Positions 1 through 64,000 of a DNA stretch of 64,000 nucleotides are shown here, in pieces; positions within the stretch are counted from its first letter, which is position 1; each line of letters starts with the position of its first letter. The stretch covers positions 310,001 through 374,000 of the forward strand of contig PASF01000011.1 of NCBI GenBank assembly GCA_002711845.1. The letters run 5' to 3'. The stretch comes from Gammaproteobacteria bacterium. Lineage in GTDB: Bacteria; Pseudomonadota; Gammaproteobacteria; Pseudomonadales; Pseudohongiellaceae. Below the pieces are notes generated by a model, which worked only from the letters and a program-made list of their open reading frames with translations, searched no databases and was not told the origin of the DNA. A program made the translations under genes and the position numbers.

Positions 1-2316
1 TCATGGATTCGGGCTCCGGAAGCGATCAAATACTCTGTTCAATAACGACTCATTCTGCAGACATTCGGTGACCGCAGCGGGCAACTGTCCTTCACGGAAC
101 GGCAGCAATCGGGTGGCCTGGCAAGCCTCCGACGTCGGATGCAACGTCGCCTGCACGGGCACTTCCTCCCATACAATATCACCGGGAGCGCGCGTCTGTC
201 TGGGCTGAATCGCCAACGCTTGCATGACCACTGCCCATACCTGCAATGCGCCGGTGGCGCCGCTCAGGCCCGTACTCCTGTTGTCATCATAACCCAGCCA
301 CACGACGCCGGTCAGATCATCACCGTAACCGGCGAACCAGCTGTCCCTGAAGTCATTGGTGGTGCCCGTCTTGCCCGCCAGTGGCAGGTTGTCAGCCAGT
401 GCCCCGGCCACGCTGCGCGCGGTGCCATCGGAGAACACCCTTTGCAGCGATTGTTCGAGCAGAAACACCGAAGTAGCGTCCACGACCTGCTCGGTTTCGA
501 CGCCATACCGTTGCAGTCGATCACCCTCGCCTGTCGTCACCGCCTCGACAGACCGCAGCGGGGTGCGAAAACCATTGCTGGCCAGCGTCTGATAGAATCG
601 CGCGACCTCCAGAGGCGCCATGTCTACCGCACCAAGCAGCAAGGACAGGTACGCTGGCACTTGCCGCGAGTGACCCAGCCGGTTGAGCATATCAACCACA
701 TTGTCGACACCTGTTTCCATGCCCAGGTTCACGGTTGCCAGATTCAGGGAGCGGGCCAGCGCATCATGCAGGTAGACATCACCGTAGGTCAGATTGTCAT
801 AGTTGCGCGGCGACCAGCGTTGCCCGTCCTCTGTGGTCAGCTCGACGGGGCGGTCGGACAACACTGACACCAGCGTATGGTTGCCCGACTCAAGCGCCGC
901 CAGATAGACGGCGGGCTTGACCAGGGAGCCAATGGGCCGCACGGCGTCCAGGGCGCGATTGAAACCAACGGCACCGGGCCGCCGTGAACCGGCCAGCGCC
1001 CGCACCTCGCCGGTATTGCTATCAGTGATGACCATGGCTGCCTGTAATGGGGCACCATCATCCGCAGGGACTTCCACAGCAGCCACAGCTGGTGCCAGTG
1101 TGGCATCCATGGTCTGCTGCACGCGCAGGTCCAACGTGGTGAAAATTCGTAACCCTTCTGAACGCAGGGCGTCGGCATCGTAATCCCGTGCCAGGTCAGC
1201 CCGCACCAGATCCATGAACGCCGGATAAGCCCGGTTGCGTCTGGTAGGCCGCGGACTGATATGCAGTTCAGCCGTGCGGGCAGTTTCATACTCGGCTGCG
1301 GTGATATAACCCTGTGCGTGCATGCTCATCAGCACGGTGTTGCGCCGGTTGACAGCGCGCTCGGGGTTTCGCCTTGGATTGTAATAGGATGCACCACGGG
1401 GCAAGCCGGCCAGCAAGGCCAGTTCCGCCAGCGAAAGCTCTGCCAGCGGGCGTGCAAAATAATATTGTGCTGCGAGCGTAAAACCATGAATGGCACGATT
1501 GCCATCCTGCCCAAGAAAAACTTCGTTGAGGTAGGCGGCCAGGATGTCATCCTTGCTAAAATGCAGTTCCAGTGCCAAAGCCATGGCGGCTTCTTCGATT
1601 TTGCGCCGCAGCGTCCGATCCTGGGTCAGGTAAAGGTTCTTCACCAGCTGTTGCGTCAGTGTGCTGCCGCCCTGAGCAACTTCGCCCTGGCGCATATTGA
1701 CCCAGAGGGCCCGCAGGATACCTTTGGGGTCCACACCCCAGTGCTGGTAAAACCGCTGATCCTCAACCGCGATGATAGCGTGCACCAGCGACGCGGGCAC
1801 ACTCCCCAGCGATACCGGCAGCCGGTCCTCCCCGGTGTCAGGATTAATCTGGGCGATTTCCACTGGCTCCAGCCTGACCAGTGGCAACTCGCCGGCGGGT
1901 GCCGGGCCCGCCGCACTGACTTGCCTGATTTGCTGTTCTTCAAAGTCCAGCTGCGCATGAACGCTGGGCTCTCGCCCATCCCAGAACTGGAAACCGCGGG
2001 TCTGCAAGCGCAGCTGTTGTGCCTGCACCTGATATTCACCGGGTCCGGATACGTTATCAACCTGTCGATAACCCAGTTGTTGCAGGTAATCGGTCAGGTC
2101 GCTGATGGCGAGCTGGGCGCCCGTGTAGAGTTCTGCGGGCCGGGCATAGATACGCGCCGGCAGCGCCCACTGCAGGGCATGGAAATCGCGGCGCACCTGA
2201 TAATCTATCCAGACCAGCCAGACAAGCATCATGGCAACGCCCAGCCCCAGCACCCAGGTCAATCGACGACGCCAGGACTGCCTGCTGTGGTCACGCTTTA
2301 CTTCCGGCTTTGTCAT
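1..2316 (-). CDS. mrcB: Penicillin-binding protein 1B, bifunctional peptidoglycan synthase
   Basis: Class A PBP of 771 residues, a normal length for the family. It polymerises lipid II and cross-links peptide stems in the periplasm, anchored in the inner membrane. An N-terminal cytoplasmic tail rich in Arg/Lys precedes one membrane segment (about residues 20-38). A UB2H-like region follows, then the GT51 glycosyltransferase with the catalytic Glu in VEDQRFYQHWG (E185) and the QGGSTLTQQLVKN motif. The transpeptidase carries SLVK (about residue 463), a SLN motif and KTGTT (about residue 648). All catalytic motifs are intact. The stop codon is the first three bases of the window, so the gene is complete. 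It is followed on the same strand by nothing visible here, and preceded by a separate kinase gene. Confidence 0.95.
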   Translation of the reverse strand: MTKPEVKRDHSRQSWRRRLTWVLGLGVAMMLVWLVWIDYQVRRDFHALQWALPARIYARPAELYTGAQLAISDLTDYLQQLGYRQVDNVSGPGEYQVQAQQLRLQTRGFQFWDGREPSVHAQLDFEEQQIRQVSAAGPAPAGELPLVRLEPVEIAQINPDTGEDRLPVSLGSVPASLVHAIIAVEDQRFYQHWGVDPKGILRALWVNMRQGEVAQGGSTLTQQLVKNLYLTQDRTLRRKIEEAAMALALELHFSKDDILAAYLNEVFLGQDGNRAIHGFTLAAQYYFARPLAELSLAELALLAGLPRGASYYNPRRNPERAVNRRNTVLMSMHAQGYITAAEYETARTAELHISPRPTRRNRAYPAFMDLVRADLARDYDADALRSEGLRIFTTLDLRVQQTMDATLAPAVAAVEVPADDGAPLQAAMVITDSNTGEVRALAGSRRPGAVGFNRALDAVRPIGSLVKPAVYLAALESGNHTLVSVLSDRPVELTTEDGQRWSPRNYDNLTYGDVYLHDALARSLNLATVNLGMETGVDNVVDMLNRLGHSRQVPAYLSLLLGAVDMAPLEVARFYQTLASNGFRTPLRSVEAVTTGEGDRLQRYGVETEQVVDATSVFLLEQSLQRVFSDGTARSVAGALADNLPLAGKTGTTNDFRDSWFAGYGDDLTGVVWLGYDDNRSTGLSGATGALQVWAVVMQALAIQPRQTRAPGDIVWEEVPVQATLHPTSEACQATRLLPFREGQLPAAVTECLQNESLLNRVFDRFRSPNP

Positions 2317-2371
2317 AGCGACGCATTATGACATTTTCAGGCGAGCCCCCGCCATGGTCTGCTCAATGATG

Positions 2372-4846
2372 TCAGGCATCCAGTATGTCGCGCACTTTGC
2401 GCGCCAGATCAGCAGTGCGAAACGGTTTGCTGAGCAGATTGACGCCAGGGTCCAGCCGGCCGTGATGCACTATGGCATTCTCCGCATACCCTGACATGAA
2501 CAGCAGCTTCATCTGTGGATCGATTCTGGCTGCCTCAGTCGCTACCTCCTTGCCGGATATACCGCCAGCCAGCACCACATCCGTTAACAGCAGGGCGAAC
2601 GGTCGGGACTGTCTGAGCGCTTCCCGGAGCGCATCAAGGGCCTGTTCGCCATCACCAAAGTCGCTGACCTGGTACCCCAGGCGACGCAAACTGGCGACTG
2701 CGTAGCGCCGTACCAGCTCATCGTCTTCAACCAGCAGAATACGCTCATCGCCGCCTGTGACAGGCGAGGCTATTGAACCCGCCTGATACTGACTGTTTGC
2801 GTCTTCGTTGGCTCTCGGCAGGTAAAGCCTGATTGTTGTGCCATCGCCGGGCTTGCTGTCTATTTTTACCTGCCCCCCCGACTGATGGGCAAAGCCATAG
2901 ACCATCGCCAGTCCCAATCCAGACCCTTTGCCTTCCTCTTTGGTCGTGAAAAATGGATCAAATGCCTGCGCCGCAACCTCTGCCGACATTCCACAACCGG
3001 AATCGGAGACGGCAATCATGATGTAGTTGCCCGCCGTCATGTTCTGGTCTTCGGCATCGTCCTGTTGCAGCGTGGCATTGCCGGTTTCGATGGTCAGTTT
3101 CCCGCCGGCTGGCATGGCATCTCGCGCATTGAGCGCCAGGTTAAGAATGGCATTCTGCAGCTCATGAGGATCAACAATCGCCGGCCACAAGTCCTTCCCA
3201 CAGTCCAGTTCGATATTGATATCCTCACCCACCGTGCGCAGCAGCAGTTGTTTGGCCTCGGTGACCAGCGCATTAACGTCAGTGTGCTGCGGATTGAGCG
3301 GCTGGCGCCGGGCGAAGGCCAGCAAGCGATGAGTGAGTTCGGCCGCGCGCTCGCCGGCAATACGGATGACGTCGGCGTGCCCCCTGACATCGTCAGGCGC
3401 CGACTGCAAATGCGTCATCAGCATATCAATATTGCCCAGAATGACCGTCAGCAGGTTGTTGAAGTCATGAGCAATACCACCCGTCAGTTGCCCAAGTGCA
3501 TCCATTTTCTGGGCCTGGCGCAGTCGTTCTTCCATTTCCTTCTGGCGGGTAAAATCCTGTAAATATACCGTCATGCCATTTTTATGCGGATAGGCCTTGA
3601 TCACAAACCACTTATTCAGCGGCCGGTAGAATCGCTCCATGGTCACCGCTTCACCCTTATCCCTGGCATCGCGGTAACGCTCATAGAAACCGGTTTCTGC
3701 CAGTTCGGGGAACTCCTCCCAGACCTTCCTGCCCAGCAGTTCACTGGACGGACGCTCCAGGACGCGCTCTGCTTCGGGATTGAGAAACGCAAAGCGCCAC
3801 TGTCGATCCAGCGAAAAAACAGCATCGGAAATCGCGGAGAACACGGTGTCCACTTCCGCTTTCGCGGCACTGACATAAGCCTGGGCCCGCTGTTGGGTGC
3901 GCAAGGTCTGTTCCGCGAACTGTTGTTGACGTTGAACCAGGACGATGGTTGCCACGGAACTGCCTGCGAAGGTCATCATCATCAGCAGACCTATGCTCAC
4001 TTTCGACAATAGCCGGTCCTGCCATTCTGCCAGCGCTTCACCTTCGGTAATATTGGCGTAAGCTATCAGGCTATCGTCCCAGGTGTAACTGTAGGCGGAG
4101 AGCCTGGGCAGCATGTCCGCTATCGCCAGATCAGTGACCCGCCCGCCGACCCCGGAATCCTGCACATCAAGAAACTGTGACGTTTGCGAAAGATCCAGGC
4201 CCATCAGCGAGGCATCAAACGGGCTGCGTGCGATCACTCTGCCCTCTGCCGACAAAAGGCCCAATGCGCTCTGGTCACCCGGGCGCAGCGCGTCATAAAA
4301 ATCGACCAGATACGCCAGCGACATCGACGCTGCCGCTATACCGACAAAGCTGCCGTCCGGCGCCGAGATTCGGCGACTGACATTGACTATCCACTGCCCC
4401 TCTGCAAAGCCGACCGTGCCGAGCCTGGGCACGGCAACATACATGCCGCCCACGATACCGTCACGGTGCGCGGTAAATTCCGGGTATTGCGACAGGTCAA
4501 CAGGTTCGGGATCGGGGGTGCGCGATGTGGCCAGCAACCGACCTTGCCGGTCGAGCACATAGAAGGCGTAGGTGTTGACAGCAGCGGCCTGGCGACCGGT
4601 CACCGCACGTTCCAGCAAAGACTGGTCAGGGCTTGCATCGCTTCCCATCTCGGCCACAGCGACCAATCCCAGATCAAGCGCCATCAGAGTTTGCTGCGTG
4701 TGCTCGGCCAGTGCTTCCGTGATGTTTTCCAGACTACGGTAGGTTGTTTCGATGACCTGGGCACGATCCGTCATCACACTGCGGGAAATAATTATCACCA
4801 ACACCAGTGCTACCAGCACATTGGCCAGCAGAAATACTTTCTTCAT
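2372..4846 (-). CDS. Cache-PAS hybrid sensor histidine kinase with C-terminal receiver
   Basis: Membrane sensor kinase of 824 residues from the chosen start. One N-terminal membrane segment is followed by a periplasmic region of about 250 residues typical of a double Cache ligand-binding domain, a second membrane segment (about 285-310), a PAS domain, a HisKA domain with GGIAHDFNNLL (phospho-acceptor His), an HATPase domain with NLALNARDAMP and GSGLGLAMV, and a C-terminal receiver with LLTDVVL. This order is typical of hybrid kinases that sense small organic ligands. A TTG five codons upstream keeps the frame open, but ATG at 4846 has GGAG seven bases before it and was chosen. No cognate DNA-binding regulator lies beside it, so its output is unknown. 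Confidence 0.88.
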   Translation of the reverse strand: MKKVFLLANVLVALVLVIIISRSVMTDRAQVIETTYRSLENITEALAEHTQQTLMALDLGLVAVAEMGSDASPDQSLLERAVTGRQAAAVNTYAFYVLDRQGRLLATSRTPDPEPVDLSQYPEFTAHRDGIVGGMYVAVPRLGTVGFAEGQWIVNVSRRISAPDGSFVGIAAASMSLAYLVDFYDALRPGDQSALGLLSAEGRVIARSPFDASLMGLDLSQTSQFLDVQDSGVGGRVTDLAIADMLPRLSAYSYTWDDSLIAYANITEGEALAEWQDRLLSKVSIGLLMMMTFAGSSVATIVLVQRQQQFAEQTLRTQQRAQAYVSAAKAEVDTVFSAISDAVFSLDRQWRFAFLNPEAERVLERPSSELLGRKVWEEFPELAETGFYERYRDARDKGEAVTMERFYRPLNKWFVIKAYPHKNGMTVYLQDFTRQKEMEERLRQAQKMDALGQLTGGIAHDFNNLLTVILGNIDMLMTHLQSAPDDVRGHADVIRIAGERAAELTHRLLAFARRQPLNPQHTDVNALVTEAKQLLLRTVGEDINIELDCGKDLWPAIVDPHELQNAILNLALNARDAMPAGGKLTIETGNATLQQDDAEDQNMTAGNYIMIAVSDSGCGMSAEVAAQAFDPFFTTKEEGKGSGLGLAMVYGFAHQSGGQVKIDSKPGDGTTIRLYLPRANEDANSQYQAGSIASPVTGGDERILLVEDDELVRRYAVASLRRLGYQVSDFGDGEQALDALREALRQSRPFALLLTDVVLAGGISGKEVATEAARIDPQMKLLFMSGYAENAIVHHGRLDPGVNLLSKPFRTADLARKVRDILDA

Positions 4847-4975
4847 TCTGACTCCGCGCAACCCGTTTATGCTTTTTTATCACAGGTGTATGACAATCTA
4901 TCATGTATCAGCAGATTTCCGAAAGCATGGGTATCTGGTAGTCTTGCAACCCTACTTTTCGGTCCGGAGAGAACC

Positions 4976-5209
4976 GTGGATGCCATGCAACAACTTCTGG
5001 CCGAGACACTCAGCCAGACCATGCCCTTTGGCAGGTATAAAGGGCTGAAACTGATCGATCTGCCGGAACCCTATCTGGTCTGGTTTCACCGACAGGGCTT
5101 TCCGGACACCAGACTGGGGCGTCAGCTTGCGCTGATGTACGAGATAAAGCTCAATGGCCTGGAAGGCATGCTCCAAGGTCGGGGCAGCCGGGACGCCGGC
5201 AAGTACTGA
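4976..5209 (+). CDS. DUF3820 family small protein
   Basis: Small soluble protein of 77 residues from GTG (or 74 from the ATG at 4985). The core, MPFGRYKGLKLIDLPEPYL followed by a segment ending in RLGRQLALMYEI, is the hallmark of the DUF3820 family (called putative quorum-sensing-regulated virulence factor in Pfam). No biochemical function is established for the family. GGAGAG at about 4965-4970 lies at a good distance from GTG 4976, which decides the start. It is divergent from the sensor kinase upstream and convergent with the GGDEF-EAL gene downstream, only 14 bases away, with no clear terminator between. Confidence 0.8.
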   Translation: MDAMQQLLAETLSQTMPFGRYKGLKLIDLPEPYLVWFHRQGFPDTRLGRQLALMYEIKLNGLEGMLQGRGSRDAGKY

Positions 5210-5223
5210 GCAGGCAGGTCAGC

Positions 5224-7440
5224 TTAGCCTTTTCGGGGGTCGATTACCGACGTCGCACTGCGGTTCAAGCGCTGTCCATAGGGATACCGGATAACGACGT
5301 CAGCCAATGAAGTGGCCTCACCAAACAGATAGCCCTGCACGATGTTGCAGCCCAGGGAACGCAGGTAGTTGAACTGGAACATATGCTCCACGCCTTCGGC
5401 CACGATGTTCATCCGCAGCCCCTGTGCCATCGACACGATGGCGCTGACAATACAGGCATCCTCGGATTCGCTGTGCAGTTTTTGCACGAAACTGCGGTCA
5501 ATTTTCAGGGTATTGATAGGGAATTTATGCAGATAGCTCAATGATGAAAAGCCGGTGCCAAAGTCATCAATTGCCAGATTGATACCGGCACGGGTCAATT
5601 GCAACAATTTTTCTACAATATCCTTTCTGTCGTTCAGCAGCAGACCTTCGGTTATTTCCAGTTGCAACCTCTGTGCAGGAAAGGCGGTTGCCTGCAGGGT
5701 ATCAAAAATATGCTGAACAAAATCTTCCCGCTCAACCATCACCGGTGACAGGTTAATGGACAGGCTGAGCTCGGGATGCCCCTGCCGGTGCAGCGCACCG
5801 ACGTGCAGGCACGCTTCCCGCATGGTCTGCCGGTCAATCTCAACAATTAGCCGGCTGTCCTCGGCGATCGGAATGAACTCGGCAGGTGACAATCGACCAT
5901 AGCGCGGGTGGTTCCAGCGAATCAGCGCCTCTACTCCATAGAGATTGGTGTTTGCTGTGTCGACCAACGGCTGATAACAGATCTCCAGTTCATTGTGCTG
6001 GAGTGCTTTACGCAGATCCTGCTCCAGCGAGTGGCGCCGGGTGATGCTGCCATTCATCTCTGCGCTAAACAGAATGGAGCCATTCTTGCCACTGCTCTTG
6101 ATGCGGTACATGGCAATATCGGCGTTTTTGATCAACGCGTCTATATCGTCACCGGCATCCGGATAAACGGCTATACCAATACTGGCACCAATGTAAATTT
6201 CATGCCCCGCTATGTCGAACGGACTCTTGATCGACTCCAGCATTTTTTCGGCCACCTGCATGGCAGTGAATTCGCTTTTAATATCCGGCAAGAGCAGCGT
6301 GAATTCGTCGCCACCAAATCGGGACAACGTGTCACCTTTTCTCACGCATGACAGCAGGCGCTGACTGACGGACTGCAATAAACGGTCGCCCATGGTGTGG
6401 CCCAGCGAGTCGTTTATCACCTTGAAACGATCCAGGTCAATAAACATCACTGCCAGCTTTTCCTGATTGCGGTGTGCCTGGGTAATCGCCACACTCAACC
6501 GGTCTTTGAACAGCGAACGATTCGGTAAACGGGTCAGAATGTCATGGTATGCCTGAAAATTGATAAACTCTTCGGCTTCAATCTGTTCACTGATATCCCG
6601 CGCCGTCCCATAAATCTCATATCGCTGGCGGGCATCAGCACCCAGCGCATCGTCATCACCAATAGTCGACATGGTCAGTTCAAAATGCCGTTTCCGCGAT
6701 TCGCCGGCAGGTGTTGGGCGGCTGATCAATGCCATATTGATGGCACGCTCGCTGTCATTCGACGTATGGGCATGCTCAAAAAAATACCGGGCTTTTTCCT
6801 GGTCTTCTGCCTCGACGATACGGGTGACATGCTGGCCCAGCAGATCGCTGCGCCGATAACCGAGCAGGGTTTCCACTTTACTATTTATAAAACTGAAGCA
6901 ACCCTGCTGATCGAGAATGAAAATGATGTCCGGGGAATTATTGACCAGAAACCGGTGCAGCCGCTCCGATCGGGTCAGTCGCCGCTGCATTTCAACGTGG
7001 CTGTCTTCCAGCCTTTTTTTGCGGACCGCGTTGCTGACAGTTGTCATTAACTCATCAGCGACATAAGGCTTTTTGATATAGTCATGGGCGCCCTGCCGCA
7101 GCGCCCGGCTGACATGATCAACCGCACTCTCACCACTGACCACAATCGCCAGGGCATTGACGCCCGCCGACCGCATGAACTGAAGCACCTGATGGCCATC
7201 AACTTCCGGCATGGCCAGGTCGAGCAACACGACATCATAACTTGCCGATTTCAGACGGTTAATGGCGGCCTGGCCACCAAACACCAGGTCGACGGCATAA
7301 CCACGCAATACCAACAGCTTCTGCAGACTTTCTGCCAGTCTCTGGTCGTCATCAACAACCAGCACGCGGCCTGGCAGCTCCTCTGCGGCGCTGTCGCCGC
7401 TGTCATGCAGGTGATGCTCGGGTTTTAGCACGGCGCTCAA
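5224..7440 (-). CDS. Response regulator with PAS, GGDEF and EAL domains
   Basis: Cyclic-di-GMP turnover protein, about 738 residues. A receiver domain comes first (VLVVDDDQ, phospho-acceptor Asp in LLDLAMPEVDG), then a PAS domain, GGDEF with an intact RFGGDEF loop and an upstream RKGD inhibitory I-site, and EAL with GVEALIRW, DDFGTGFSS, KIDRSFV and VAEGVE, all needed for phosphodiesterase activity. Both enzymatic sites look competent, so the net activity cannot be read from sequence. The frame is open to 7524, inside the HDOD-kinase gene. However, a TTG at 7440 follows GGGAGAG and nearly touches the upstream stop (7442), which fits translational coupling. The upstream HDOD-kinase is the obvious candidate phosphodonor. 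Confidence 0.88.
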   Translation of the reverse strand: MSAVLKPEHHLHDSGDSAAEELPGRVLVVDDDQRLAESLQKLLVLRGYAVDLVFGGQAAINRLKSASYDVVLLDLAMPEVDGHQVLQFMRSAGVNALAIVVSGESAVDHVSRALRQGAHDYIKKPYVADELMTTVSNAVRKKRLEDSHVEMQRRLTRSERLHRFLVNNSPDIIFILDQQGCFSFINSKVETLLGYRRSDLLGQHVTRIVEAEDQEKARYFFEHAHTSNDSERAINMALISRPTPAGESRKRHFELTMSTIGDDDALGADARQRYEIYGTARDISEQIEAEEFINFQAYHDILTRLPNRSLFKDRLSVAITQAHRNQEKLAVMFIDLDRFKVINDSLGHTMGDRLLQSVSQRLLSCVRKGDTLSRFGGDEFTLLLPDIKSEFTAMQVAEKMLESIKSPFDIAGHEIYIGASIGIAVYPDAGDDIDALIKNADIAMYRIKSSGKNGSILFSAEMNGSITRRHSLEQDLRKALQHNELEICYQPLVDTANTNLYGVEALIRWNHPRYGRLSPAEFIPIAEDSRLIVEIDRQTMREACLHVGALHRQGHPELSLSINLSPVMVEREDFVQHIFDTLQATAFPAQRLQLEITEGLLLNDRKDIVEKLLQLTRAGINLAIDDFGTGFSSLSYLHKFPINTLKIDRSFVQKLHSESEDACIVSAIVSMAQGLRMNIVAEGVEHMFQFNYLRSLGCNIVQGYLFGEATSLADVVIRYPYGQRLNRSATSVIDPRKG

Positions 7441-7441
7441 A

Positions 7442-9682
7442 TCAGCTCTCCCGCGCACGATCTGCCTGGATGGCAGGGAACAGCAGCCGGAACTGGGTGC
7501 CATCGTCACCACTGCTACAGACAATCTGGGCCTTCATGGCGTCCATCAGTTTTTTCACCACGCTCAGCCCCAGACCGGCGTGTGTCTGACCTTTGCTGGT
7601 GACACCGGGTGTAAAGAGCCGGGACAAAACCTGTTCGGGAAGCCCAGCCCCGGTATCTTCCACAGTCAACGCAAGATGGGCGCGACCGTTAACCATGACT
7701 TTCCCACGTGAGCGCAAGGTCAGGGTGCCACCGGCAGGCATGGCTTCAATTGCGTTCTTGATGAGGTTGGTCAGCACCTGTTTCAACTCGGCCTTGTTCA
7801 GCACCACAGGCGCCAGTGACGCATCAAGCACGAGCTTAACCTCGATGTTGCGCGCAGCACACATCGACTCACGAAAGATTCTGGCCAGGTCATCGACCAC
7901 TGAGTTGACATCGACAACCTCGGCTTCCGGCTGTTCATCAGGTCTGTTGAGCCTGATCAGAATATTGCCCACACGATCCATTTCTTCCCGCAGGATCGCA
8001 AACTCCCGGTCAGTATCCTTATTCTCGCCCAGTTTAAGACGCAGAATTTCGAGATAATTATTGATGACACTCAGCGGATTACTGACCTCGTGAACGGCTT
8101 CGCGGATCCGTACAGCCTCGTTATCGGCCCTGCCCGGTTGCGCAGGCGCCTCAGGTTCCGCGCCGCTATCCAGCAACGTGGTTATTTGCTGCAGCAATGC
8201 CTGCCACAAACCGGCATTGGCCTGCTGCTGTGCCAGCGTCTCTGCGCTGGCGCCGGCAACCAGCACGCCTCGCTGGGTCTTGCCATTGAACGGCAGGCAT
8301 ATCAGGTCAGGTTGGCGGCAATAACGTAGCAACTGCTCGTCCAGCAACCCGGCAGCGCTATCTTGGTTAGCGCTGCTCGTGACCCGTTGTTCATTAAAAC
8401 AGCGTTGAACCAGAGTTTCTCCGCCACCGGCCGCCAACACAAAATCCGCGGTACCGGATCCGACAGCGCTGCCTTCCAGCCAGGCCTCAAGGCTACTCTG
8501 GTCCTCCCGCAGATAGAAAATCGCGTATTTCTCGAAACCGAAACTCAGATACAGTGCGCGCCCAATGGCATCCGGGCGCGCCCCGCCCGAGCTCTCTGTT
8601 GTAACCTCGCCGGGTAACGTCTGGCGAAGGGCCTGCACTTGAGTCAATTGGCCCAGTTTCTCACCCAAATCCCGGCTGGCCTGTTGCACCATTGCCGGGT
8701 CATCCTCTTCCGCCGCGACACCCAGGCCGCCGGCAATGCGACGAACATCGTCGACAATACGGGTGTGCAATTCGCGCAGCAGATCCTCATTAAAACCGAA
8801 CAGGTCGTTGGCAACGGACAGAGTCCTGTCGTCAAGGTCAGTCTGGGCGCTGACCAGACTGCTCAGATTGACAATTTTGACCAGGTGGTGCGCATGGTTG
8901 ACATCAGCGCCGGTGGCATGGTGGTAACGCACGGCATCAGCCATGAAATTGTCCATCTGCCAACTGTCCAGCAGCGCCGCACCCAGCTCTGCGTGAGTCA
9001 TGGCAAACGCATGACGTTCGGCATCGAGCAGCTGCAGCTCACCTTGGCTGCCTGCCGGGCCCCACAATGCCAGATAGGCGCTGTCATTCTCAGCGAGCAG
9101 ACAAAGCTGGCCCACGTCCATCAGCAGACCACACAGATAGGCTTGCGACTGGTTCTGATACCCGGTCAGGCTGGCGAACGTCTGGGCACAGTGCGCGGAC
9201 ACCAGCGAGCGGCGCCAAAAGCGCGCCATGAATTGCTGATGGACTTTATCAAAGAAGCTGAAGTACTGCTTGACCGACGCCGTGATGACCAAGGTCCTGA
9301 CGGTTTCCAGCCCCAGACACATAAGCGCCCTGTCCACCGTATCGCATTTATGCTGGCGTCGGTAATAACTGGAGTTGGCGACGGCAACAAGCCTGGCGGA
9401 GATGGCGCTGTCCTGGCGAATAATGCTGGAAAGTTGCTGAAAATCGGCAGATTCCTGACTGACAGCGTCAAGAATGCGGACCAGTACCTGTGGCAGACTG
9501 GGGAGCTTGTTCAAGGTCAGATGGGTGGGTGCTCGTTTTATTTCCACCGTCATGGGCTTAACCGTGTCAACAGATCCAGCGTTATTGTAAATGTCCTGAA
9601 AATCGGATTTCACTACCCGGCTGACGAAGCCTGCGCCGAGTATACTCAATGATGCAGCTACTGACCACTGCAAGCCGGTCAT
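7442..9682 (-). CDS. HDOD domain-histidine kinase fusion
   Basis: Protein of up to 746 residues. The N-terminal third is an HDOD domain (LPSLPQVLVRILD near residue 60, then IIRQDSAISARLVAVANS), a degenerate HD fold used in signalling and not in catalysis. A middle region of about 200 residues could be GAF-like but has no diagnostic motif. The C-terminus is a histidine kinase: H-box HEVSNPLSVINNY, N-box LTNLIKNAIEAMPAGG, G1 DTGAGLP and GLGLSVVKKLM. No membrane segment is convincing. The start at 9682 lacks a strong ribosome site; an internal ATG at 9553, just before the HDOD domain, is an alternative. It runs straight into the REC-PAS-GGDEF-EAL gene, giving a likely kinase/regulator pair that controls c-di-GMP. 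Confidence 0.82.
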   Translation of the reverse strand: MTGLQWSVAASLSILGAGFVSRVVKSDFQDIYNNAGSVDTVKPMTVEIKRAPTHLTLNKLPSLPQVLVRILDAVSQESADFQQLSSIIRQDSAISARLVAVANSSYYRRQHKCDTVDRALMCLGLETVRTLVITASVKQYFSFFDKVHQQFMARFWRRSLVSAHCAQTFASLTGYQNQSQAYLCGLLMDVGQLCLLAENDSAYLALWGPAGSQGELQLLDAERHAFAMTHAELGAALLDSWQMDNFMADAVRYHHATGADVNHAHHLVKIVNLSSLVSAQTDLDDRTLSVANDLFGFNEDLLRELHTRIVDDVRRIAGGLGVAAEEDDPAMVQQASRDLGEKLGQLTQVQALRQTLPGEVTTESSGGARPDAIGRALYLSFGFEKYAIFYLREDQSSLEAWLEGSAVGSGTADFVLAAGGGETLVQRCFNEQRVTSSANQDSAAGLLDEQLLRYCRQPDLICLPFNGKTQRGVLVAGASAETLAQQQANAGLWQALLQQITTLLDSGAEPEAPAQPGRADNEAVRIREAVHEVSNPLSVINNYLEILRLKLGENKDTDREFAILREEMDRVGNILIRLNRPDEQPEAEVVDVNSVVDDLARIFRESMCAARNIEVKLVLDASLAPVVLNKAELKQVLTNLIKNAIEAMPAGGTLTLRSRGKVMVNGRAHLALTVEDTGAGLPEQVLSRLFTPGVTSKGQTHAGLGLSVVKKLMDAMKAQIVCSSGDDGTQFRLLFPAIQADRARES

Positions 9683-9703
9683 TGATATGGAAATTCCAGT
9701 TGC

Positions 9704-9717
9704 GCAGGGGCCCCTGC
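9704..9717. promoter_or_regulatory. 14-bp perfect palindrome in divergent intergenic region
   Basis: GCAGGGGCCCCTGC is a perfect inverted repeat without a loop. It lies in the 99-bp gap between the HDOD-kinase (minus) and the MinD-like ATPase (plus). Dyads in such gaps are often operators, but nothing identifies a binding protein. Confidence 0.3.
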
Positions 9718-9740
9718 CGCATTATCCTTGGTGACTTGAT

Positions 9741-9754
9741 TTGTTTCGAAACAA
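9741..9754. promoter_or_regulatory. Second 14-bp perfect palindrome, possible operator
   Basis: TTGTTTCGAAACAA is a perfect dyad about 27 bases before the start of the MinD-like ATPase gene, a position where a bound repressor would block transcription. Assignment as an operator is inference. Confidence 0.35.
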
Positions 9755-9781
9755 AAACGCACCAATCACCGCGGGAAGCTG

Positions 9782-11209
9782 ATGGCTACCGTTGACCTGC
9801 CCCTGGACAATCCTGCCCACAAGAGCCTGGCCCAGGCCCGCACCGCTGCCCCCCACGTCATCGCAGTCACCAGCGGTAAGGGCGGCGTCGGCAAATCCAG
9901 TATTTCCGTCAACCTTGGCATTGCCCTGTCACGCATGGGCCGCAAAGTCTGCCTGTTTGACGCCGATACCGGCCTGGCTAACATCAATATACTGCTTGGC
10001 CTGACACCGACGCTCAGCATTGAGCATGTGCTGTTTGGCAACAAGTCAATTCAGGATGTCATGCTGGATGGCCCTCACGGCCTGAAGGTCATTCCCGGTG
10101 CCAATGGTATCGTTGAATGCGTCAATCTGCAGCCTCGACAGCATATGCATTTGACCCGGCAATTGGCGGATGTTGAAGGTGAATATGACTATCTGCTGGT
10201 TGACACGGCAGCGGGAATCAGCGACGACACCATGGACTTTGTCCGCGCCGCGCAACAAACCATCATTGTCGTGACCACCGAGCCAACCTCTCTGACCGAT
10301 GCATTTTCCCTGATCAAGTTGCTGCGCCGGCGCGGCAAAAAAAGCCACTTCCATGTCATTGTGAACATGTGCAACAGCACCAAGCAGGCGCGCGAGGTAT
10401 TCCATCGATTCTCCGGCGCCGTGGAAAAATACATTGGGGTAAAACTGAACTACCTCGGTTTTATCCTGCAAGACGAAAGTCTGCGTGCAGCGGTCGCCAT
10501 GCAGTCCCCGGTGGCACTGTTCCCGGAAACCGACCCTTCGTGCAAGAATTTTTTCCGTTTGAGTCGCGCACTTGAAGACACGTTAGAGTCCCTGGCACCG
10601 AAGGCGTCCTTCAGCGCGTATTGGCATACCCGCTACCGGCAACAGACGCCCGGCCGCCTATCAGCGACATCCGCCGGCATCAGCAAACGCCCGGCAGAAC
10701 AGGCAAAAACACGGGTCAGCGCAGCTGCACCGCAGATCAGGCAGGAGTCGCTGAGCAAGTTACGAACGCGCCTGCTGACACTGATTGCCCAGGGCGACAT
10801 TCCGGCACCGGCGCTGAGCGCGCTGCTCGACGATCTCGGCAAAGCGGTGCGACGACTCTATCCGGACATCGGCGCCGCACCGACACCGGGCAGCCTTGAG
10901 CCACGAAACAGCCCTGAGCCACGAAACAGCCCTGAGCCACGAAACAGCCTTGAGCCAGGAAACAGCCCTGAGCCAGGAAACAGCCCTGAGCCACGAAACA
11001 GCCCTGAGCCACGAAACAGCCCTGAGCCAGGAAGCAGCCGTGAGCCTGAAAACCGCTCTGAGCCTAGCAACAGCCCCGCTTCACCGCTGCAACACCACTA
11101 CGACGATGCACGTTTTGGCTCACAGCAGCAGCTTTTGCAAGCGCTCCGCCAGCACACCGACCAGCCGCTGAACCAGCTTCTGGACAACGTTTGTGGCAGG
11201 CCGCTGTGA
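9782..11209 (+). CDS. MinD/ParA family ATPase, FlhG/FleN-like, with repeat-rich tail
   Basis: Deviant Walker A P-loop ATPase of 475 residues. The signature SGKGGVGKSS (about residues 37-46) is followed by FDADTGLANINILLGL, as in FlhG/FleN and MinD, and by a LLVDTAAGISD switch motif. Such ATPases place cell-surface or polar machinery through ATP-dependent dimerisation at the membrane. After the ATPase domain (about 280 residues) comes a low-complexity extension with nine or ten copies of a six-residue unit of the SPEPRN type, encoded by an 18-bp tandem repeat, then a short conserved-looking end. No flagellar genes are nearby, so a purely flagellar role is not supported. The following small gene starts inside its stop codon. 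Confidence 0.85.
   Translation: MATVDLPLDNPAHKSLAQARTAAPHVIAVTSGKGGVGKSSISVNLGIALSRMGRKVCLFDADTGLANINILLGLTPTLSIEHVLFGNKSIQDVMLDGPHGLKVIPGANGIVECVNLQPRQHMHLTRQLADVEGEYDYLLVDTAAGISDDTMDFVRAAQQTIIVVTTEPTSLTDAFSLIKLLRRRGKKSHFHVIVNMCNSTKQAREVFHRFSGAVEKYIGVKLNYLGFILQDESLRAAVAMQSPVALFPETDPSCKNFFRLSRALEDTLESLAPKASFSAYWHTRYRQQTPGRLSATSAGISKRPAEQAKTRVSAAAPQIRQESLSKLRTRLLTLIAQGDIPAPALSALLDDLGKAVRRLYPDIGAAPTPGSLEPRNSPEPRNSPEPRNSLEPGNSPEPGNSPEPRNSPEPRNSPEPGSSREPENRSEPSNSPASPLQHHYDDARFGSQQQLLQALRQHTDQPLNQLLDNVCGRPL
10892..11075 (+). repeat. 18-bp tandem repeat (minisatellite) inside the MinD-like gene
   Basis: About ten units of an 18-bp sequence of the form CCCTGAGCCACGAAACAG, with single-base variants, lie in frame in the ATPase gene and encode SPEPRN/SPEPGN hexapeptides. 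The last units (REPENR, SEPSNS) have drifted. Because 18 is a multiple of three, copy-number change would preserve the frame. Confidence 0.9.
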
Positions 11210-11466
11210 GCGGCCACCCGGCATTGAAATTTCTGGCAGCAGGGCTGATCGGCATACTCCTGCTGATCGGATTGGGCATGGCTTTTATTGGCCTGGCTGA
11301 CCCGACCCGGGAAACAGTTAACACCGCACCACCCGAACAGGAGGTGCGCGAACTCCGCTCTCCCGAGCCTGCCACGAGCACCGCGCCAGGCGCCCCACTC
11401 AGCGGTGAACCACCACCGGTATTCGCCTCAGATCCGCAACCACCCGGTACAGGAAACAGACCTTGA
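11206..11466 (+). CDS. Small single-pass membrane protein of unknown function
   Basis: I do not recognise this 86-residue protein. It has one strong hydrophobic segment near the N-terminus (ALKFLAAGLIGILLLIGLGM and on) and a Pro/Glu-rich, poorly ordered tail that would be exported or cytoplasmic depending on topology. GTG at 11206 overlaps the stop of the MinD-like gene (GTGA), a coupling signal, and GGCAGG lies just upstream; a TTG at 11191 is a less likely start. Its own stop overlaps the TTG of the next gene, so the three genes form a tight operon. The tail resembles the Pro-rich extension of the ATPase only in composition. Confidence 0.6.
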   Translation: MSGHPALKFLAAGLIGILLLIGLGMAFIGLADPTRETVNTAPPEQEVRELRSPEPATSTAPGAPLSGEPPPVFASDPQPPGTGNRP

Positions 11467-12131
11467 GCATAATCCGCGTCAGACAAACACGCCGCGAGGA
11501 CATCCCGGCGCTGATTGCACTGCAGACCCGCATTTATCCGACCATCCCGCCCTGGAACAAGCTGGACCTGCTCACGCAGCTGGACATGTTTCCGCAGGGA
11601 CAGATTGTGGCAGAAAATGAAACCGGCATTCTGGGCTGCGCCAGCTCGATCATGGTGATGTGGGACGACTGGTCGGAAGAGCACAACTGGTACGAGATCA
11701 CCAGTGCCGGCACTTTTGACAATCACAATCCCGATGGTCGCACGCTTTATGGCGTCGAAGTTTTTGTTGACCCTGAGTCGCAAGGCCAGGGCGTGGGCCA
11801 CCTGCTCTATGAAGGTCGTCGGCAACTGTGCCATGCCATGAACCTGAAACGCATTATTGTCTGCGGCCGCCTGCCCGGTTATCAGGCACAGGCGACGGAA
11901 ATGTCCGCAGAATACTACGTCCGAAAAGTCATCTGGGGTGACTTTAATGACCCTGTGCTCAGCTTCCAGTTACGAGAGGGGTTCAGCTACTGCGGCGTGA
12001 TGCCTGATTATATCCCGGAAGACGCCGAGTCGTGCGGGTATGCCTCACTGCTGGTCTGGCTGAATCCGGACTATCTGCCCGACCGGCCCACCTTGATACG
12101 CGACGATATCGAGTTTCAGATGGGTACCTGA
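11463..12131 (+). CDS. GNAT family N-acetyltransferase
   Basis: Predicted acetyl-CoA-dependent acyltransferase of 222 residues. The GNAT core shows in GVEVFVDPESQGQGVGHLLY, where the Q/RxxGxG/A pyrophosphate-binding loop is QGQGVG, after an N-terminal RQTRREDIPALIALQ strand-helix. The C-terminal half is longer than in minimal GNATs and includes an aromatic-rich segment, so the substrate cannot be guessed. It starts at TTG 11463, overlapping the previous stop (TTGA), with AGGA upstream. Its last 16 bases overlap the end of the convergent diguanylate cyclase gene. Confidence 0.82.
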   Translation: MSIIRVRQTRREDIPALIALQTRIYPTIPPWNKLDLLTQLDMFPQGQIVAENETGILGCASSIMVMWDDWSEEHNWYEITSAGTFDNHNPDGRTLYGVEVFVDPESQGQGVGHLLYEGRRQLCHAMNLKRIIVCGRLPGYQAQATEMSAEYYVRKVIWGDFNDPVLSFQLREGFSYCGVMPDYIPEDAESCGYASLLVWLNPDYLPDRPTLIRDDIEFQMGT

Positions 12132-13330
12132 TCAGCTTGCCGGGTTTCACCCTGGCGTGCCGAGGTTCTGACCTTGTCACGATACATCAACGCATCGGCG
12201 CAACCCAACAACGCATCGGCGCTGTCCCCGTCATCGGGCCATAACGCTACACCGACACTGACCACAACATCAACCTCATTGCTGCGCAACTGCATCGGGC
12301 CGTTCAATACCTGACGGATGCGCTGCACGAATTCCCCAAGCCGCGCTGCAGATTCCGGCGCTGACTTTCCACACCCGTCACTGCTAACGCCGCGCGCGAT
12401 CACAACAAACTCATCGCCCCCCAGCCTGCCGGCAAAATCGGCTTCACGGATGGCCTCCTCGAGGCGCCTGCCGATACCCGCGAGCAACGCATCACCGGCG
12501 CTGTGCCCGAATCTGTCGTTAACCTGTTTAAATGCATTGACATCAATCAGCAGCACCGCGAACGAGGCGCCGGAACGACGGCTGTCCGTCAACGCCTGCC
12601 TGAGATGCTCGTCTATGCTTCGCCGGTTGGGCAGCCCGGTCAGGGCATCTTCCCGAGCCATCTGCATGACCTGGCGATTGGAGCGGAAATAGCAGGCCAC
12701 GCCCAGACCATAAGTCCAGCCTATGCTGAACAGGATCAGGGCCAGGAACAGCCCCTGATTGGCGGGCATCTGTAACGGCAGCTGCCCTATATCTGTCGCC
12801 AGCAAGGCATATTGCCAGCGCATAAAAAAAGACACGCCGATCAGGATGGCTGAGCAGGCAGCCAGACTGTTGGCCTGCAACTCATACCGGTCAGCTGTGC
12901 GCCAGATCATGATAATGCCAACCAGGAACATGCCAACGGCCGAGAACGCATCATGAAACAGATAGCGCGCCTGTGGGTAATCTTTGTTCAGCCACGCCAT
13001 CGCGACCAGTGCCGGCATGATCATCAACATCAATCGCCAACGCCGGCGGGAATGGTATCCGCGAAAGCGCAGAGAACCCTCAATGGTAAACAAGACGGCA
13101 GGCAGACTCAGGGAGTTGCTCAGCAGCGGCCCGAGATTCCATGGCGCATTCAGTGCGGTCGCGATAAAGATGGACAAAAATGCCGCAGCGATAAAGAACC
13201 CACCCAGTGTCCAGTGCATAACGCCGGGCAAATTGTTATTGATACGCCAGAAGATGAACAGCACCAGCACTGACGTGGCAGACACCAGCGCCAGTGTAAT
13301 CGCCAGGGTAACAAGATCAAGTTGAATCAT
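12116..13330 (-). CDS. Membrane diguanylate cyclase (GGDEF)
   Basis: Predicted c-di-GMP synthase of 404 residues. About seven hydrophobic segments occupy residues 1-225 (sensor region of unrecognised family), followed by the catalytic domain beginning at DALTGLPNRRS. The active-site loop is RLGGDEF, intact, with an RxxD inhibitory site (READ) exactly five residues before GGDEF, so product inhibition is likely. It is the third gene of a same-strand run: CSS-EAL phosphodiesterase, proline iminopeptidase, then this cyclase, with gaps of only about 30 bases. Synthesis and degradation of c-di-GMP may therefore be co-transcribed. It converges on, and overlaps by 16 bases, the GNAT gene. Confidence 0.88.
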   Translation of the reverse strand: MIQLDLVTLAITLALVSATSVLVLFIFWRINNNLPGVMHWTLGGFFIAAAFLSIFIATALNAPWNLGPLLSNSLSLPAVLFTIEGSLRFRGYHSRRRWRLMLMIMPALVAMAWLNKDYPQARYLFHDAFSAVGMFLVGIIMIWRTADRYELQANSLAACSAILIGVSFFMRWQYALLATDIGQLPLQMPANQGLFLALILFSIGWTYGLGVACYFRSNRQVMQMAREDALTGLPNRRSIDEHLRQALTDSRRSGASFAVLLIDVNAFKQVNDRFGHSAGDALLAGIGRRLEEAIREADFAGRLGGDEFVVIARGVSSDGCGKSAPESAARLGEFVQRIRQVLNGPMQLRSNEVDVVVSVGVALWPDDGDSADALLGCADALMYRDKVRTSARQGETRQADQVPI

Positions 13331-13363
13331 GTCAACGCCTTAACCCTGCGGGATGTGCCCGTA

Positions 13364-14320
13364 TCAGTCAGACCATTTGTCTGTGTATTCAATCATTTTC
13401 CTGGTAATGCCAGGTTCCGACAGAGCATGGCCGGCATCAGCAATGATATGCAATTCGGCGCTCGGCAGCGCCTGGTGCAACTGCCAGGCATTTTCCACCG
13501 GGCATATTACATCATAACGTCCATGTACGATCACTGTCCGGATATTCTTAAGCACCCCGGCATTGTTCAGAAGATAACTGTCTTCAGGGAAAAAGCCCTT
13601 GTTGGTAAAATAGTGACACTCGATACGTGCGAAAGCGTCGGCGAACTCACTGTTACCAAATTTGTCCGCAGAGGCCGGGTCAAACAGAAGCCGGGATGTC
13701 GATCCTTCCCAGATTGACCAGGCCCTCGCTGCCCGCTGGCGAACGTCAGCATCCGTTGATGTCAGCCGCCGGTAATAGGCGGCCACCAGATCATGGCGTT
13801 CGTCCTCAGGGATGGGCTGGAGGTAGGATTGCCAGAGATCAGGAAACAACCTGGAACAACCTTCCTGATAGAACCAGTCGATCTCCTGTTTCCTGAGCAG
13901 GAAGATGCCCCGCAAAAACAGCTCGGTGCAAACCTCAGCATGGGTGATGGCATACGACAACGCCAGTGTTGAACCCCAGGAGCCGCCAAAAACAGCCCAG
14001 CGCTCAAGCCCCAGATGGTTGCGCAGCTTCTCGATGTCGGCGACCAGGTCCCAGGTGGTATTTTCTTCAATGTCTGCAAACGGCGTGCTGCGTCCACAAC
14101 CGCGCTGATCAAAAAGGATGACATGCCACTTGTCGGGATCGAAATAGCGTCGATAATCCGGCATCACCCCACCACCGGGCCCGCCATGCAAAAACACCAC
14201 GGGTTTGCCCTCGGGATTGCCGACCTGCTCGTAATAAAGGGTATGGCGGGCCGAGACCGGCAGCAACCCGCTATTGAAGGGTTCTATGGGCGGATAAAGA
14301 CCCTTTGATACGTGTGTCAT
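13364..14320 (-). CDS. pip: Proline iminopeptidase
   Basis: Alpha/beta-hydrolase peptidase of family S33, 318 residues, the normal length. It releases N-terminal proline from peptides in the cytoplasm. The oxyanion motif HGGPGGG, the DQRGCGRSTPF segment and the nucleophile elbow GGSWGSTLALSYA are all present; the C-terminal GRYDVICPVENAW and ADAGHALSEPG supply the Asp and His of the triad. There is no signal peptide. It lies between a c-di-GMP phosphodiesterase and a diguanylate cyclase on the same strand, a neighbourhood that says nothing about its function. Confidence 0.95.
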   Translation of the reverse strand: MTHVSKGLYPPIEPFNSGLLPVSARHTLYYEQVGNPEGKPVVFLHGGPGGGVMPDYRRYFDPDKWHVILFDQRGCGRSTPFADIEENTTWDLVADIEKLRNHLGLERWAVFGGSWGSTLALSYAITHAEVCTELFLRGIFLLRKQEIDWFYQEGCSRLFPDLWQSYLQPIPEDERHDLVAAYYRRLTSTDADVRQRAARAWSIWEGSTSRLLFDPASADKFGNSEFADAFARIECHYFTNKGFFPEDSYLLNNAGVLKNIRTVIVHGRYDVICPVENAWQLHQALPSAELHIIADAGHALSEPGITRKMIEYTDKWSD

Positions 14321-14351
14321 GGTGCCTGGATTCCAACGTGTTATTGATGTG

Positions 14352-15920
14352 TCAGACTGCCCGCCTGCTCAGCTGGGCGGCCAGTTCGGACGGGGTGATT
14401 GCCCTGCTGTACAGCCACCCCTGTGCGTATTCCACACCCTGCTCCCGGAGGTACTGGGCCTGTGCCTCAGTCTCGACACCTTCTGCTATCAATTTGAGGT
14501 TCAGAGTGCGCGCCATCTCGATAATGTGCAGCACCACCCGATTGGTGGCTGCCTCTGTATCGATGGCCTCAACGAACAGGCGGTCAATCTTCAGGCAATC
14601 GAACTGCATGGTTTCAAGGTAAGACAGACTGCAATAACCGGTGCCGAAGTCATCAATGGCAACCTGAATACCCTGTCTGCGCATGGCCGACAGCACCGCC
14701 CTGGCTGCACTGGCATCGACCAGCATGCGCTCGGTGAGTTCCACCACAAGCTGCCCGGCACTGATGCCATTGCCGCGCACCATGGTCATCAACCGATCCA
14801 CGGTTGTGCCCGATTGCAAGTCCCGGGCAGACAGGTTCAGGGACAGGAAAAAGTCCGGATTGTCCCGCAACGTCGCCATCATGTCCTTGCTGGCAAGTTC
14901 GATGACTTTTTCTGTCAGCAGACCAATGAGCCCGCTGTGCTCGGCAACTGGAATGAATTCGTCCGGCTGCATGACGCGACCATCGGCTCGTTGCCAGCGT
15001 ACCAGCGCCTCTACGCCCACCCAGCGCCCCGTGTGTAAATTGACTACCGGCTGATAAACCAGGTAGAACTCATTGCGACGCAAGCCCTGGCGAATCTGGG
15101 TGGGCAGCGATACCTGCATGCGCGCGAAGTAAAGCACAGAGCCGGTCAGAACCACCGCCGTCACCAGCCCAATCGGCAGCAGGACACCGATGAAGGCCCA
15201 CACCTGCTCGGCCAGGTAACGTGCCGGAATCGCGGCAATTGCGCCGGTCAGGGCGACCTGCTCCGAGCGCACAACACCCACGATATAGTCATCATCGATA
15301 AAGGCGGCCTCGGTGGCATTGTCAACGGCAGACACCCATTGTGAGTTCACCGTCCCGCTTGCAGTCCTGATCTCGCCAGTACTCGGGTCAAACGTCGCGA
15401 ACAGGACGCCGTCCTGGTCGACAACCAGATCTACCGCCTGACTGCGATGCGCCATGGCGATGAAACCTTCCCGTTCGATGGAGATGTAGGGCGTGCCTGA
15501 GGAAAACGGCATAGGCGCACTCAGACGCAGTCTGGCACCCAACGGTGTCGTGCTGTCGGGCGGCCCCAGTGCCAGCCCCTGTTCGTGCATGCCTAGTGTG
15601 GAGCACAGCATGCGCTCACCGCTGACGGCGCCGGCCACTTTCAGGAACTCCATGCTGATTCCGAGCTGCCGCATCTGCGTCAACATGGCCTCCGAACATG
15701 GGTCTTCGGCATTGGCAGCAATCAGCGTGTCGATGGCTGCCTGCATCTGCTCCACCGCGCGGTCAGAGCGTGCTGCAACCGACCGGGCATAACTGGTGAC
15801 CCGGTCAAACTCCGCGGCCAGGCCTTGTTGCTGAGCAAGGTAAATTGCGGTCAGAACTGGACCGATCGCGGTGATGAGAGCCACCGCAATAATGATTTTC
15901 AAAGCTCTGGATCGGCGCAT
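14352..15920 (-). CDS. CSS-motif EAL phosphodiesterase (PdeC/YjcC type)
   Basis: Membrane c-di-GMP phosphodiesterase of 522 residues. A first membrane segment (about 8-28), a periplasmic domain with two cysteines in the expected places (DPCSEAML and LCSTLG, the latter in the CSS position), a second membrane segment (about 240-265) and a C-terminal EAL domain match the PdeC/YjcC architecture. In that family a periplasmic disulfide controls activity. EAL residues are intact: GVEALVRW, NLSARDL, ELTERML, DDFGTGYCSLSYL, KIDRLFV, AEGVE. It heads a three-gene run with pip and a diguanylate cyclase. Confidence 0.88.
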   Translation of the reverse strand: MRRSRALKIIIAVALITAIGPVLTAIYLAQQQGLAAEFDRVTSYARSVAARSDRAVEQMQAAIDTLIAANAEDPCSEAMLTQMRQLGISMEFLKVAGAVSGERMLCSTLGMHEQGLALGPPDSTTPLGARLRLSAPMPFSSGTPYISIEREGFIAMAHRSQAVDLVVDQDGVLFATFDPSTGEIRTASGTVNSQWVSAVDNATEAAFIDDDYIVGVVRSEQVALTGAIAAIPARYLAEQVWAFIGVLLPIGLVTAVVLTGSVLYFARMQVSLPTQIRQGLRRNEFYLVYQPVVNLHTGRWVGVEALVRWQRADGRVMQPDEFIPVAEHSGLIGLLTEKVIELASKDMMATLRDNPDFFLSLNLSARDLQSGTTVDRLMTMVRGNGISAGQLVVELTERMLVDASAARAVLSAMRRQGIQVAIDDFGTGYCSLSYLETMQFDCLKIDRLFVEAIDTEAATNRVVLHIIEMARTLNLKLIAEGVETEAQAQYLREQGVEYAQGWLYSRAITPSELAAQLSRRAV

Positions 15921-16079
15921 TGTATCCTGTTCCTGATCGTCGATAGCACACGCCGTTGTCGTTTTGATTCTGGGGGTGCGATACCTGACCGGTGTAAAAC
16001 AACCGGCGGTTCCAGACTACACGTTTCCGGAAAAAGGTCAATTATCAAGGGAATCGGAACCTCAATTTCGTGCGGGCCA

Positions 16080-17351
16080 TCACGGGTCCGCGCCACCACC
16101 CTGCAGGAAGGCAACAGCGCCCTGACCGGCTACACGCCCGCTGGCCAGACAGGCATTGAGCAGATAGCCGCCGGTGGGTGCGTCCCAATCCAGCATCTCG
16201 CCAGCACAAAACACCCCCGGAAGCCGACGCAACATCAACGCCTTGTCCAACTCCTCAGCAACAATGCCTCCGCCCGTACTGATGGCTTCATCAATAGGCC
16301 GGGCTGAATGCAGGCGCTGCGGCAGACATTTTATGGACCGTGCCAGGTTGCCTGGATCATGGGTCGACTCCGGCGCCAGCTCATGCAACAGGGCTGCCCT
16401 GACGCCACTGAAGGCAAGCCGCTTGCGCAGAAAGTTGGCTTGTGACTGTTTGCCTCGAGGCTGCGCCAGGATGCCCTCTATATCAGCCAGCGTGCGGTCT
16501 GGCAACAGGTCCCAGTAGATCTGCGTGAAACCATCCCGTTCGATGCGCTGCCGGAGCGTGCGCGAGGCATGGTAGATCAGCCCCCCCTGCACGCCATGCC
16601 GGCTGATCATGGCCTCCCCCTGCCGCCATTGTGGTGAATTGGCATCGACGGACAATGCCACGGATTTCAGCGGCTGACCGGCAAAGTGAAGACGCATGAA
16701 TTCACTCCAGGGGTAGTCAAAACCGCAGTTTGACGGTGTAAAGGGTGATACCACCACACCGGCCTGTGCCAGCATTGACTGCCAGCGCCCATCCGATCCA
16801 AGACGGGACCAGCTGGCACCGCCGAGCGCCAGCACCACTGCCATGGCAGTCACTTCGCGGGACTGCGTCGGTTGCCCTGATGCGCTGACATCAAACACCA
16901 GCCGGCACGTCCCGGCGCTGGCACGCCAGGCCGTCCAGCGATGCCGGGTATGGATACGCACGCCCTGTTGACGCAGGCGCTGCAGCCAAAGCCGCAACAT
17001 GGGAGAGGCCTTTTTCTGCACCGGGAATACCCTTCCCGAGCTACCGGTAAAGGTTTCGATGCCGAGAGCAGCTGCCCAGCTCCGGAGCCGGTCGGGGCCA
17101 AAGTCATGCAACCATGGCAGCACCATATCACTGTGGCTGTAGCGGGTAAAAAATGTATCAAACGCTTCGGCATGGGTCAGGTTCAGACCACCGATGCCGG
17201 CACGCAGAAACTTGCGCCCAACCGACGGCATGGCATCGTAAATATCCACGGCGTAGCCCGCCGCCGCCAGCTGTTCCGCCGCCATCAGCCCGGCCGGCCC
17301 TGCACCGATAACAGCCACTGCTTGCGAATGATTCAATGCGGTCCGGGTCAC
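16080..17351 (-). CDS. TIGR03862-like FAD-dependent flavoprotein (HI0933/BaiN type)
   Basis: FAD/NAD(P)-binding oxidoreductase of 423 residues. The Rossmann motif VIGAGPAGLMAAEQLAAAGY lies at the N-terminus, followed by GRKFLRAGIGGLNLTH, the family-specific segment, and a C-terminal FCAGEMLDWDAPTGGYLL FAD motif. The reaction is not established for this subfamily. The frame is open further upstream, to 17495, but GTG at 17351 is preceded by a textbook AAGGAGG (17357-17363) with a five-base spacer, which decides the start. It is divergent from the bactofilin gene. Confidence 0.88.
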   Translation of the reverse strand: MTRTALNHSQAVAVIGAGPAGLMAAEQLAAAGYAVDIYDAMPSVGRKFLRAGIGGLNLTHAEAFDTFFTRYSHSDMVLPWLHDFGPDRLRSWAAALGIETFTGSSGRVFPVQKKASPMLRLWLQRLRQQGVRIHTRHRWTAWRASAGTCRLVFDVSASGQPTQSREVTAMAVVLALGGASWSRLGSDGRWQSMLAQAGVVVSPFTPSNCGFDYPWSEFMRLHFAGQPLKSVALSVDANSPQWRQGEAMISRHGVQGGLIYHASRTLRQRIERDGFTQIYWDLLPDRTLADIEGILAQPRGKQSQANFLRKRLAFSGVRAALLHELAPESTHDPGNLARSIKCLPQRLHSARPIDEAISTGGGIVAEELDKALMLRRLPGVFCAGEMLDWDAPTGGYLLNACLASGRVAGQGAVAFLQGGGADP

Positions 17352-17356
17352 AAAGG

Positions 17357-17363
17357 CCTCCTT
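17357..17363 (-). promoter_or_regulatory. Start-deciding ribosome binding site
   Basis: AAGGAGG on the minus strand, five bases before GTG 17351. It places the flavoprotein start 48 codons downstream of the first in-frame ATG. Confidence 0.8.
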
Positions 17364-17506
17364 GATGAACGTCTGTTGACCGCCATAACCGCAGTCAGTG
17401 CGCATGATAACCTGTCCGGGCCACCATTTGCTGCCTGGCCCATTGTCAGACCCGACCTTACTTGCTAAAGTCCGGAGCGATAACCACAAAGTCATTGGTG
17501 ATACTT

Positions 17507-18007
17507 ATGTTTGACCGGAACAAAGACAAACAACAGGATAAAACCGAAACTTCTGCCTCGGCCGCACCCGCCGTAGAGTCAAGCTACAGCAGCGCCCCGA
17601 AGCCTGCTGCTGCCGCCAGCGCCGGCAGATCTGCCACGCTGGGTGCCACCATCAAAGTAAAAGGTGATATCAGCGGTGACGAAAACCTGCTGATCGAAGG
17701 TCAGGTCGAGGGCACGGTCAATCTGGCCTCTCACGAACTGACCATCGGCAAATCAGGCAAAGTTCACGCTGACGTCACCGCCAAGGTCATTCGCATAGAC
17801 GGCGAAGTCCATGGCGATATCACCGGCAAAGAGAAGGTCTTTGTCTCAAGTACCAGCAACATCAAGGGTAATATCATCACCCCGAAAATGACGCTGGAAG
17901 AAGGCGCTCGCTTCAAGGGCACCATTGATATAGACCCCAGCCACGCCAATGGCGGCGCGTCGGTGTCTTCCTTCAAGTCCGGTAACCCGACCGATAAAAC
18001 CAGCTGA
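17507..18007 (+). CDS. Bactofilin (polymer-forming cytoskeletal protein)
   Basis: Bactofilin of 166 residues from ATG 17507. A disordered Ser/Ala/Pro-rich N-terminus of about 45 residues precedes the beta-helical core, seen in the regular repeats ATIKVKGDISGDENLLIEGQ, VEGTVNLASHELTIG, VHADVTAKVIRIDGEVHGDI and NIKGNIITPKMTLEEGARF. A short Gly/Ser-rich tail follows. Bactofilins polymerise without nucleotide into filaments that organise envelope and cell-shape proteins. The gene that follows begins three bases after its stop and is probably co-transcribed. Confidence 0.92.
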   Translation: MFDRNKDKQQDKTETSASAAPAVESSYSSAPKPAAAASAGRSATLGATIKVKGDISGDENLLIEGQVEGTVNLASHELTIGKSGKVHADVTAKVIRIDGEVHGDITGKEKVFVSSTSNIKGNIITPKMTLEEGARFKGTIDIDPSHANGGASVSSFKSGNPTDKTS

Positions 18008-18010
18008 ACC

Positions 18011-18664
18011 GTGAACCTGGCCGAGCAATTGACAGTGACACAGACAGAAACGCTGCCCAGCCGATTAATGCCCGACATCCTGCACAGACTTGCAGAGGTA
18101 TCGCCATTGATGGTGCTTGATGTCGGCTTCGGTGTTCACGAAACGGTGGCCCATTTTGGTAACCGGCGCTGCAAACTGCATTTCTGTGGTCTGCCTGACG
18201 CCCTGACGGCACCACCAGTGATTCCTGCGCCGGTGCAAAAGACCGGCCAGTTTGTGGACGAATCTGTTCGCCAGGAAAATCTGCTCGAAGCCTGGCGCGA
18301 TCGTTTCCGCCATGTTCTGAACTTCCCTGAAGGAACACAATTTGATCTGTGTCTGTTCTGGGATTCTTTCAACTATATGGACGACCTGGCGCTGAAAGCC
18401 TTCTTTGAAGTGCTTTATCCGTTTATCCGCAAAGAAACCCTGGGCCACGGCCTGATCCAGCTGAAAGAAGACAGGCAGGTAACCAATCGTGAATACGGTG
18501 TTCAGTCACAGGACCAACTGGTCATGCGGCCTGGCCATCATGCGGAACGGACCAGCCATCCGCGCCCACAGGCCAGGGTGGCTGCCATGCTGAAAGGGTT
18601 CGCTGTCAGCCATGGAGTGCTGCGACGTGACGGCCTTCTGGAAGTCTCACTAAAAACGGAATAA
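18011..18664 (+). CDS. Unknown protein with degenerate methyltransferase-like fold
   Basis: I do not recognise a named family for this 217-residue protein. Its N-terminal VLDVGFGVHETVAHFG resembles motif I of class I SAM-dependent methyltransferases but lacks the full GxGxG, and FDLCLFWDSFNYMDD resembles motif IV. A true methyltransferase or a non-catalytic relative are both possible. It has no signal peptide or membrane segment. The GTG start lies three bases after the bactofilin stop, suggesting co-expression. It converges with the aminotransferase-fold gene six bases downstream. Confidence 0.6.
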   Translation: MNLAEQLTVTQTETLPSRLMPDILHRLAEVSPLMVLDVGFGVHETVAHFGNRRCKLHFCGLPDALTAPPVIPAPVQKTGQFVDESVRQENLLEAWRDRFRHVLNFPEGTQFDLCLFWDSFNYMDDLALKAFFEVLYPFIRKETLGHGLIQLKEDRQVTNREYGVQSQDQLVMRPGHHAERTSHPRPQARVAAMLKGFAVSHGVLRRDGLLEVSLKTE

Positions 18665-18670
18665 ACACTG

Positions 18671-19942
18671 TCAGACCTGCCACAACTCCTTTATACCCGC
18701 AATCGCCCGGTCAACGTGTTCCTCGGTGTTATATATGCCCGGGCAGAGACGCAAGCCGCCGGTACCCGCACCCGCGATACCATGTTCGGCATAAAGCCGG
18801 TTGGCGAGACCGCCTGCCCCGCCATCCGCCACTGCCACAATACACACACCGAAACTCAGCGATGGCTCATAGGGGGTCACCAATGGAATGCCGAGCGCCT
18901 GAACACCGCTTTTGAGCCGTTGCGACAGCGCGACAATGCGCTGTTCCGTTCGCATCAGCCCGATATTGTCGTGAATGCGTGCGGTCAGCCCCAGTGCGGC
19001 CAGTGCAGCATCGTCTCGCTGCCCGAGCGACTCGAATTTGCGAGCACCGCGTTGCCGCGTCTCCACCCCGCTGCCCCAGCCCGACGCCACCACGCCCGGC
19101 CAGATCCTGGCCTGGACCGGCTCCCTGACATACAACAGCCCCACTTCCTTGGGTCCCATAAACCACTTGTGGGCACTGGCCGTGTAGGCGTCAACACCCA
19201 GCGCACGCAGATCTAGGTCCATGGCACCCCAGGTCTGGGCGCCATCAAGATGGACGAATATGCCGCGGGCATGAGCCGCAGCCACCAGCTCGGCGACTGG
19301 CAGCTTAATCCCGCTGACGTTGGAAACATGTGTCAGCGCCAGTACCCGAGTGCGATCCGAAAACTGACTGACAAATGCGTCCACCAGCTGTTCAGCGGTA
19401 ACATCCACCGGTGTCGGAATCACCGTCAGCGTAAAGCCATACCGGGCCGCCCTGACCTGCCAGGCAACATGATTGGTTGGATGATTCTCATCCCAGACAA
19501 TCACTTCATCACCACGTTCAAGCGACAGACCGTTGTTGATGATGTTGTTGGCTTCGCTGGTATTGCGCACCAGCGCCACCTCATCAGCACTGACATTTAA
19601 CTGATCTGCGACCCGGTTCCGCGCGTCTTCCAGAAAATCGGCAAACCTGGCGCGGTTGTTAAATGAGCAGTCTTTATCGATGTCAGCCGTCATCGCCGAC
19701 ACATGCTCAGCCACAACCCGAAACGACGGACACAGATTGGCGGCATTCATGGGCACCGCATCGTCGGTGAAAGTAAACTGTTGACGCACGCGCTGCCAGT
19801 CAATGTTTCCACCGGGCGCAGTAAACAGAGTATCAATGTCCTGCTGGGCCTGGGCCAGTCTGGACTGCAGACTGGCAGCCCCCAGCAGCAGAGCGCCCGA
19901 CGTCTGCAGAAAGCGGCGACGTGAAAGGTTACTGGCGTCCAT
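18671..19942 (-). CDS. Tat-exported class V aminotransferase-fold protein
   Basis: PLP-dependent fold-type I protein of 423 residues, related to isopenicillin N epimerase and cysteine desulfurase-like enzymes. A twin-arginine signal (SRRRFLQTSGALLLGA) shows folded export with cofactor. The PLP lysine sits in TASAHKWFMGPKEVG, the cofactor Asp/His region in HLDGAQTWGAMDLDL. The true reaction is not known. Of two nearby ATGs, the one at 19942 has GGAG six bases upstream, while the one at 19948 has no room for a ribosome site. It follows the amidohydrolase gene by 12 bases, so the two are likely one operon of exported enzymes. Confidence 0.82.
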   Translation of the reverse strand: MDASNLSRRRFLQTSGALLLGAASLQSRLAQAQQDIDTLFTAPGGNIDWQRVRQQFTFTDDAVPMNAANLCPSFRVVAEHVSAMTADIDKDCSFNNRARFADFLEDARNRVADQLNVSADEVALVRNTSEANNIINNGLSLERGDEVIVWDENHPTNHVAWQVRAARYGFTLTVIPTPVDVTAEQLVDAFVSQFSDRTRVLALTHVSNVSGIKLPVAELVAAAHARGIFVHLDGAQTWGAMDLDLRALGVDAYTASAHKWFMGPKEVGLLYVREPVQARIWPGVVASGWGSGVETRQRGARKFESLGQRDDAALAALGLTARIHDNIGLMRTEQRIVALSQRLKSGVQALGIPLVTPYEPSLSFGVCIVAVADGGAGGLANRLYAEHGIAGAGTGGLRLCPGIYNTEEHVDRAIAGIKELWQV

Positions 19943-19954
19943 GGTCATCTCCGT

Positions 19955-21679
19955 TTAGTCAGCAATGCGGCGTCCGCCTACCCAGGTCTGCTCGACATCA
20001 ACCTGCCACAACTGTGACGGCTCGATGGCAAACACATCCTGTTCCAGAAGAATGAAATCAGCCATCTTGCCCGGCTCCAGTGATCCCAGAATATCCTCCT
20101 GGTGAGCCGCATAGGCCGCATCCAGGGTGAAACTGGTCAACGCTTCACCCAGAGTCATGCGCTCTTCGGGGAACCAGCCACCCGGCGGCTGGTTCTGATG
20201 GTCCTGCCGTGTGACTGCAGCATGCACACCATAAAACGGATTGGCAGACTCCACCGGGAAGTCCGATCCGTTGGCAATAATGGCACCGGCATCCATCAGT
20301 TTACGCCAGGCGTATGCGCCCTGGATACGCACATCCCCGAGCCGGTCCTGAGCCATGTTTTTGTCACTGGTCGCATGCGTCGCCTGCATCGACGGAATGA
20401 CATTGAGTTCGCTGAAGCGCAGAATATCGTCATAACGCAAGACCTGGGCATGCTCGATGCGATGGCGCTGCTGTGCTGTGCCGGTGCGCTGAATGAGTGC
20501 TTCATAGTTGTCGAGAACGATCATGTTGGCACCGTCCCCAATGGCATGCACGTTGACCTGAAACCCTGCCTGCATCGACATCGCCATCAGCTGGGTCAGG
20601 CGCTCCGGCGACAACAGCAACAGACCCCGATGGCCGGGCTGGTCCGAATAGTCTTCATTAAGATAGGCGCCACGACTGCCCAGTGCACCATCAGCAGAAA
20701 TCTTGACGCTGCGCACCGCCAGCGTATTGTCGGCACTGATGTAATGTCCCTCGGCCAGCCGTTCGGCGAGCTGATCGTCACCGCCGGCCAGCATCACATA
20801 GACCCTGATCGGCAGCGGACCGTCCTGCAACAGTTCTCGATAGGCCTGCAAGGTGGTGCTGGACACCCCGGCATCGTGCACACTGGTCAGGCCCTGTCCG
20901 GCCAGCGCCAGCATGGCCTGACGCAAGGCCATTTTCTGGTCATCAATGCTCAGCGCCGGAATGTGCTGGGTGATATAGCGCATGGCCGTATCCACGAACG
21001 TTCCGGTCGGCCGGCCCTCTGAATCGCGAATGATCATGCCGCCATCGGGATCAGACGTACTGGCATCAACACCGGCCAGTTCCATGGCCGCCTGGTTGGC
21101 CCAGCCCGCATGCCCATCAACCCGACTGAACCACATCGGCGTATCCGGCGCTACCTGCGCCAGCGTCTCGGCACTGGGGAATTCGTTGCTGTCCCACAAC
21201 ACCTGATTCCAGCCACGACCCTGAATCCATGCCAGATCCGGATTACTTTCCTGAAACGCCTGGACTCTGGCGACCGCTTCCTGTTCGGAGCCAGTGCCAG
21301 TCATGTCCACGCGCAGCAGACTGAGGCCATAGTTAAGCACATGGCCGTGAGCATCAATCAACCCGGGCAGCAGGGTTTTACCCTCACCATCAACCACGAT
21401 CATGGTGTCATCCGCGGGCAGCTCGTCGCCTTCAGTAAAAACTCGATCAATGGTATCGCCGGTAAACTGGATCGCCGTAAAACGCATCCGCTCTCGCGGA
21501 CTGCCGGCGCCGGCGCCGTCCAGCATGGTATAGCCGTTAACATTGGTCAGTAGCGTGGTCTGTGCCATCAGCATTGAAGGCGCGGCTGCAACAGACAGCA
21601 ACATCAGCGCTGACGCACCAAGCAGGCGATGGCAAATGACGTTCAGGCAGTGGCGCAATGCGCGAAAGAGAGCATACAT
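19955..21679 (-). CDS. Exported YtcJ-like amidohydrolase
   Basis: Metal-dependent amidohydrolase of the YtcJ subgroup, about 574 residues. After a signal peptide ending near SMLMAQ comes the beta-sandwich, the DAHGHVLNYG metal motif, RVDGHAGWANQAA, a central SADGALGSRGAYL, NVHAIGDGAN, HRIEHAQ and the late GSDFPVESANP with the conserved metal Asp. All expected ligands seem present. The substrates of YtcJ proteins are mostly unknown amides or N-formyl compounds. ATG 21679 has GGAAAA upstream; an ATG at 21712 is also in frame and lacks a ribosome site. It is divergent from the secreted FAH-fold gene. Confidence 0.85.
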   Translation of the reverse strand: MYALFRALRHCLNVICHRLLGASALMLLSVAAAPSMLMAQTTLLTNVNGYTMLDGAGAGSPRERMRFTAIQFTGDTIDRVFTEGDELPADDTMIVVDGEGKTLLPGLIDAHGHVLNYGLSLLRVDMTGTGSEQEAVARVQAFQESNPDLAWIQGRGWNQVLWDSNEFPSAETLAQVAPDTPMWFSRVDGHAGWANQAAMELAGVDASTSDPDGGMIIRDSEGRPTGTFVDTAMRYITQHIPALSIDDQKMALRQAMLALAGQGLTSVHDAGVSSTTLQAYRELLQDGPLPIRVYVMLAGGDDQLAERLAEGHYISADNTLAVRSVKISADGALGSRGAYLNEDYSDQPGHRGLLLLSPERLTQLMAMSMQAGFQVNVHAIGDGANMIVLDNYEALIQRTGTAQQRHRIEHAQVLRYDDILRFSELNVIPSMQATHATSDKNMAQDRLGDVRIQGAYAWRKLMDAGAIIANGSDFPVESANPFYGVHAAVTRQDHQNQPPGGWFPEERMTLGEALTSFTLDAAYAAHQEDILGSLEPGKMADFILLEQDVFAIEPSQLWQVDVEQTWVGGRRIAD

Positions 21680-21742
21680 ATTCAGTTTTCCGGTTCTGGG
21701 TAGTGATGTCATTAAACAATCAGTGTACCGCTAACACCGGGG

Positions 21743-21773
21743 TTGGTATACGCTTGATTTTGTACGTTATACT
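21743..21773 (+). promoter_or_regulatory. Possible sigma-70 promoter for the FAH-fold gene
   Basis: TTGGTA and TATACT are separated by 19 bases, a longer spacer than ideal, just upstream of the plus-strand gene in the 130-bp divergent gap. The -10 is good and the -35 moderate. Confidence 0.3.
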
Positions 21774-21809
21774 GAGTGCACAATAATGATAACCAGGGAT
21801 GTGCCAGCC

Positions 21810-22751
21810 ATGTTAAACCACCTCTTTGCCATTCGCCCGATCCGCGCCTCACTTGCAGCCCTGGGTTGCGCGCTGTTGTTGTCTTCGCCGCTGCAGGCAG
21901 CAGAACTGACACTGGTCAGGTTTGGCCCGGCAGGCGCAGAAAAGCCCGGACTGATAGACGCGCAGGGCCAGATCCGTGACCTGTCCGACCACCTCAGCGA
22001 CCTGACACCGGAGCAGTTGTCTGACGCAAATCTGACGCGCATTGCTGCCATTGCGCACGACAGCCTGCCAGTGGTCAGCGCTGACACCAGGCTGGCAGCA
22101 CCCGTCACCGGGGTCAGCAAAATCATTGCCATTGGCTTCAACTACATCGACCATGCTGCCGAGATGGCGGTTGAGGTGCCCGAAGAACCACTGGTCTTCA
22201 GCAAAGCGGTTTCTGCGCTCAGCAATCCCTTTGACCCGGTCATCGAGCCGCGCGCGGCCACCAAACTCGACTACGAGGCCGAATTGGTCGTGGTCATTGG
22301 TAAACGTGCACAATACGTTGACGTCGCCGATGCCTTGTCCCACGTTGCCGGCTACACCGTCGGCAATGATGTGTCCGAGCGCGCCTTTCAGCGCGAACGC
22401 GCGGGTCAGTTCATCAAAGGCAAAAGCGCCGATTCATTTGCGCCGTTTGGCCCCTGGCTGGTGACCCGGGACAGCATTGCGGACGTGCAGAACCTCGCCG
22501 TATGGTCGGAGATCAACGGCGAGATGCGCCAGCAGGGCAATACCCGTCAGATGGTATTCGGTGTCGCCGAGATCGTCAGCTACCTGAGCCAGTTCATGAC
22601 CCTGATGCCCGGCGACCTTATCTATACCGGCACGCCGGAAGGCGTCGGCGACGGGTTCACGCCACCCAGATACCTGACCGTGGGCGACACCATTCGCATC
22701 GGCATCGACGGATTGGGCGAACTTCGTCAGCGGGTCGTGGCAGCGCCATGA
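21810..22751 (+). CDS. Secreted fumarylacetoacetate hydrolase (FAH)-fold protein
   Basis: FAH superfamily enzyme of about 313 residues preceded by a signal peptide (ALGCALLLSSPLQAAEL), which is unusual for this normally cytoplasmic family. The catalytic metal motif is intact: LDYEAELVVVIG (ExE), VGNDVSERAFQ (Asp), KGKSADSFAPFGPWLV, and TGTPEGVG near the end. Family reactions include C-C bond hydrolysis and decarboxylation of keto acids. ATG 21810 has AGGGA upstream at a somewhat long distance; ATG 21786 is an alternative. Its stop overlaps the ATG of the YbaK gene (ATGA). Confidence 0.85.
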   Translation: MLNHLFAIRPIRASLAALGCALLLSSPLQAAELTLVRFGPAGAEKPGLIDAQGQIRDLSDHLSDLTPEQLSDANLTRIAAIAHDSLPVVSADTRLAAPVTGVSKIIAIGFNYIDHAAEMAVEVPEEPLVFSKAVSALSNPFDPVIEPRAATKLDYEAELVVVIGKRAQYVDVADALSHVAGYTVGNDVSERAFQRERAGQFIKGKSADSFAPFGPWLVTRDSIADVQNLAVWSEINGEMRQQGNTRQMVFGVAEIVSYLSQFMTLMPGDLIYTGTPEGVGDGFTPPRYLTVGDTIRIGIDGLGELRQRVVAAP

Positions 22752-23221
22752 CCCCCGGTATTAATGCTGCGAAAAAAGCAGGCGTGCAGCATCGCCTACA
22801 TGAGTACCACCATGACGTCGCGCATGCATCTTATGGCCTGGAAGCGGCTGAAAAAATGGGCGTGCCGGCCGGGCAGGTTTTCAAAACGCTGGTCGTGGCA
22901 CTGGATAGCAAAGAACTGGCGGTCGGTATCGTGCCCGTGACCCATCAACTGAACCTCAAGCAGATGGCCAGGGCCGCTCACAGCAAGAAAGCGGCCATGG
23001 CAGCGGCGGCAGATGTGCAGCGCAGCACCGGATACGTTCTGGGCGGGGTCAGCCCGCTGGGGCAGAAGAAACGTCTGCCCACCTTTATTGACACCTCAGC
23101 CCGGGAGCATGACAGCATCTATGTCAGCGCAGGACGTCGGGGACTGGAGATTGAACTCAGTGCTGACGACCTGTGCAAACTGACCGGCGGCGCATTTGCC
23201 GATCTGACGGACGCAGGTTGA
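22748..23221 (+). CDS. ybaK: Cys-tRNA(Pro)/Cys-tRNA(Cys) deacylase YbaK
   Basis: YbaK/EbsC-type trans-editing enzyme, 157 residues, normal length. It hydrolyses Cys-tRNA(Pro) made by mistake by prolyl-tRNA synthetase. The family segments QVFKTLVV, the catalytic Lys in this first motif, GGVSPLGQKKRLPTFID and the Gly-rich SAGRRGLEIELSADDL are present. Its ATG at 22748 overlaps the TGA of the FAH-fold gene by four bases, so translation is probably coupled, although the two functions are unrelated. It converges with the serine hydrolase gene. Confidence 0.93.
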   Translation: MTPGINAAKKAGVQHRLHEYHHDVAHASYGLEAAEKMGVPAGQVFKTLVVALDSKELAVGIVPVTHQLNLKQMARAAHSKKAAMAAAADVQRSTGYVLGGVSPLGQKKRLPTFIDTSAREHDSIYVSAGRRGLEIELSADDLCKLTGGAFADLTDAG

Positions 23222-23252
23222 CGGCGAGTGACCCCTGTCATGGTCCTCTGGC

Positions 23253-24518
23253 CTATTCAATGGCGTCGTAAACCAGTGTTTTGAAGCTTTCACGAAAGCC
23301 ATTGCCACCCGCCGGCGATACCTGCGCCATGATAATGGTGATCATGTCTTGTTCCGGATCAATCCAGAAACGTGTTCCGGCTGAGCCGTCCCACCAGAAT
23401 TCACCTTGGTTGACGGTATGACTGTAAGTGTCTGCATCCATGACCACGGCCATTCCGCCCAGGCTCCAGCCTGACCCGCGCCAGTAACCCCCACTGCCGA
23501 TGGGCAGCAGTGCCTCGGGCACCGCATTCTCCGCCATCATCCGCACCACCGCCGGGCTCACCAACTGCTCGCCGGCTATCTGACCATTGTCGAGGAACAG
23601 CTGCGAGAAGCGCAGAAAGTCCATGGTTGAAGACACCAGGCCAACGCCGGCGCTGGCCAGTGCACGCGGCTCAGTAACGGGGATGCTCTCCATTTCATGC
23701 GCCTGCAACTGACCGCTGGCGTCGGGACGATAGACGGTTGCCAGCCGTTCAGCGCGAGCGGGATCCACATAAAATACGGTATCGCTCATGCCCAACGGAC
23801 CCAGGATACGCTGCTCGAAAAAGGTCTCTATGTCCTGACCGGACACCACTTCAATGACCCGACCCAGCACCTCGGCATGCAGGCCATAACGATAGGCAGT
23901 GCCGGGGTCTTCAAACAACGGCAGCGCCGCCACCTTGTCGACCACCTGGGCAAGCGACTGATCATAACTGTGGACATCGTGCGCCCTGTACAGCGCACTG
24001 TTGCGACTGCCCAGGCCGGAGGTGTGCGTCAGCAATTGCGCCAACGTTATATCCCCACGCCGCGCACGCGTGGCAGAAACGTTCGTGCCAGCAGCGTCAA
24101 CCATGACCTGCTGGTCAGCAAACTGCGGCAGATAGGTCTGCAGACTGTCATTGACATCCAGCAGCCCCTCATCGTGAAGCATCAGGATACCCAGCGCCGT
24201 CACCGGCCGGGTCATGGAATAGGTACGGAACAGTGCGTCGAAGGGCATCTCTGCGCCGGCGGCGATATCACGCATGCCGAGCGCTTCAGCGTACACCAGC
24301 TGGCCGTCACGCACCACGGCCGCTACCACGCCGGCAATATCACCCGCATCCACCCGCGCCTGCAGGTCTGCAGTGGCCAGCGCAAGCGTCGCCGCAGACA
24401 ATCCGACCGTTTCGGGAGCCGCACGGGTAAACGGTTGAGCGAAGACATTGACTGCGGCCAGCATGAACAATCCGGCCATGGCTGCGGTGCGGACGGGTGA
24501 CGAAGAAGCGTTTTTCAT
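23253..24518 (-). CDS. Exported class C beta-lactamase-like serine hydrolase
   Basis: Serine hydrolase of 421 residues with a signal peptide ending near NVFAQ. The nucleophile motif, normally SxxK, is SMTR here (FRTYSMTRPVTAL); relatives with SMTK and SMTR both occur in this branch of family VIII esterase-like proteins. The second motif Tyr is likely in the TAYRYGLHAEVLG segment, and the late segment GSAGTRFWIDPEQDM matches the family. Activity may be esterase, amidase or peptidase; beta-lactam resistance should not be assumed. It is single-gene, convergent with ybaK. Confidence 0.85.
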   Translation of the reverse strand: MKNASSSPVRTAAMAGLFMLAAVNVFAQPFTRAAPETVGLSAATLALATADLQARVDAGDIAGVVAAVVRDGQLVYAEALGMRDIAAGAEMPFDALFRTYSMTRPVTALGILMLHDEGLLDVNDSLQTYLPQFADQQVMVDAAGTNVSATRARRGDITLAQLLTHTSGLGSRNSALYRAHDVHSYDQSLAQVVDKVAALPLFEDPGTAYRYGLHAEVLGRVIEVVSGQDIETFFEQRILGPLGMSDTVFYVDPARAERLATVYRPDASGQLQAHEMESIPVTEPRALASAGVGLVSSTMDFLRFSQLFLDNGQIAGEQLVSPAVVRMMAENAVPEALLPIGSGGYWRGSGWSLGGMAVVMDADTYSHTVNQGEFWWDGSAGTRFWIDPEQDMITIIMAQVSPAGGNGFRESFKTLVYDAIE

Positions 24519-24944
24519 CTTTAGGTTTCCGACTATCTGGTGAGCGTAGGGTTGCCGGATGTTACCGTGTCAGCGCTAGCGAATCGACAGTTTAATTCAT
24601 ATTGGCATTGACTCGGCAAAAACCCATGGTTTATGCTTCGAGCGATCGATCGCACAGAATTTGATGACAAAACAAAGTGTTATGAAAAGTAACAAACTGA
24701 TCATTCTGTGCAGATTGGTAACACTTTCCAGCAGTACCTGCCTTTGAAAGTGTGTATGACCTAAAAAGTGAGACAGCTAATGTCGAACTACATTTGCAGT
24801 ACCGTCTGACCCAATAAGAACAATCAAACTGATGAAGAGAACCGTCACAGGTTCCTGAATGCAGACGAAATAGAGCCAAGCATTACTATTCTGACGCCCG
24901 GGTAGTCTGTGTGGTTGCTGTTTGCATGTCTGATTTTCGAACTA
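24519..24944. other. Intergenic region without a convincing gene
   Basis: 426 bases, more AT-rich than the flanks, between divergent serine hydrolase and TonB receptor genes. An 82-codon minus-strand frame exists but is Cys/Ser-rich, lacks a ribosome site and resembles no protein. The right end merges into the receptor promoter. I see no RNA gene or repeat. Confidence 0.6.
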
Positions 24945-24973
24945 TTGGCAGGCAACAATCTAACCGCTGTAAT
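24945..24973 (+). promoter_or_regulatory. Sigma-70 promoter of TonB-dependent receptor
   Basis: TTGGCA, a 17-base spacer and TGTAAT, each matching five of six consensus bases, with expected transcription start near 24980. That leaves a short leader containing GGGGGGG about seven bases before ATG 25001. Confidence 0.65.
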
Positions 24974-25000
24974 AATAAGTACTTAAGGGGGGGAAACCCG

Positions 25001-28000
25001 ATGAGATTAAAAGAACTATACCGGTGCATCGCTTGCGCATCACTGGTCGCACCCACGCTGGTTTTTGCACAGCAACAGCCTGAAATCGAAGAGGTTGTCG
25101 TCACCGGTTCCTTGATCCGTGGCACACCCGTTGACGCCGCCCTGCCGGTGGAAACCTATACCGCCGCTGACCTCGAGCTGTCAGGCTCACCGTCAGCACT
25201 GGAATTCGCCAAGAGCCTGAGCATCTCCGGCGCAACCGACGGTGAGTCCTACTATTTCGGCGGCGCTGAAGACACCGGCAGCGTCGCGTACAACTTGCGC
25301 GGCATCGGCGCGGACAAGACACTGTCCCTGTTCAACGGCCGACGCGTGACTCAGAACACATCCGTTATTCCATCCATCGCACTGTCACGTATCGAGATCC
25401 TGAAAGACGGCGCAGCGGTAACCTACGGTGCTGATGCTACCGGTGGTGTGGTCAACTTCATCAGCCGTGACAACTTCGAAGGCATTGAAGTACAGGGCGC
25501 ATTCAAGGCCGTCGACGGCTCCGACGGTGAGTTCAATGTGGGCATTCTGGGTGGCTTTAGTGGCGACAGCACTGATGTCATCTGGGCTGCACAATGGGAA
25601 CACCGCTCAGAGATGGACACCACGGAACGTGATTTCTCCAGCCAGCCATATGGTGTCAACCCGGCATCCTGGTCAGACCTGACCAACCTGGCCGCATACG
25701 CTGCCCGTGGCCCATTGCCCGCAGTGCCTGGCAACACCGCCAACAGCGAATGGGGCCCCGTCTATGGTTTGGCTAATGACTTTACAGACGAATCCTGTAA
25801 TGCAGTTGGCGGCATCGTTGACGCCAGTCGCGGCTTTTCAGGATGTCGTTATAACTACATCCCGTACTACGACCTGGTGTCTGAAAACGACATCTACCGT
25901 CTTTTCGGTCAAGTCAAAACCGAAATCAGCGCACAGCATAGCTTCACAGCACGCGCTGCCTACTCGCAGGTGTCCTCTCCTAACGTGTACGGCTCACCGT
26001 CACAGCCTGTGATTCGCGGTCCTGCCCGTGCGTCCGGCGCGGCTTACCAGCTGTATGTACCGAAAACCAACCCGTATGTAGACGAGTTTGCACAGCGCTC
26101 CGGTTTCGCCAACAACCCGCTGTACGCGGTGACGCAGGGCTTTACACCGATTCTTTACCGCGCCTTCGCTCACGGCGGCCAGGACCTGTTTGCCGAGAAT
26201 GGCAGTCACAGTACACCGCGTGAAATCGACAACCGCTTCATGCACCTGACCGCCGGTTTCGACGGCGAGCTGGACATTGGTAGCGGCATTTTCTACGACG
26301 CGGCGCTGACCTATAACCAGTCGCACACCACTGACGACAACCCCGATATCGCCCTGTACCGTGTACAGGAAGCATTGAATGGTTTTGGTGGCCCGAACTG
26401 TAATGCCACTGACCTGAGCACAGACCGCTTCGGTACCCAGAACCCGGCCGCAGCCGGCACCAATGGTTGCATGTGGTATAACCCGTTTGCGTCCAACTTC
26501 CAGGGACAGCCCGTTTATGGCCTGGCCAACCCAAGTTATGTCCCGGGTGCAGAGAACCCCGATGAACTGGTGCGCTGGCTGTATAATGACCGCTACCAGG
26601 AAACTGTAAACTGGAACGTCACCGCGGATCTGGTATTCAGCGGCGAAACGCCGATCGAACTGCCCGGCGGTATGGTGTCATGGGGCGCTGGTGCTCAGTG
26701 GCGTAATACCAAAGAGCGCGAGGTTGTGCCTAACCAGGAGTTCAATGGCAGCCAGCCATGCGCATGGCCGGAACAGGAGCCGAACTCGCCGGAAGCACCC
26801 AACTTTGATGGTTGTACTCCTGACGAGCCGGGTCCCTTCCAGTTCTTTGGCACCAACATTCCTGACGCTACCAAGCAGACACAGGAATCCGTGTTCACGG
26901 AATTCAACCTGCCGATTCTGGACTCTTTGTACATGGCAGCTGCCGTGCGTTACGAGCAGTTTTCCGGTGGTCTGGACGCGACAGTGTACAAATTGTCCGG
27001 TAAGTGGGATGCCACTGAAAACATCGCCTTCCGCGCTTCCTATGGCACCAACTATCAGGCGCCGGGTGCAGGAATTGTTGCCGGTGAAAACACCAGCGGC
27101 ACCACCAACTACACCCGCGCTGGTGGCGCATGGCGTGGTTCACAGACCATTACCCGCTCTGACATTGAGCCGGAAGAGGCAACTGTAGCCAGCATCGGTT
27201 CCATCTGGCAATCCGAAGGTTTCACGCCGGGCAGTGACTTCCAGTTCATCGTCGACTACTTCGATATCGAAGTTGAGAAGGAGCTGGGGCTGCTGGCCAA
27301 CGTTAACCTGATTGCGAACTCTGTGTTCAGCATTCCGCCGTCTGGATCGGGCGCTGTACCGAACGACGGCACAGCACTGGCTGACTGCGCACACCCGCTG
27401 ATCGACCGGGTCACCTTTAACGGTACCTGTGTACAGGGCGTGACGACTGCGTCTGATTTCTCGGAGATCCGTACCGACTTCGGTAACGGCCCTGGCCAGC
27501 AGACCAAAGGTTTTGATATTCAGACCAGCTATGGCATGCCTGCATTTGCCGGCGACCTGGAATTCCGTCTGACTGCAACCAAGGTGCAGGCATTCGATTT
27601 CACACCGACACTGCTGGACGGCTTTGAAGTCGCACCATCACGTGATCGCCTGGGCTTCCTGAACTACGAAACCATCGCCAACGCTATTTCCGAATGGCGC
27701 GGTAACTTCACCACCAACTACTCACAGGGCGATCACAACTTCCGCCTGTCTGTGCAGTACGTCAGTGGCGTAAAGGACGAGCGTTTCTTTAATGAAGATG
27801 GTTCTCGTGTCGGTGATGCAGCGTTGACGCCAGCTGGCTTCCAGCCTGGTACACGTACGCCGTTTGGTCCGAGCACTTATGGTGTTGACGGAGAAGACTG
27901 GATCGTTGCTGACTTCCACTACACGGTCAACCTGCCAGCGGAAACCACGCTGACGGCATCCATCGTGAACGTGTTTGACGAAATGCCACCGGCATCACGT

Positions 28001-28078
28001 CAGGAACTGGGTTATGATCCACGTATTGGCAACCCGCTGGGCCGCACTTTCGAAATAGGCCTGCGCAAGCAGTTCTAA
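25001..28078 (+). CDS. TonB-dependent outer-membrane receptor
   Basis: Outer-membrane active transporter of 1025 residues. Signal peptide ends near LVFAQ; a TonB box region IEEVVVTGSLI follows, then the plug domain with LRGIGADKTLSLFNGRRV and RIEILKDGAAVTYGADATGG, and a 22-strand barrel ending in the typical aromatic C-terminus (FEIGLRKQF). No N-terminal CarboxypepD_reg or STN domain is present, so it does not look like a transducer. Ligand is unknown. Base composition and codon use are regular and strongly biased, suggesting high expression. It has its own promoter and terminator, so is probably monocistronic. It sits just upstream of the permease-like sensor kinase, which may or may not be functionally linked. 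Confidence 0.93.
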   Translation: MRLKELYRCIACASLVAPTLVFAQQQPEIEEVVVTGSLIRGTPVDAALPVETYTAADLELSGSPSALEFAKSLSISGATDGESYYFGGAEDTGSVAYNLRGIGADKTLSLFNGRRVTQNTSVIPSIALSRIEILKDGAAVTYGADATGGVVNFISRDNFEGIEVQGAFKAVDGSDGEFNVGILGGFSGDSTDVIWAAQWEHRSEMDTTERDFSSQPYGVNPASWSDLTNLAAYAARGPLPAVPGNTANSEWGPVYGLANDFTDESCNAVGGIVDASRGFSGCRYNYIPYYDLVSENDIYRLFGQVKTEISAQHSFTARAAYSQVSSPNVYGSPSQPVIRGPARASGAAYQLYVPKTNPYVDEFAQRSGFANNPLYAVTQGFTPILYRAFAHGGQDLFAENGSHSTPREIDNRFMHLTAGFDGELDIGSGIFYDAALTYNQSHTTDDNPDIALYRVQEALNGFGGPNCNATDLSTDRFGTQNPAAAGTNGCMWYNPFASNFQGQPVYGLANPSYVPGAENPDELVRWLYNDRYQETVNWNVTADLVFSGETPIELPGGMVSWGAGAQWRNTKEREVVPNQEFNGSQPCAWPEQEPNSPEAPNFDGCTPDEPGPFQFFGTNIPDATKQTQESVFTEFNLPILDSLYMAAAVRYEQFSGGLDATVYKLSGKWDATENIAFRASYGTNYQAPGAGIVAGENTSGTTNYTRAGGAWRGSQTITRSDIEPEEATVASIGSIWQSEGFTPGSDFQFIVDYFDIEVEKELGLLANVNLIANSVFSIPPSGSGAVPNDGTALADCAHPLIDRVTFNGTCVQGVTTASDFSEIRTDFGNGPGQQTKGFDIQTSYGMPAFAGDLEFRLTATKVQAFDFTPTLLDGFEVAPSRDRLGFLNYETIANAISEWRGNFTTNYSQGDHNFRLSVQYVSGVKDERFFNEDGSRVGDAALTPAGFQPGTRTPFGPSTYGVDGEDWIVADFHYTVNLPAETTLTASIVNVFDEMPPASRQELGYDPRIGNPLGRTFEIGLRKQF

Positions 28079-28095
28079 ACGAAAGTCGATGCTCC

Positions 28096-28133
28096 AAAAA
28101 AAAGCCCTGCTCTTTTGAGCGGGGCTTTTTTTT
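28096..28133 (+). terminator. Rho-independent terminator
   Basis: GCCCTGCTC, a TTTT loop and GAGCGGGGC form a nine-pair stem with one G-U, flanked by an A tract on the left and eight T on the right. It lies 17 bases after the TonB receptor stop. Confidence 0.93.
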
Positions 28134-28382
28134 GCCCGCGACAACGGTACGAAACTTGCTGTAGTCCCTCTGTCCAAGTCTTTTTCGCGCCAAACCCGTC
28201 ATTTAGCGCACCACAAAAGGATTTCCCCGGCGCTTTATGCGCCGTAACAGGGCGACGACAATCTCAGCGCGCCAAAATCAGGCAGCAACAGACTCAGCGA
28301 ACTGTTTTGGACAGCGATCTTCTTGAATGAACCGTCATGAGGCACGGACAGCAAAACATGGCTGTTGCGGGATAAACGGCTG

Positions 28383-31300
28383 ATGAAAGCAACACAACAC
28401 ATTTTCAGGGTCAGACGCACGTACAACGTCTGGGTCGGAAATGAAACACTGGAAGACTATGCCCTGCGGTTTACCGCCATCAAGGCGCGCCGCTGGAGCA
28501 TTGAACACGTCGCCAAAACAGCGCTGGGCGCTACCGCCTTCCTGGCACTGGAAGCCATTGCAGCTGCCGTGACCCTCAGCTATGGCGCCGTCAACGCGAT
28601 TGCCGCGATGCTTGCGGTCGGCCTGGTCATCCTGCTGACCGGCGTGCCGATTGCCTATAACGCCGCCAAGTACGGGCTGGACATCGATCTGCTCACCCGC
28701 GGTGCCGGCTTTGGCTATCTTGGCTCGACAATCACGTCACTCATCTACGCATCGTTTACCTTTATCTTTTTTGCCATTGAAGGCGCCATTCTCGCTGCGG
28801 CCCTGAACGCATTGCTGGGCATCCCTCTTTGGCTCGGCTACATTATCTGCGCGGTGGCGGTCATTCCCATCGTCACCCATGGCATAACCATCATCAGCAA
28901 ATTCCAGGTCGGCACCCAGACCTTCTGGCTCTTTCTCCAGTGCACGGCGCTGGCGGTCATCGCCTGGTTTGAATTCGCCCGCGTCAGTGACTGGACGGCA
29001 TACATGCCTGAAACCGTTGGCGCAACAACCGGCAGTACCGGGTTCAGCCTGGCGCTGTTTGGCTCATCGGTGGCCATCATGTTCTCCCTGGTCGCCCAGA
29101 TTGGAGAGCAGGTCGATTACCTGCGTTTTATGCCGGAAAAGAACCAGGAGAACAAACGCCGCTGGTGGTTCTGGCTGCTGCTGGCAGGCCCCGGCTGGAT
29201 ATTTATCGGCATCATCAAAATGTTACTGGGGTCTTTTCTTGCCTATCTTGCCATTACCGCAGGAGATACACCTGAGCGCGCTGCGGACCCAACCTACATG
29301 TACCAGATGGTGTTCAACTACCTGGTCCAGTCACCCACCCTGGCCCTGGTACTGGCCGGATTGATGGTGGTGGTATCCCAGATGAAGATCAACGTCACCA
29401 ATGCCTATGCCGGCTCCATCGCCTGGTCCAACTTTTTCTCGCGGCTGACTCACAGCCATCCGGGCCGCGTCGTGTGGCTGGTATTCAACGTCGCGATCGC
29501 CCTGCTGCTCATGGAGCTGGGCATGTACCGGGCTCTGGAAGCCATTCTGGGCCTGTTTGCCATTGTCACCCTGAGCTGGCTGGGCTCTCTGTCGGCAGAC
29601 CTGCTGATCAACAAACCACTGGGACTGAGCCCGTCCTATGTGGAGTTCAAACGCGCGCACCTGTACGACATTAACCCCGTCGGTACAGTATCGGTCATTA
29701 TCGCTTCCATTGCCGGTGTGCTGTGCTACATGGGACTGTTTGGTGACACTGCCCGGCACCTGGCACACTTTATCAGCCTGGGTATCTGTTTTGTCTCTGT
29801 GCCTGCGCTGGCAGTGCTCACCCGTGGCCGTTTCTATCTCGCCCGCCAGTCGCCGCAGATTGATGACCTGCTGCAGATACACGATGCAGACAACACGCTG
29901 GAATGCTGCATCTGCGAAAACCGTTTCGAGCGTGATGACATCGCCTACTGCCCTGCATACCAGGGCGCCATCTGCTCGCTGTGCTGTTCGCTGGATTCGC
30001 GCTGCATGGACGTCTGCAAGCCCGACGGTCGACTGAGCAACCAGTTCGAACAGTGGCTTAGACCGCTGCTGCCGGATTCCGTATTCACCGCCGTGAATCG
30101 GCGTATGGTCAGGTTTTTCGTCATGTTCACCACCGCCAACGCCTTCAGTGGCGCGCTGCTGGCCCTGATCTATTATCAGATGCAGCCGACCACCACCGGC
30201 GAAATCATGCTGCTGCAGCAGGCGCTGTGGACACTGTTCTTTATCCTGCTGATTATCCTGGGGGTGGTGTGCTGGCTGCACCTGCTGGCCAGCGAAAGCC
30301 GGGAGGTCGCACAACAGGAGTCCGCGCGGCAGACCAGCCGGCTGTTGCTGGAGATTGAAGCCCATAATCAGACCGACCTGGAACTGCAAAAGGCCAAGGA
30401 ATTGGCCGAACGTGCCAACGACGCCAAAAGCCGCTACCTGTCGGGCATCAGTCACGAACTTCGTACGCCTCTGCAAGCCATTCTGGGCTACGCCCAATTG
30501 CTGGTGCAACGCGAAGACATGCCAGAGAAACACCGCAACGGCATACAAATCATCAAACGCAGCGGCGAGCATCTGGCCGGCCTGATAGAAGGGTTGCTTG
30601 ATATCTCCAAGATCGAAGCCGGCCGCCTGGAAATCTACCGCAACCGGGTAAAACTGCCTGACCTGATTGACCAGATGATTCAGATGTTCCGCACCATGGC
30701 GCTGGAGAAGGGCATCGAATTCAGCTGCCACATTCACAACCGCTTGCCGGACTATGTTACCGCCGACGAAAAACGCCTGCGCCAGATTCTCATCAATCTG
30801 CTCTCCAATGCCATCAAATACACGCATCAGGGCAGTGTCGAGTTTCATGTCCACTATCGCAGTGAGGTCGCTGAATTTGCCGTCATTGATACGGGCGTAG
30901 GCATCAATGACAAAGACCTCCATCGTATCCTGGACCCCTTTGAGCGGGTCAGAAATGCGGATGCCCCCAACGTGCCGGGTACCGGGCTTGGCCTCACCAT
31001 TGTCCGCCTGCTTACCGAAATCATGGGCGGCGAACTGGACATAAACAGTACGCCGGGCGAAGGCAGCTGCTTCAAGGTGTCATTGATGCTGTCGCGCGTC
31101 AGCGAGCCGGTGATAGAAACGCCTCCGCAACGTCTGATCAGTGGCTACAGCGGTGCACGCAAGATCATCATGGTCGTTGACGATGACCCCATCCATCGTG
31201 GCCTGATGAGTGATCTGCTGCATCCGCTGGGGTTGACCATATTCGAGGCGCGCGATGCCCATGACTGTCTGGACGCGCTGAAAACAGTGACACCTGATCT

Positions 31301-31781
31301 TTTCCTGCTGGACGTCAGCATGCCTGGCATTGACGGACTGGCGCTGGCCGACATCCTGCGGAAAAAGGCGTTTCAGCAGCCCATCATCATGATTTCGGCT
31401 GACGCGCATGAACGCCATCGCAATTCTCAAGCACCCAGCGCGCACGATGACTACCTGGTCAAACCCATCAATAACCAGCAATTGCTGGAGAGCATCGGCA
31501 GCCTGCTGTCCCTGAACTGGGTACGCAACAGCGACTGCCCACAGATGCCCGGTATCGATCCGGTGGCAATCTATCATCCGAAACTGCTGGCAATTGCCGA
31601 ACATGACCTGGTACGCGAGCTGCTGACTTATGCTGATCTGGGTTATAAGCGCGGCGTCAGTAGCAAGCTGGAGGAAATGTCGGAGGCCGGACTGCTGGAC
31701 GACAATACCCTGGCGTATTGCCGGCAGCTCGCCAGTGCCATGCAATTCACAACGTTGGCAAAAGCATTCCGGGCGGGCTGA
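28383..31781 (+). CDS. Permease-fused hybrid sensor histidine kinase (NCS1-like)
   Basis: Protein of 1132 residues. Residues about 45-470 form a polytopic membrane domain resembling NCS1 nucleobase/allantoin:cation symporters (opening with RRWSIEHVAKTALGA, LTRGAGFGYLGSTITSLIY). A cysteine-rich segment (nine Cys between C508 and C545) follows, then two membrane segments (about 580-640), a HisKA domain with SHELRTPLQAILGYA (H691), an HATPase with LINLLSNAIKYTH, DTGVGI and GTGLGLTI, a receiver with LLDVSMPGIDG (D977), and a 100-residue tail. The layout parallels CbrA-type transporter-kinases. Its place beside urea genes suggests it senses a ureide, nucleobase or urea-related compound. ATG 28383 was chosen; TTG 28365 is in frame. 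The LuxR-type regulator follows. Confidence 0.88.
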   Translation: MKATQHIFRVRRTYNVWVGNETLEDYALRFTAIKARRWSIEHVAKTALGATAFLALEAIAAAVTLSYGAVNAIAAMLAVGLVILLTGVPIAYNAAKYGLDIDLLTRGAGFGYLGSTITSLIYASFTFIFFAIEGAILAAALNALLGIPLWLGYIICAVAVIPIVTHGITIISKFQVGTQTFWLFLQCTALAVIAWFEFARVSDWTAYMPETVGATTGSTGFSLALFGSSVAIMFSLVAQIGEQVDYLRFMPEKNQENKRRWWFWLLLAGPGWIFIGIIKMLLGSFLAYLAITAGDTPERAADPTYMYQMVFNYLVQSPTLALVLAGLMVVVSQMKINVTNAYAGSIAWSNFFSRLTHSHPGRVVWLVFNVAIALLLMELGMYRALEAILGLFAIVTLSWLGSLSADLLINKPLGLSPSYVEFKRAHLYDINPVGTVSVIIASIAGVLCYMGLFGDTARHLAHFISLGICFVSVPALAVLTRGRFYLARQSPQIDDLLQIHDADNTLECCICENRFERDDIAYCPAYQGAICSLCCSLDSRCMDVCKPDGRLSNQFEQWLRPLLPDSVFTAVNRRMVRFFVMFTTANAFSGALLALIYYQMQPTTTGEIMLLQQALWTLFFILLIILGVVCWLHLLASESREVAQQESARQTSRLLLEIEAHNQTDLELQKAKELAERANDAKSRYLSGISHELRTPLQAILGYAQLLVQREDMPEKHRNGIQIIKRSGEHLAGLIEGLLDISKIEAGRLEIYRNRVKLPDLIDQMIQMFRTMALEKGIEFSCHIHNRLPDYVTADEKRLRQILINLLSNAIKYTHQGSVEFHVHYRSEVAEFAVIDTGVGINDKDLHRILDPFERVRNADAPNVPGTGLGLTIVRLLTEIMGGELDINSTPGEGSCFKVSLMLSRVSEPVIETPPQRLISGYSGARKIIMVVDDDPIHRGLMSDLLHPLGLTIFEARDAHDCLDALKTVTPDLFLLDVSMPGIDGLALADILRKKAFQQPIIMISADAHERHRNSQAPSAHDDYLVKPINNQQLLESIGSLLSLNWVRNSDCPQMPGIDPVAIYHPKLLAIAEHDLVRELLTYADLGYKRGVSSKLEEMSEAGLLDDNTLAYCRQLASAMQFTTLAKAFRAG

Positions 31782-31873
31782 TTCATGGATACTGACAATT
31801 TCCGCAAGCCCCCCAATCGACCACGGAGCGTGACACATACATGCCAGAAACACAGAGACACGATGAGAGTCCT

Positions 31874-32818
31874 ATGAGCAAAAAATCGTATTCCAATGTC
31901 ATTTTGGTGGTTGATGATTCACCGGAATCACTGAGTTTTGTCAATGATACGCTGGAAGAGGCGGGCTACGATGTGCTGGTAGCCCTGGAGGGAAAACAGG
32001 CATTAACGATTGCCCGGCGGATCCGGCCCGACATGATCCTGATGGACGCCATCATGCCGCACAAGGACGGTTTCGACACCTGCCGGGAGCTTCGCGCGAT
32101 TCCTGAGCTGGCTTCCATCCCGGTGATCTTCATGACCGGCCTTACCGACTCTGGCAGTGTTGTACGGGGTCTTGAAGCCGGTGGTGTGGATTACCTGACC
32201 AAACCCATCAACCCGGACGAGCTGCTTGCCCGCATGACCGTGCACCTGAGCAATGCGCGATTGACCAGCAGTGCCTACAATGCGCTTGATTCAACGGGTC
32301 AGCACCTGTTCTCGGTAGACCCCCAGGGACACATACTGTGGGCAACCCCGCAGACACTGGCACTGTTTGCGCGAGCGGGCGCCAGCGAAAGCTGGCAGAA
32401 AACCGAACTGGCTGCCGCATTGAGCGACTGGCTCTCGCCACCCGCCCCCAGACAGCGCCAGGCGGACCAGACGCTGATGCTGACCGTCAGCAGTACAAGT
32501 GGGCCATTAACACAGGAGAAACGTCTGACAGTGGCGTTTATCAGGCACATCAACGCCGACGAAAAGCTGCTCAAGCTGTCCGAGGCTAATGAGAGTTCCG
32601 GTGAAGACCTGTTGCGGGAGAAGCTCGACCTGACCAAGCGGGAGTCAGAGGTCCTGACCTGGATAAGTCAGGGCAAGACCAACTGGGAAACTGCGCAGAT
32701 TTTGCAGATGAGTCCACGGACAGTCAACAAACACCTTGAGCAGATTTTCAAAAAACTGAATGTGCAGAACCGGACTGCCGCCGCGCGCATTGCACTGAGC
32801 ATTCTGGAGCGAGACTGA
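31874..32818 (+). CDS. LuxR-type response regulator
   Basis: Two-component regulator of 314 residues. The receiver (VILVVDDSPES, phospho-acceptor D58 in LMDAIMPHKDGF, TKPINPDELL) is followed by about 100 residues of PAS-like linker (HLFSVDPQGHILWATPQTL) and a C-terminal LuxR/FixJ helix-turn-helix, LTKRESEVLTWISQGKTN then SPRTVNKHLEQIFKKLNV. It follows the permease-fused kinase by under 100 bases and is its likely partner, with the convergent urease/urea-uptake genes as probable targets (inference). ATG 31841 is also in frame with GGAG further upstream; both starts keep the full receiver. Confidence 0.88.
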   Translation: MSKKSYSNVILVVDDSPESLSFVNDTLEEAGYDVLVALEGKQALTIARRIRPDMILMDAIMPHKDGFDTCRELRAIPELASIPVIFMTGLTDSGSVVRGLEAGGVDYLTKPINPDELLARMTVHLSNARLTSSAYNALDSTGQHLFSVDPQGHILWATPQTLALFARAGASESWQKTELAAALSDWLSPPAPRQRQADQTLMLTVSSTSGPLTQEKRLTVAFIRHINADEKLLKLSEANESSGEDLLREKLDLTKRESEVLTWISQGKTNWETAQILQMSPRTVNKHLEQIFKKLNVQNRTAAARIALSILERD

Positions 32819-32848
32819 CAACCGCTCGCTCCACAATGCATTATCCGG

Positions 32849-33076
32849 TCAATCGCGCTTCCTGTGCCGGCGATGACGAACCACACCTACCGTCAACAAC
32901 GTGACCAGCGTAATCGCCAGCATCGCTGTCACGCCGTGCAGCACATCATGCACCCATAACCCGTCCAGACCGTGCCCAGGATGCGTCCAGGCGGTACCCG
33001 GCAAGGCTGTCGCAGCGACACCCGCCAGGACGCCCAAACGGGCAGATCGATTGCTCAATGTTGTTGTATCTTTCAC
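32849..33076 (-). CDS. Small membrane protein coupled to ureG
   Basis: I do not recognise a family for this 75-residue protein. It has two hydrophobic stretches, [17 protein letters not shown], which may be a signal peptide, and [21 protein letters not shown] near the C-terminus, separated by a His-rich loop [17 protein letters not shown], and ends with a basic RHRRHRKRD tail. ATG overlaps the ureG stop by four bases (ATGA). The His cluster and its place at the end of the urease operon suggest metal handling or membrane association, but that is inference only. Confidence 0.6.
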
Positions 33077-33774
33077 TGCACACTCCTTTTTACATCAGAT
33101 GACTCGGTCCCACTGATCGCCGATGCACTGGCCACCACACCATCGGGCAAGCGATCAGGCAACATACCCTGCTCGATAATAAACGCTATGATTTCCGGCA
33201 GACCGCTGCCGGCCTTCAGATTGCTGAACACAAATGGCCGCTCGCCGCGCATGCGCGTCGCGTCTTCCCGCATGACCTCGAGCGATGCACCTACCAACGG
33301 CGCCAGATCAGTTTTATTGATGATCAGCAGATCCGAACGGGTAATGCCGGGACCACCCTTGCGCGGTATCTTGTCGCCTGCAGACACATCGATGACGTAC
33401 AAGGTCAAATCGGATAGTTCCGGGCTGAAGGTGGCACTGAGGTTGTCGCCCCCGCTTTCAACAAAGATGATCTCCAGCTGCCCGTGGCGCACGATCAACT
33501 CATCAATGGCGGCAAGGTTCATGGAGGCATCCTCACGAATCGCGGTATGAGGGCAGCCGCCGGTTTCAACGCCAATGATACGGTCTGCGCTCAACGCTTC
33601 GTGACGGGTCAGGAAGTTGGCATCCTCCTTGGTGTATATATCGTTGGTGACCACGGCGATATCGTAGTAATCGCGCAGGACACTGCACAGGGCACGCAAC
33701 AACGCGGTCTTGCCGGATCCAACGGGACCGCCCACACCAACCCTCAGGGTCTGGCCGGATTTATCAGTCGTCAT
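33073..33774 (-). CDS. ureG: Urease accessory GTPase UreG
   Basis: SIMIBI GTPase of 233 residues that drives GTP-dependent nickel delivery to apo-urease with UreF, UreD and UreE. P-loop [17 protein letters not shown], the nickel-binding CPH of [34 protein letters not shown] and the guanine-specificity [10 protein letters not shown] are all present. Its C-terminus is longer than the usual 205-residue proteins by a Ser/Thr-rich tail ([18 protein letters not shown]). It is followed by a four-base overlap with the small membrane protein. Confidence 0.97.
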
Positions 33775-33824
33775 AGTGGCTTCCTCTTGGCTATCTATCG
33801 TTCAAATTTATGTGTGCGGGCTGT

Positions 33825-34493
33825 TCATGACCGGAACAGCCGCGAGTACTGTGTTTCATGATGCATGCTGGCCAGGCTGAGCGCCGGCAGACTGGCACCC
33901 ATGCTGTCATCTTCTACATTCGCCGCTGCCGCGATGGCTGCTGGTACCTGTGCCTGCAATGAGTGCATCATGCGCTGCGCCTGCGTCTGCCCCATTGGCA
34001 GCAGTTTGGTTGCCGCATTCACCTGGTTCTCGATCCAGGACCAGCACAAACCCAATCCGGCCATGTGGGCATCAATGGCCCAGTGCTGCGCAGCCTGGGC
34101 AAATGCCGTGACAAAACTTACCGGCCCCTGGATGGTGATGACCGGTACGCCAAACTCCGGTAACAGCTTCTGTAACGCCAGTCCGGTGGCGGTGTCTGTC
34201 AGCTGCAACTCATGCGTTTCCCGACTGGCCAGTATCAATGCGTTCCAGTAGCGGACCGCCGTATGATCGTTGATCGCCAGCGCCTGGCCTAGCCGAAGCA
34301 GTATGGGAAGATCCAGCGTCGCCACACTGAAGCGCAGCTGCGCACTCAACCAGCGTTCGATATCAGCGTCCTTTTTCAGCCAACCCGCCTCAATGGCGTA
34401 CTCAAGCCCATGTGAAAAAGCGTAGGCGCCAACCGGCAGGCCAGCACTGCTCAGGTGCAGCAGTCGCAGCACCGCATGATCAGTGGTGTTCAT
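33825..34493 (-). CDS. ureF: Urease accessory protein UreF
   Basis: All-helical urease maturation factor, 222 residues from the chosen start. It bridges UreD-urease and UreG. LLHLSSAGLPVGAYAFSHGLEYAIEAGW is the conserved start of the fold (written here as its key segment: SAGLPVGAYAFSHGLE). ATG 34493 has AGG a few bases upstream and lies inside the end of ureE, with a 14-base overlap; an upstream in-frame start at 34520 is less likely. The ureF-ureG gap is about 50 bases. Confidence 0.95.
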   Translation of the reverse strand: MNTTDHAVLRLLHLSSAGLPVGAYAFSHGLEYAIEAGWLKKDADIERWLSAQLRFSVATLDLPILLRLGQALAINDHTAVRYWNALILASRETHELQLTDTATGLALQKLLPEFGVPVITIQGPVSFVTAFAQAAQHWAIDAHMAGLGLCWSWIENQVNAATKLLPMGQTQAQRMMHSLQAQVPAAIAAAANVEDDSMGASLPALSLASMHHETQYSRLFRS

Positions 34494-35010
34494 GCTTGCC
34501 TGCGATTTCCAGCGCGTCAATCAGCCCCGCCTTGTTGTTGACTGGCGCCAGAGCTGACTGGTGGGCATGGGCGTGCCCAGCGTGAGCTGTGTAGGCACCC
34601 TGCTCCGGCACAAACACATGATGCGCGTGTTGCAGCGTCAGCCCCAACAGCACCAGCATTTCCTCCAGCACGTGATCGGGCAGAATGCGCAAAGAGCGGG
34701 CCCCGACCTGCACCTTGACGTGGCGGTTGCCCAGGTGATAACAGGCGCGGCTGAAAAGCTCCCAGTCATCACAGGTTGCAATGACAACGGGCTCTATGGC
34801 TCCCTCCACCAGCACCAGACGACCACACTGACTGCGCAGATACTCGCCCACCTGAAGCGGCGTGCCGCGAGCCAGAAACAACCTGACCTCCTCGCCTTCG
34901 GTAGAAAAAAGTCGCATGCGTCCGCGGTCGCGTTGCTCATGGGTCAGTATCACCCGGACATCGACCGGCGCCTTGCACTGGGTTCCCAGCCGTTCATGCA
35001 CTTCCAACAT
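34480..35010 (-). CDS. ureE: Urease accessory nickel chaperone UreE
   Basis: Nickel metallochaperone of 176 residues that hands Ni(II) to urease. The C-terminal domain has the conserved YHLGNRHVKVQV with the nickel-binding His at the dimer interface, and the His-rich region HAGHAHAHQ with a terminal HEHH adds further sites. It starts 25 bases after ureC and ends overlapping ureF. Confidence 0.96.
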   Translation of the reverse strand: MLEVHERLGTQCKAPVDVRVILTHEQRDRGRMRLFSTEGEEVRLFLARGTPLQVGEYLRSQCGRLVLVEGAIEPVVIATCDDWELFSRACYHLGNRHVKVQVGARSLRILPDHVLEEMLVLLGLTLQHAHHVFVPEQGAYTAHAGHAHAHQSALAPVNNKAGLIDALEIAGKHEHH

Positions 35011-35034
35011 GTCAAAATTCCTCTGTGTATTTTG

Positions 35035-36738
<1,704 letters not shown>

Positions 36739-36791
36739 TATTGTTCTCCTGCTTGTTGTGTCTGGGCTTGTGTCTGGGCTTCTACCAGCGC

Positions 36792-37130
36792 TCAGTCCAG
36801 AGGCCCCATGACATCGCCGCGAAACCCGAACACACGCCGTTCGCCAGCATAAGCCACCAGTTCCACTTCGCGGCTTTGCCCGGGCTCGAAACGCACAGCG
36901 GTACCCGCGGCAATATTCAGGTGAAAACCACGCACCCGATTGCGGTCAAGGCGCAGGGCCGGGTTGACCTCGGCAAAATGATAATGCGAACCAATCTGTA
37001 CCGGTCGATCTCCGGTGTTCTCCACCGACACCGTGAGCGTCTCGCGGCCTGCATTCAATTCGATGACGCCCTCTGCCGTGCGGATTTCGCCCGGCACGAG
37101 CGGGTCTTGTTTTGTGCGTTTTCCGGTCAT
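36792..37130 (-). CDS. ureB: Urease beta subunit
   Basis: Small structural subunit of bacterial urease, 112 residues. [38 protein letters not shown] and [12 protein letters not shown] are family-defining. It packs on the UreC surface in the (ABC)3 trimer. Separate ureA and ureB genes match the usual bacterial three-subunit arrangement. Confidence 0.97.
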
Positions 37131-37166
37131 GGGTTTTAGCCTGTTTGGTTATCAATGTTCATGAAA

Positions 37167-37469
37167 CTAGTTGATCGGGTCGTGCACGGTCACCAGCTTG
37201 GTGCCGTCCGGAAACGTGGCCTCTACCTGCACTTCGGTGATCATCGCTGCCACACCATCCATCACCTGTTCAGCGCTGAGAATCTGTTTTCCATAACTCA
37301 TCAGCTCAGCCACCGTACGACCGTCACGTGCCCCCTCCATGATTTCCATGGAAATAAGCGCTACGGCTTCTGGGTAATTCAGCTTCAGGCCCCTGGCCAG
37401 CCTGCGCTCGGCCAGCAGCGCCGCGGTGAAAAGCAACAATTTGTCTTTTTCTCTGGGTAGTAGTTCCAT
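37167..37469 (-). CDS. ureA: Urease gamma subunit
   Basis: Gamma subunit of 100 residues, the standard length. [41 protein letters not shown] and the C-terminal [18 protein letters not shown] are invariant features. It lies 36 bases before ureB and 130 bases after ureD; the gap before it carries a heptamer repeat. Confidence 0.97.
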
Positions 37470-37535
37470 GCTGGTCTGATCGGGTCTCTTTGATTAACGA
37501 TTGTTGTGATGCATTGGCTGTCATGCATCATGTTA

Positions 37536-37570
37536 TATGCACTATGCATTATGCACTATGCGTTATGCAT
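37536..37570. repeat. Five tandem TATGCAY heptamers
   Basis: Five consecutive seven-base units (TATGCAC, TATGCAT, TATGCAC, TATGCGT, TATGCAT) occupy the ureD-ureA gap. TATGCATA-like sequence is near-palindromic, so the array could form small hairpins in mRNA. More ATGCAT copies lie at 37510-37530. Confidence 0.75.
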
Positions 37571-37599
37571 TTTTCTTGCCACTGTCCTGGCAATCATCT

Positions 37600-38496
37600 T
37601 CATGTTGACCAGATCCTTGGCAGGCAGGCATTCCTGCCGGTCAGCAACGGGCGCAGTATCCGCCAGAACGCGATGAACACCCGACGTGCCTCTTCCGCAC
37701 TGTACCCAAGATAACGACCGACAATAAACCCATTGACCAGCGTCACATTGGCCTGCGCGGATCCGGCAAATGATGACAGCGTCTCGCGCAATGCGGTCAG
37801 CACAGCCTGTGTGGCCTCAGCCCCGACACCCGCCGGCAGCATGCCGGCCACAAAAACGCCGCTCACCGGGCAGGCATTCATGCCCACCGCTGCCGCCGCC
37901 AGCTCAAAACTGGCCTCATTCAGGTGCAGGTTTTCCAACAGCACAGGCATGCCGTCGTGACAAATGAACAGGCGCTGATGCAGCTCCCCGTGGGTAAATG
38001 GCAGATCACTGGCAGGTAGTCCCAGGCAGCAGATCTCCCAACCCAGATAAGTGCTGCTGCCACGCATATTGACGGTGGTATCAGTACGTCCAAAGGCGCC
38101 GGGGAAAACGATCATCTCCTGCGGCAGCCACTCCATGACGGCCCCGTCAGCCAGCTCGAACATCTGGCTCTGTTGCTGCAGGGTGCGATCACTGCGGGCA
38201 CGGTAAAGTCGGCCAGCGCCAGGCGTGGTTGCCAGTACCCTGGCGTCCTCATCCAGATTGATAGTTATGGTCAGCCGGTCACCCGACACCAGGCCCCCGG
38301 GAGGATGCAAAAGGTACACGTGAGCCGTATCGGCGCCTTCCGGATAAAAGGGCTTTTGCACATACAGGGGACCGTGGTGGGTGCTGCGCACCAGCCGACA
38401 CCCACGTGCCTGTTGCCGAAACTGCAGGGCCAGACTGGCGTGCCAGGCGCTGGCAGCGGCAGGTTGCGCTACCTGTTCGGCCAATACCGCGCTCAT
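37600..38496 (-). CDS. ureD: Urease accessory protein UreD
   Basis: Urease maturation scaffold of 298 residues that binds apo-urease and recruits UreF-UreG for nickel insertion. Conserved YPEGADTAHVYLLHPPGGLV and GDRLTITINLDEDARVLATT followed by TPGAGRLYRA are present, with later LPQEMIVFPGAF. Its ATG overlaps the urtE stop by four bases, so the urea transporter and urease genes are joined in one transcription unit. Confidence 0.96.
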   Translation of the reverse strand: MSAVLAEQVAQPAAASAWHASLALQFRQQARGCRLVRSTHHGPLYVQKPFYPEGADTAHVYLLHPPGGLVSGDRLTITINLDEDARVLATTPGAGRLYRARSDRTLQQQSQMFELADGAVMEWLPQEMIVFPGAFGRTDTTVNMRGSSTYLGWEICCLGLPASDLPFTHGELHQRLFICHDGMPVLLENLHLNEASFELAAAAVGMNACPVSGVFVAGMLPAGVGAEATQAVLTALRETLSSFAGSAQANVTLVNGFIVGRYLGYSAEEARRVFIAFWRILRPLLTGRNACLPRIWST

Positions 38497-39185
38497 ACAG
38501 CCAGGTGGCGCTTGATCAGGTCGTCACTGAGGTTGGCCATGACATCACTGGCGACCACACGCCCCTTTTCCATCAGACGGAATTCGCTACCAACGCGACG
38601 GGCAAACCCCAGTTTCTGTTCGACCAGAACGACGGTCAGGCCTTCACCATTCAATTTCATGATTACATCACCGATTTGACTGACAATATTGGGTTGAATA
38701 CCTTCATTGGGCTCATCCAGCACCAAAACCTTGGGGTCGGTCACCAATGCGCGACCTATCGCCAGTTGTTGCTGTTGACCACCAGACAGGTCTCCTCCCC
38801 GACGATGCAACATCTCGGCCAGAACCGGAAATAATTCGAAAATGCGTGCGGGTATTTTTTTTACACCGTCCCGGCGACACGGCAGACCGATCTGCAGATT
38901 CTCTTCAACAGTCAATGTGGCAAAAATGTCCCGCCCTTGTGGTACAAATCCCAGTCCCATCCGTGCTCGCTGGTGCGCCGCAAGGTTTTGTATCGGTTTG
39001 CCATCAAACAACACATCTCCATCTGCAATCGGCAACAGCCCCATCAGGCACTTGAGCAACGTGGTCTTGCCGACGCCGTTGCGCCCCATGATGCAGGTGC
39101 ATGAGCCGGGTTCAATGCTCAGATCCACATCCCAGAGAATCTGCGACCCTCCGTAGCGCTGGCTGAGTTTCCGGATTTCGATCAT
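38493..39185 (-). CDS. urtE: Urea ABC transporter ATP-binding protein UrtE
   Basis: ABC ATPase of 230 residues, LivF type. Walker A GRNGVGKTTLL, signature LSGGQQQQLAIGRAL and Walker B VLVLDEPNEGIQPNI are intact. With UrtD it powers high-affinity urea import. Its start overlaps the urtD stop by four bases. Confidence 0.97.
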   Translation of the reverse strand: MIEIRKLSQRYGGSQILWDVDLSIEPGSCTCIMGRNGVGKTTLLKCLMGLLPIADGDVLFDGKPIQNLAAHQRARMGLGFVPQGRDIFATLTVEENLQIGLPCRRDGVKKIPARIFELFPVLAEMLHRRGGDLSGGQQQQLAIGRALVTDPKVLVLDEPNEGIQPNIVSQIGDVIMKLNGEGLTVVLVEQKLGFARRVGSEFRLMEKGRVVASDVMANLSDDLIKRHLAV

Positions 39186-39961
39186 GGTTCTTCCCCCAGG
39201 TACACTTCCACCACGGCCGGATTGTTCTGCACCTGATCCATTGTGCCTTCAGCGAGCACGCTGCCCTGATGAAGCACCGTTACGGTGCGTGCAATGCTGC
39301 GCACAAACTCCATGTCATGCTCCACCACGACGACCGTGCGTTCGCCTGCCAGTGATGTCAGCAGCTCGGCCGTCTTTTCGGTTTCCTGGGCCGTCATGCC
39401 CGCGACCGGCTCATCAATCAGCATCAGCCGGGGATCGGAGACCAGCAACATGCCAATTTCCAGCCATTGTTTCTGACCATGGGACAGCACCCCAGCAGGC
39501 CGGCCCCTGAGCGCCGATAGCCCTATGGTGGCAAGCACGGCGTCAATGCGATCCCGCTGTTCCGAGTCGAGCCGGGCCATCAATGTGAACCAGACCCCTT
39601 TGCCAGTCTTCAATGACAGCTCCAGGTTTTCTGCCACACTGAGTGCCTCAAAGACGGTTGGTTTCTGGAACTTGCGCCCGATACCGAGACGGGCAATTGC
39701 CGCCTCGTCATGTTTCAGCAGATCCACCGTCTGGCCAAAATACACCTGGCCACTGTCGCACCGGGTTTTGCCGGTGATGACGTCCATCAGCGTGGTTTTA
39801 CCGGCGCCATTGGCGCCAATCAGGCACCGCAGCTCGCCGTCATTGATATACAGACTCAGGTCATTCAGCGCCTTGAAACCGTCAAAACTGACCGACAGCG
39901 CTTCAATATAGAGAATCACTTTGTGTGAAACATCAGGGGCTGCCACCTTGTTTAACTTCAT
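39182..39961 (-). CDS. urtD: Urea ABC transporter ATP-binding protein UrtD
   Basis: ABC ATPase of 259 residues, LivG type. Walker A GANGAGKTTLMDVITG, signature LSHGQKQWLEIGMLL and Walker B LMLIDEPVAGMTAQE are intact; the W in the signature and the DEPVAGM sequence are typical of UrtD. The gene overlaps both urtC and urtE by four bases. Confidence 0.97.
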   Translation of the reverse strand: MKLNKVAAPDVSHKVILYIEALSVSFDGFKALNDLSLYINDGELRCLIGANGAGKTTLMDVITGKTRCDSGQVYFGQTVDLLKHDEAAIARLGIGRKFQKPTVFEALSVAENLELSLKTGKGVWFTLMARLDSEQRDRIDAVLATIGLSALRGRPAGVLSHGQKQWLEIGMLLVSDPRLMLIDEPVAGMTAQETEKTAELLTSLAGERTVVVVEHDMEFVRSIARTVTVLHQGSVLAEGTMDQVQNNPAVVEVYLGEEP

Positions 39962-41115
39962 GCCCTGGCCTCCCCGGTCGTGGTCTCTGTACTGCCGTTA
40001 CTGTCCCCATTGTCGTCACGCTGCAGCCTGCGTTTGAGCAGGCCAGCCAGCCCCTTGGGCAGGAAGATGGTGACAAAGACAAACAGTGCACCAAGCATGA
40101 ATATCCAGCTTTCCGGCACCAGTGAGGTAAACCGGGTCTTGGCATAACTGACCAGAATGGCCCCCACGACCGCCCCATAGAGTGTGCCGCGCCCGCCGAC
40201 CGCAACCCAGACCACAATCTCGATTGAGTTGACGGGACTGAATTCACCCGGATTGATAATGCCTACCTGGGGGACATACAGTGCCCCCGCCAGCGCCGCA
40301 ATCAGAGCAGAATAGACAAACAGCCAGACCTTGAAATGATCGGTTCGGTAACCCAGAAAGCGCGCCCGGGCTTCACTGTCGCGAATCGAAACCAGCACCC
40401 GGCCCAGTCGCGAACGCATGATCAGCTGACTGGTGACAAACACCACACCCAGCACCATGGCCGTGATGACAAACAATCCGATCCGGGTGTTGTCGGCACT
40501 GAGATCAAAGCCAGCGATTTCCTTGAAATCGGTTAAACCGTTATTGCCACCAAACCCCATTTCATTGCGGAAAAAAGCCAGCATCAGGGCGTAGGTCAGC
40601 GCCTGGGTGATGATGGACAGATAAACTCCGGTAACCCGCGAACGGAATGCCAGCCAGCCAAAAACCAGTGCCAGCAACCCTGGCACAAGCCCGACCATCA
40701 GCATGGCAAACCAGAACTGATCCATCCCGAACCAGTACCAGGGCAGGCTGTCCCAGTTCAGGAACACCATAAAATCGGGCAGGTCCGGATTACCATAAAC
40801 GCCACGGTCGCCGATCTGCCGCATCAGGTACATGCCCATGGCATACCCGCCGAGCGCGAAAAACGCACCGTGGCCCAGGCTCAATATGCCGCAGTAGCCC
40901 CAGATGACATCCACCGCCAGCGCCAGCATGGCGTAACACAGGTATTTGCCCAGCAGCGTAATGGTATAGGTACTGACATGCAGCGCCGAGCTTTCCGGCA
41001 ATAACAGATTGGACAGGGATGCCAGCACCGTCGCCGCAAACAGCACCACAACAAACAGGGTGATGGTATTGCTGCCGCGTCGCAGCTCGCCCCAGATGCT
41101 TGCCAGTTGACTCAT
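39958..41115 (-). CDS. urtC: Urea ABC transporter permease UrtC
   Basis: LivM-type permease of 385 residues with about ten membrane segments. GYCGILSLGHGAFFALGGYA and VAVGGRGTLYGAVVGAI are the conserved branched-chain-permease loops. The frame is open to 41277, but ATG 41115 overlaps the urtB stop by four bases and has GGGAGGG upstream, which decides the start. Confidence 0.96.
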   Translation of the reverse strand: MSQLASIWGELRRGSNTITLFVVVLFAATVLASLSNLLLPESSALHVSTYTITLLGKYLCYAMLALAVDVIWGYCGILSLGHGAFFALGGYAMGMYLMRQIGDRGVYGNPDLPDFMVFLNWDSLPWYWFGMDQFWFAMLMVGLVPGLLALVFGWLAFRSRVTGVYLSIITQALTYALMLAFFRNEMGFGGNNGLTDFKEIAGFDLSADNTRIGLFVITAMVLGVVFVTSQLIMRSRLGRVLVSIRDSEARARFLGYRTDHFKVWLFVYSALIAALAGALYVPQVGIINPGEFSPVNSIEIVVWVAVGGRGTLYGAVVGAILVSYAKTRFTSLVPESWIFMLGALFVFVTIFLPKGLAGLLKRRLQRDDNGDSNGSTETTTGEARA

Positions 41116-42755
41116 TCGGCAGCCCTCCCTTTTTGCGGGAACAACCCTTTGGGCCGAACCTGAATAAACAGGATAATAAACACCAGCGTGATGATCTTGG
41201 CCAGCACCGCACCCGTCATCGGCTCCATGAACTTGTTGGCGAGCCCCAGTGAAAATGCTCCCACCAGCGTGCCCCACAAGTTACCCACGCCACCAAATAC
41301 AACGACCATAAACGAGTCGATGATGTAGTCCTGCCCCAGATTGGGGCCGACATTAGTCAGCTGACTGAGCGCGACACCGGCGATACCCGCGATACCGGAT
41401 CCCAGACCGAAGGTCATGGCATCAACCCAGTCAGTACGGATACCCATGGCTTTGGCCATATCCCGGTTCTGCGATACTGCACGTACCTGCAATCCCAGCG
41501 ACGTTTTCTTGAGAATCCACAGCAGGATGACAAACACAATTATCGAAAACAGCAGAATAAACAGACGATTGTTGGTCAGCGACAGCACCGGGTTGATGTC
41601 CCAGGCACCACTCATCCAGTCCGGCGACACCACACGCCGGTTCAGGGGCGAGAAGATCGTGCGCACGGCCTGCTGCAGGATCAGACTGATACCAAAGGTG
41701 GCCAGCAGCGTTTCCAGTGGCCGTCCGTTGAGGTAGCGGATGACAAAGCGCTGGATGAACATGCCCACCAGCCCCGACACCATAAACGCTGCCGGTATTG
41801 CCACCCAAAGCGAATAGTTGATGAATTCAGGCATCAGCAACTGCACGACATACGTGGTGTAGGCACCCAACATCAGCATCTCGCCATGGGCCATGTTGAT
41901 CACCCCCATGACGCCAAAGGTCACCGCCAGCCCAATGGCCGCGAGCAACAGCACGGAACCGAGACTGAGCCCATAGAATGCCTGTTCCATCAATTGGTAG
42001 AAACGCACCTTGCGCTCGATGCTGGCCATCGCCGAGACCATGGCTGCACGCACCTCGGGGTCCTGTTCATTGCGGCCGAGGTCATCGAGAAAGCTGCGCA
42101 ACAGGTTGCGCACTGGCCCCTGCAGATTGCCGTGCAGTGTCGCCACAGCGGCAAGGCGCTCTGGCTGCGGCGCATCGGTGACCAGTACATTCATCGCCAG
42201 CGCCACATTGATCATGTCGGCGACTGAGGCAACCTGCTCGTTGGCAATGGCTTCATTGAGGACGGCCAGGTTGTCCTCATCAAGATCACTGAGCATGGTG
42301 CGGGCGGCCTGTTCGCGCTCGGCATCGGTGCCCTGGAACAGCAGAATCCTGGCTATCGTTGCCTGCAGTACGGCACGCAGCCGGTTGTTGATAGGCACCC
42401 GTTCCAGTGATTCGGTATCGATACCGTCCATGACATCACCGGTGAAAACATCGGAGACAGTGATACGGCCACCACCACTTTCCTGGCGCACCACCAATTC
42501 CCGGTTTCCCGGTTGATAGTACAACTCACCGTCCTGCAGCGCGGTCAACAATGGCAGCACCGTCCGCCCCCCGACCTCTTCGATTTCAGTAACCAGTGAC
42601 GGCATACGCCTGAAATTGGCCTCCGTCAGCTCCAGTAACAGTGATGGCAGGGCGGTGTCGTTCGTGCTCGACGAGGCTTGAGGGGATTCAGGGGCTTGCT
42701 GCGCTGCCGCCATGGGAAGAACGAAGCAGCAAATCAACAACAAGAGGGTTCTCAC
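41112..42755 (-). CDS. urtB: Urea ABC transporter permease UrtB
   Basis: LivH-type permease of 547 residues. As in other UrtB proteins, a signal sequence and a periplasmic domain of about 240 residues (rich in helices, e.g. LRSFLDDLGRNEQDPEVRAA) precede the membrane permease, which has VTFGVMGVINMAHGEMLMLG and the closing GGVGNLWGTLVGAF. GTG 42755 has GGAG seven bases upstream. The long N-terminus is the family norm and not a fusion. Confidence 0.96.
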   Translation of the reverse strand: MRTLLLLICCFVLPMAAAQQAPESPQASSSTNDTALPSLLLELTEANFRRMPSLVTEIEEVGGRTVLPLLTALQDGELYYQPGNRELVVRQESGGGRITVSDVFTGDVMDGIDTESLERVPINNRLRAVLQATIARILLFQGTDAEREQAARTMLSDLDEDNLAVLNEAIANEQVASVADMINVALAMNVLVTDAPQPERLAAVATLHGNLQGPVRNLLRSFLDDLGRNEQDPEVRAAMVSAMASIERKVRFYQLMEQAFYGLSLGSVLLLAAIGLAVTFGVMGVINMAHGEMLMLGAYTTYVVQLLMPEFINYSLWVAIPAAFMVSGLVGMFIQRFVIRYLNGRPLETLLATFGISLILQQAVRTIFSPLNRRVVSPDWMSGAWDINPVLSLTNNRLFILLFSIIVFVILLWILKKTSLGLQVRAVSQNRDMAKAMGIRTDWVDAMTFGLGSGIAGIAGVALSQLTNVGPNLGQDYIIDSFMVVVFGGVGNLWGTLVGAFSLGLANKFMEPMTGAVLAKIITLVFIILFIQVRPKGLFPQKGRAAE

Positions 42756-42833
42756 GCGCTAACTCCATGACGAAAAGGCCGTCGGGATTCCGGGGAGGCC
42801 GTGCGCCCCCCACAGAGGTGATTCAAAGGCAGG

Positions 42834-44126
42834 TCAAAAGTCCGTGGTCTGTCCGGAACAGGTTTCCGTGACGGTGTTGTAGTTACCGCAGCGGATTGGG
42901 GGAGTCCAGTCGGAGATCAGGTCTTTGGAACCTTCCAGATAATCGGACCAGGCGTCTCCAGGCACCAGGCCGTCGGTCTCCCAGACCACCTGAAACTGAC
43001 CGTCAGACTGGATTTCGCCTATCAGCACCGGTTTGGACAGGTGGTGGTTCTTGTTCATCACCGCCATACCACCGGACAGGTTGGGCGTTTCTATACCAAT
43101 CATGGCCTGCTCTACCGCATCAACATCGGTGGTCCCGGCTTTCTCAACCGCCTTCACCCACATATTGAAACCGATGTATGTTGCCTCCATCGGGTCATTG
43201 GTCACCCGACCCGTGCTACCGATAAAATCATGCCACTGGGCGATGAACTCGGCATTGGCGTCAGTATCCACACTCTGAAAATAGTTCCAGGCGGCCATGT
43301 GTCCCACCAAAGGCCGGGCGTCAATACCGGACAGTTCTTCTTCGCCGACCGAGAAAGCGATCACCGGAATGTCCAGCGAGGAGATACCCTGGTTACCCAG
43401 TTCACGGTAGAACGGTACATTGGCATCCCCGTTGATGGTTGAGACCACCGCAGTTGCCTTGCCGGCGCTGCCAAAACGGCTGATATCAGAGACAATGCTT
43501 TGCCAGTCGGAATGACTGAAAGGCGTGTAGTTGATCATGATATCTTCATCCGCCACACCCTGCGCCTTCAGATAGGCTTCCAAAATTCTATTCGTAGTAC
43601 GCGGGTAGACGTAGTCGGTCCCGGCCAGCACCCAGCGTTCAATGCCCAGGTCATTCATCAGGTAATCGACGGCAGGGATAGCCTGCTGGTTGGGCGCAGC
43701 ACCGGTGTAGAAAATGTTCTTGGAAGACTCCTCGCCTTCATACTGTACCGGGTAAAACAACAGACCATTCAGCTCTTCCAGCACCGGCAGCATGGCTTTG
43801 CGTGATACGGAGGTCCACGCGCCGAAAATGACATCCACATTGTCCTGAGACAACAGCTGTCGGGTACGTTCTGCGAACAACGGCCAATCCGATGCCGGAT
43901 CCACCACCACTGCCTCCAGCGGGCGACCCAGAACACCACCTTTGGCGTTTTGCTGCTCCACCATCATCAACACTGTATCTTTTAACGTCGTTTCACTGAT
44001 GGCCATGGTGCCTGACAGAGAGTGCAATACGCCGACCTTGATGGGCTCCTGGGCCTGGGCGCCGAGACTGAACAGACAGGCGGCAGCGGTGAGAAGTGTG
44101 CGGGAGAAAAATGAGGTGTTGCGCAT
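42834..44126 (-). CDS. urtA: Urea ABC transporter substrate-binding protein UrtA
   Basis: Periplasmic binding protein of 430 residues with a signal peptide (ending SLGAQAQ). VGVLHSLSGTMAISETTLKD is the Leu/Ile/Val-binding-like opening that UrtA shares; the C-terminus NYNTVTETCSGQTT with an engaged Cys pair is also UrtA-like. ATG 44126 is preceded by AAGGAG with a six-base spacer; the reading frame extends further upstream without a ribosome site. The gene begins the urt-ure block; an inverted repeat lies 74 to 101 bases before it. Confidence 0.97.
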   Translation of the reverse strand: MRNTSFFSRTLLTAAACLFSLGAQAQEPIKVGVLHSLSGTMAISETTLKDTVLMMVEQQNAKGGVLGRPLEAVVVDPASDWPLFAERTRQLLSQDNVDVIFGAWTSVSRKAMLPVLEELNGLLFYPVQYEGEESSKNIFYTGAAPNQQAIPAVDYLMNDLGIERWVLAGTDYVYPRTTNRILEAYLKAQGVADEDIMINYTPFSHSDWQSIVSDISRFGSAGKATAVVSTINGDANVPFYRELGNQGISSLDIPVIAFSVGEEELSGIDARPLVGHMAAWNYFQSVDTDANAEFIAQWHDFIGSTGRVTNDPMEATYIGFNMWVKAVEKAGTTDVDAVEQAMIGIETPNLSGGMAVMNKNHHLSKPVLIGEIQSDGQFQVVWETDGLVPGDAWSDYLEGSKDLISDWTPPIRCGNYNTVTETCSGQTTDF

Positions 44127-44199
44127 GACGGACTCCTTAATAGATCTGATCTCATTCTGGAGATTCAGGCAGGCCAACAACAAGTCGGCGATTAACCAT

Positions 44200-44227
44200 G
44201 ATAACTACGTCATTTGACGCAGTTATC
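44200..44227. promoter_or_regulatory. 13-bp inverted repeat upstream of urtA
   Basis: GATAACTACGTCA, a two-base centre and TGACGCAGTTATC form an inverted repeat with one mismatch (G-U in RNA). It lies between the hupE-like stop and urtA. No T tract follows, so it may be an operator for the nearby LuxR-type regulator rather than a terminator; either is possible. Confidence 0.45.
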
Positions 44228-44238
44228 CTTTGGCTGAT

Positions 44239-45285
44239 TCAAATACTCATGACCCGTTCAACGGTCCAGAACAACCCCATACCGCCGACGACAAAAGCAC
44301 TGGCACGAATCATTTTCTGATCCAGGTGGATTCTGCGCAGCAGCATCAGTAACACCAGTACCGTGAAAACGAACAACAACTGGCCGATTTCAACACCGAC
44401 ATTGAAAAACAGCAGTGCAACCACGGTGTCAGCGGCAGAGACCCCCAATCCGCCCAGCACGCTGGCAAAGCCAAGGCCATGTATCAACCCGAAACCTGCG
44501 GTAATGCCCATGCGCCACCGCAGCGAGGCTATGGCACTGCGCTGCTGATGACCCGGGTTGTTGCGGAACTGATGTGCAAGTAATGCCTCCCGCGCCATAA
44601 ACACCACGGACAGGGCAATGATCGCCTCTACCGGCACAATGGGCACATTCACCAAGCCTAGGTGGGCCAATGCCAGGGAAATCGAGTGACCCAGCGTGAA
44701 AGCAGAGATCAGCCAGAGCAGGTTGATACCCCGTGCCAGCATGGCCAGACACAGGACAAACGCGAGATGGTCCAGCCCGATCAGCACATGCTCCGTGCCC
44801 AGTACCAGATATCGCCAGGCAGTCGCCGCAAAACCATCCGGCTGCCGGGTGGCAGCGTCGTCCCAATCCGGCAGGCTGAATTCGGCACCGAACTGGCCGC
44901 CCGACAACATGGTTGATACCACAGTGCCGTCCAAAAGGTGCAGTTCCAGCATCCCGCCATCGCGACCCCAGCGGGTGCGGATTCCACCATTGCTGCTTTC
45001 ATCGCAGTTAACGTCAAAACTGACGGTTACCGCATTGCCCGATGACATCCGTTCTTCACGTTCCAGAACCGAGCAACCGGCCGGCCAGCTGACCGGAAGA
45101 TCCGGGTCGAGATTGATCGGTAAACTGGCATCAAAGCGGAACCACAGGCCCTCGTCTTCGACATTCTGCTGAACCAGCGTGAATTGCGCCAGATCCAGAT
45201 AATGTGCGACGGCTACCGGGACCGACAATATGAACAACAGCGCCCCGGCCAGCTGCCATCGCCAGCGTTTAGCCACCACTGGCAC
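44239..45285 (-). CDS. HupE/UreJ family membrane protein, putative metal permease
   Basis: Membrane protein of 348 residues. A signal sequence and a periplasmic beta-rich domain of about 130 residues precede a six- or seven-segment membrane domain with the HupE/UreJ signatures GTEHVLIGLDHLAFVLCL, LGHSISLALAHLG, GLIHGLGFASVL and FNVGVEIGQL. His/Asp in these segments are the proposed metal ligands; relatives move nickel or cobalt. It overlaps the parvulin gene by 17 bases (GTG starts at 45285 or nearby), so the two are translationally linked. In this cluster nickel for urease or for the ureohydrolases is a reasonable guess. Confidence 0.85.
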   Translation of the reverse strand: MPVVAKRWRWQLAGALLFILSVPVAVAHYLDLAQFTLVQQNVEDEGLWFRFDASLPINLDPDLPVSWPAGCSVLEREERMSSGNAVTVSFDVNCDESSNGGIRTRWGRDGGMLELHLLDGTVVSTMLSGGQFGAEFSLPDWDDAATRQPDGFAATAWRYLVLGTEHVLIGLDHLAFVLCLAMLARGINLLWLISAFTLGHSISLALAHLGLVNVPIVPVEAIIALSVVFMAREALLAHQFRNNPGHQQRSAIASLRWRMGITAGFGLIHGLGFASVLGGLGVSAADTVVALLFFNVGVEIGQLLFVFTVLVLLMLLRRIHLDQKMIRASAFVVGGMGLFWTVERVMSI

Positions 45286-46114
45286 CCATTACAATGGTGA
45301 AGCGCTCTTTGATGGTTTCGGTGCGGGCACTGACATTTTGGCGACGATGATAATCCGCCCAGTCCTGGTCCAGTCGTTCACGTACTGCCTGATAAGACAT
45401 CAACTCGGGTGCACCCTTGTTGCTTACACGGGCGAAATGAAATCCCCGTGCAGACTCCACGGGCCCAACCCACTGGTCCACCGGTGCGGCTTTAAGCTCT
45501 TCATAGAACTCGCCACCAAAGCTGCTACGCAGAATACTTTCCGAATAGCTGTTGAGATTCCTGCCCAGCCAGAAAGCTTCACCTTCAACGGCTTCGCCGG
45601 CCTGCAGGGTTGCCAGAATACCGGCAGCATCCGTTGGCATCTCTTCGAAGTATACCTGGGTGAAACTCAATGTTGGCTCGGTGTAATACTGCTCCATGTT
45701 CTCCATATAGAAGTCCAGTAAGTCGGCCTCATCGACCGGCTCTGGCGAACCGGCCCACAACATGCGTACCTTTTCAATCAAGTGGGCGCGCATCTTGCTG
45801 TCACTCAGGTGCATCCGTTGCGCCAGAGCCTCTCGAAACAGAACCTCTTCATCAATCCACTGGGAAATCAGCGTCTGGGTTTCCGCGTCGGTGGGCCGAC
45901 GGCCTTCCAGCCAGGTGAAATTCTCCTGCAACATCGCGACCGTGGGGTCATCGATCACCACCACGTCGGCGTCATTTGCGGCCATGACATCACTGGCATC
46001 ACTGCTGCCGGACCAGGCGTTGTAGCCAAAGATGGCGACCGCTACCAGCACAAAAATCGACAACGGCTCGGTCAGTAGCTTTTTACTTCCCGGTACTATT
46101 TTCTGTTCACTCAT
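45269..46114 (-). CDS. Membrane-anchored parvulin-type peptidylprolyl isomerase
   Basis: PpiC/SurA-like foldase of 281 residues. One N-terminal anchor (PLSIFVLVAVAIFGYNAW) places the rest in the periplasm. An N-terminal chaperone region (ISQWIDEEVLFREALAQRM) precedes a parvulin domain (LSFTQVYFEE, then GPVESARGFHFARV). ATG 46114 was chosen; an ATG four codons upstream is also in frame. It follows the last ureohydrolase gene by 53 bases and overlaps the hupE-like gene, so it may help fold the exported enzymes or HupE periplasmic domain. Confidence 0.82.
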   Translation of the reverse strand: MSEQKIVPGSKKLLTEPLSIFVLVAVAIFGYNAWSGSSDASDVMAANDADVVVIDDPTVAMLQENFTWLEGRRPTDAETQTLISQWIDEEVLFREALAQRMHLSDSKMRAHLIEKVRMLWAGSPEPVDEADLLDFYMENMEQYYTEPTLSFTQVYFEEMPTDAAGILATLQAGEAVEGEAFWLGRNLNSYSESILRSSFGGEFYEELKAAPVDQWVGPVESARGFHFARVSNKGAPELMSYQAVRERLDQDWADYHRRQNVSARTETIKERFTIVMGASGG

Positions 46115-46167
46115 GTTCCACCCCATTTATCTCAGTCTTATGGTTACTCACAGCAATCGCCGGCAAC

Positions 46168-47574
46168 TCAGTTCTGTCCATGATCAACGGTGATGGGATC
46201 CAGATAGTTCTCATCGTCCAGACCCATTTTCCTCATGGCGACGCCACTCAGGCAGGTATTCATCATGTAGTTCGCGTTCATGGCACTGACATAACTCAAG
46301 TCCAGCATGGGTGCCAGGTCCATGATTTCGAAGCCTGCTATTTGCGTCTCTGCACAAAGTCTACGCAATAAAGGTGCCAGCTCTCGGATCGTCAGGCCAC
46401 CGGGTGCCGCGCGCCCTGCTGCTGGCAACTGAGACGGATCAATGACACTGACATCCAGAGAAATATACACGCGGTCAGTGGCCGACTTTGCTTCGTCAAT
46501 GATGCGCTCAGCCACGCTATCCCAGCCGTGACGCTCTACTTCGGCCATGGTGTGATACTTCACACCCTGCTCGCGCAGCCATTGGAAGGCTTGCGGCGTC
46601 GCCTGTGACCCACGTAAACCCACTTGGATCACGTTACTGCCATCAACCACGTTCTCCGTAATCAGACGGTAAACGGCGTCGCGATCGGACAAAAGGTGTG
46701 CACGAGTGGGCTCGGCGTTGTAATGCGCACCAAAATGAATCACCGTTAACGGCTCTGTTGCATCATTATCTTGCACAGCCTTGACGGTCGGATACATCAG
46801 GGAATGGTCACCACCGACAACAAACGGCACCGCGCCGGTCTGGGCTATCTCGCCGATGCGCTGGTAGGCATGCTCCATTCCCCGATGCACACTCATGCGG
46901 TCCACGGCAATGTCGCCGTAATCCACGACATTAAGCACCGCCAGCGGGTCGACCATGGAATAGACGTCGCGCCCCCCCATCATATGCATACTGCGAATGG
47001 TTTCCGGGGCATTGCGTGCGTCGCGCGCACCACTGCTCATGCTCTGCGGAATACCCACAATGGCAACCTCCACATCACCGGCGATCAGGTCGGCCTGGTC
47101 TACCGCGACCAGCGCACCGGCAAAGGTCGGAATGCCGCCCCACTGATGAATGTAGCGGTGCACGCTGAACGGGCCCGGCTCGCGCAGGTATTCGTTCAAG
47201 GCCTGTGGTCGGACGACCTTGAAGCCATTAAAGCTGCTCGCTTCCGGATTCAGCGGTATTTCTGCCATGTCGATGCCCGGTCGAAATGCCATGGCCTCAA
47301 TGGCCATCATCATGTCGCTGACAAATTGCTCAATCTGTTCTGGTGAACGACGGTCCAGTTCCTGATTGAGTTTTTCCCGGGTCGGGATGACCCGCAAAGG
47401 CTGAAATCCGCGCAGAAAGTCCACCTGCTCAGCACTCAGGCCATTGAGTTTGGCCATGATCTGTGGTGGAATGTCCGCCTCCGCCTGTTGCGCTAAACCG
47501 GTCGCAGGCGCCCATGCCAGCACCGAGCACAGTGCCACACCCGCAAACAGGTGACGTCGATAGTTAACCGTCAT
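46168..47574 (-). CDS. Exported ureohydrolase-family pseudoenzyme (copy A2)
   Basis: Arginase/agmatinase-fold protein of 468 residues with a signal peptide (ending TGLAQQ) and an N-terminal extension of about 130 residues shared by all four copies. Only three of six metal ligands remain: the His of GGDHS, the His of the second motif, which reads GAHYN instead of DAHxD, and the first Asp of DVSVIDP, where DVDxxDP is normal. The GTGTP substrate loop is replaced by AAGRAAP. Hydrolysis is therefore unlikely. Its ATG overlaps the stop of the complete copy B2 by four bases (ATGA), with GAGGAG in the end of B2, which favours equimolar synthesis and a subunit role. Confidence 0.85.
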   Translation of the reverse strand: MTVNYRRHLFAGVALCSVLAWAPATGLAQQAEADIPPQIMAKLNGLSAEQVDFLRGFQPLRVIPTREKLNQELDRRSPEQIEQFVSDMMMAIEAMAFRPGIDMAEIPLNPEASSFNGFKVVRPQALNEYLREPGPFSVHRYIHQWGGIPTFAGALVAVDQADLIAGDVEVAIVGIPQSMSSGARDARNAPETIRSMHMMGGRDVYSMVDPLAVLNVVDYGDIAVDRMSVHRGMEHAYQRIGEIAQTGAVPFVVGGDHSLMYPTVKAVQDNDATEPLTVIHFGAHYNAEPTRAHLLSDRDAVYRLITENVVDGSNVIQVGLRGSQATPQAFQWLREQGVKYHTMAEVERHGWDSVAERIIDEAKSATDRVYISLDVSVIDPSQLPAAGRAAPGGLTIRELAPLLRRLCAETQIAGFEIMDLAPMLDLSYVSAMNANYMMNTCLSGVAMRKMGLDDENYLDPITVDHGQN

Positions 47575-49004
47575 TGGGGGTTCTCCTCGTGATAGTTGTC
47601 CTGGGCATGGTCGATGGTGACCGGGTTCAGGTAGTCAATGTCGTGGCCCAGCTTGCGCATGGCGACGCCGACCAGACAGGCCTTGACGATGGCAGCACTG
47701 TGCAGGGCCGTGGTGTAACCCGGGTCCAGCGCGGGTGCGATTTCAACGATGTCAAAACCAACCAGCTCCTGCTGCGCGCAGAGTTTACGGATGATCGGAA
47801 TGGCTTCGCGGGGGGTCAAGCCACCCGACACCGGCGTACCGGTGCCAACAATGTAGGAAGGGTCGAGGACGTCAACGTCAAAGGATATGTGCAACTTGCG
47901 CCCATCGCGCTTTGCTTCATCCAGCACGCGCTCCATGACGTAGTCCCAGCCATAGCGCTCAACTTCTGCCATCGAATGGTATTTGAACCCCTGTTCCCGC
48001 ATCCAACGATAACCGCTTTCACTGGGCCCCCCTGAACGCAGGCCCACCTGGATATAGTCACTGCCGGTGATATGACGATCACGCATCAGACGATAGATCG
48101 GCTGACCATGGGATATATGATGAGGACTGTCACCCATGCCGACATCGTGGTGGGCATCAAAGTGAATGACGCTGACGTTGCCCTTGCCATAGACATCGAC
48201 CAGTGCCGCCACATTGGGGTATTCAAGTGAGTGGTCACCGCCAATGATCAGCGGTATGGCGCCGGTTTCGGCAATTTCCCGCACCACTTCGCGCACATGC
48301 TGCATGCTGCGCTCAGTGCTGTCGTTATCGATGGCAATGTCACCGTAGTCGACAATATTCAGTTCACGACTCGGGCTGATCTGGGTGTACTGATCATTGC
48401 CGGCCATGCCACCGGTCATGCGCATGACCAGAGGCCCGTAACCGGCATCGCGCCAGCCCGACCCCATGTTCAGGGGCGCGCCGACAATCGCTACATTGAC
48501 GTCACCGGCGATCAGGTCTTCCGGCGTCAACGCGACCGGCGCGCCGGCAAAGGTCGGGATACCACGTGCCAGGCTCACAGGGCCGGGTTCACGTTCAGGG
48601 TCAAAACTGCGCGGACGACGGACCATCCAGGCATTAAAGTCCGGCGACTCCGTGTTCAACGGCAGCCACGCCATATCCCGTCCCTGCTGGAAACCGGTCT
48701 GGTCTTCCACCCACATCATGGCGTCTACATAAGCCTCGACCTGCTCTGCCGAGCGCTTCTCCAGCGCTTCGATCAGGTCTTCAGTGGTCGATGCGTAGCG
48801 TCGTGTCTTGCTGCTGTCCTTGAGGTAGGCCAGTTGTTCCGCGCTCAGACCTGACAGTTTGTCGTCCAGCGAGGCAGGAAATTCGACAACGCCGGTCTCC
48901 TGGTCCTCAGCCTCTTCCTGGGCCAGCGCGAGCTGGCTGATCGCGCTCAACGTCAATGTGGCCAACAGGTTCAACACCTTGGCTTTTTTTGTTTTGATTT
49001 TCAT
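47571..49004 (-). CDS. Exported ureohydrolase (agmatinase/arginase family), copy B2
   Basis: Complete ureohydrolase of 477 residues with a signal peptide (LATLTLSAISQLALAQEE), an acidic linker and a helical N-terminal extension of about 120 residues. All six metal ligands are present: GGDHSLEYP (His), HFDAHHDVG (Asp, His, Asp) and SFDVDVLDPS (two Asp); the GTGTPVSGGLTPREA loop is also normal. The family hydrolyses guanidino compounds to urea plus an amine, but here the catalysis would be periplasmic. Substrate is unknown. ATG 49004 has AGGA eight bases upstream; the frame continues far upstream through copy A1 and must be trimmed. It is very like B1 by eye. Confidence 0.88.
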   Translation of the reverse strand: MKIKTKKAKVLNLLATLTLSAISQLALAQEEAEDQETGVVEFPASLDDKLSGLSAEQLAYLKDSSKTRRYASTTEDLIEALEKRSAEQVEAYVDAMMWVEDQTGFQQGRDMAWLPLNTESPDFNAWMVRRPRSFDPEREPGPVSLARGIPTFAGAPVALTPEDLIAGDVNVAIVGAPLNMGSGWRDAGYGPLVMRMTGGMAGNDQYTQISPSRELNIVDYGDIAIDNDSTERSMQHVREVVREIAETGAIPLIIGGDHSLEYPNVAALVDVYGKGNVSVIHFDAHHDVGMGDSPHHISHGQPIYRLMRDRHITGSDYIQVGLRSGGPSESGYRWMREQGFKYHSMAEVERYGWDYVMERVLDEAKRDGRKLHISFDVDVLDPSYIVGTGTPVSGGLTPREAIPIIRKLCAQQELVGFDIVEIAPALDPGYTTALHSAAIVKACLVGVAMRKLGHDIDYLNPVTIDHAQDNYHEENPQ

Positions 49005-49038
49005 ACCTGAGTCCTTTTGCCGGCCGATGGCACGGCTA

Positions 49039-50436
49039 TCAATTCTGACCATGATCCACCACCGTTGGGTCCAGATAGTTTTCTTCAGTAATACCCACTT
49101 TGCGCATGGCGATGCCGGACAGGCAGGCATTGAGCATGTAGTTGGCATTCATGGCGCTGACATAACTCAGATCGAGCATGGGCGCGAAGTCCATCAGCTC
49201 CACACCCGCAACGGCATTTTCCGCGCACAGGCGCCTGAGCAAAGGCGTCACCTCACGAATGGTGAGACCGCCCGGCACAGCGCGTCCGGCGGCCGTCATT
49301 TCGACCGGGTCAAGCACACTGACATCCAGTGAAATATACAGCGGGTTGCCGGCATCAGCGGCCTCCTCCAGCACGGTTTCCATGACGTCCGACCAGCCGT
49401 TGACCTCCACTGATGCCATCGTGTGATACCTGACATCATTGTCCCGTAACCAGACAAAGGACTCGCGCGTCGCCTGGGCGCCCCGTAAACCTATCTGAAT
49501 CAGGTCGCTGCCTGCGATCACGCCTTCGCTGACCAGGCGATAGACAGCATCCCGGTCAGAGATGGTGTGCGCACGGGTGGGTTCCGCGTTGTAGTTGGCA
49601 CCCAGGTGAATCACTGTCAGTCCCTGATCGGGGTCGGAGGCCTGCACGGCTTTCACGTTGGGGTACATCAGCGAGTTGTCGCCGCCTATCAGGAACGGCG
49701 TGGCACCGGTATTGGCCATTTCCAGCACCATGTCATAGACATGATCAAGCCCGCGCTCCAGGCTCATCCGGTCAACAGCGATGTCTCCGTAGTCAACGAT
49801 GTTCAGCACGGCGCCGGGGTCGACCATGGCATACACATCCAGATTGCCGGTCACATGCATGCCACGCAGCACATTGGGGGCATTGCGGCCGTCACGACTG
49901 CCGCTGCTCATGCTTTGCGGAATCCCGGCGAACGCCACCTCGACATTGCCCGCAATCAGATCTTCCGGCGTTACCGCCACCGGCGCACCGGCAAACGTAG
50001 GAATACCTGCCCACTGGTTGATATACCGGTGCACATTGACCGGACCGGGATCGCGCAGGCGCTCCTTGAGAATCTCGGGCTGCACCACCTTGAAGCTGTT
50101 GAAGCGACTGGCCTCCGGGTTCAGAGGAATGGAAGCCATATCGATACCGGGCCGGTAGGCATGCGCCTCCACCGCGTCAATCATGTCGCTGACATACTGT
50201 GCGACCTGCTCGGGTGTCCGACGCTCAATATCCTGATACAGCTTTTCCCGCGAAGGGATCACCCGCAGGGGTTCATCGGTGCGCAAAAAGCTAATCTGTT
50301 CTTCCGTCAGCAGATACAGTTTATCCACAACCGCCCCCGGCAATCTGGCTTGCGCCAGCACAGGAGTGGCATGAACTGCAACCGCCAAGCCCAGCGCCAG
50401 CGCCGACCAAAATTGACGTTTTGTGCTAGGGCTCAT
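49039..50436 (-). CDS. Exported ureohydrolase-family pseudoenzyme (copy A1)
   Basis: Arginase-fold protein of 465 residues with a signal peptide (AVHATPVLAQA). It is close to A2 along its length but more eroded: GGDNS in place of GGDHS, GANYN in place of DAHxD, and DVSVLDP in place of DVDxxDP, so only one of six metal ligands is left. The GTGTP loop is AAGRAVP. The remainder of the sequence is well kept (no frameshift, no stop), so it is under selection as a protein and is not a decaying gene. ATG overlaps the B1 stop by four bases and GAGGAG lies just upstream, inside B1. Confidence 0.85.
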   Translation of the reverse strand: MSPSTKRQFWSALALGLAVAVHATPVLAQARLPGAVVDKLYLLTEEQISFLRTDEPLRVIPSREKLYQDIERRTPEQVAQYVSDMIDAVEAHAYRPGIDMASIPLNPEASRFNSFKVVQPEILKERLRDPGPVNVHRYINQWAGIPTFAGAPVAVTPEDLIAGNVEVAFAGIPQSMSSGSRDGRNAPNVLRGMHVTGNLDVYAMVDPGAVLNIVDYGDIAVDRMSLERGLDHVYDMVLEMANTGATPFLIGGDNSLMYPNVKAVQASDPDQGLTVIHLGANYNAEPTRAHTISDRDAVYRLVSEGVIAGSDLIQIGLRGAQATRESFVWLRDNDVRYHTMASVEVNGWSDVMETVLEEAADAGNPLYISLDVSVLDPVEMTAAGRAVPGGLTIREVTPLLRRLCAENAVAGVELMDFAPMLDLSYVSAMNANYMLNACLSGIAMRKVGITEENYLDPTVVDHGQN

Positions 50437-51875
50437 AACGGATTCTCCTCGTGGTAGTTGTCCTGAGCGTGATCAATGGTCACCGGATTGAGGTAGTCCG
50501 GGTCGTGACCCAACTTGCGCATGGCGACGCCTATCAGGCAGGCCTGGACGATGGCCGCACTGTGCAGATTGGTGACATAGGTGGGGTCGATTTCAGGCGC
50601 AATCTCCACAATGTCGAAACCGACAACCTCTTGCTGCGCGCAGAGTTTGCGAATGATGGGAATCGCCTCTCTTGGCGTCAAACCACCCGAAACGGGTGTA
50701 CCCGTACCGGCAATATAGGACGGATCAAGCACATCCACATCGAAGGAAATGTGCAGCTTGCGGCCATCACGTTTGGCTTCGCTGAGAATACGGGTCATCA
50801 CATAATCCCAGCCGTAACGTTCCACCTCCGCCATCGAGTGATACTTGAACCCCTGCTCGCGCATCCATTTGTAACCACTTTCGCTGGGACTGCCCGAACG
50901 CAGGCCAACCTGAATGTAGTCGTCTCCCTTGATATGGCCATCAGCCAGCAGACGATAGATCGGTTGCCCGTGATCAATCAGATGCGCCCGATCGCGGCCA
51001 ACGTCATAGTGCGCATCAAAATGAATCACGCTGAGGTTGTCTTCACCGTACACATCGACCAGTGCTGCGACGTTGGGGTACTCAAGTGAGTGATCACCGC
51101 CGACAATAAAGGGGATAGCGCCGGTCTCGGCAATCTCTCTCACGATTTCGCGGACATGCTGCATGCTGCGCTCAGTGCTGTCCTGGTCAATGGCAATGTC
51201 GCCGTAGTCGACAATGTTGAGCTCTCGACTGGGGCTGATCTGTGTGTACTGGTCATTGCCGCCAACACGGCCAATCAGGCGCAATGCCAGTGGCCCATGC
51301 TGGGCGCCACGCCAACCCGAGCCCATATTCAGCGGTGCACCAACAATGGCAACATCGACTTCTCCGGCGACCAGATCTTCAGGCGTCAGCGCAATGGGTG
51401 CGCCAGCAAAGGTGGGGATGCCACTGCGGCCACCATAACGCGACAGATCAATGGGCCCCGGTTCGCGATCAGGGTCAAAGCTGCGCGGGCGACGTACCGC
51501 ATAAGCATTAAAATCAGGGCTATCAGTGTTCAGTGGAATGTGGTCGAGGTCTTCACCTTCCTGGAATTTCGCTTGCTCGGTAACCCAGATCATGGCGTCA
51601 ACATAGGCGCGCACCTGTTCGGCCGAACGCTTTTCCAATGCCTCGATCAGTTCCTCTGGCGTACTGGCAAACCGACGCGTCGGGCCGGTGCGCAGAAATT
51701 CCATTTCTTCTTCAGTGAGCGTGGACAGCTTTTCGTCCAGCGAGCTCGGGAATTCTATGGGTTCTCGCTCTTCTTCCTCATCATCCTGTGCAGCAAGTGG
51801 CATGGACAGAGAGACCATCAACAGCATCAGTGCCGCCATGAGGCCCCGAAGATTAGCTTTCTTTATTGTTTCCAT
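50433..51875 (-). CDS. Exported ureohydrolase (agmatinase/arginase family), copy B1
   Basis: Complete ureohydrolase of 480 residues. Signal peptide (LMLLMVSLSMPLAAQ) is followed by a strongly acidic DDEEEEREP linker, the helical extension, and the catalytic domain with GGDHSLEYP, HFDAHYDVG and SFDVDVLDPS, all six metal ligands, plus GTGTPVSGGLTPREA and the HGQPIYRL segment conserved near the active site in agmatinases. It is the first enzyme gene after the TonB receptor. ATG 51875 has AAAGGA upstream; an in-frame start at 51911 is less likely. Substrate is unknown; urea as a product is inferred from the family and the adjoining urt-ure genes. Confidence 0.88.
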   Translation of the reverse strand: METIKKANLRGLMAALMLLMVSLSMPLAAQDDEEEEREPIEFPSSLDEKLSTLTEEEMEFLRTGPTRRFASTPEELIEALEKRSAEQVRAYVDAMIWVTEQAKFQEGEDLDHIPLNTDSPDFNAYAVRRPRSFDPDREPGPIDLSRYGGRSGIPTFAGAPIALTPEDLVAGEVDVAIVGAPLNMGSGWRGAQHGPLALRLIGRVGGNDQYTQISPSRELNIVDYGDIAIDQDSTERSMQHVREIVREIAETGAIPFIVGGDHSLEYPNVAALVDVYGEDNLSVIHFDAHYDVGRDRAHLIDHGQPIYRLLADGHIKGDDYIQVGLRSGSPSESGYKWMREQGFKYHSMAEVERYGWDYVMTRILSEAKRDGRKLHISFDVDVLDPSYIAGTGTPVSGGLTPREAIPIIRKLCAQQEVVGFDIVEIAPEIDPTYVTNLHSAAIVQACLIGVAMRKLGHDPDYLNPVTIDHAQDNYHEENPL

Positions 51876-51919
51876 GGTGGGTCCTTTGATTGACTGTCTG
51901 ATCAACAGCAAGTGACGAG

Positions 51920-51967
51920 GCCGCGGCCATCATCAGCCCGGAACTTCCGGGTGATAATGACCGCGGC
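51920..51967. other. Long intercistronic hairpin between TonB receptor and B1
   Basis: GCCGCGG at 51920-51926 pairs with CCGCGGC at 51961-51967; the interior ATCATCAGCCCGGAA/TTCCGGGTGATAAT extends the stem with small bulges. No T run follows on either strand, so it resembles an mRNA-stabilising or processing hairpin, or an attenuator, more than an intrinsic terminator. It could set the ratio of receptor to enzyme transcript. Confidence 0.65.
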
Positions 51968-51999
51968 AACGCACTGACTACTCATCTATCGCTGTGGCG

Positions 52000-54900
52000 T
52001 CACAGTGCGACGTTGATACCCACGTAGTAGGCCCGACCCACCGGGCTTACCGGATAGCTGCGCTGGGTTGCATAGGGCTTCTCGTCCGTCACGTTGCTGA
52101 TACCACCGTACAGACGCACATTGGAGCTGTAGTCCCAATTGCCTGACAGATTGTGCGAGAAGAACTCGTCCGTGAAAATGCCAGGGCCATAGTTCTGGAC
52201 GGCGGTCTCGATCGGCCCCGTCAGCGCCATCTCACTCAGGTACTGTGAGCGCAGTGAAAGACTAAACGGGCCGGTTGCCACATTGAAGTTCAGCTGACCT
52301 GACCACTCGGGACGTCGCATCTCCATCAGGTCATTATCAACCACGGCTTCCTCACCCGGGTTAGAAGGTTCGATAAAAGCCAGATCCAACTGCTTGGTTA
52401 CAGCACCGCCCAGGCCTATCTGGAATGCACCCACATCGAACCTGTAGTTTACGTTCAGGTCCACACCCGTCGCTTGTGCTTCACCAAAGTTGAGCTGCAC
52501 CTGTCGCAGGAAGGTGAACCCACCTGATTGCGCAGATGTCGGCTCTGCGTTTCGCTGCAACAACTCACAGAAGGGGTTGTTCAGTGTCGGTGAGTCATAA
52601 CAGCTGGTTACGATGTTCTGAGAGGAAATCTCGGAGATTGCATCTTCGATAACAATATCCCAGTAATCCAGACTCACCGTCAGACCTTCGACAAAGCGTG
52701 GCTGTATTACCACACCCAGCGTCTTGGTGATCGCTTCTTCTGGTTCCAGGTTCGGGTTACCACCAATGGCGCCCGGGAAACCTGCTGACAGCGGATCTAC
52801 GAAGATGTAGTTGCCGGCAGCGTCAAAGATCTTGTCATTGGGTACATTCAATGACTGCAGATCTGTCACACAGTTCTGCTGACGCAAGGCAGGATTGGGA
52901 CCACTGCTGATCTGCGATGCATCACAAGGGTCATTGGGGCGGAAGCTCTGCCCCTGTTCAGGTGAAAACAGTTCAAACAGGTTGGGAACCCGCACCGCCT
53001 TACTGTAATTGGCGCGGAAACGCACATCCTCTATGGGTGCCCACAGACCACCAACCTTGAACGTATCACTTTCACCAAAGGTAGAGTAATCCGCGCGACG
53101 GAAAGCACCGTCCACCGTCAACGTTTCAATCAATGGCAGATTGCTCAACAGCGGGACTTCTACTTCGGCGAAGACATCCCAAACATCGTAGCTTGCCTCT
53201 GTGCTCAATGCACGGTTACCGGGTGATCCACCCAGACTACGCGCCCTGCTCACATCACCCACCCAGTCGCCCGCCTCGAACGCAACACCGGCAGGTGTCA
53301 CACCACTGACAGAGGTCAGACCCTGGTCGTAGTTGTCATATTCCTGGGCGCTTTTCTCTTCTCGCCACTCACCACCGAACGCGAAAGATATCGGGCCCGC
53401 TGGCATGGTAAAGAATTCTGAGCTATTGCCACTGACAAAACCGCTGAGCACGGACTGCTCTATTTCTTCCTTGACGGTTCGGGTGTAGGAGAAGAAATCG
53501 ATGGCTTCCTGACTGATTGAGCCTTCACCGCCCCAAATATTGGCTGGCTTACACTGACCATCACCTGGCTGGAAGCTAAAGAATGGTGACAGCGCGCGAC
53601 CACCCAGATAGGCCGGGAAATTGAATGGCGTGGTTCTGGGGTAAGCACTGGCATCCAGGTCAGAGCGACAGACCGGCTGACCTGTCGCCGGATCGGTCAC
53701 GACATCGATGGCCGCAAAGAACCGGTCAGTCACCGGCGTGAAAGGCGACTTGTAGTGACGATTGAATTTGCCATAGTTAGCCGACAATTCGTAGTCCAGG
53801 CCCCACTGGTCCAGATTGCCGCTCAAACCGGCAACCAGCCGGTACGTGGTACGTCGGTTGATTGATTCGTTATCACCCCAGTCATCGGAGTCACGCGAAA
53901 TGTACAGGCCACCCGGGCCTACAAAACCGACACCGGGATTATTGGCAAAGGGTGCCAATTGAGCTGGCAGGAAGGGGTTATCGGGCGCACCATACAGATA
54001 GTCAGTCGCCTGGTTGCCACCACCGCCGAACACCACTTCGTGATAGACGTATTTGCTTTCTGCGAACAGCTCCATGGTGGGCGTCAGTTCGTATCGGGCA
54101 TTCAGGTTGATAGAGTATTTATCATCTTTGGGAATGATGTAAGGACGGTTGGGTGCGATGTAACTGTCCTCAGCGCCAAACTGGTTAAAGTTGCCTGCTA
54201 CCAGACCATCGTTGTAGGGCACCAATTGGCCCGCGGCATTAACCAGCCAGCAGCCACCTGCCGCACCAAAAGAGCCGGCGCCATCCAGGCTGGAGTTGTA
54301 ACCGGTAAAACTGTCAAGACAGTCAGAGGTGCCGTTGCCGTCAAGATCCGGCTCTTGGCCCAATGGCACGACAGTGCCAAAGTCACCCAGAGCAATCACG
54401 CCGTAGGGCGAGGTAATGTTGAAGGTACGGCCAGGCAACAGCGCACGCGGCGTGGCCGTGGCGGCGCGATCAAACAGTGCCTGTTCAGCAGCGGTGAGGC
54501 TGGGCGCCGTGCCGAATTCGCTCTGATAGTTGGCGGCGAACGTATCTGAATTAGGAATACGCAGCCCGAACGGGAATAACCCGGTGTTGTTGAAGTTGTA
54601 GTACTGTGCCAGGTTTGGCGTGTTTGAGGCAGTGATATCACCTTTCTGGAAACGCAGCGCTGGATTGACGTCGTTACCAAATCGTCCGCCATTACGCTGA
54701 CCTTCACGATCCCCTGCTCGCAGACCGTCGCTCGAGTCGTGTTGCAGCGACACGGTAAAATTGCCGCGGTTGTCATCAAAATTCTGGCCTATCAGGGCAC
54801 GCAGACTGGCGGTACCCGCATCTCCCTCTTCTGCGAGGCCAGTGCGGAAATCGATATCGACGCCTTCGTAATCATTGCGCAGTACAAAATTGACCACACC

Positions 54901-55425
54901 CGTGACCGCATCGGCACCATAAACGGCGGACGCACCACCGGTGAGCACTTCCACGCGCTCAATCAGGGCCGACGGAATGGTAGACACATCGACTGACGAT
55001 GTCCCTTCAATACCCGACACGTGACGACGTCCATTAACCAGTGTCAGCGTGCGCTGGGATCCCAGTGCACGCAGGTTGAGGGCACTTCCGCCCACGTTGC
55101 TGGCTCGACCGCTGTTCGCTGCAGTACCGCCGATGGAGTTGGTACTGGTGACCGACGACAGCAGTGCCGGGTTTTCATTCAGAATTTCACCGATATCGAC
55201 CGTCGCCGAGCTGGACAGGTCTTCAGCGCTGATCACCGACAATGGCTGTGTGGAAGTCGCATTGTCTATGCGCTGAATACGGCTGCCGGTGACGACCAGC
55301 TCTTCAATGGCAGGTGTATCAGCCTCCTGGGCGTAGGTAAAAGGTGTTGATGCCACGCCCGCCAACAGGGCGATGGCGACATTCAAACGACGACGGTTGA
55401 AAGACTTAAGTGGTGTTGTATTCAT
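52000..55425 (-). CDS. TonB-dependent outer-membrane receptor upstream of ureohydrolases
   Basis: Large receptor of 1141 residues. Signal peptide (IALLAGVASTPFTYAQE), TonB-box region AIEELVVTGSRIQ, plug with LRALGSQRTLTLVNGRRHV and RVEVLTGGASAVYGADAVTG, then an extended barrel ending GRAYYVGINVAL. No STN or carboxypeptidase-like domain. The GSRIQRIDN and SNVGGSALNLRALG features match the large TonB-receptor clade abundant in marine bacteria that take up peptides and other organics. It lies 124 bases before the first ureohydrolase on the same strand, separated by a hairpin, so it probably brings in the substrate of the exported enzymes (inference). Confidence 0.93.
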   Translation of the reverse strand: MNTTPLKSFNRRRLNVAIALLAGVASTPFTYAQEADTPAIEELVVTGSRIQRIDNATSTQPLSVISAEDLSSSATVDIGEILNENPALLSSVTSTNSIGGTAANSGRASNVGGSALNLRALGSQRTLTLVNGRRHVSGIEGTSSVDVSTIPSALIERVEVLTGGASAVYGADAVTGVVNFVLRNDYEGVDIDFRTGLAEEGDAGTASLRALIGQNFDDNRGNFTVSLQHDSSDGLRAGDREGQRNGGRFGNDVNPALRFQKGDITASNTPNLAQYYNFNNTGLFPFGLRIPNSDTFAANYQSEFGTAPSLTAAEQALFDRAATATPRALLPGRTFNITSPYGVIALGDFGTVVPLGQEPDLDGNGTSDCLDSFTGYNSSLDGAGSFGAAGGCWLVNAAGQLVPYNDGLVAGNFNQFGAEDSYIAPNRPYIIPKDDKYSINLNARYELTPTMELFAESKYVYHEVVFGGGGNQATDYLYGAPDNPFLPAQLAPFANNPGVGFVGPGGLYISRDSDDWGDNESINRRTTYRLVAGLSGNLDQWGLDYELSANYGKFNRHYKSPFTPVTDRFFAAIDVVTDPATGQPVCRSDLDASAYPRTTPFNFPAYLGGRALSPFFSFQPGDGQCKPANIWGGEGSISQEAIDFFSYTRTVKEEIEQSVLSGFVSGNSSEFFTMPAGPISFAFGGEWREEKSAQEYDNYDQGLTSVSGVTPAGVAFEAGDWVGDVSRARSLGGSPGNRALSTEASYDVWDVFAEVEVPLLSNLPLIETLTVDGAFRRADYSTFGESDTFKVGGLWAPIEDVRFRANYSKAVRVPNLFELFSPEQGQSFRPNDPCDASQISSGPNPALRQQNCVTDLQSLNVPNDKIFDAAGNYIFVDPLSAGFPGAIGGNPNLEPEEAITKTLGVVIQPRFVEGLTVSLDYWDIVIEDAISEISSQNIVTSCYDSPTLNNPFCELLQRNAEPTSAQSGGFTFLRQVQLNFGEAQATGVDLNVNYRFDVGAFQIGLGGAVTKQLDLAFIEPSNPGEEAVVDNDLMEMRRPEWSGQLNFNVATGPFSLSLRSQYLSEMALTGPIETAVQNYGPGIFTDEFFSHNLSGNWDYSSNVRLYGGISNVTDEKPYATQRSYPVSPVGRAYYVGINVAL

Positions 55426-55943
55426 CAGGTTGTATACCCCCCGGTACTTCTAGCAGTTGACAGCCAGTATCTGGCTCCAGTGTTGTTGTGTCTTGTGTGC
55501 CTGCCAGCTCGGTGGATGCAACTAAACAGGGCTAACGGGGAGGGATGAGCAATATGTATGCCACTAAATTTTTATCATTAAAAATCAGTTGTTTAAAAAT
55601 TTTCATCGAAAAGCGGGGGTAAAAAGCGATTCATTTCGGGGCACACAATCGAACCAGGATCACATTATCGTGCACGCGACCAACGGAATTTATCTAATAT
55701 ATTTAATGACTTGCAACACTTAAAATACCTTTAGGTAAAAAATAAAGGGTCACAAATAGCATGACTTTAGCGCAGATTTCAAATATCAGGAATACGCCGG
55801 AGTACTTAGGAAAATACGCAAGTACGCATTAGTGCGCAGCATCATGCTCGCACGCGTACTTTAACGTAAAGACAAGGGCTGGCTACGTCAAAACGCGTAG
55901 TCGATCGGAGAGAGATATGTGACAGGGGCTGTCAGGGGGATAG
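55426..55943. other. AT-rich regulatory region before the TonB receptor
   Basis: 518 bases with no gene; the part from about 55550 to 55760 is strikingly AT-rich compared with the flanks. No strong consensus promoter stands out on the minus strand. It contains CTACGTCA at 55883-55890, the same eight bases as in the inverted repeat before urtA, here in the partial dyad CTACGTCAAAACGCGTAG. Several AGTAC repeats lie at 55800-55860. It must hold the promoter of the receptor-ureohydrolase operon. Confidence 0.6.
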
Positions 55944-55979
55944 GCAGATCGGGAAGACCTGAAGGCCGTCCCGATCTGC
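55944..55979 (-). terminator. Strong hairpin after the YceI lipoprotein gene
   Basis: An 11-base perfect stem, GCAGATCGGGA with TCCCGATCTGC, and a 14-base loop, 18 bases after the stop of the minus-strand YceI gene. There is no U tract, so termination efficiency is uncertain; 3' end protection is an alternative. Confidence 0.6.
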
Positions 55980-55996
55980 TGACTCAGACGTCAGAT

Positions 55997-56641
55997 CTAA
56001 AGCGAGGAATCCTGAAACTCTACATGGACCTCAATCTGTATGTCGTCACCGACACCAAACGAAACCATGTTGTCCAGACCGAAATCAGAGCGCAGGAACT
56101 CAGCCGTGGCCGAGAACCCGAGCGTATAACGACGGGTCAGAAAGTTACGCCCGCCACCATTGAAGTTGACAGTCATGGTGACCGGGCCGGTGGTGCCCAG
56201 TAGGGTCAGGTCGCCTTCGAAAACAAAAGTATCTTCGTCGACGGCCTCAACAAAAGACGTTGTTCTGAATACCGCTTGCGGGAAGGTCGCTACATCAAAC
56301 CAGTCAGGCCCGCGCAGGTCCTCGGCAAACGTCTCGTTGTTGACATCCAGCGACGCCGTTTCAATGATCACTTCCAGGCTGGAGTTCTCAACATTCTCCG
56401 CGTCGAAATCCAGCGTGGCGTCAAAATCGTTAAAACGACCGATGTAACGGGAAAAACCCAGGTGATCGATTTTCCACAGCAGCGACGCGTGTTCTTTGTC
56501 GAGCGTGTACTGGCCACCTCTGAGCTCGGCAACACTGGTTTCAAAATCCGGCGTGATCAATCGATCACAGGATACCAACGCCGCCGAACTGGCCACGACC
56601 AGCAGGAAATGACGATATTTGCAAAGCATTCTTGAAAGCAT
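55997..56641 (-). CDS. YceI family lipoprotein
   Basis: YceI-like lipocalin-fold protein of 214 residues. The N-terminus ends in a lipobox (AALVSC, then Asp), so it is a predicted lipoprotein; Asp at +2 is the inner-membrane retention signal in Enterobacteria. The fold is shown by YTLDKEHASLLWKIDHLGFSR, IGRFNDFDATLDFD, FDVATFPQAVFRTT and LTLLGTTGPVTMTVNF. YceI proteins bind polyisoprenoid lipids such as quinones. It is the third gene after a PQQ dehydrogenase and a second YceI, which makes a quinone-related role in electron transfer possible. Confidence 0.88.
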   Translation of the reverse strand: MLSRMLCKYRHFLLVVASSAALVSCDRLITPDFETSVAELRGGQYTLDKEHASLLWKIDHLGFSRYIGRFNDFDATLDFDAENVENSSLEVIIETASLDVNNETFAEDLRGPDWFDVATFPQAVFRTTSFVEAVDEDTFVFEGDLTLLGTTGPVTMTVNFNGGGRNFLTRRYTLGFSATAEFLRSDFGLDNMVSFGVGDDIQIEVHVEFQDSSL

Positions 56642-56667
56642 GAAATTTTCCTTGGCTTGAGTCCCTG

Positions 56668-57237
56668 TTACTGCACTATGTCGGCGTAGACATCGACTTC
56701 TACCACGACTTCATTGGGGATGGCTGAGGTATTGGCAAAGTAGCCCTGCCCCACGCCGTAATCCAGACGCTGCACAGTCACCTCACTGGTCAGGTTAAAA
56801 CGTGTGCCGTCGATGCTGAGTTCAAACGGAAAATCGACCGGATGTGTCTGATCACGGATAGTCAGCATGCCTTTGGCGGTAAACGAATTGACTGACGTCA
56901 GCTCGCATTGATCGGCCGTAAAGGTTGCATTCGGGAACTGGTCGACATCAAACAGCTCGATGTCAAACATGTAACTCTCGGTCTCTTCGTCACCCACATC
57001 CAGATCAATAATCGGAATGAGCACGTCAATCCTGCAATCGCTCGGGCTCAGCGGATCAATTTCAAACGTCGCCTGTACATTCTTGAACTCCCCCTGATAC
57101 GGGGTGTCCGAGTACGAATATTTGAAGATCACTGTCGAGTCGTCGGGATCAATCTCCCAGGTGGCGGCCTGTGCTGCCACCGTGGCGCCCAACAGCAGCG
57201 GCGCAAGCGCCGCCTTGGAAAATATATGTCGAATCAT
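56668..57237 (-). CDS. Periplasmic YceI family protein
   Basis: Soluble YceI protein of 189 residues with a standard signal peptide (ending TVAAQA). ATWEIDPDDSTVIFKYSYSD, YQGEFKNVQATFEID, FDVDQFPNATFTADQ and LTIRDQTHPVDFPFEL define the fold. It is more diverged from the canonical family than its lipoprotein neighbour: the FGH-like segment after the first strand is YSDTPYQG. Thirty-odd bases separate it from the dehydrogenase gene before it, and 26 from the lipoprotein gene after it. Confidence 0.88.
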   Translation of the reverse strand: MIRHIFSKAALAPLLLGATVAAQAATWEIDPDDSTVIFKYSYSDTPYQGEFKNVQATFEIDPLSPSDCRIDVLIPIIDLDVGDEETESYMFDIELFDVDQFPNATFTADQCELTSVNSFTAKGMLTIRDQTHPVDFPFELSIDGTRFNLTSEVTVQRLDYGVGQGYFANTSAIPNEVVVEVDVYADIVQ

Positions 57238-57269
57238 TACTACTACTCCTTGGAATCAATTACTGCAGG

Positions 57270-59195
57270 TCACGGCAGTGTATAAATCACCAGCTCAGAC
57301 GGATTACCGCGCTGGCTGACGACCATGCCGATATACTGTTTGCCGTCATGTTCATAGGTGAACGGCTGACCGGTCTGTGTGCCGGGCATTTCAATTTCGG
57401 CAACAATCTCGCCAGTCTGCTTGTCATGCGCACGCAGTGTCGGACCACCGCCAGTGCCTTCACCCGAGAACAGCAGGGTTTTGGTCAGCAGCAGACCGGA
57501 ACGTGTTTCAACGCCGGTACGGGGGATATCCACGCCTTCGAGCGCAGGGTTGTTGGCAATCGCCGGGGGCGTATCCGCATTCGCTATCATCCACTCGTGC
57601 TCACCTTCGACCATATCGATAGCCGTGATGCGACCATACGGTGGCTTGGCGATCGGCAGACCCATGGCCCGCGGCACTCGCACGCCCAGCGCCATGCTGA
57701 AGTCGATGTCGGAGTTCTGGTCCTTGTCCACCGACAAAACAGTGGCCACGGTCCTTGACGGTACGTACAACATGCCGGTTTCCGGATCCATGGCCGCCCC
57801 TTCCCAGTTGGCGCCACCGGTCGCAGACGGCAGGCTCAGTGTGCCTTGCGTGCCATCAGGTGCGTCTTTCATCGACGGCGGGGAATACAGGTTGGTGCCC
57901 AGGCGGAAGGGCTTGATGGCTTCCAGTGCAGCCGCATAGATCTCCGGGGTGAAATCCACCAGATCATCTTCGGTGATACCCTGTCGGTCAAAGCCGGCCG
58001 GCTTGGTCGGGAACGGCTGAGTCGCTGCATACCACTCGCCCGGCACATCACCGGCAGGTACTGGCAGGTCTTCGATCGGCCAGATGGGTTCGCCGGTGGC
58101 ACGGTCGTAGGTGTAAACAAATGACTGCTTGGTCACCTGCATGACGATTTCGCGGCCATTAGGCAGATCTGCAAGAATCGGCGCAGCGGGGTTATCCCAG
58201 TCCCAGATGTCGTGGCGGATCATCTGCTGGTGCCAGCGTCGCTCACCGGTTTCGACATCCACAGCCACCAGGCTGCTGGAGAACAGGTTGTCGCCGGGAC
58301 GGTCACCGCCATAGCGGTCACCCGTAGCCGCTTCAACCGGCAGGTAAACCAGTCCCAGATCCGGGTCGCCGGACATCGGCGCCCAGACACCGGTGTTACC
58401 GGTATAGTCAGCACTGTTATTCAGCCAGGTGTCATAACCAAATTCACCCGGACGCGGAATGGTGTGGAACGTCCACAGATGCTCGCCAGTGCTGGCACTG
58501 TAAGCGCGCACATCACCTTTCACGTTGGCCATTGACGGCGGACGCATGGAAACGGCCATCGCCGGGCCCACGACAATAACGTCATTCATGACAAAGGGCG
58601 GCATGGAGGAACCGATATCGATATCATCGCGGTTCTGCGCCAAACGCAGGCCTTCCTGCATGTCGATCACGCCATTATTGCCAAACTCGGGATCCGGCAG
58701 GCCAGTATCAGCGTCCAGGGATACCAGGAAGAAGCCGGGGGTGATGGTCATAATGCGGCGCTTGTCGCCATCACTCCAGAACGCCACACCACGGCCAGAG
58801 CCTTTGCGCGGCGCGGCATCGAAGCGCTCGCCTTCCTGAGCGCGCCACTGCCAGAGCAACTGGCCGGTCACGGCATCCAGCGCCACGATATCGCGCTGCG
58901 CGCCAATAGTGGTGTACAGCACGCCATCAACTTCCAGCGGCGTAAAAGTCGCATTGAACTCGGGCTGTGAACCGAACAGACCGGTCGGCAGGCGCCAGGC
59001 TATCTCCAGAGAGTTGACGTTGTCTGCATTGATCTGATCCAGCGGCGAGTAACGCTGGGCGGCCATATTGCCGTTGTAGTCAGGCCAGTCACCAGCGGAC
59101 ACATCGGTGCCAGACTGGCTCCAGGCCGCAGTCGAACAGACAAGCGAACTGACGCCTAACGCCAGCGCCGATAACACGCGTTTAGATCTTATCAT
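57270..59195 (-). CDS. PQQ-dependent dehydrogenase (quinoprotein)
   Basis: Periplasmic quinoprotein dehydrogenase of 641 residues with a signal peptide (ending CSTAAWSQ). Repeated beta-propeller tryptophan motifs (ALDAVTGQLLWQW, VDVETGERRWHQ, YDRATGEPIWPIEDLPVP) and DWPDYNGNMAAQRYSP mark the glucose/alcohol dehydrogenase-like PQQ family; IRHDIWDWDNPAAP carries the catalytic-region Asp. No cytochrome c domain (CxxCH) and no membrane anchor are present, so electrons must leave through a separate carrier. The sugar or alcohol substrate is not predictable. Two YceI genes follow in the same orientation. Confidence 0.9.
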   Translation of the reverse strand: MIRSKRVLSALALGVSSLVCSTAAWSQSGTDVSAGDWPDYNGNMAAQRYSPLDQINADNVNSLEIAWRLPTGLFGSQPEFNATFTPLEVDGVLYTTIGAQRDIVALDAVTGQLLWQWRAQEGERFDAAPRKGSGRGVAFWSDGDKRRIMTITPGFFLVSLDADTGLPDPEFGNNGVIDMQEGLRLAQNRDDIDIGSSMPPFVMNDVIVVGPAMAVSMRPPSMANVKGDVRAYSASTGEHLWTFHTIPRPGEFGYDTWLNNSADYTGNTGVWAPMSGDPDLGLVYLPVEAATGDRYGGDRPGDNLFSSSLVAVDVETGERRWHQQMIRHDIWDWDNPAAPILADLPNGREIVMQVTKQSFVYTYDRATGEPIWPIEDLPVPAGDVPGEWYAATQPFPTKPAGFDRQGITEDDLVDFTPEIYAAALEAIKPFRLGTNLYSPPSMKDAPDGTQGTLSLPSATGGANWEGAAMDPETGMLYVPSRTVATVLSVDKDQNSDIDFSMALGVRVPRAMGLPIAKPPYGRITAIDMVEGEHEWMIANADTPPAIANNPALEGVDIPRTGVETRSGLLLTKTLLFSGEGTGGGPTLRAHDKQTGEIVAEIEMPGTQTGQPFTYEHDGKQYIGMVVSQRGNPSELVIYTLP

Positions 59196-59422
59196 TCCTA
59201 ACTCCCTGAATTCAGGCTGTTTTATTTTTTCGAATCATTCGGCCACCCTTGTTTTACGGCTGTTACAACAACAGCAAGCGCACGACCAGGGTGTGATATG
59301 GCCAAATCTGGGTACACGCAAGAATAAGTCATCCATGGATGCTAAGCAAGCCGCAGACCCCGGCAAACAGGCGTGTTACAAGCTGCTGAAACGGTTCATC
59401 CGGCCAAATCGGCGCTGTATCG

Positions 59423-60196
59423 TCATGGAACGAAGATTTCACGGTGATACCACGGTGTCGAGGTAATGCCGAGAAGAACTTCCGTGCCATCGAACAGACG
59501 AGAGAACAGCGGGCCGGCCGCCATGAAACTGAACATCCCGATACGACTGCCTGCTTCCCCGGGCACCCCCAAGGCATCATTGGCCTGATCTATTCTGTAG
59601 GTTCGCGTGTAGTCGGTATGCTTGCCAGAGCGGATGACGATCGAGGACTGTCGCCGCGTGGGTACCGCCTGCTGATAATGCAGGATCACGCTGATTCTGT
59701 CGCCGCTCTCGGCCACCATCACCCAGTGCTCCTGCACGCGGGCGCGATCGTCAGACTGTCCGCTCAAAAACCGCTCAGCCATTGCGACCTCAGCGCTCTG
59801 GTAGACATCGTAAGCGCCCCCGCCTTCCGGAGAGATACCGTTGATGATGAGGATACCCGGGGCACCACCGGCATCGCGCGCCTGGACTGACATGACCATG
59901 TAGCGGCTGCTGCCGGTGCCGACCGGCTGACCTTGTGGGTCAAGAATAACCTGGCGGTTCATGAAGGTGACGGTCAGGTTGACCTGATCCGGCGCCTCCG
60001 CAACTGCGGCAACAGTCCAGTTGTCGGGAAGCAAGGCACGGACAGCCTCACCCGCGACCCGGAAACTGAACGACGTGCGGGTTTCAGCGCTCCATTCCTG
60101 ATAATCCTGGGCACTGGCCGGGACCGGACTGGCGAGAACTGCCCATACAGAGACAAGCACGAGGACCAAAGCGGAAAAGAATCCTGAGAATTTCAT
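59423..60196 (-). CDS. Exported protein of unknown function
   Basis: I do not recognise this 257-residue protein. A clear signal peptide (LVLVLVSVWAVLASPVPASAQ) is followed by a soluble domain with FRVAGEAVRALLPDNW, VTFMNRQVILDPQGQPVGTG, NGISPEGGGAYDVYQSAEV and a closing GTEVLLGITSTPWYHREIFVP. No catalytic or metal motif stands out. LLPDNW and the acetoacetate-decarboxylase-like spacing hint at that fold, but this is weak. ATG 60196 has AGAGG at a good distance; an in-frame start at 60238 is less likely. It sits alone between the PQQ operon and the ADP-ribosylglycohydrolase homologue. Confidence 0.65.
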   Translation of the reverse strand: MKFSGFFSALVLVLVSVWAVLASPVPASAQDYQEWSAETRTSFSFRVAGEAVRALLPDNWTVAAVAEAPDQVNLTVTFMNRQVILDPQGQPVGTGSSRYMVMSVQARDAGGAPGILIINGISPEGGGAYDVYQSAEVAMAERFLSGQSDDRARVQEHWVMVAESGDRISVILHYQQAVPTRRQSSIVIRSGKHTDYTRTYRIDQANDALGVPGEAGSRIGMFSFMAAGPLFSRLFDGTEVLLGITSTPWYHREIFVP

Positions 60197-60253
60197 TGAT
60201 AGAACCTCTGTATTTGACCTTCGCGCGCTCGTTGCCACGAATAATGCTGTGAA

Positions 60254-61486
60254 TTATAGCCGGAGATGCCCCATACCGGATGCCGCTATTTTTGCGAACT
60301 GCTGAATTTCCTGCGTCAGTTCGTGGTGATCGGTCAGCCCGGTTTTCCACCTCTCCGGCACCTCATTACTGCCCGCTCCCAACAGTAACCCCAGCACCAG
60401 GCCGCGGTGCACGCTATCGCCGCCGATCTCGGCGTTGGCTCTGAGCGTGGCGATGAGGTCGCAGTTATGCTGACAGCCGAGCGCTGCCATCAGCGGCAAT
60501 CCCTGCTCGACATAACACGCGGTGGCGAAGTGATCGATGCTTTTATCGGCCGCGTTTCCCTCCAGAAATCGCATGTGCAGACGCCAGGTTTCATCGTCCG
60601 GAATGTTGCCCGGGCCGTCGTGGTCGCGGTAAACCTTGAACAGTTCCTGGCCGGAGACTGCCGGGGCCGGCAGCCGGGATAACATGTTTCTGAAAGTGCC
60701 CTGCGGGTTTTCGCCATTCACAATATTTAACAGGACCGGCACCAGCTCGCTGAGGCCGCTACTCAACAGCTCCGAGCGATGCGTCAGTTGCTGGTGGCCC
60801 AATGCCATGCCAGTGGCGACAAAGCGGTTATCGGCATTGAGCAGCGACAGTGCCAGTGGCCTAATCAGCCCGCCCAGGCTGTCAATCGACCAGACCCGAC
60901 GCTGGTGTTCGGCACAGTTTTCCGGGGCAATGCCCTGACTGTAATGTTCAAACCAGCGGCGCAGATAAATTTCCGTGTAAGGATCGGGGTTGCCGCGCGG
61001 CTGGGTCATGTAGGCGATAAAATCTTCCAGAAAGCCGTCCTGGCTGTAACCCTCGCGCTGGATGATCGAACGCATCAGCACCCGCAACAGCCCTGCCCCC
61101 AGGGTCGATGCGCCCGCCTCAAGGCCGTGGTGATAGTGCAGTCGCTCATCAAGGGCGGCACTGGCGTTGCCGTGTTCGCCCTCCTGGTCGTTGAGGCTGA
61201 ATTCAAAGTCACTGTAGCTGGTGCGGTAAAAGCGGGCGTGTTGGTGAAGTATGTCGTAGCCACGCCCGCAGGCCTTGGCCTTTTCCACGTCCGGTTGATA
61301 GCTCATACCCAGCATGAAGGCATCCGGGTGCGGGTGCGGCGCCGCAAAATAACGGTACACGCCATCGGGAAACTGTTCGCGAATATGCTCGGTTGAATAG
61401 AACCAGTGCACCGGCATGGCAAGTGCATCGCCGATAAAAGCGCCCCACAGGGCATTCTCAATGCGCCGGGCAATCGGGTCATTCAT
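60254..61486 (-). CDS. ADP-ribosylglycohydrolase family protein, J1-crystallin-like
   Basis: DraG-fold protein of 410 residues. GAFIGDALAMPVHWFYS at the N-terminus is the family opening, but the C-terminal metal motif, GGDTDT in true ADP-ribosylglycohydrolases, reads GGDSVHRGLVLGLLLGA. That variant is typical of the J1-crystallin-related branch, whose activity is not established. ATG 61486 has AAGGAG seven bases upstream, which favours it over the in-frame start seven codons earlier. It is divergent from the glutathione-transferase gene. Confidence 0.85.
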   Translation of the reverse strand: MNDPIARRIENALWGAFIGDALAMPVHWFYSTEHIREQFPDGVYRYFAAPHPHPDAFMLGMSYQPDVEKAKACGRGYDILHQHARFYRTSYSDFEFSLNDQEGEHGNASAALDERLHYHHGLEAGASTLGAGLLRVLMRSIIQREGYSQDGFLEDFIAYMTQPRGNPDPYTEIYLRRWFEHYSQGIAPENCAEHQRRVWSIDSLGGLIRPLALSLLNADNRFVATGMALGHQQLTHRSELLSSGLSELVPVLLNIVNGENPQGTFRNMLSRLPAPAVSGQELFKVYRDHDGPGNIPDDETWRLHMRFLEGNAADKSIDHFATACYVEQGLPLMAALGCQHNCDLIATLRANAEIGGDSVHRGLVLGLLLGAGSNEVPERWKTGLTDHHELTQEIQQFAKIAASGMGHLRL

Positions 61487-61674
61487 GGGCCTGCTCCTTA
61501 CCGGCACGTGCTCCAGGACGAGTGCGGGTTCAGTCTCAGAATTTGATTGTCCACTACAACAACTTTAGACTACAGACATGAACAGCCCATGCCAATATTG
61601 CGTGTCGGCTGACTTCAGGGTTTGCCCGGACTGGCTGGCTGTTCTACAGACAATTCACTCAGGTGGAGGACTGG

Positions 61675-62388
61675 ATGATCAACCTGTATAGCTGGAGTAC
61701 ACCCAATGGCCAGAAAGCCTCAATCATGCTGGAAGAGCTGCAGCTGGATTATTGTGTGTCCGCCGTCAATATCGGCAAAGGCGAACAACACGACCCGGCA
61801 TTTCGGCGCATCAGCCCGAATGGCAAGATCCCGGCCATAACCGACGCCGGGCTGAAAGACGCGACCGGTGCGCCCGTCAGGATTTTCGAATCCGGCAATA
61901 TCCTGATCTACCTGGCAGAAAAGTCAGGCCAGTTGTTGCCAGCGCAATGGCAGGACAGGACAGAGGTGCTGGCATGGGTGTTTTTTCAGGTTGGCCATCT
62001 GGGCCCCATGGTGGGCCAATGGCACTGGTTTGACGACGCCGCACCCGCTAAGAGCGAACTGGCGATCACTCGCTACAAGGAAGAAACCCTGCATCTGCTG
62101 GAAGTTCTGAACGGCCGCCTGGGCGTTGCCCCCTATCTCGGTGGCACGGATTACAGCATCGCCGACATCGCCAATTACGCATGGGCAAAATCGGCGGTAG
62201 ATCAAATGCAGGATGAGGAGCCCGATGCCACTGCTGCGCTGGAATCGCTGCGCGACTGGCTGCAGCGAGTGGGCGCGCGTCCCGCCGTGCAACGCGGCAT
62301 GAAGGTTCCTTCCGAGGCGCAGAAGGAAGCGTCAGCGACGGCTGCGACCATTGAGGGCCCGGCAGCCGGCGGCACGGCTCTTCCCTGA
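61675..62388 (+). CDS. Nu-class glutathione transferase (YfcG/YghU-like)
   Basis: Glutathione-dependent disulfide-bond oxidoreductase of 237 residues. The N-terminal thioredoxin-like domain has LYSWSTPNGQKASIMLEEL, where TPNGQK replaces the CxxC active site in the Nu class, plus SPNGKIPAI and FESGNILIYLAE. The all-helical C-terminal domain ends in an Ala/Glu-rich tail. Nu-class members bind two GSH and reduce disulfides or organic peroxides. ATG 61675 follows GGTGGAGG. It heads a three-gene thiol/sulfur-linked set with the MBL-rhodanese protein and a YihY homologue. Confidence 0.9.
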   Translation: MINLYSWSTPNGQKASIMLEELQLDYCVSAVNIGKGEQHDPAFRRISPNGKIPAITDAGLKDATGAPVRIFESGNILIYLAEKSGQLLPAQWQDRTEVLAWVFFQVGHLGPMVGQWHWFDDAAPAKSELAITRYKEETLHLLEVLNGRLGVAPYLGGTDYSIADIANYAWAKSAVDQMQDEEPDATAALESLRDWLQRVGARPAVQRGMKVPSEAQKEASATAATIEGPAAGGTALP

Positions 62389-62403
62389 ACAGGAGCGAAC
62401 GAT

Positions 62404-63759
62404 ATGCGACTCGAAAAAATCAAAACCCCTGGCCTTGCACACCTTTCTTATTTTCTAAGCGCTGACGGCGAGGCCGCTGTCATTGATCCACGTCGAGACA
62501 TTGAGGTCTACCTGGAACTTGCCCGCGCAGAAGGCGCCATCATCAAGCATGTCTTTGAGACCCATAGGAATGAAGACCTGATATCCGGCGCACCGCTTGT
62601 TAAACAGGCCACCGGCGCAGAAGTCTGGCATGGACCACACGCCGACCAGCCGATACGTTATGCGCAGGAGACGCATGAGGGTGCGGTTTTCGAGATGGGG
62701 GGCCTGATGCTGACAGTTCTTGAGACCCCTGGCCACACCGATGACAGTCTGTCATATGTCCTTTATGACAAGCGTTTCAACGACGGTCCAGTGGGCGTTT
62801 TCACAGGTGATGCCCTGTTCATTGGCGACGTGGGACGAACAGACTTTTACCCAGAGAGAAAAAGCGAGGTTGCCGGCCTGCTCTACGACAGTCTTCAGAA
62901 ATTGATGGCGCTTGGCGACCAATGCCTTATTTTTCCTGCCCACGGTGCCGGATCGGTTTGCGGCTCCGGTATGGCTGACCGGGAATTTTCGTCAATCGGC
63001 CACGAGCGACAGAACAACCCGCGTTTACAGATAGCGGACAGGGACGCATTCATCGAGGCCAAGCTGAATGAACATCATTATATCCCCCCTTATTTTGAGC
63101 GCATGGAGCAGTGTAATGTGATCGGCGCCGAGGCAGCGCCGCCTGCGCCATTGCCCTGCTCCCCTGCGCTGTTGCTCAATCCAGGCGAGCATGTTTGTCT
63201 GGATGTGCGGGGCATATTCGACTATGCGGGTGGTCATCGACCAGACGCCCTTTGTATACCCGACGACATGATTGCCGCCTTTGCTGGCTGGCTGCTACCG
63301 GCAGACAGGCCGATTTTGTTAATAGCCAGAGACGAGCGTCAGGCCCTGAACGCGGCGACCACCCTTCAACGCATAGGCTTTGACCATATCGTCGGTTATT
63401 TCAGTGGCGTCATGCCGCTGGCTGTCAATAACGGCCCGCTTGCAACGCTGGATTTCATCCACACCCAAACAGTCCGTGCTCGGCTCGACAGCCCCCCGCA
63501 CGGCTGGACCTTGCTCGATGTAAGAGCAATAGACGAATATGAAAGCGGACATATCAAGGGCGCCCGCCATGCCTACGTGGGAGAATTACATGATGCGATA
63601 CAAGACATTGACCCCGACCACCCTCTCACTGTCATGTGTGGCAGTGGCGCCCGTGCCACCATTGCTGCGTCAGTACTCCAGCGTCAGGGCTTTGCCGACG
63701 TCGATGTCTTCATCGGGTCGATGAAGGCCTGGCATTCTGCGTCACTCCCGACCCTGTAA
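62404..63759 (+). CDS. MBL-fold persulfide-dioxygenase-like protein with rhodanese domains
   Basis: Protein of 451 residues. The N-terminal metallo-beta-lactamase domain (to about 240) has ETHRNEDLISG instead of THxHxDH, but keeps the first His, PGHTDDS, GDALFIGDVGR and PAHGAGSVCG. These include the mononuclear iron ligands of ETHE1-type persulfide dioxygenases. Two rhodanese-like domains follow: the first (about 255-350) lacks an active-site Cys (LLIARDE), the second has CGSGAR, a complete active loop. The layout matches CstB-like proteins that oxidise persulfides and transfer sulfane sulfur. It begins 15 bases after the glutathione transferase. Confidence 0.85.
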   Translation: MRLEKIKTPGLAHLSYFLSADGEAAVIDPRRDIEVYLELARAEGAIIKHVFETHRNEDLISGAPLVKQATGAEVWHGPHADQPIRYAQETHEGAVFEMGGLMLTVLETPGHTDDSLSYVLYDKRFNDGPVGVFTGDALFIGDVGRTDFYPERKSEVAGLLYDSLQKLMALGDQCLIFPAHGAGSVCGSGMADREFSSIGHERQNNPRLQIADRDAFIEAKLNEHHYIPPYFERMEQCNVIGAEAAPPAPLPCSPALLLNPGEHVCLDVRGIFDYAGGHRPDALCIPDDMIAAFAGWLLPADRPILLIARDERQALNAATTLQRIGFDHIVGYFSGVMPLAVNNGPLATLDFIHTQTVRARLDSPPHGWTLLDVRAIDEYESGHIKGARHAYVGELHDAIQDIDPDHPLTVMCGSGARATIAASVLQRQGFADVDVFIGSMKAWHSASLPTL

Positions 63760-63792
63760 GCCAGGTCTGGACATTAACCTTGAGAGGGCAGC

Positions 63793-64000
63793 ATGAATAA
63801 ACTGCGCTACGGGTGGCACATCGTTCGTGACGCCGGCGTACTCTGGCTTGAGTGCAATGCATTCAGCTATGCCGGCGCACTGGCGTTCTATACGCTTTTT
63901 TCGCTTGCTCCCACCATCATTATTGCGGTGACGGTGGCCAGTTTTTTCCTCGGTGAGGCCACCGCGCAGAGTCAGGTTGTGCAGGAGTTTCAATCGTTCA
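63793..64000 (+). CDS. YihY/virulence factor BrkB family membrane protein (partial)
   Basis: Only the first 69 codons are in the window. VLWLECNAFSYAGALAFYTL and FSLAPTIIIAVTVASFFLG are the characteristic start of YihY/BrkB inner-membrane proteins. The family was once called ribonuclease BN, a mis-assignment; its function is not settled. GAGAGGG precedes the ATG. The 3' end lies beyond the window. Confidence 0.85.
   Translation, partial: MNKLRYGWHIVRDAGVLWLECNAFSYAGALAFYTLFSLAPTIIIAVTVASFFLGEATAQSQVVQEFQSF

Follow-up and report, generated by a model that had tools for sequence, protein, structure and literature searches.

A putatively exported array of alternating complete and degenerate ureohydrolase genes adjoining urea transporter and urease genes

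The 64,000-nucleotide window analysed here contains four arginase-fold genes on the minus strand (46168-51875), arranged in the order B1-A1-B2-A2. B1 (50433-51875; PF00491, 245.8 bits) and B2 (47571-49004; 245.2 bits) encode predicted catalytic ureohydrolases, and A1 (49039-50436; 141.2 bits) and A2 (46168-47574; 192.7 bits) encode predicted pseudoenzyme partners; all four products passed the curated PF00491 cut-off of 22 bits. B2 is 77% identical to B1, and A1 is 42% identical to B1. None of the four proteins reached the cut-off of the agmatinase model TIGR01230 (top score, 139.2 of 174.3 bits) or those of the formimidoylglutamase and arginase equivalogs TIGR01227 and TIGR01229 (top scores, 143 and 130.8 bits; cut-offs, 229.15 and 227.6 bits, respectively).

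Read in the order H; D, H, D; D, D, the metal ligands were HDHDDD in both B1 and B2 (6/6 each), NGNNDS in A1 (1/6), and HGHNDS in A2 (3/6). The catalytic loop His and Glu are present in B1 and B2 and are both replaced by Asp in A1 and A2, while the GTGTP loop reads AAGRA in both A proteins. The gene calls, PF00491 matches, and ligand strings bear out the original prediction of four tandem ureohydrolase genes alternating between complete and degenerate, with six intact ligands in the B copies and the GTGTP loop lost from the A copies; its statement that the A copies have lost most of their ligands holds for A1 but is too strong for A2. The predicted ATGA overlaps were also found at both the B1/A1 and B2/A2 junctions, with the ribosome site of A (GAGGAG) lying within the 3' end of each B gene. 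By sequence criteria, B1 and B2 are predicted to be catalytic ureohydrolases and A1 and A2 are not. The AF2 model of B1 (pLDDT, 89.4) was closest to the guanidinobutyrase 3nio among PDB folds (Foldseek E, 1.4e-24), and that of A1 (pLDDT, 87.1) retained the arginase fold.

The array is flanked on the same strand by a TonB receptor gene on one side and by PPIase, HupE/UreJ, Urt, and urease genes on the other. Upstream, separated from B1 by a 124-base gap, is a TonB-dependent outer-membrane receptor gene with Plug and beta-barrel domains (52000-55425). On the other side lie genes for a PPIC-type peptidyl-prolyl isomerase (PPIase; 45269-46126; Rotamase_2) whose hydrophobic N-terminal stretch is probably a membrane anchor, a HupE/UreJ-type membrane protein (44239-45285; PF13795) that is nickel permease-like by family name only, and UrtA, the urea-binding protein of an ABC importer (42834-44183; TIGR03407, 566.2 bits; cut-off, 492.75). 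These are followed by the genes for UrtB, UrtC, UrtD, and UrtE (38493-42755; NCBIfam, 438, 439, 386, and 323 bits, all above cut-off; the start codon of UrtC is uncertain) and by ureD, ureA, ureB, ureC, ureE, ureF, and ureG (33073-38496), assigned with Pfam and NCBIfam. UreD and UreF were recognized by Pfam and UreA, UreB, UreC, and UreG exceeded the NCBIfam cut-offs, and UreE matched UreE models just below their cut-offs (top score, 143.4 of 144). On the plus strand, a hybrid histidine kinase (28365-31781) and a LuxR-type response regulator (31841-32818), both assigned by Pfam, are probable regulators. An NCS1-type sensor in the approximately 500-residue membrane part of the kinase was considered but not supported, as this part gave no Pfam or PDB-profile match at E 10. 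Neither promoters (9 versus 9.4 in shuffles) nor terminators (14 versus 14.5) were in excess. The original prediction did not use this operon context (TonB, PPIase, HupE/UreJ, Urt, and urease) in its interpretation.

A crude rule detected signal-peptide-like N-termini in all four array proteins; the rule does not separate Sec from Tat, and the start of A2 is also twin-arginine-like. Among the distinct full-length homologs from 77 sources, the rule called 84 of the 93 B proteins and 50 of the 52 A proteins. With approximated start codons, it was positive for 22/22 exported controls (UrtA and TonB) and 2/35 cytoplasmic controls, the latter value falling to 0/35 when the controls were restricted to Met starts. 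In addition, the array proteins have an N-terminal part of approximately 115 residues, and an invariant cysteine pair occurs in every B (113/113) and A (61/61) sequence with data, while neither residue is found in 6 full-length cytoplasmic-type relatives. GbuA carries the first of the two cysteines, which counts against the pair as a mark of the exported type; GdmH lacks the first, and the fragment used does not reach the second column. The rule with its controls and the cysteine pair support the predicted export of all four proteins, which apparently are periplasmic.

Heteromeric ureohydrolases, namely the metformin and dimethylguanidine hydrolases, were described in 2024. Metformin hydrolase (MfmAB / MetCaCb / MefH) is an alpha2-beta4 hexamer in which each subunit alone is inactive, proving the heteromer principle for this enzyme (PMC11399263, PMC11271267). 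As in the array, MfmAB and DmgH are encoded by adjacent arginase-family genes, one with six ligands and one with most of them lost. However, the MfmAB type is cytosolic, whereas the array proteins carry putative signal peptides, the additional N-terminal part, and the cysteine pair. The MfmAB type further depends on Ni and comes with genes for the nickel chaperones HypA and HypB and for a transporter of the NCS1 type, whereas a search of the host genome found no HypA above the PF01155 cut-off (one fragment scored 23.4 bits; cut-off, 28.9) and no match to the transporter family PF02133. Of the family that includes HypB, the search covered UreG. Since A1 scored only 55 bits against the MfmB chain, lower than against guanidine hydrolase (87), and is 42% identical to B1, the A proteins and MfmB probably lost their catalytic sites separately. 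The position of A within the exported clade in outgroup-rooted trees of A and B sequences would likewise speak against common descent with MfmB. These comparisons suggest that the array works like metformin hydrolase and yet looks like a separate, exported lineage.

The best match of B1 by both sequence and fold was the guanidinobutyrase 3nio (138.6 bits), of the GbuA and SpeB group; GbuA and SpeB are cytoplasmic and homomeric. The guanidine hydrolase GdmH (7esr, 9fek), which is not known as a two-gene exported enzyme, was the second sequence match of B1 and the top match of A1. GdmH hydrolyzes free guanidine to urea, which is used by urease (PMC11410670); passages of this report and of PMC13390362 gave nothing on export. 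Among the literature matches listed, which comprised titles and the beginnings of abstracts and included few subscription papers, none concerned an exported bacterial ureohydrolase or such an operon.

We therefore propose, as a likely though not secure reading, that the array encodes exported, probably hetero-oligomeric ureohydrolase pairs in which the dead A protein partners B, and that the urea freed serves UrtABCDE and urease. A guanidino compound would reach the periplasm, perhaps via the TonB receptor. The two-metal active site would sit in B, and A would be a dead homolog with a structural or active-site-shaping role; B together with A would cleave the guanidino compound to urea and an amine in the periplasm. 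The urea would then be imported by UrtABCDE and converted by cytosolic urease to ammonia and CO2, with HupE/UreJ as a possible nickel supplier and the PPIase as a possible folding helper.

The alternation of B and A was seen again in other genomes, indicating that the array pattern is not due to chance. Across the 77 sources, all 54 full A genes adjoin a B gene; thus, the B-A adjacency in relatives on which the original prediction had staked itself is conserved. The A start lies at the ATGA spacing in 17 of 28 B-to-A junctions, and the host genome contains a third pair, away from the array, in the order A then B. The distances among A proteins paralleled those among B proteins (52 pairs; Mantel r, 0.955, reached by 0 of 2000 permutations). 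This old, kept pairing suggests a two-part urea-releasing enzyme acting on a guanidino compound outside the inner membrane. However, catalytic exported relatives lacking a neighboring A exist as 23 single-B clusters, of which 4 lie where a locus or contig ends; in addition, one B has no A of its own in B-A-B arrays at 2 loci, and B-B pairs occur at 4 loci. A is thus not universally needed, and enzymes of the B type may in themselves work without it. Single-B clusters would also suit an A protein that is a separate periplasmic ligand binder, i.e., a scavenger or sensor that holds the guanidino compound in its altered pocket and delivers it to B or signals, beside a B protein that is an ordinary homo-oligomer. 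Moreover, the A pocket is not a product of random decay: the loop His is replaced by Asp and a metal Asp by Ser in 100% of the A sequences, and the loop Thr by Arg and the Glu by Asp in 98%. Nonetheless, we regard a separate binder as unlikely, as strict adjacency, the ATGA spacing, and parallel divergence fit a subunit equally well or better, and in the closest experimentally studied system the counterpart is a subunit.

The surroundings of the B and A genes were compared at 75 loci. Homologs of the TonB receptor (at least 300 bits) were found at 9 loci, every one of the B-to-A type, and the PPIase at 27; HupE/UreJ was found at 21, all of which also have the PPIase, and the kinase sensor domain and the response regulator at 10 and 9, respectively. 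Urt or urease genes are present at 12 of 23 B-to-A loci and at none of 27 A-to-B loci, several of which are short; the urease link is therefore not general. The A-to-B loci, and the fact that guanidinobutyrase and related enzymes are the best matches in both sequence and structure, would favor a role of the array in polyamine or arginine metabolism or in detoxification rather than in nitrogen scavenging, with the proximity of urt and ure being incidental. This seems to us distinctly improbable, however, because the array co-occurs with UrtA and UreC within the genus and its linkage to urt/ure genes is repeated in Alphaproteobacteria and Alteromonadales. Among 15 genomes compared within the genus, UrtA was found in all 9 that carry a full array, one of which is interrupted by the end of a contig, and UreC in 8 of these 9, and both were absent from the 6 genomes lacking a full array, although these genomes are related and array, urt, and ure are adjacent, such that joint presence or loss may represent one event. 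The sole exception to the co-occurrence is a fragmented assembly without urease.

The descent of A also bears on its role as a partner of B. All 62 distinct A sequences were monophyletic; with an outgroup, the A clade (29/29) had support of 100/100, and of 95/99 after omission of 11 ligand and switch columns, while the join of A to its paired B (80/59) and the paired-B clade (85/82) had modest support in the outgroup tree. The A clade is common to Gamma- and Alphaproteobacteria. Values of dN/dS were 0.039-0.068 for A in 7 comparisons (A1, 0.044-0.068 in 4; A2, 0.039-0.068 in 3) and 0.022-0.043 for B in 7 comparisons. The single clade of A, its uniformly replaced catalytic residues, and the strength of purifying selection on it indicate that A is an old, retained partner and not a product of decay. 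Ligand retention differs widely among A groups, and the A proteins of A-to-B loci keep three of six ligands (TSHDDS; 31 of the 62 sequences). This retention and the conserved, altered pocket could be taken to mean that A is an enzyme of changed chemistry, with one metal or none, and that each pair performs two steps. Against this stand the varying retention itself, with a single ligand left in A1, and the loop positions, where Asp takes the place of His in every A sequence for which there are data and no A sequence retains the Glu; we consider such chemistry very improbable. That the A genes are functionless, decaying duplicates, as the loss of metal ligands alone might suggest, is scarcely credible given the single clade across two classes, dN/dS near 0.05, intact frames, and fixed replacements.

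Of the original reading of a periplasmic B-A pair, export, loss of the A site, and adjacency are thus supported, whereas the claim that a B-A unit was duplicated once proved too simple: the AU test rejected one duplication behind all B-A-B-A arrays, with p values of 0.004 (B) and 0.011 (A). Either B-A doubling was independent in at least two lineages or the copies were homogenized by gene conversion. A wider reading, which we offer tentatively and would not count on as a whole, is a complete envelope route for guanidino nitrogen with a two-component system of its own: the compound would be captured at the outer membrane and cleaved in the periplasm by an ancient pair of enzyme and pseudoenzyme that are obligate partners, and the urea would pass through a dedicated Urt system to urease. 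The carbon skeleton need not then reach the cytosol, the unit would have been transferred between Gamma- and Alphaproteobacteria, and independent multiplication would have fitted B-A units to new substrates. The array would represent an apparently separate exported lineage of the same design as the known heteromers, with a dead-subunit clade kept across both classes; it suggests that Urt and urease are fed with urea released in the periplasm, and the lineage can tell why a ureohydrolase retains a catalytically dead partner.

The host is a marine-type bacterium. With four candidates scored per genome, matches were found in none of 369 other genomes of its class and in 3 of 396 others of its phylum; within its family, 33 of 137 genomes matched at E 1e-60. 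In the Komagataeibacter family, 1 of 199 other genomes matched. In a plasmid collection, 464 records matched A1, and one, a Novosphingobium megaplasmid, covered at least 80% of it. This megaplasmid carries urtABC-like, PPIase, HupE, B-A, and urease genes that its record leaves unannotated.

The B1 (50433-51875), A1 (49039-50436), B2 (47571-49004), and A2 (46168-47574) genes all lie on the minus strand of the window and belong to the arginase family, confirming the predicted tandem order B1-A1-B2-A2; B2, A1, and A2 are 77%, 42%, and 44% identical to B1, respectively. Both B copies retain 6/6 metal ligands, as expected. Both A copies had been predicted to have lost most ligands and the GTGTP loop; the loop is indeed replaced by AAGRA in both, and A1 keeps 1/6 ligands, but A2 retains 3/6. 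ATGA is common to the B1/A1 and B2/A2 junctions, and GAGGAG is found within the 3' end of each B gene, in agreement with overlaps in which the A ribosome site lies inside B.

Our cluster census drew on the window, a third pair elsewhere in its genome (L015), and 75 named loci. It gave 81 clusters, which by gene order along the strand were 26 AB, 12 BA, 6 BABA, 2 BAB, 4 BB, 1 BBA, 23 single B, and 7 with a cut gene. Every full A gene adjoins a B gene (54/54); the B-A adjacency that the original prediction proposed to check is thus kept in other genomes. An ATGA-spaced start was present at 17 of 28 B-to-A junctions. The single-B, BAB, and BB clusters suggest that A is not always needed by B; four of the 23 single-B clusters are at a locus or contig end, and the singles at L103, L104, L106, and L107 are near a B-A pair. 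The more careful, outgroup-rooted tree split the B-B pairs, with their first gene among paired B and their second among single B, whereas the first genes stayed at the base of B in the FastTree analysis. The alphaproteobacterial loci L094, L118, L121, and L124 carry B-B, two adjacent catalytic exported copies, upstream of urease genes. The third exported pair (L015, contig C2, 10003-13171) consists of A, with TSHDDS at the six metal positions (intact, HDHDDD), followed by B; no urease or Urt gene was found in the 20 kb covered, and this A-to-B type also occurs in Woeseiaceae and other Gammaproteobacteria. Near exported ureohydrolases, L104 carries a TPR-sulfotransferase gene (13883-15451) flanked by a response regulator gene and a TonB receptor gene (similarity cluster touching 8 of 76 loci, with the domain scan covering the L104 member only), and L116 (1273-3456) and L127 (7231-9456) encode xanthine-dehydrogenase-like molybdopterin-binding subunits, whose similarity cluster occurs in 5 of 76 loci.

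One branch separated all 62 A rows from the rest in the FastTree analysis, and with known enzymes as outgroup the A clade (29/29 rows) had support of 100/100. This clade persisted without the 11 ligand and switch columns (95/99; 94% of 200 bootstrap trees), so the simplest reading is that catalysis was lost once, followed by long co-inheritance of A. A joined mostly partnered B genes (join, 80/59; paired-B clade, 85/82), with most single B outside. The A and B distances of 52 pairs were correlated (r 0.955; 0/2000 permutations as high), although linkage alone could suffice. The dN/dS ratios, for which synonymous sites were almost saturated in several comparisons, were 0.039-0.068 for A and 0.022-0.043 for B (seven comparisons each), and 0.044-0.054 and 0.015-0.036, respectively, in the third pair; such values indicate that the A genes are strongly constrained. 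Among the replacements common to the A groups, His to Asp and metal Asp to Ser reached 100%, and Thr to Arg and Glu to Asp 98%; the fixed arginine might occupy the vacated metal or substrate site.

The A1 and A2 types were sisters in two trees (98/98 and 98/81). The B1 and B2 types were joined at 93/50 in the second of these trees and formed an unresolved fork with the L070/L073 lineage in the first. Within the L072/L076/L077 arrays, the B types grouped with each other (93/95), as did the A types (82/92). Grouping the first-position genes of both array types was rejected (p-AU 0.004 for B and 0.011 for A), so the proposal of a B-A unit duplicated once is too simple. These results indicate that the B-A-B-A arrays either originated separately in two lineages or underwent homogenisation of copies within the array.

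A crude rule called signal peptides in all four window ureohydrolases (4/4), as predicted. Across distinct full rows from 77 sources, it did so for 84/93 B and 50/52 A; 2 of the 11 misses (L074 and L086) are rows running off a contig end. The rule, which gives no Sec/Tat distinction, was positive on 22/22 exported UrtA/TonB controls and on 2/35 cytoplasmic controls (0/35 with Met starts only), the start codons of the controls being approximated. Independent support for export came from two invariant cysteines (113/113 B rows and 61/61 A rows with data), most naturally read as a putative disulfide; in 102/113 B and 43/62 A rows, the aligned part contains no other cysteine. Both are absent from six full-length relatives of the cytoplasmic type, namely five agmatinases from plasmids and the homologue encoded by the window's genome. 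Three of four PDB fragments lack the first cysteine; GbuA has it, its second column being uncovered.

The minus-strand order is TonB receptor (52000-55425), B1, A1, B2, A2, PPIC-type PPIase, HupE/UreJ-type protein, UrtA-UrtB-UrtC-UrtD-UrtE, UreD, UreA, UreB, UreC, UreE, UreF, and UreG. This co-directional run covers 22 kb, in which neighbouring genes overlap or are spaced by up to approximately 130 bases, and a consensus scan over it revealed no convincing promoter or terminator. UrtA to UrtE, UreA, UreB, UreC, and UreG passed the NCBIfam cut-offs, and UreE was just under (143.4 vs. 144). Past ureG, a hybrid histidine kinase (28365-31781) and a LuxR-type regulator are encoded on the plus strand; homologues of the kinase sensor domain and the regulator were found at 10 and 9 of 75 loci, respectively. 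The polytopic sensor part (approximately 500 residues) is conserved, with 50-54% identity in six relatives at other loci, and searches at E 10 gave no match to it in either Pfam or PDB. An Rfam 5_ureB_sRNA match (36303-36586, plus strand, 106.6 bits) antisense to ureC may merely echo the conserved ureC coding sequence. A PQQ-dependent dehydrogenase gene and two YceI-like genes (55997-59195, minus strand) lie upstream of the TonB receptor and are near the array in some relatives too.

AlphaFold2 single chains were confident (pLDDT 89.4 for B1 and 87.1 for A1), and the best PDB ureohydrolase matches were 3nio (guanidinobutyrase) for B1 and 3nip (guanidinopropionase) for A1; most matches span 300-350 columns and do not extend over approximately the N-terminal 115 residues of the mature protein. 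B is highly likely to be enzymatically active, and B and A probably form a complex. B with A would release urea, to be taken over by UrtABCDE and urease, a hand-over that we consider likely; for substrate entry via the TonB receptor, the balance is about even, and nickel is a candidate for the metal. Activity of metformin hydrolase (MfmAB) is reported to depend on its dead subunit, which forms a cap over the active site (PMC11271267, PMC11399263). The B-A pairs would share this working principle. However, their location and neighbours differ in our comparison, and their descent probably does as well; we therefore kept the window proteins out of the metformin hydrolase family. We regard the B-A array as being of high value for follow-up.

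The nearest named relatives were Pseudohongiella and related uncultured genomes (B1 identity, 94-95%), and a match at E 1e-60 was found in 10 of 15 genomes of the genus. One of these, G005 (L158, 9500-13831), has only a truncated B beside a TonB receptor, without urease or UrtA, which may reflect a loss. UrtA occurred in 9/9 genomes with the full array (eight exceeded the cut-off; the ninth, truncated at a contig end, scored 304 bits) and in 0/6 without it, three of which gave weak matches (41-45 bits). UreC occurred in 8/9 and 0/6, respectively, the missing one being a 700-contig assembly. The hypergeometric values were 0.0002 (UrtA) and 0.0014 (UreC), with the events not independent since the genes are adjacent and the genomes kin. 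Members of the family are rare and patchily distributed outside the genus, where the carriers include genomes labelled Woeseiaceae, Alteromonadales, Sphingomonadales, and acetic acid bacteria.
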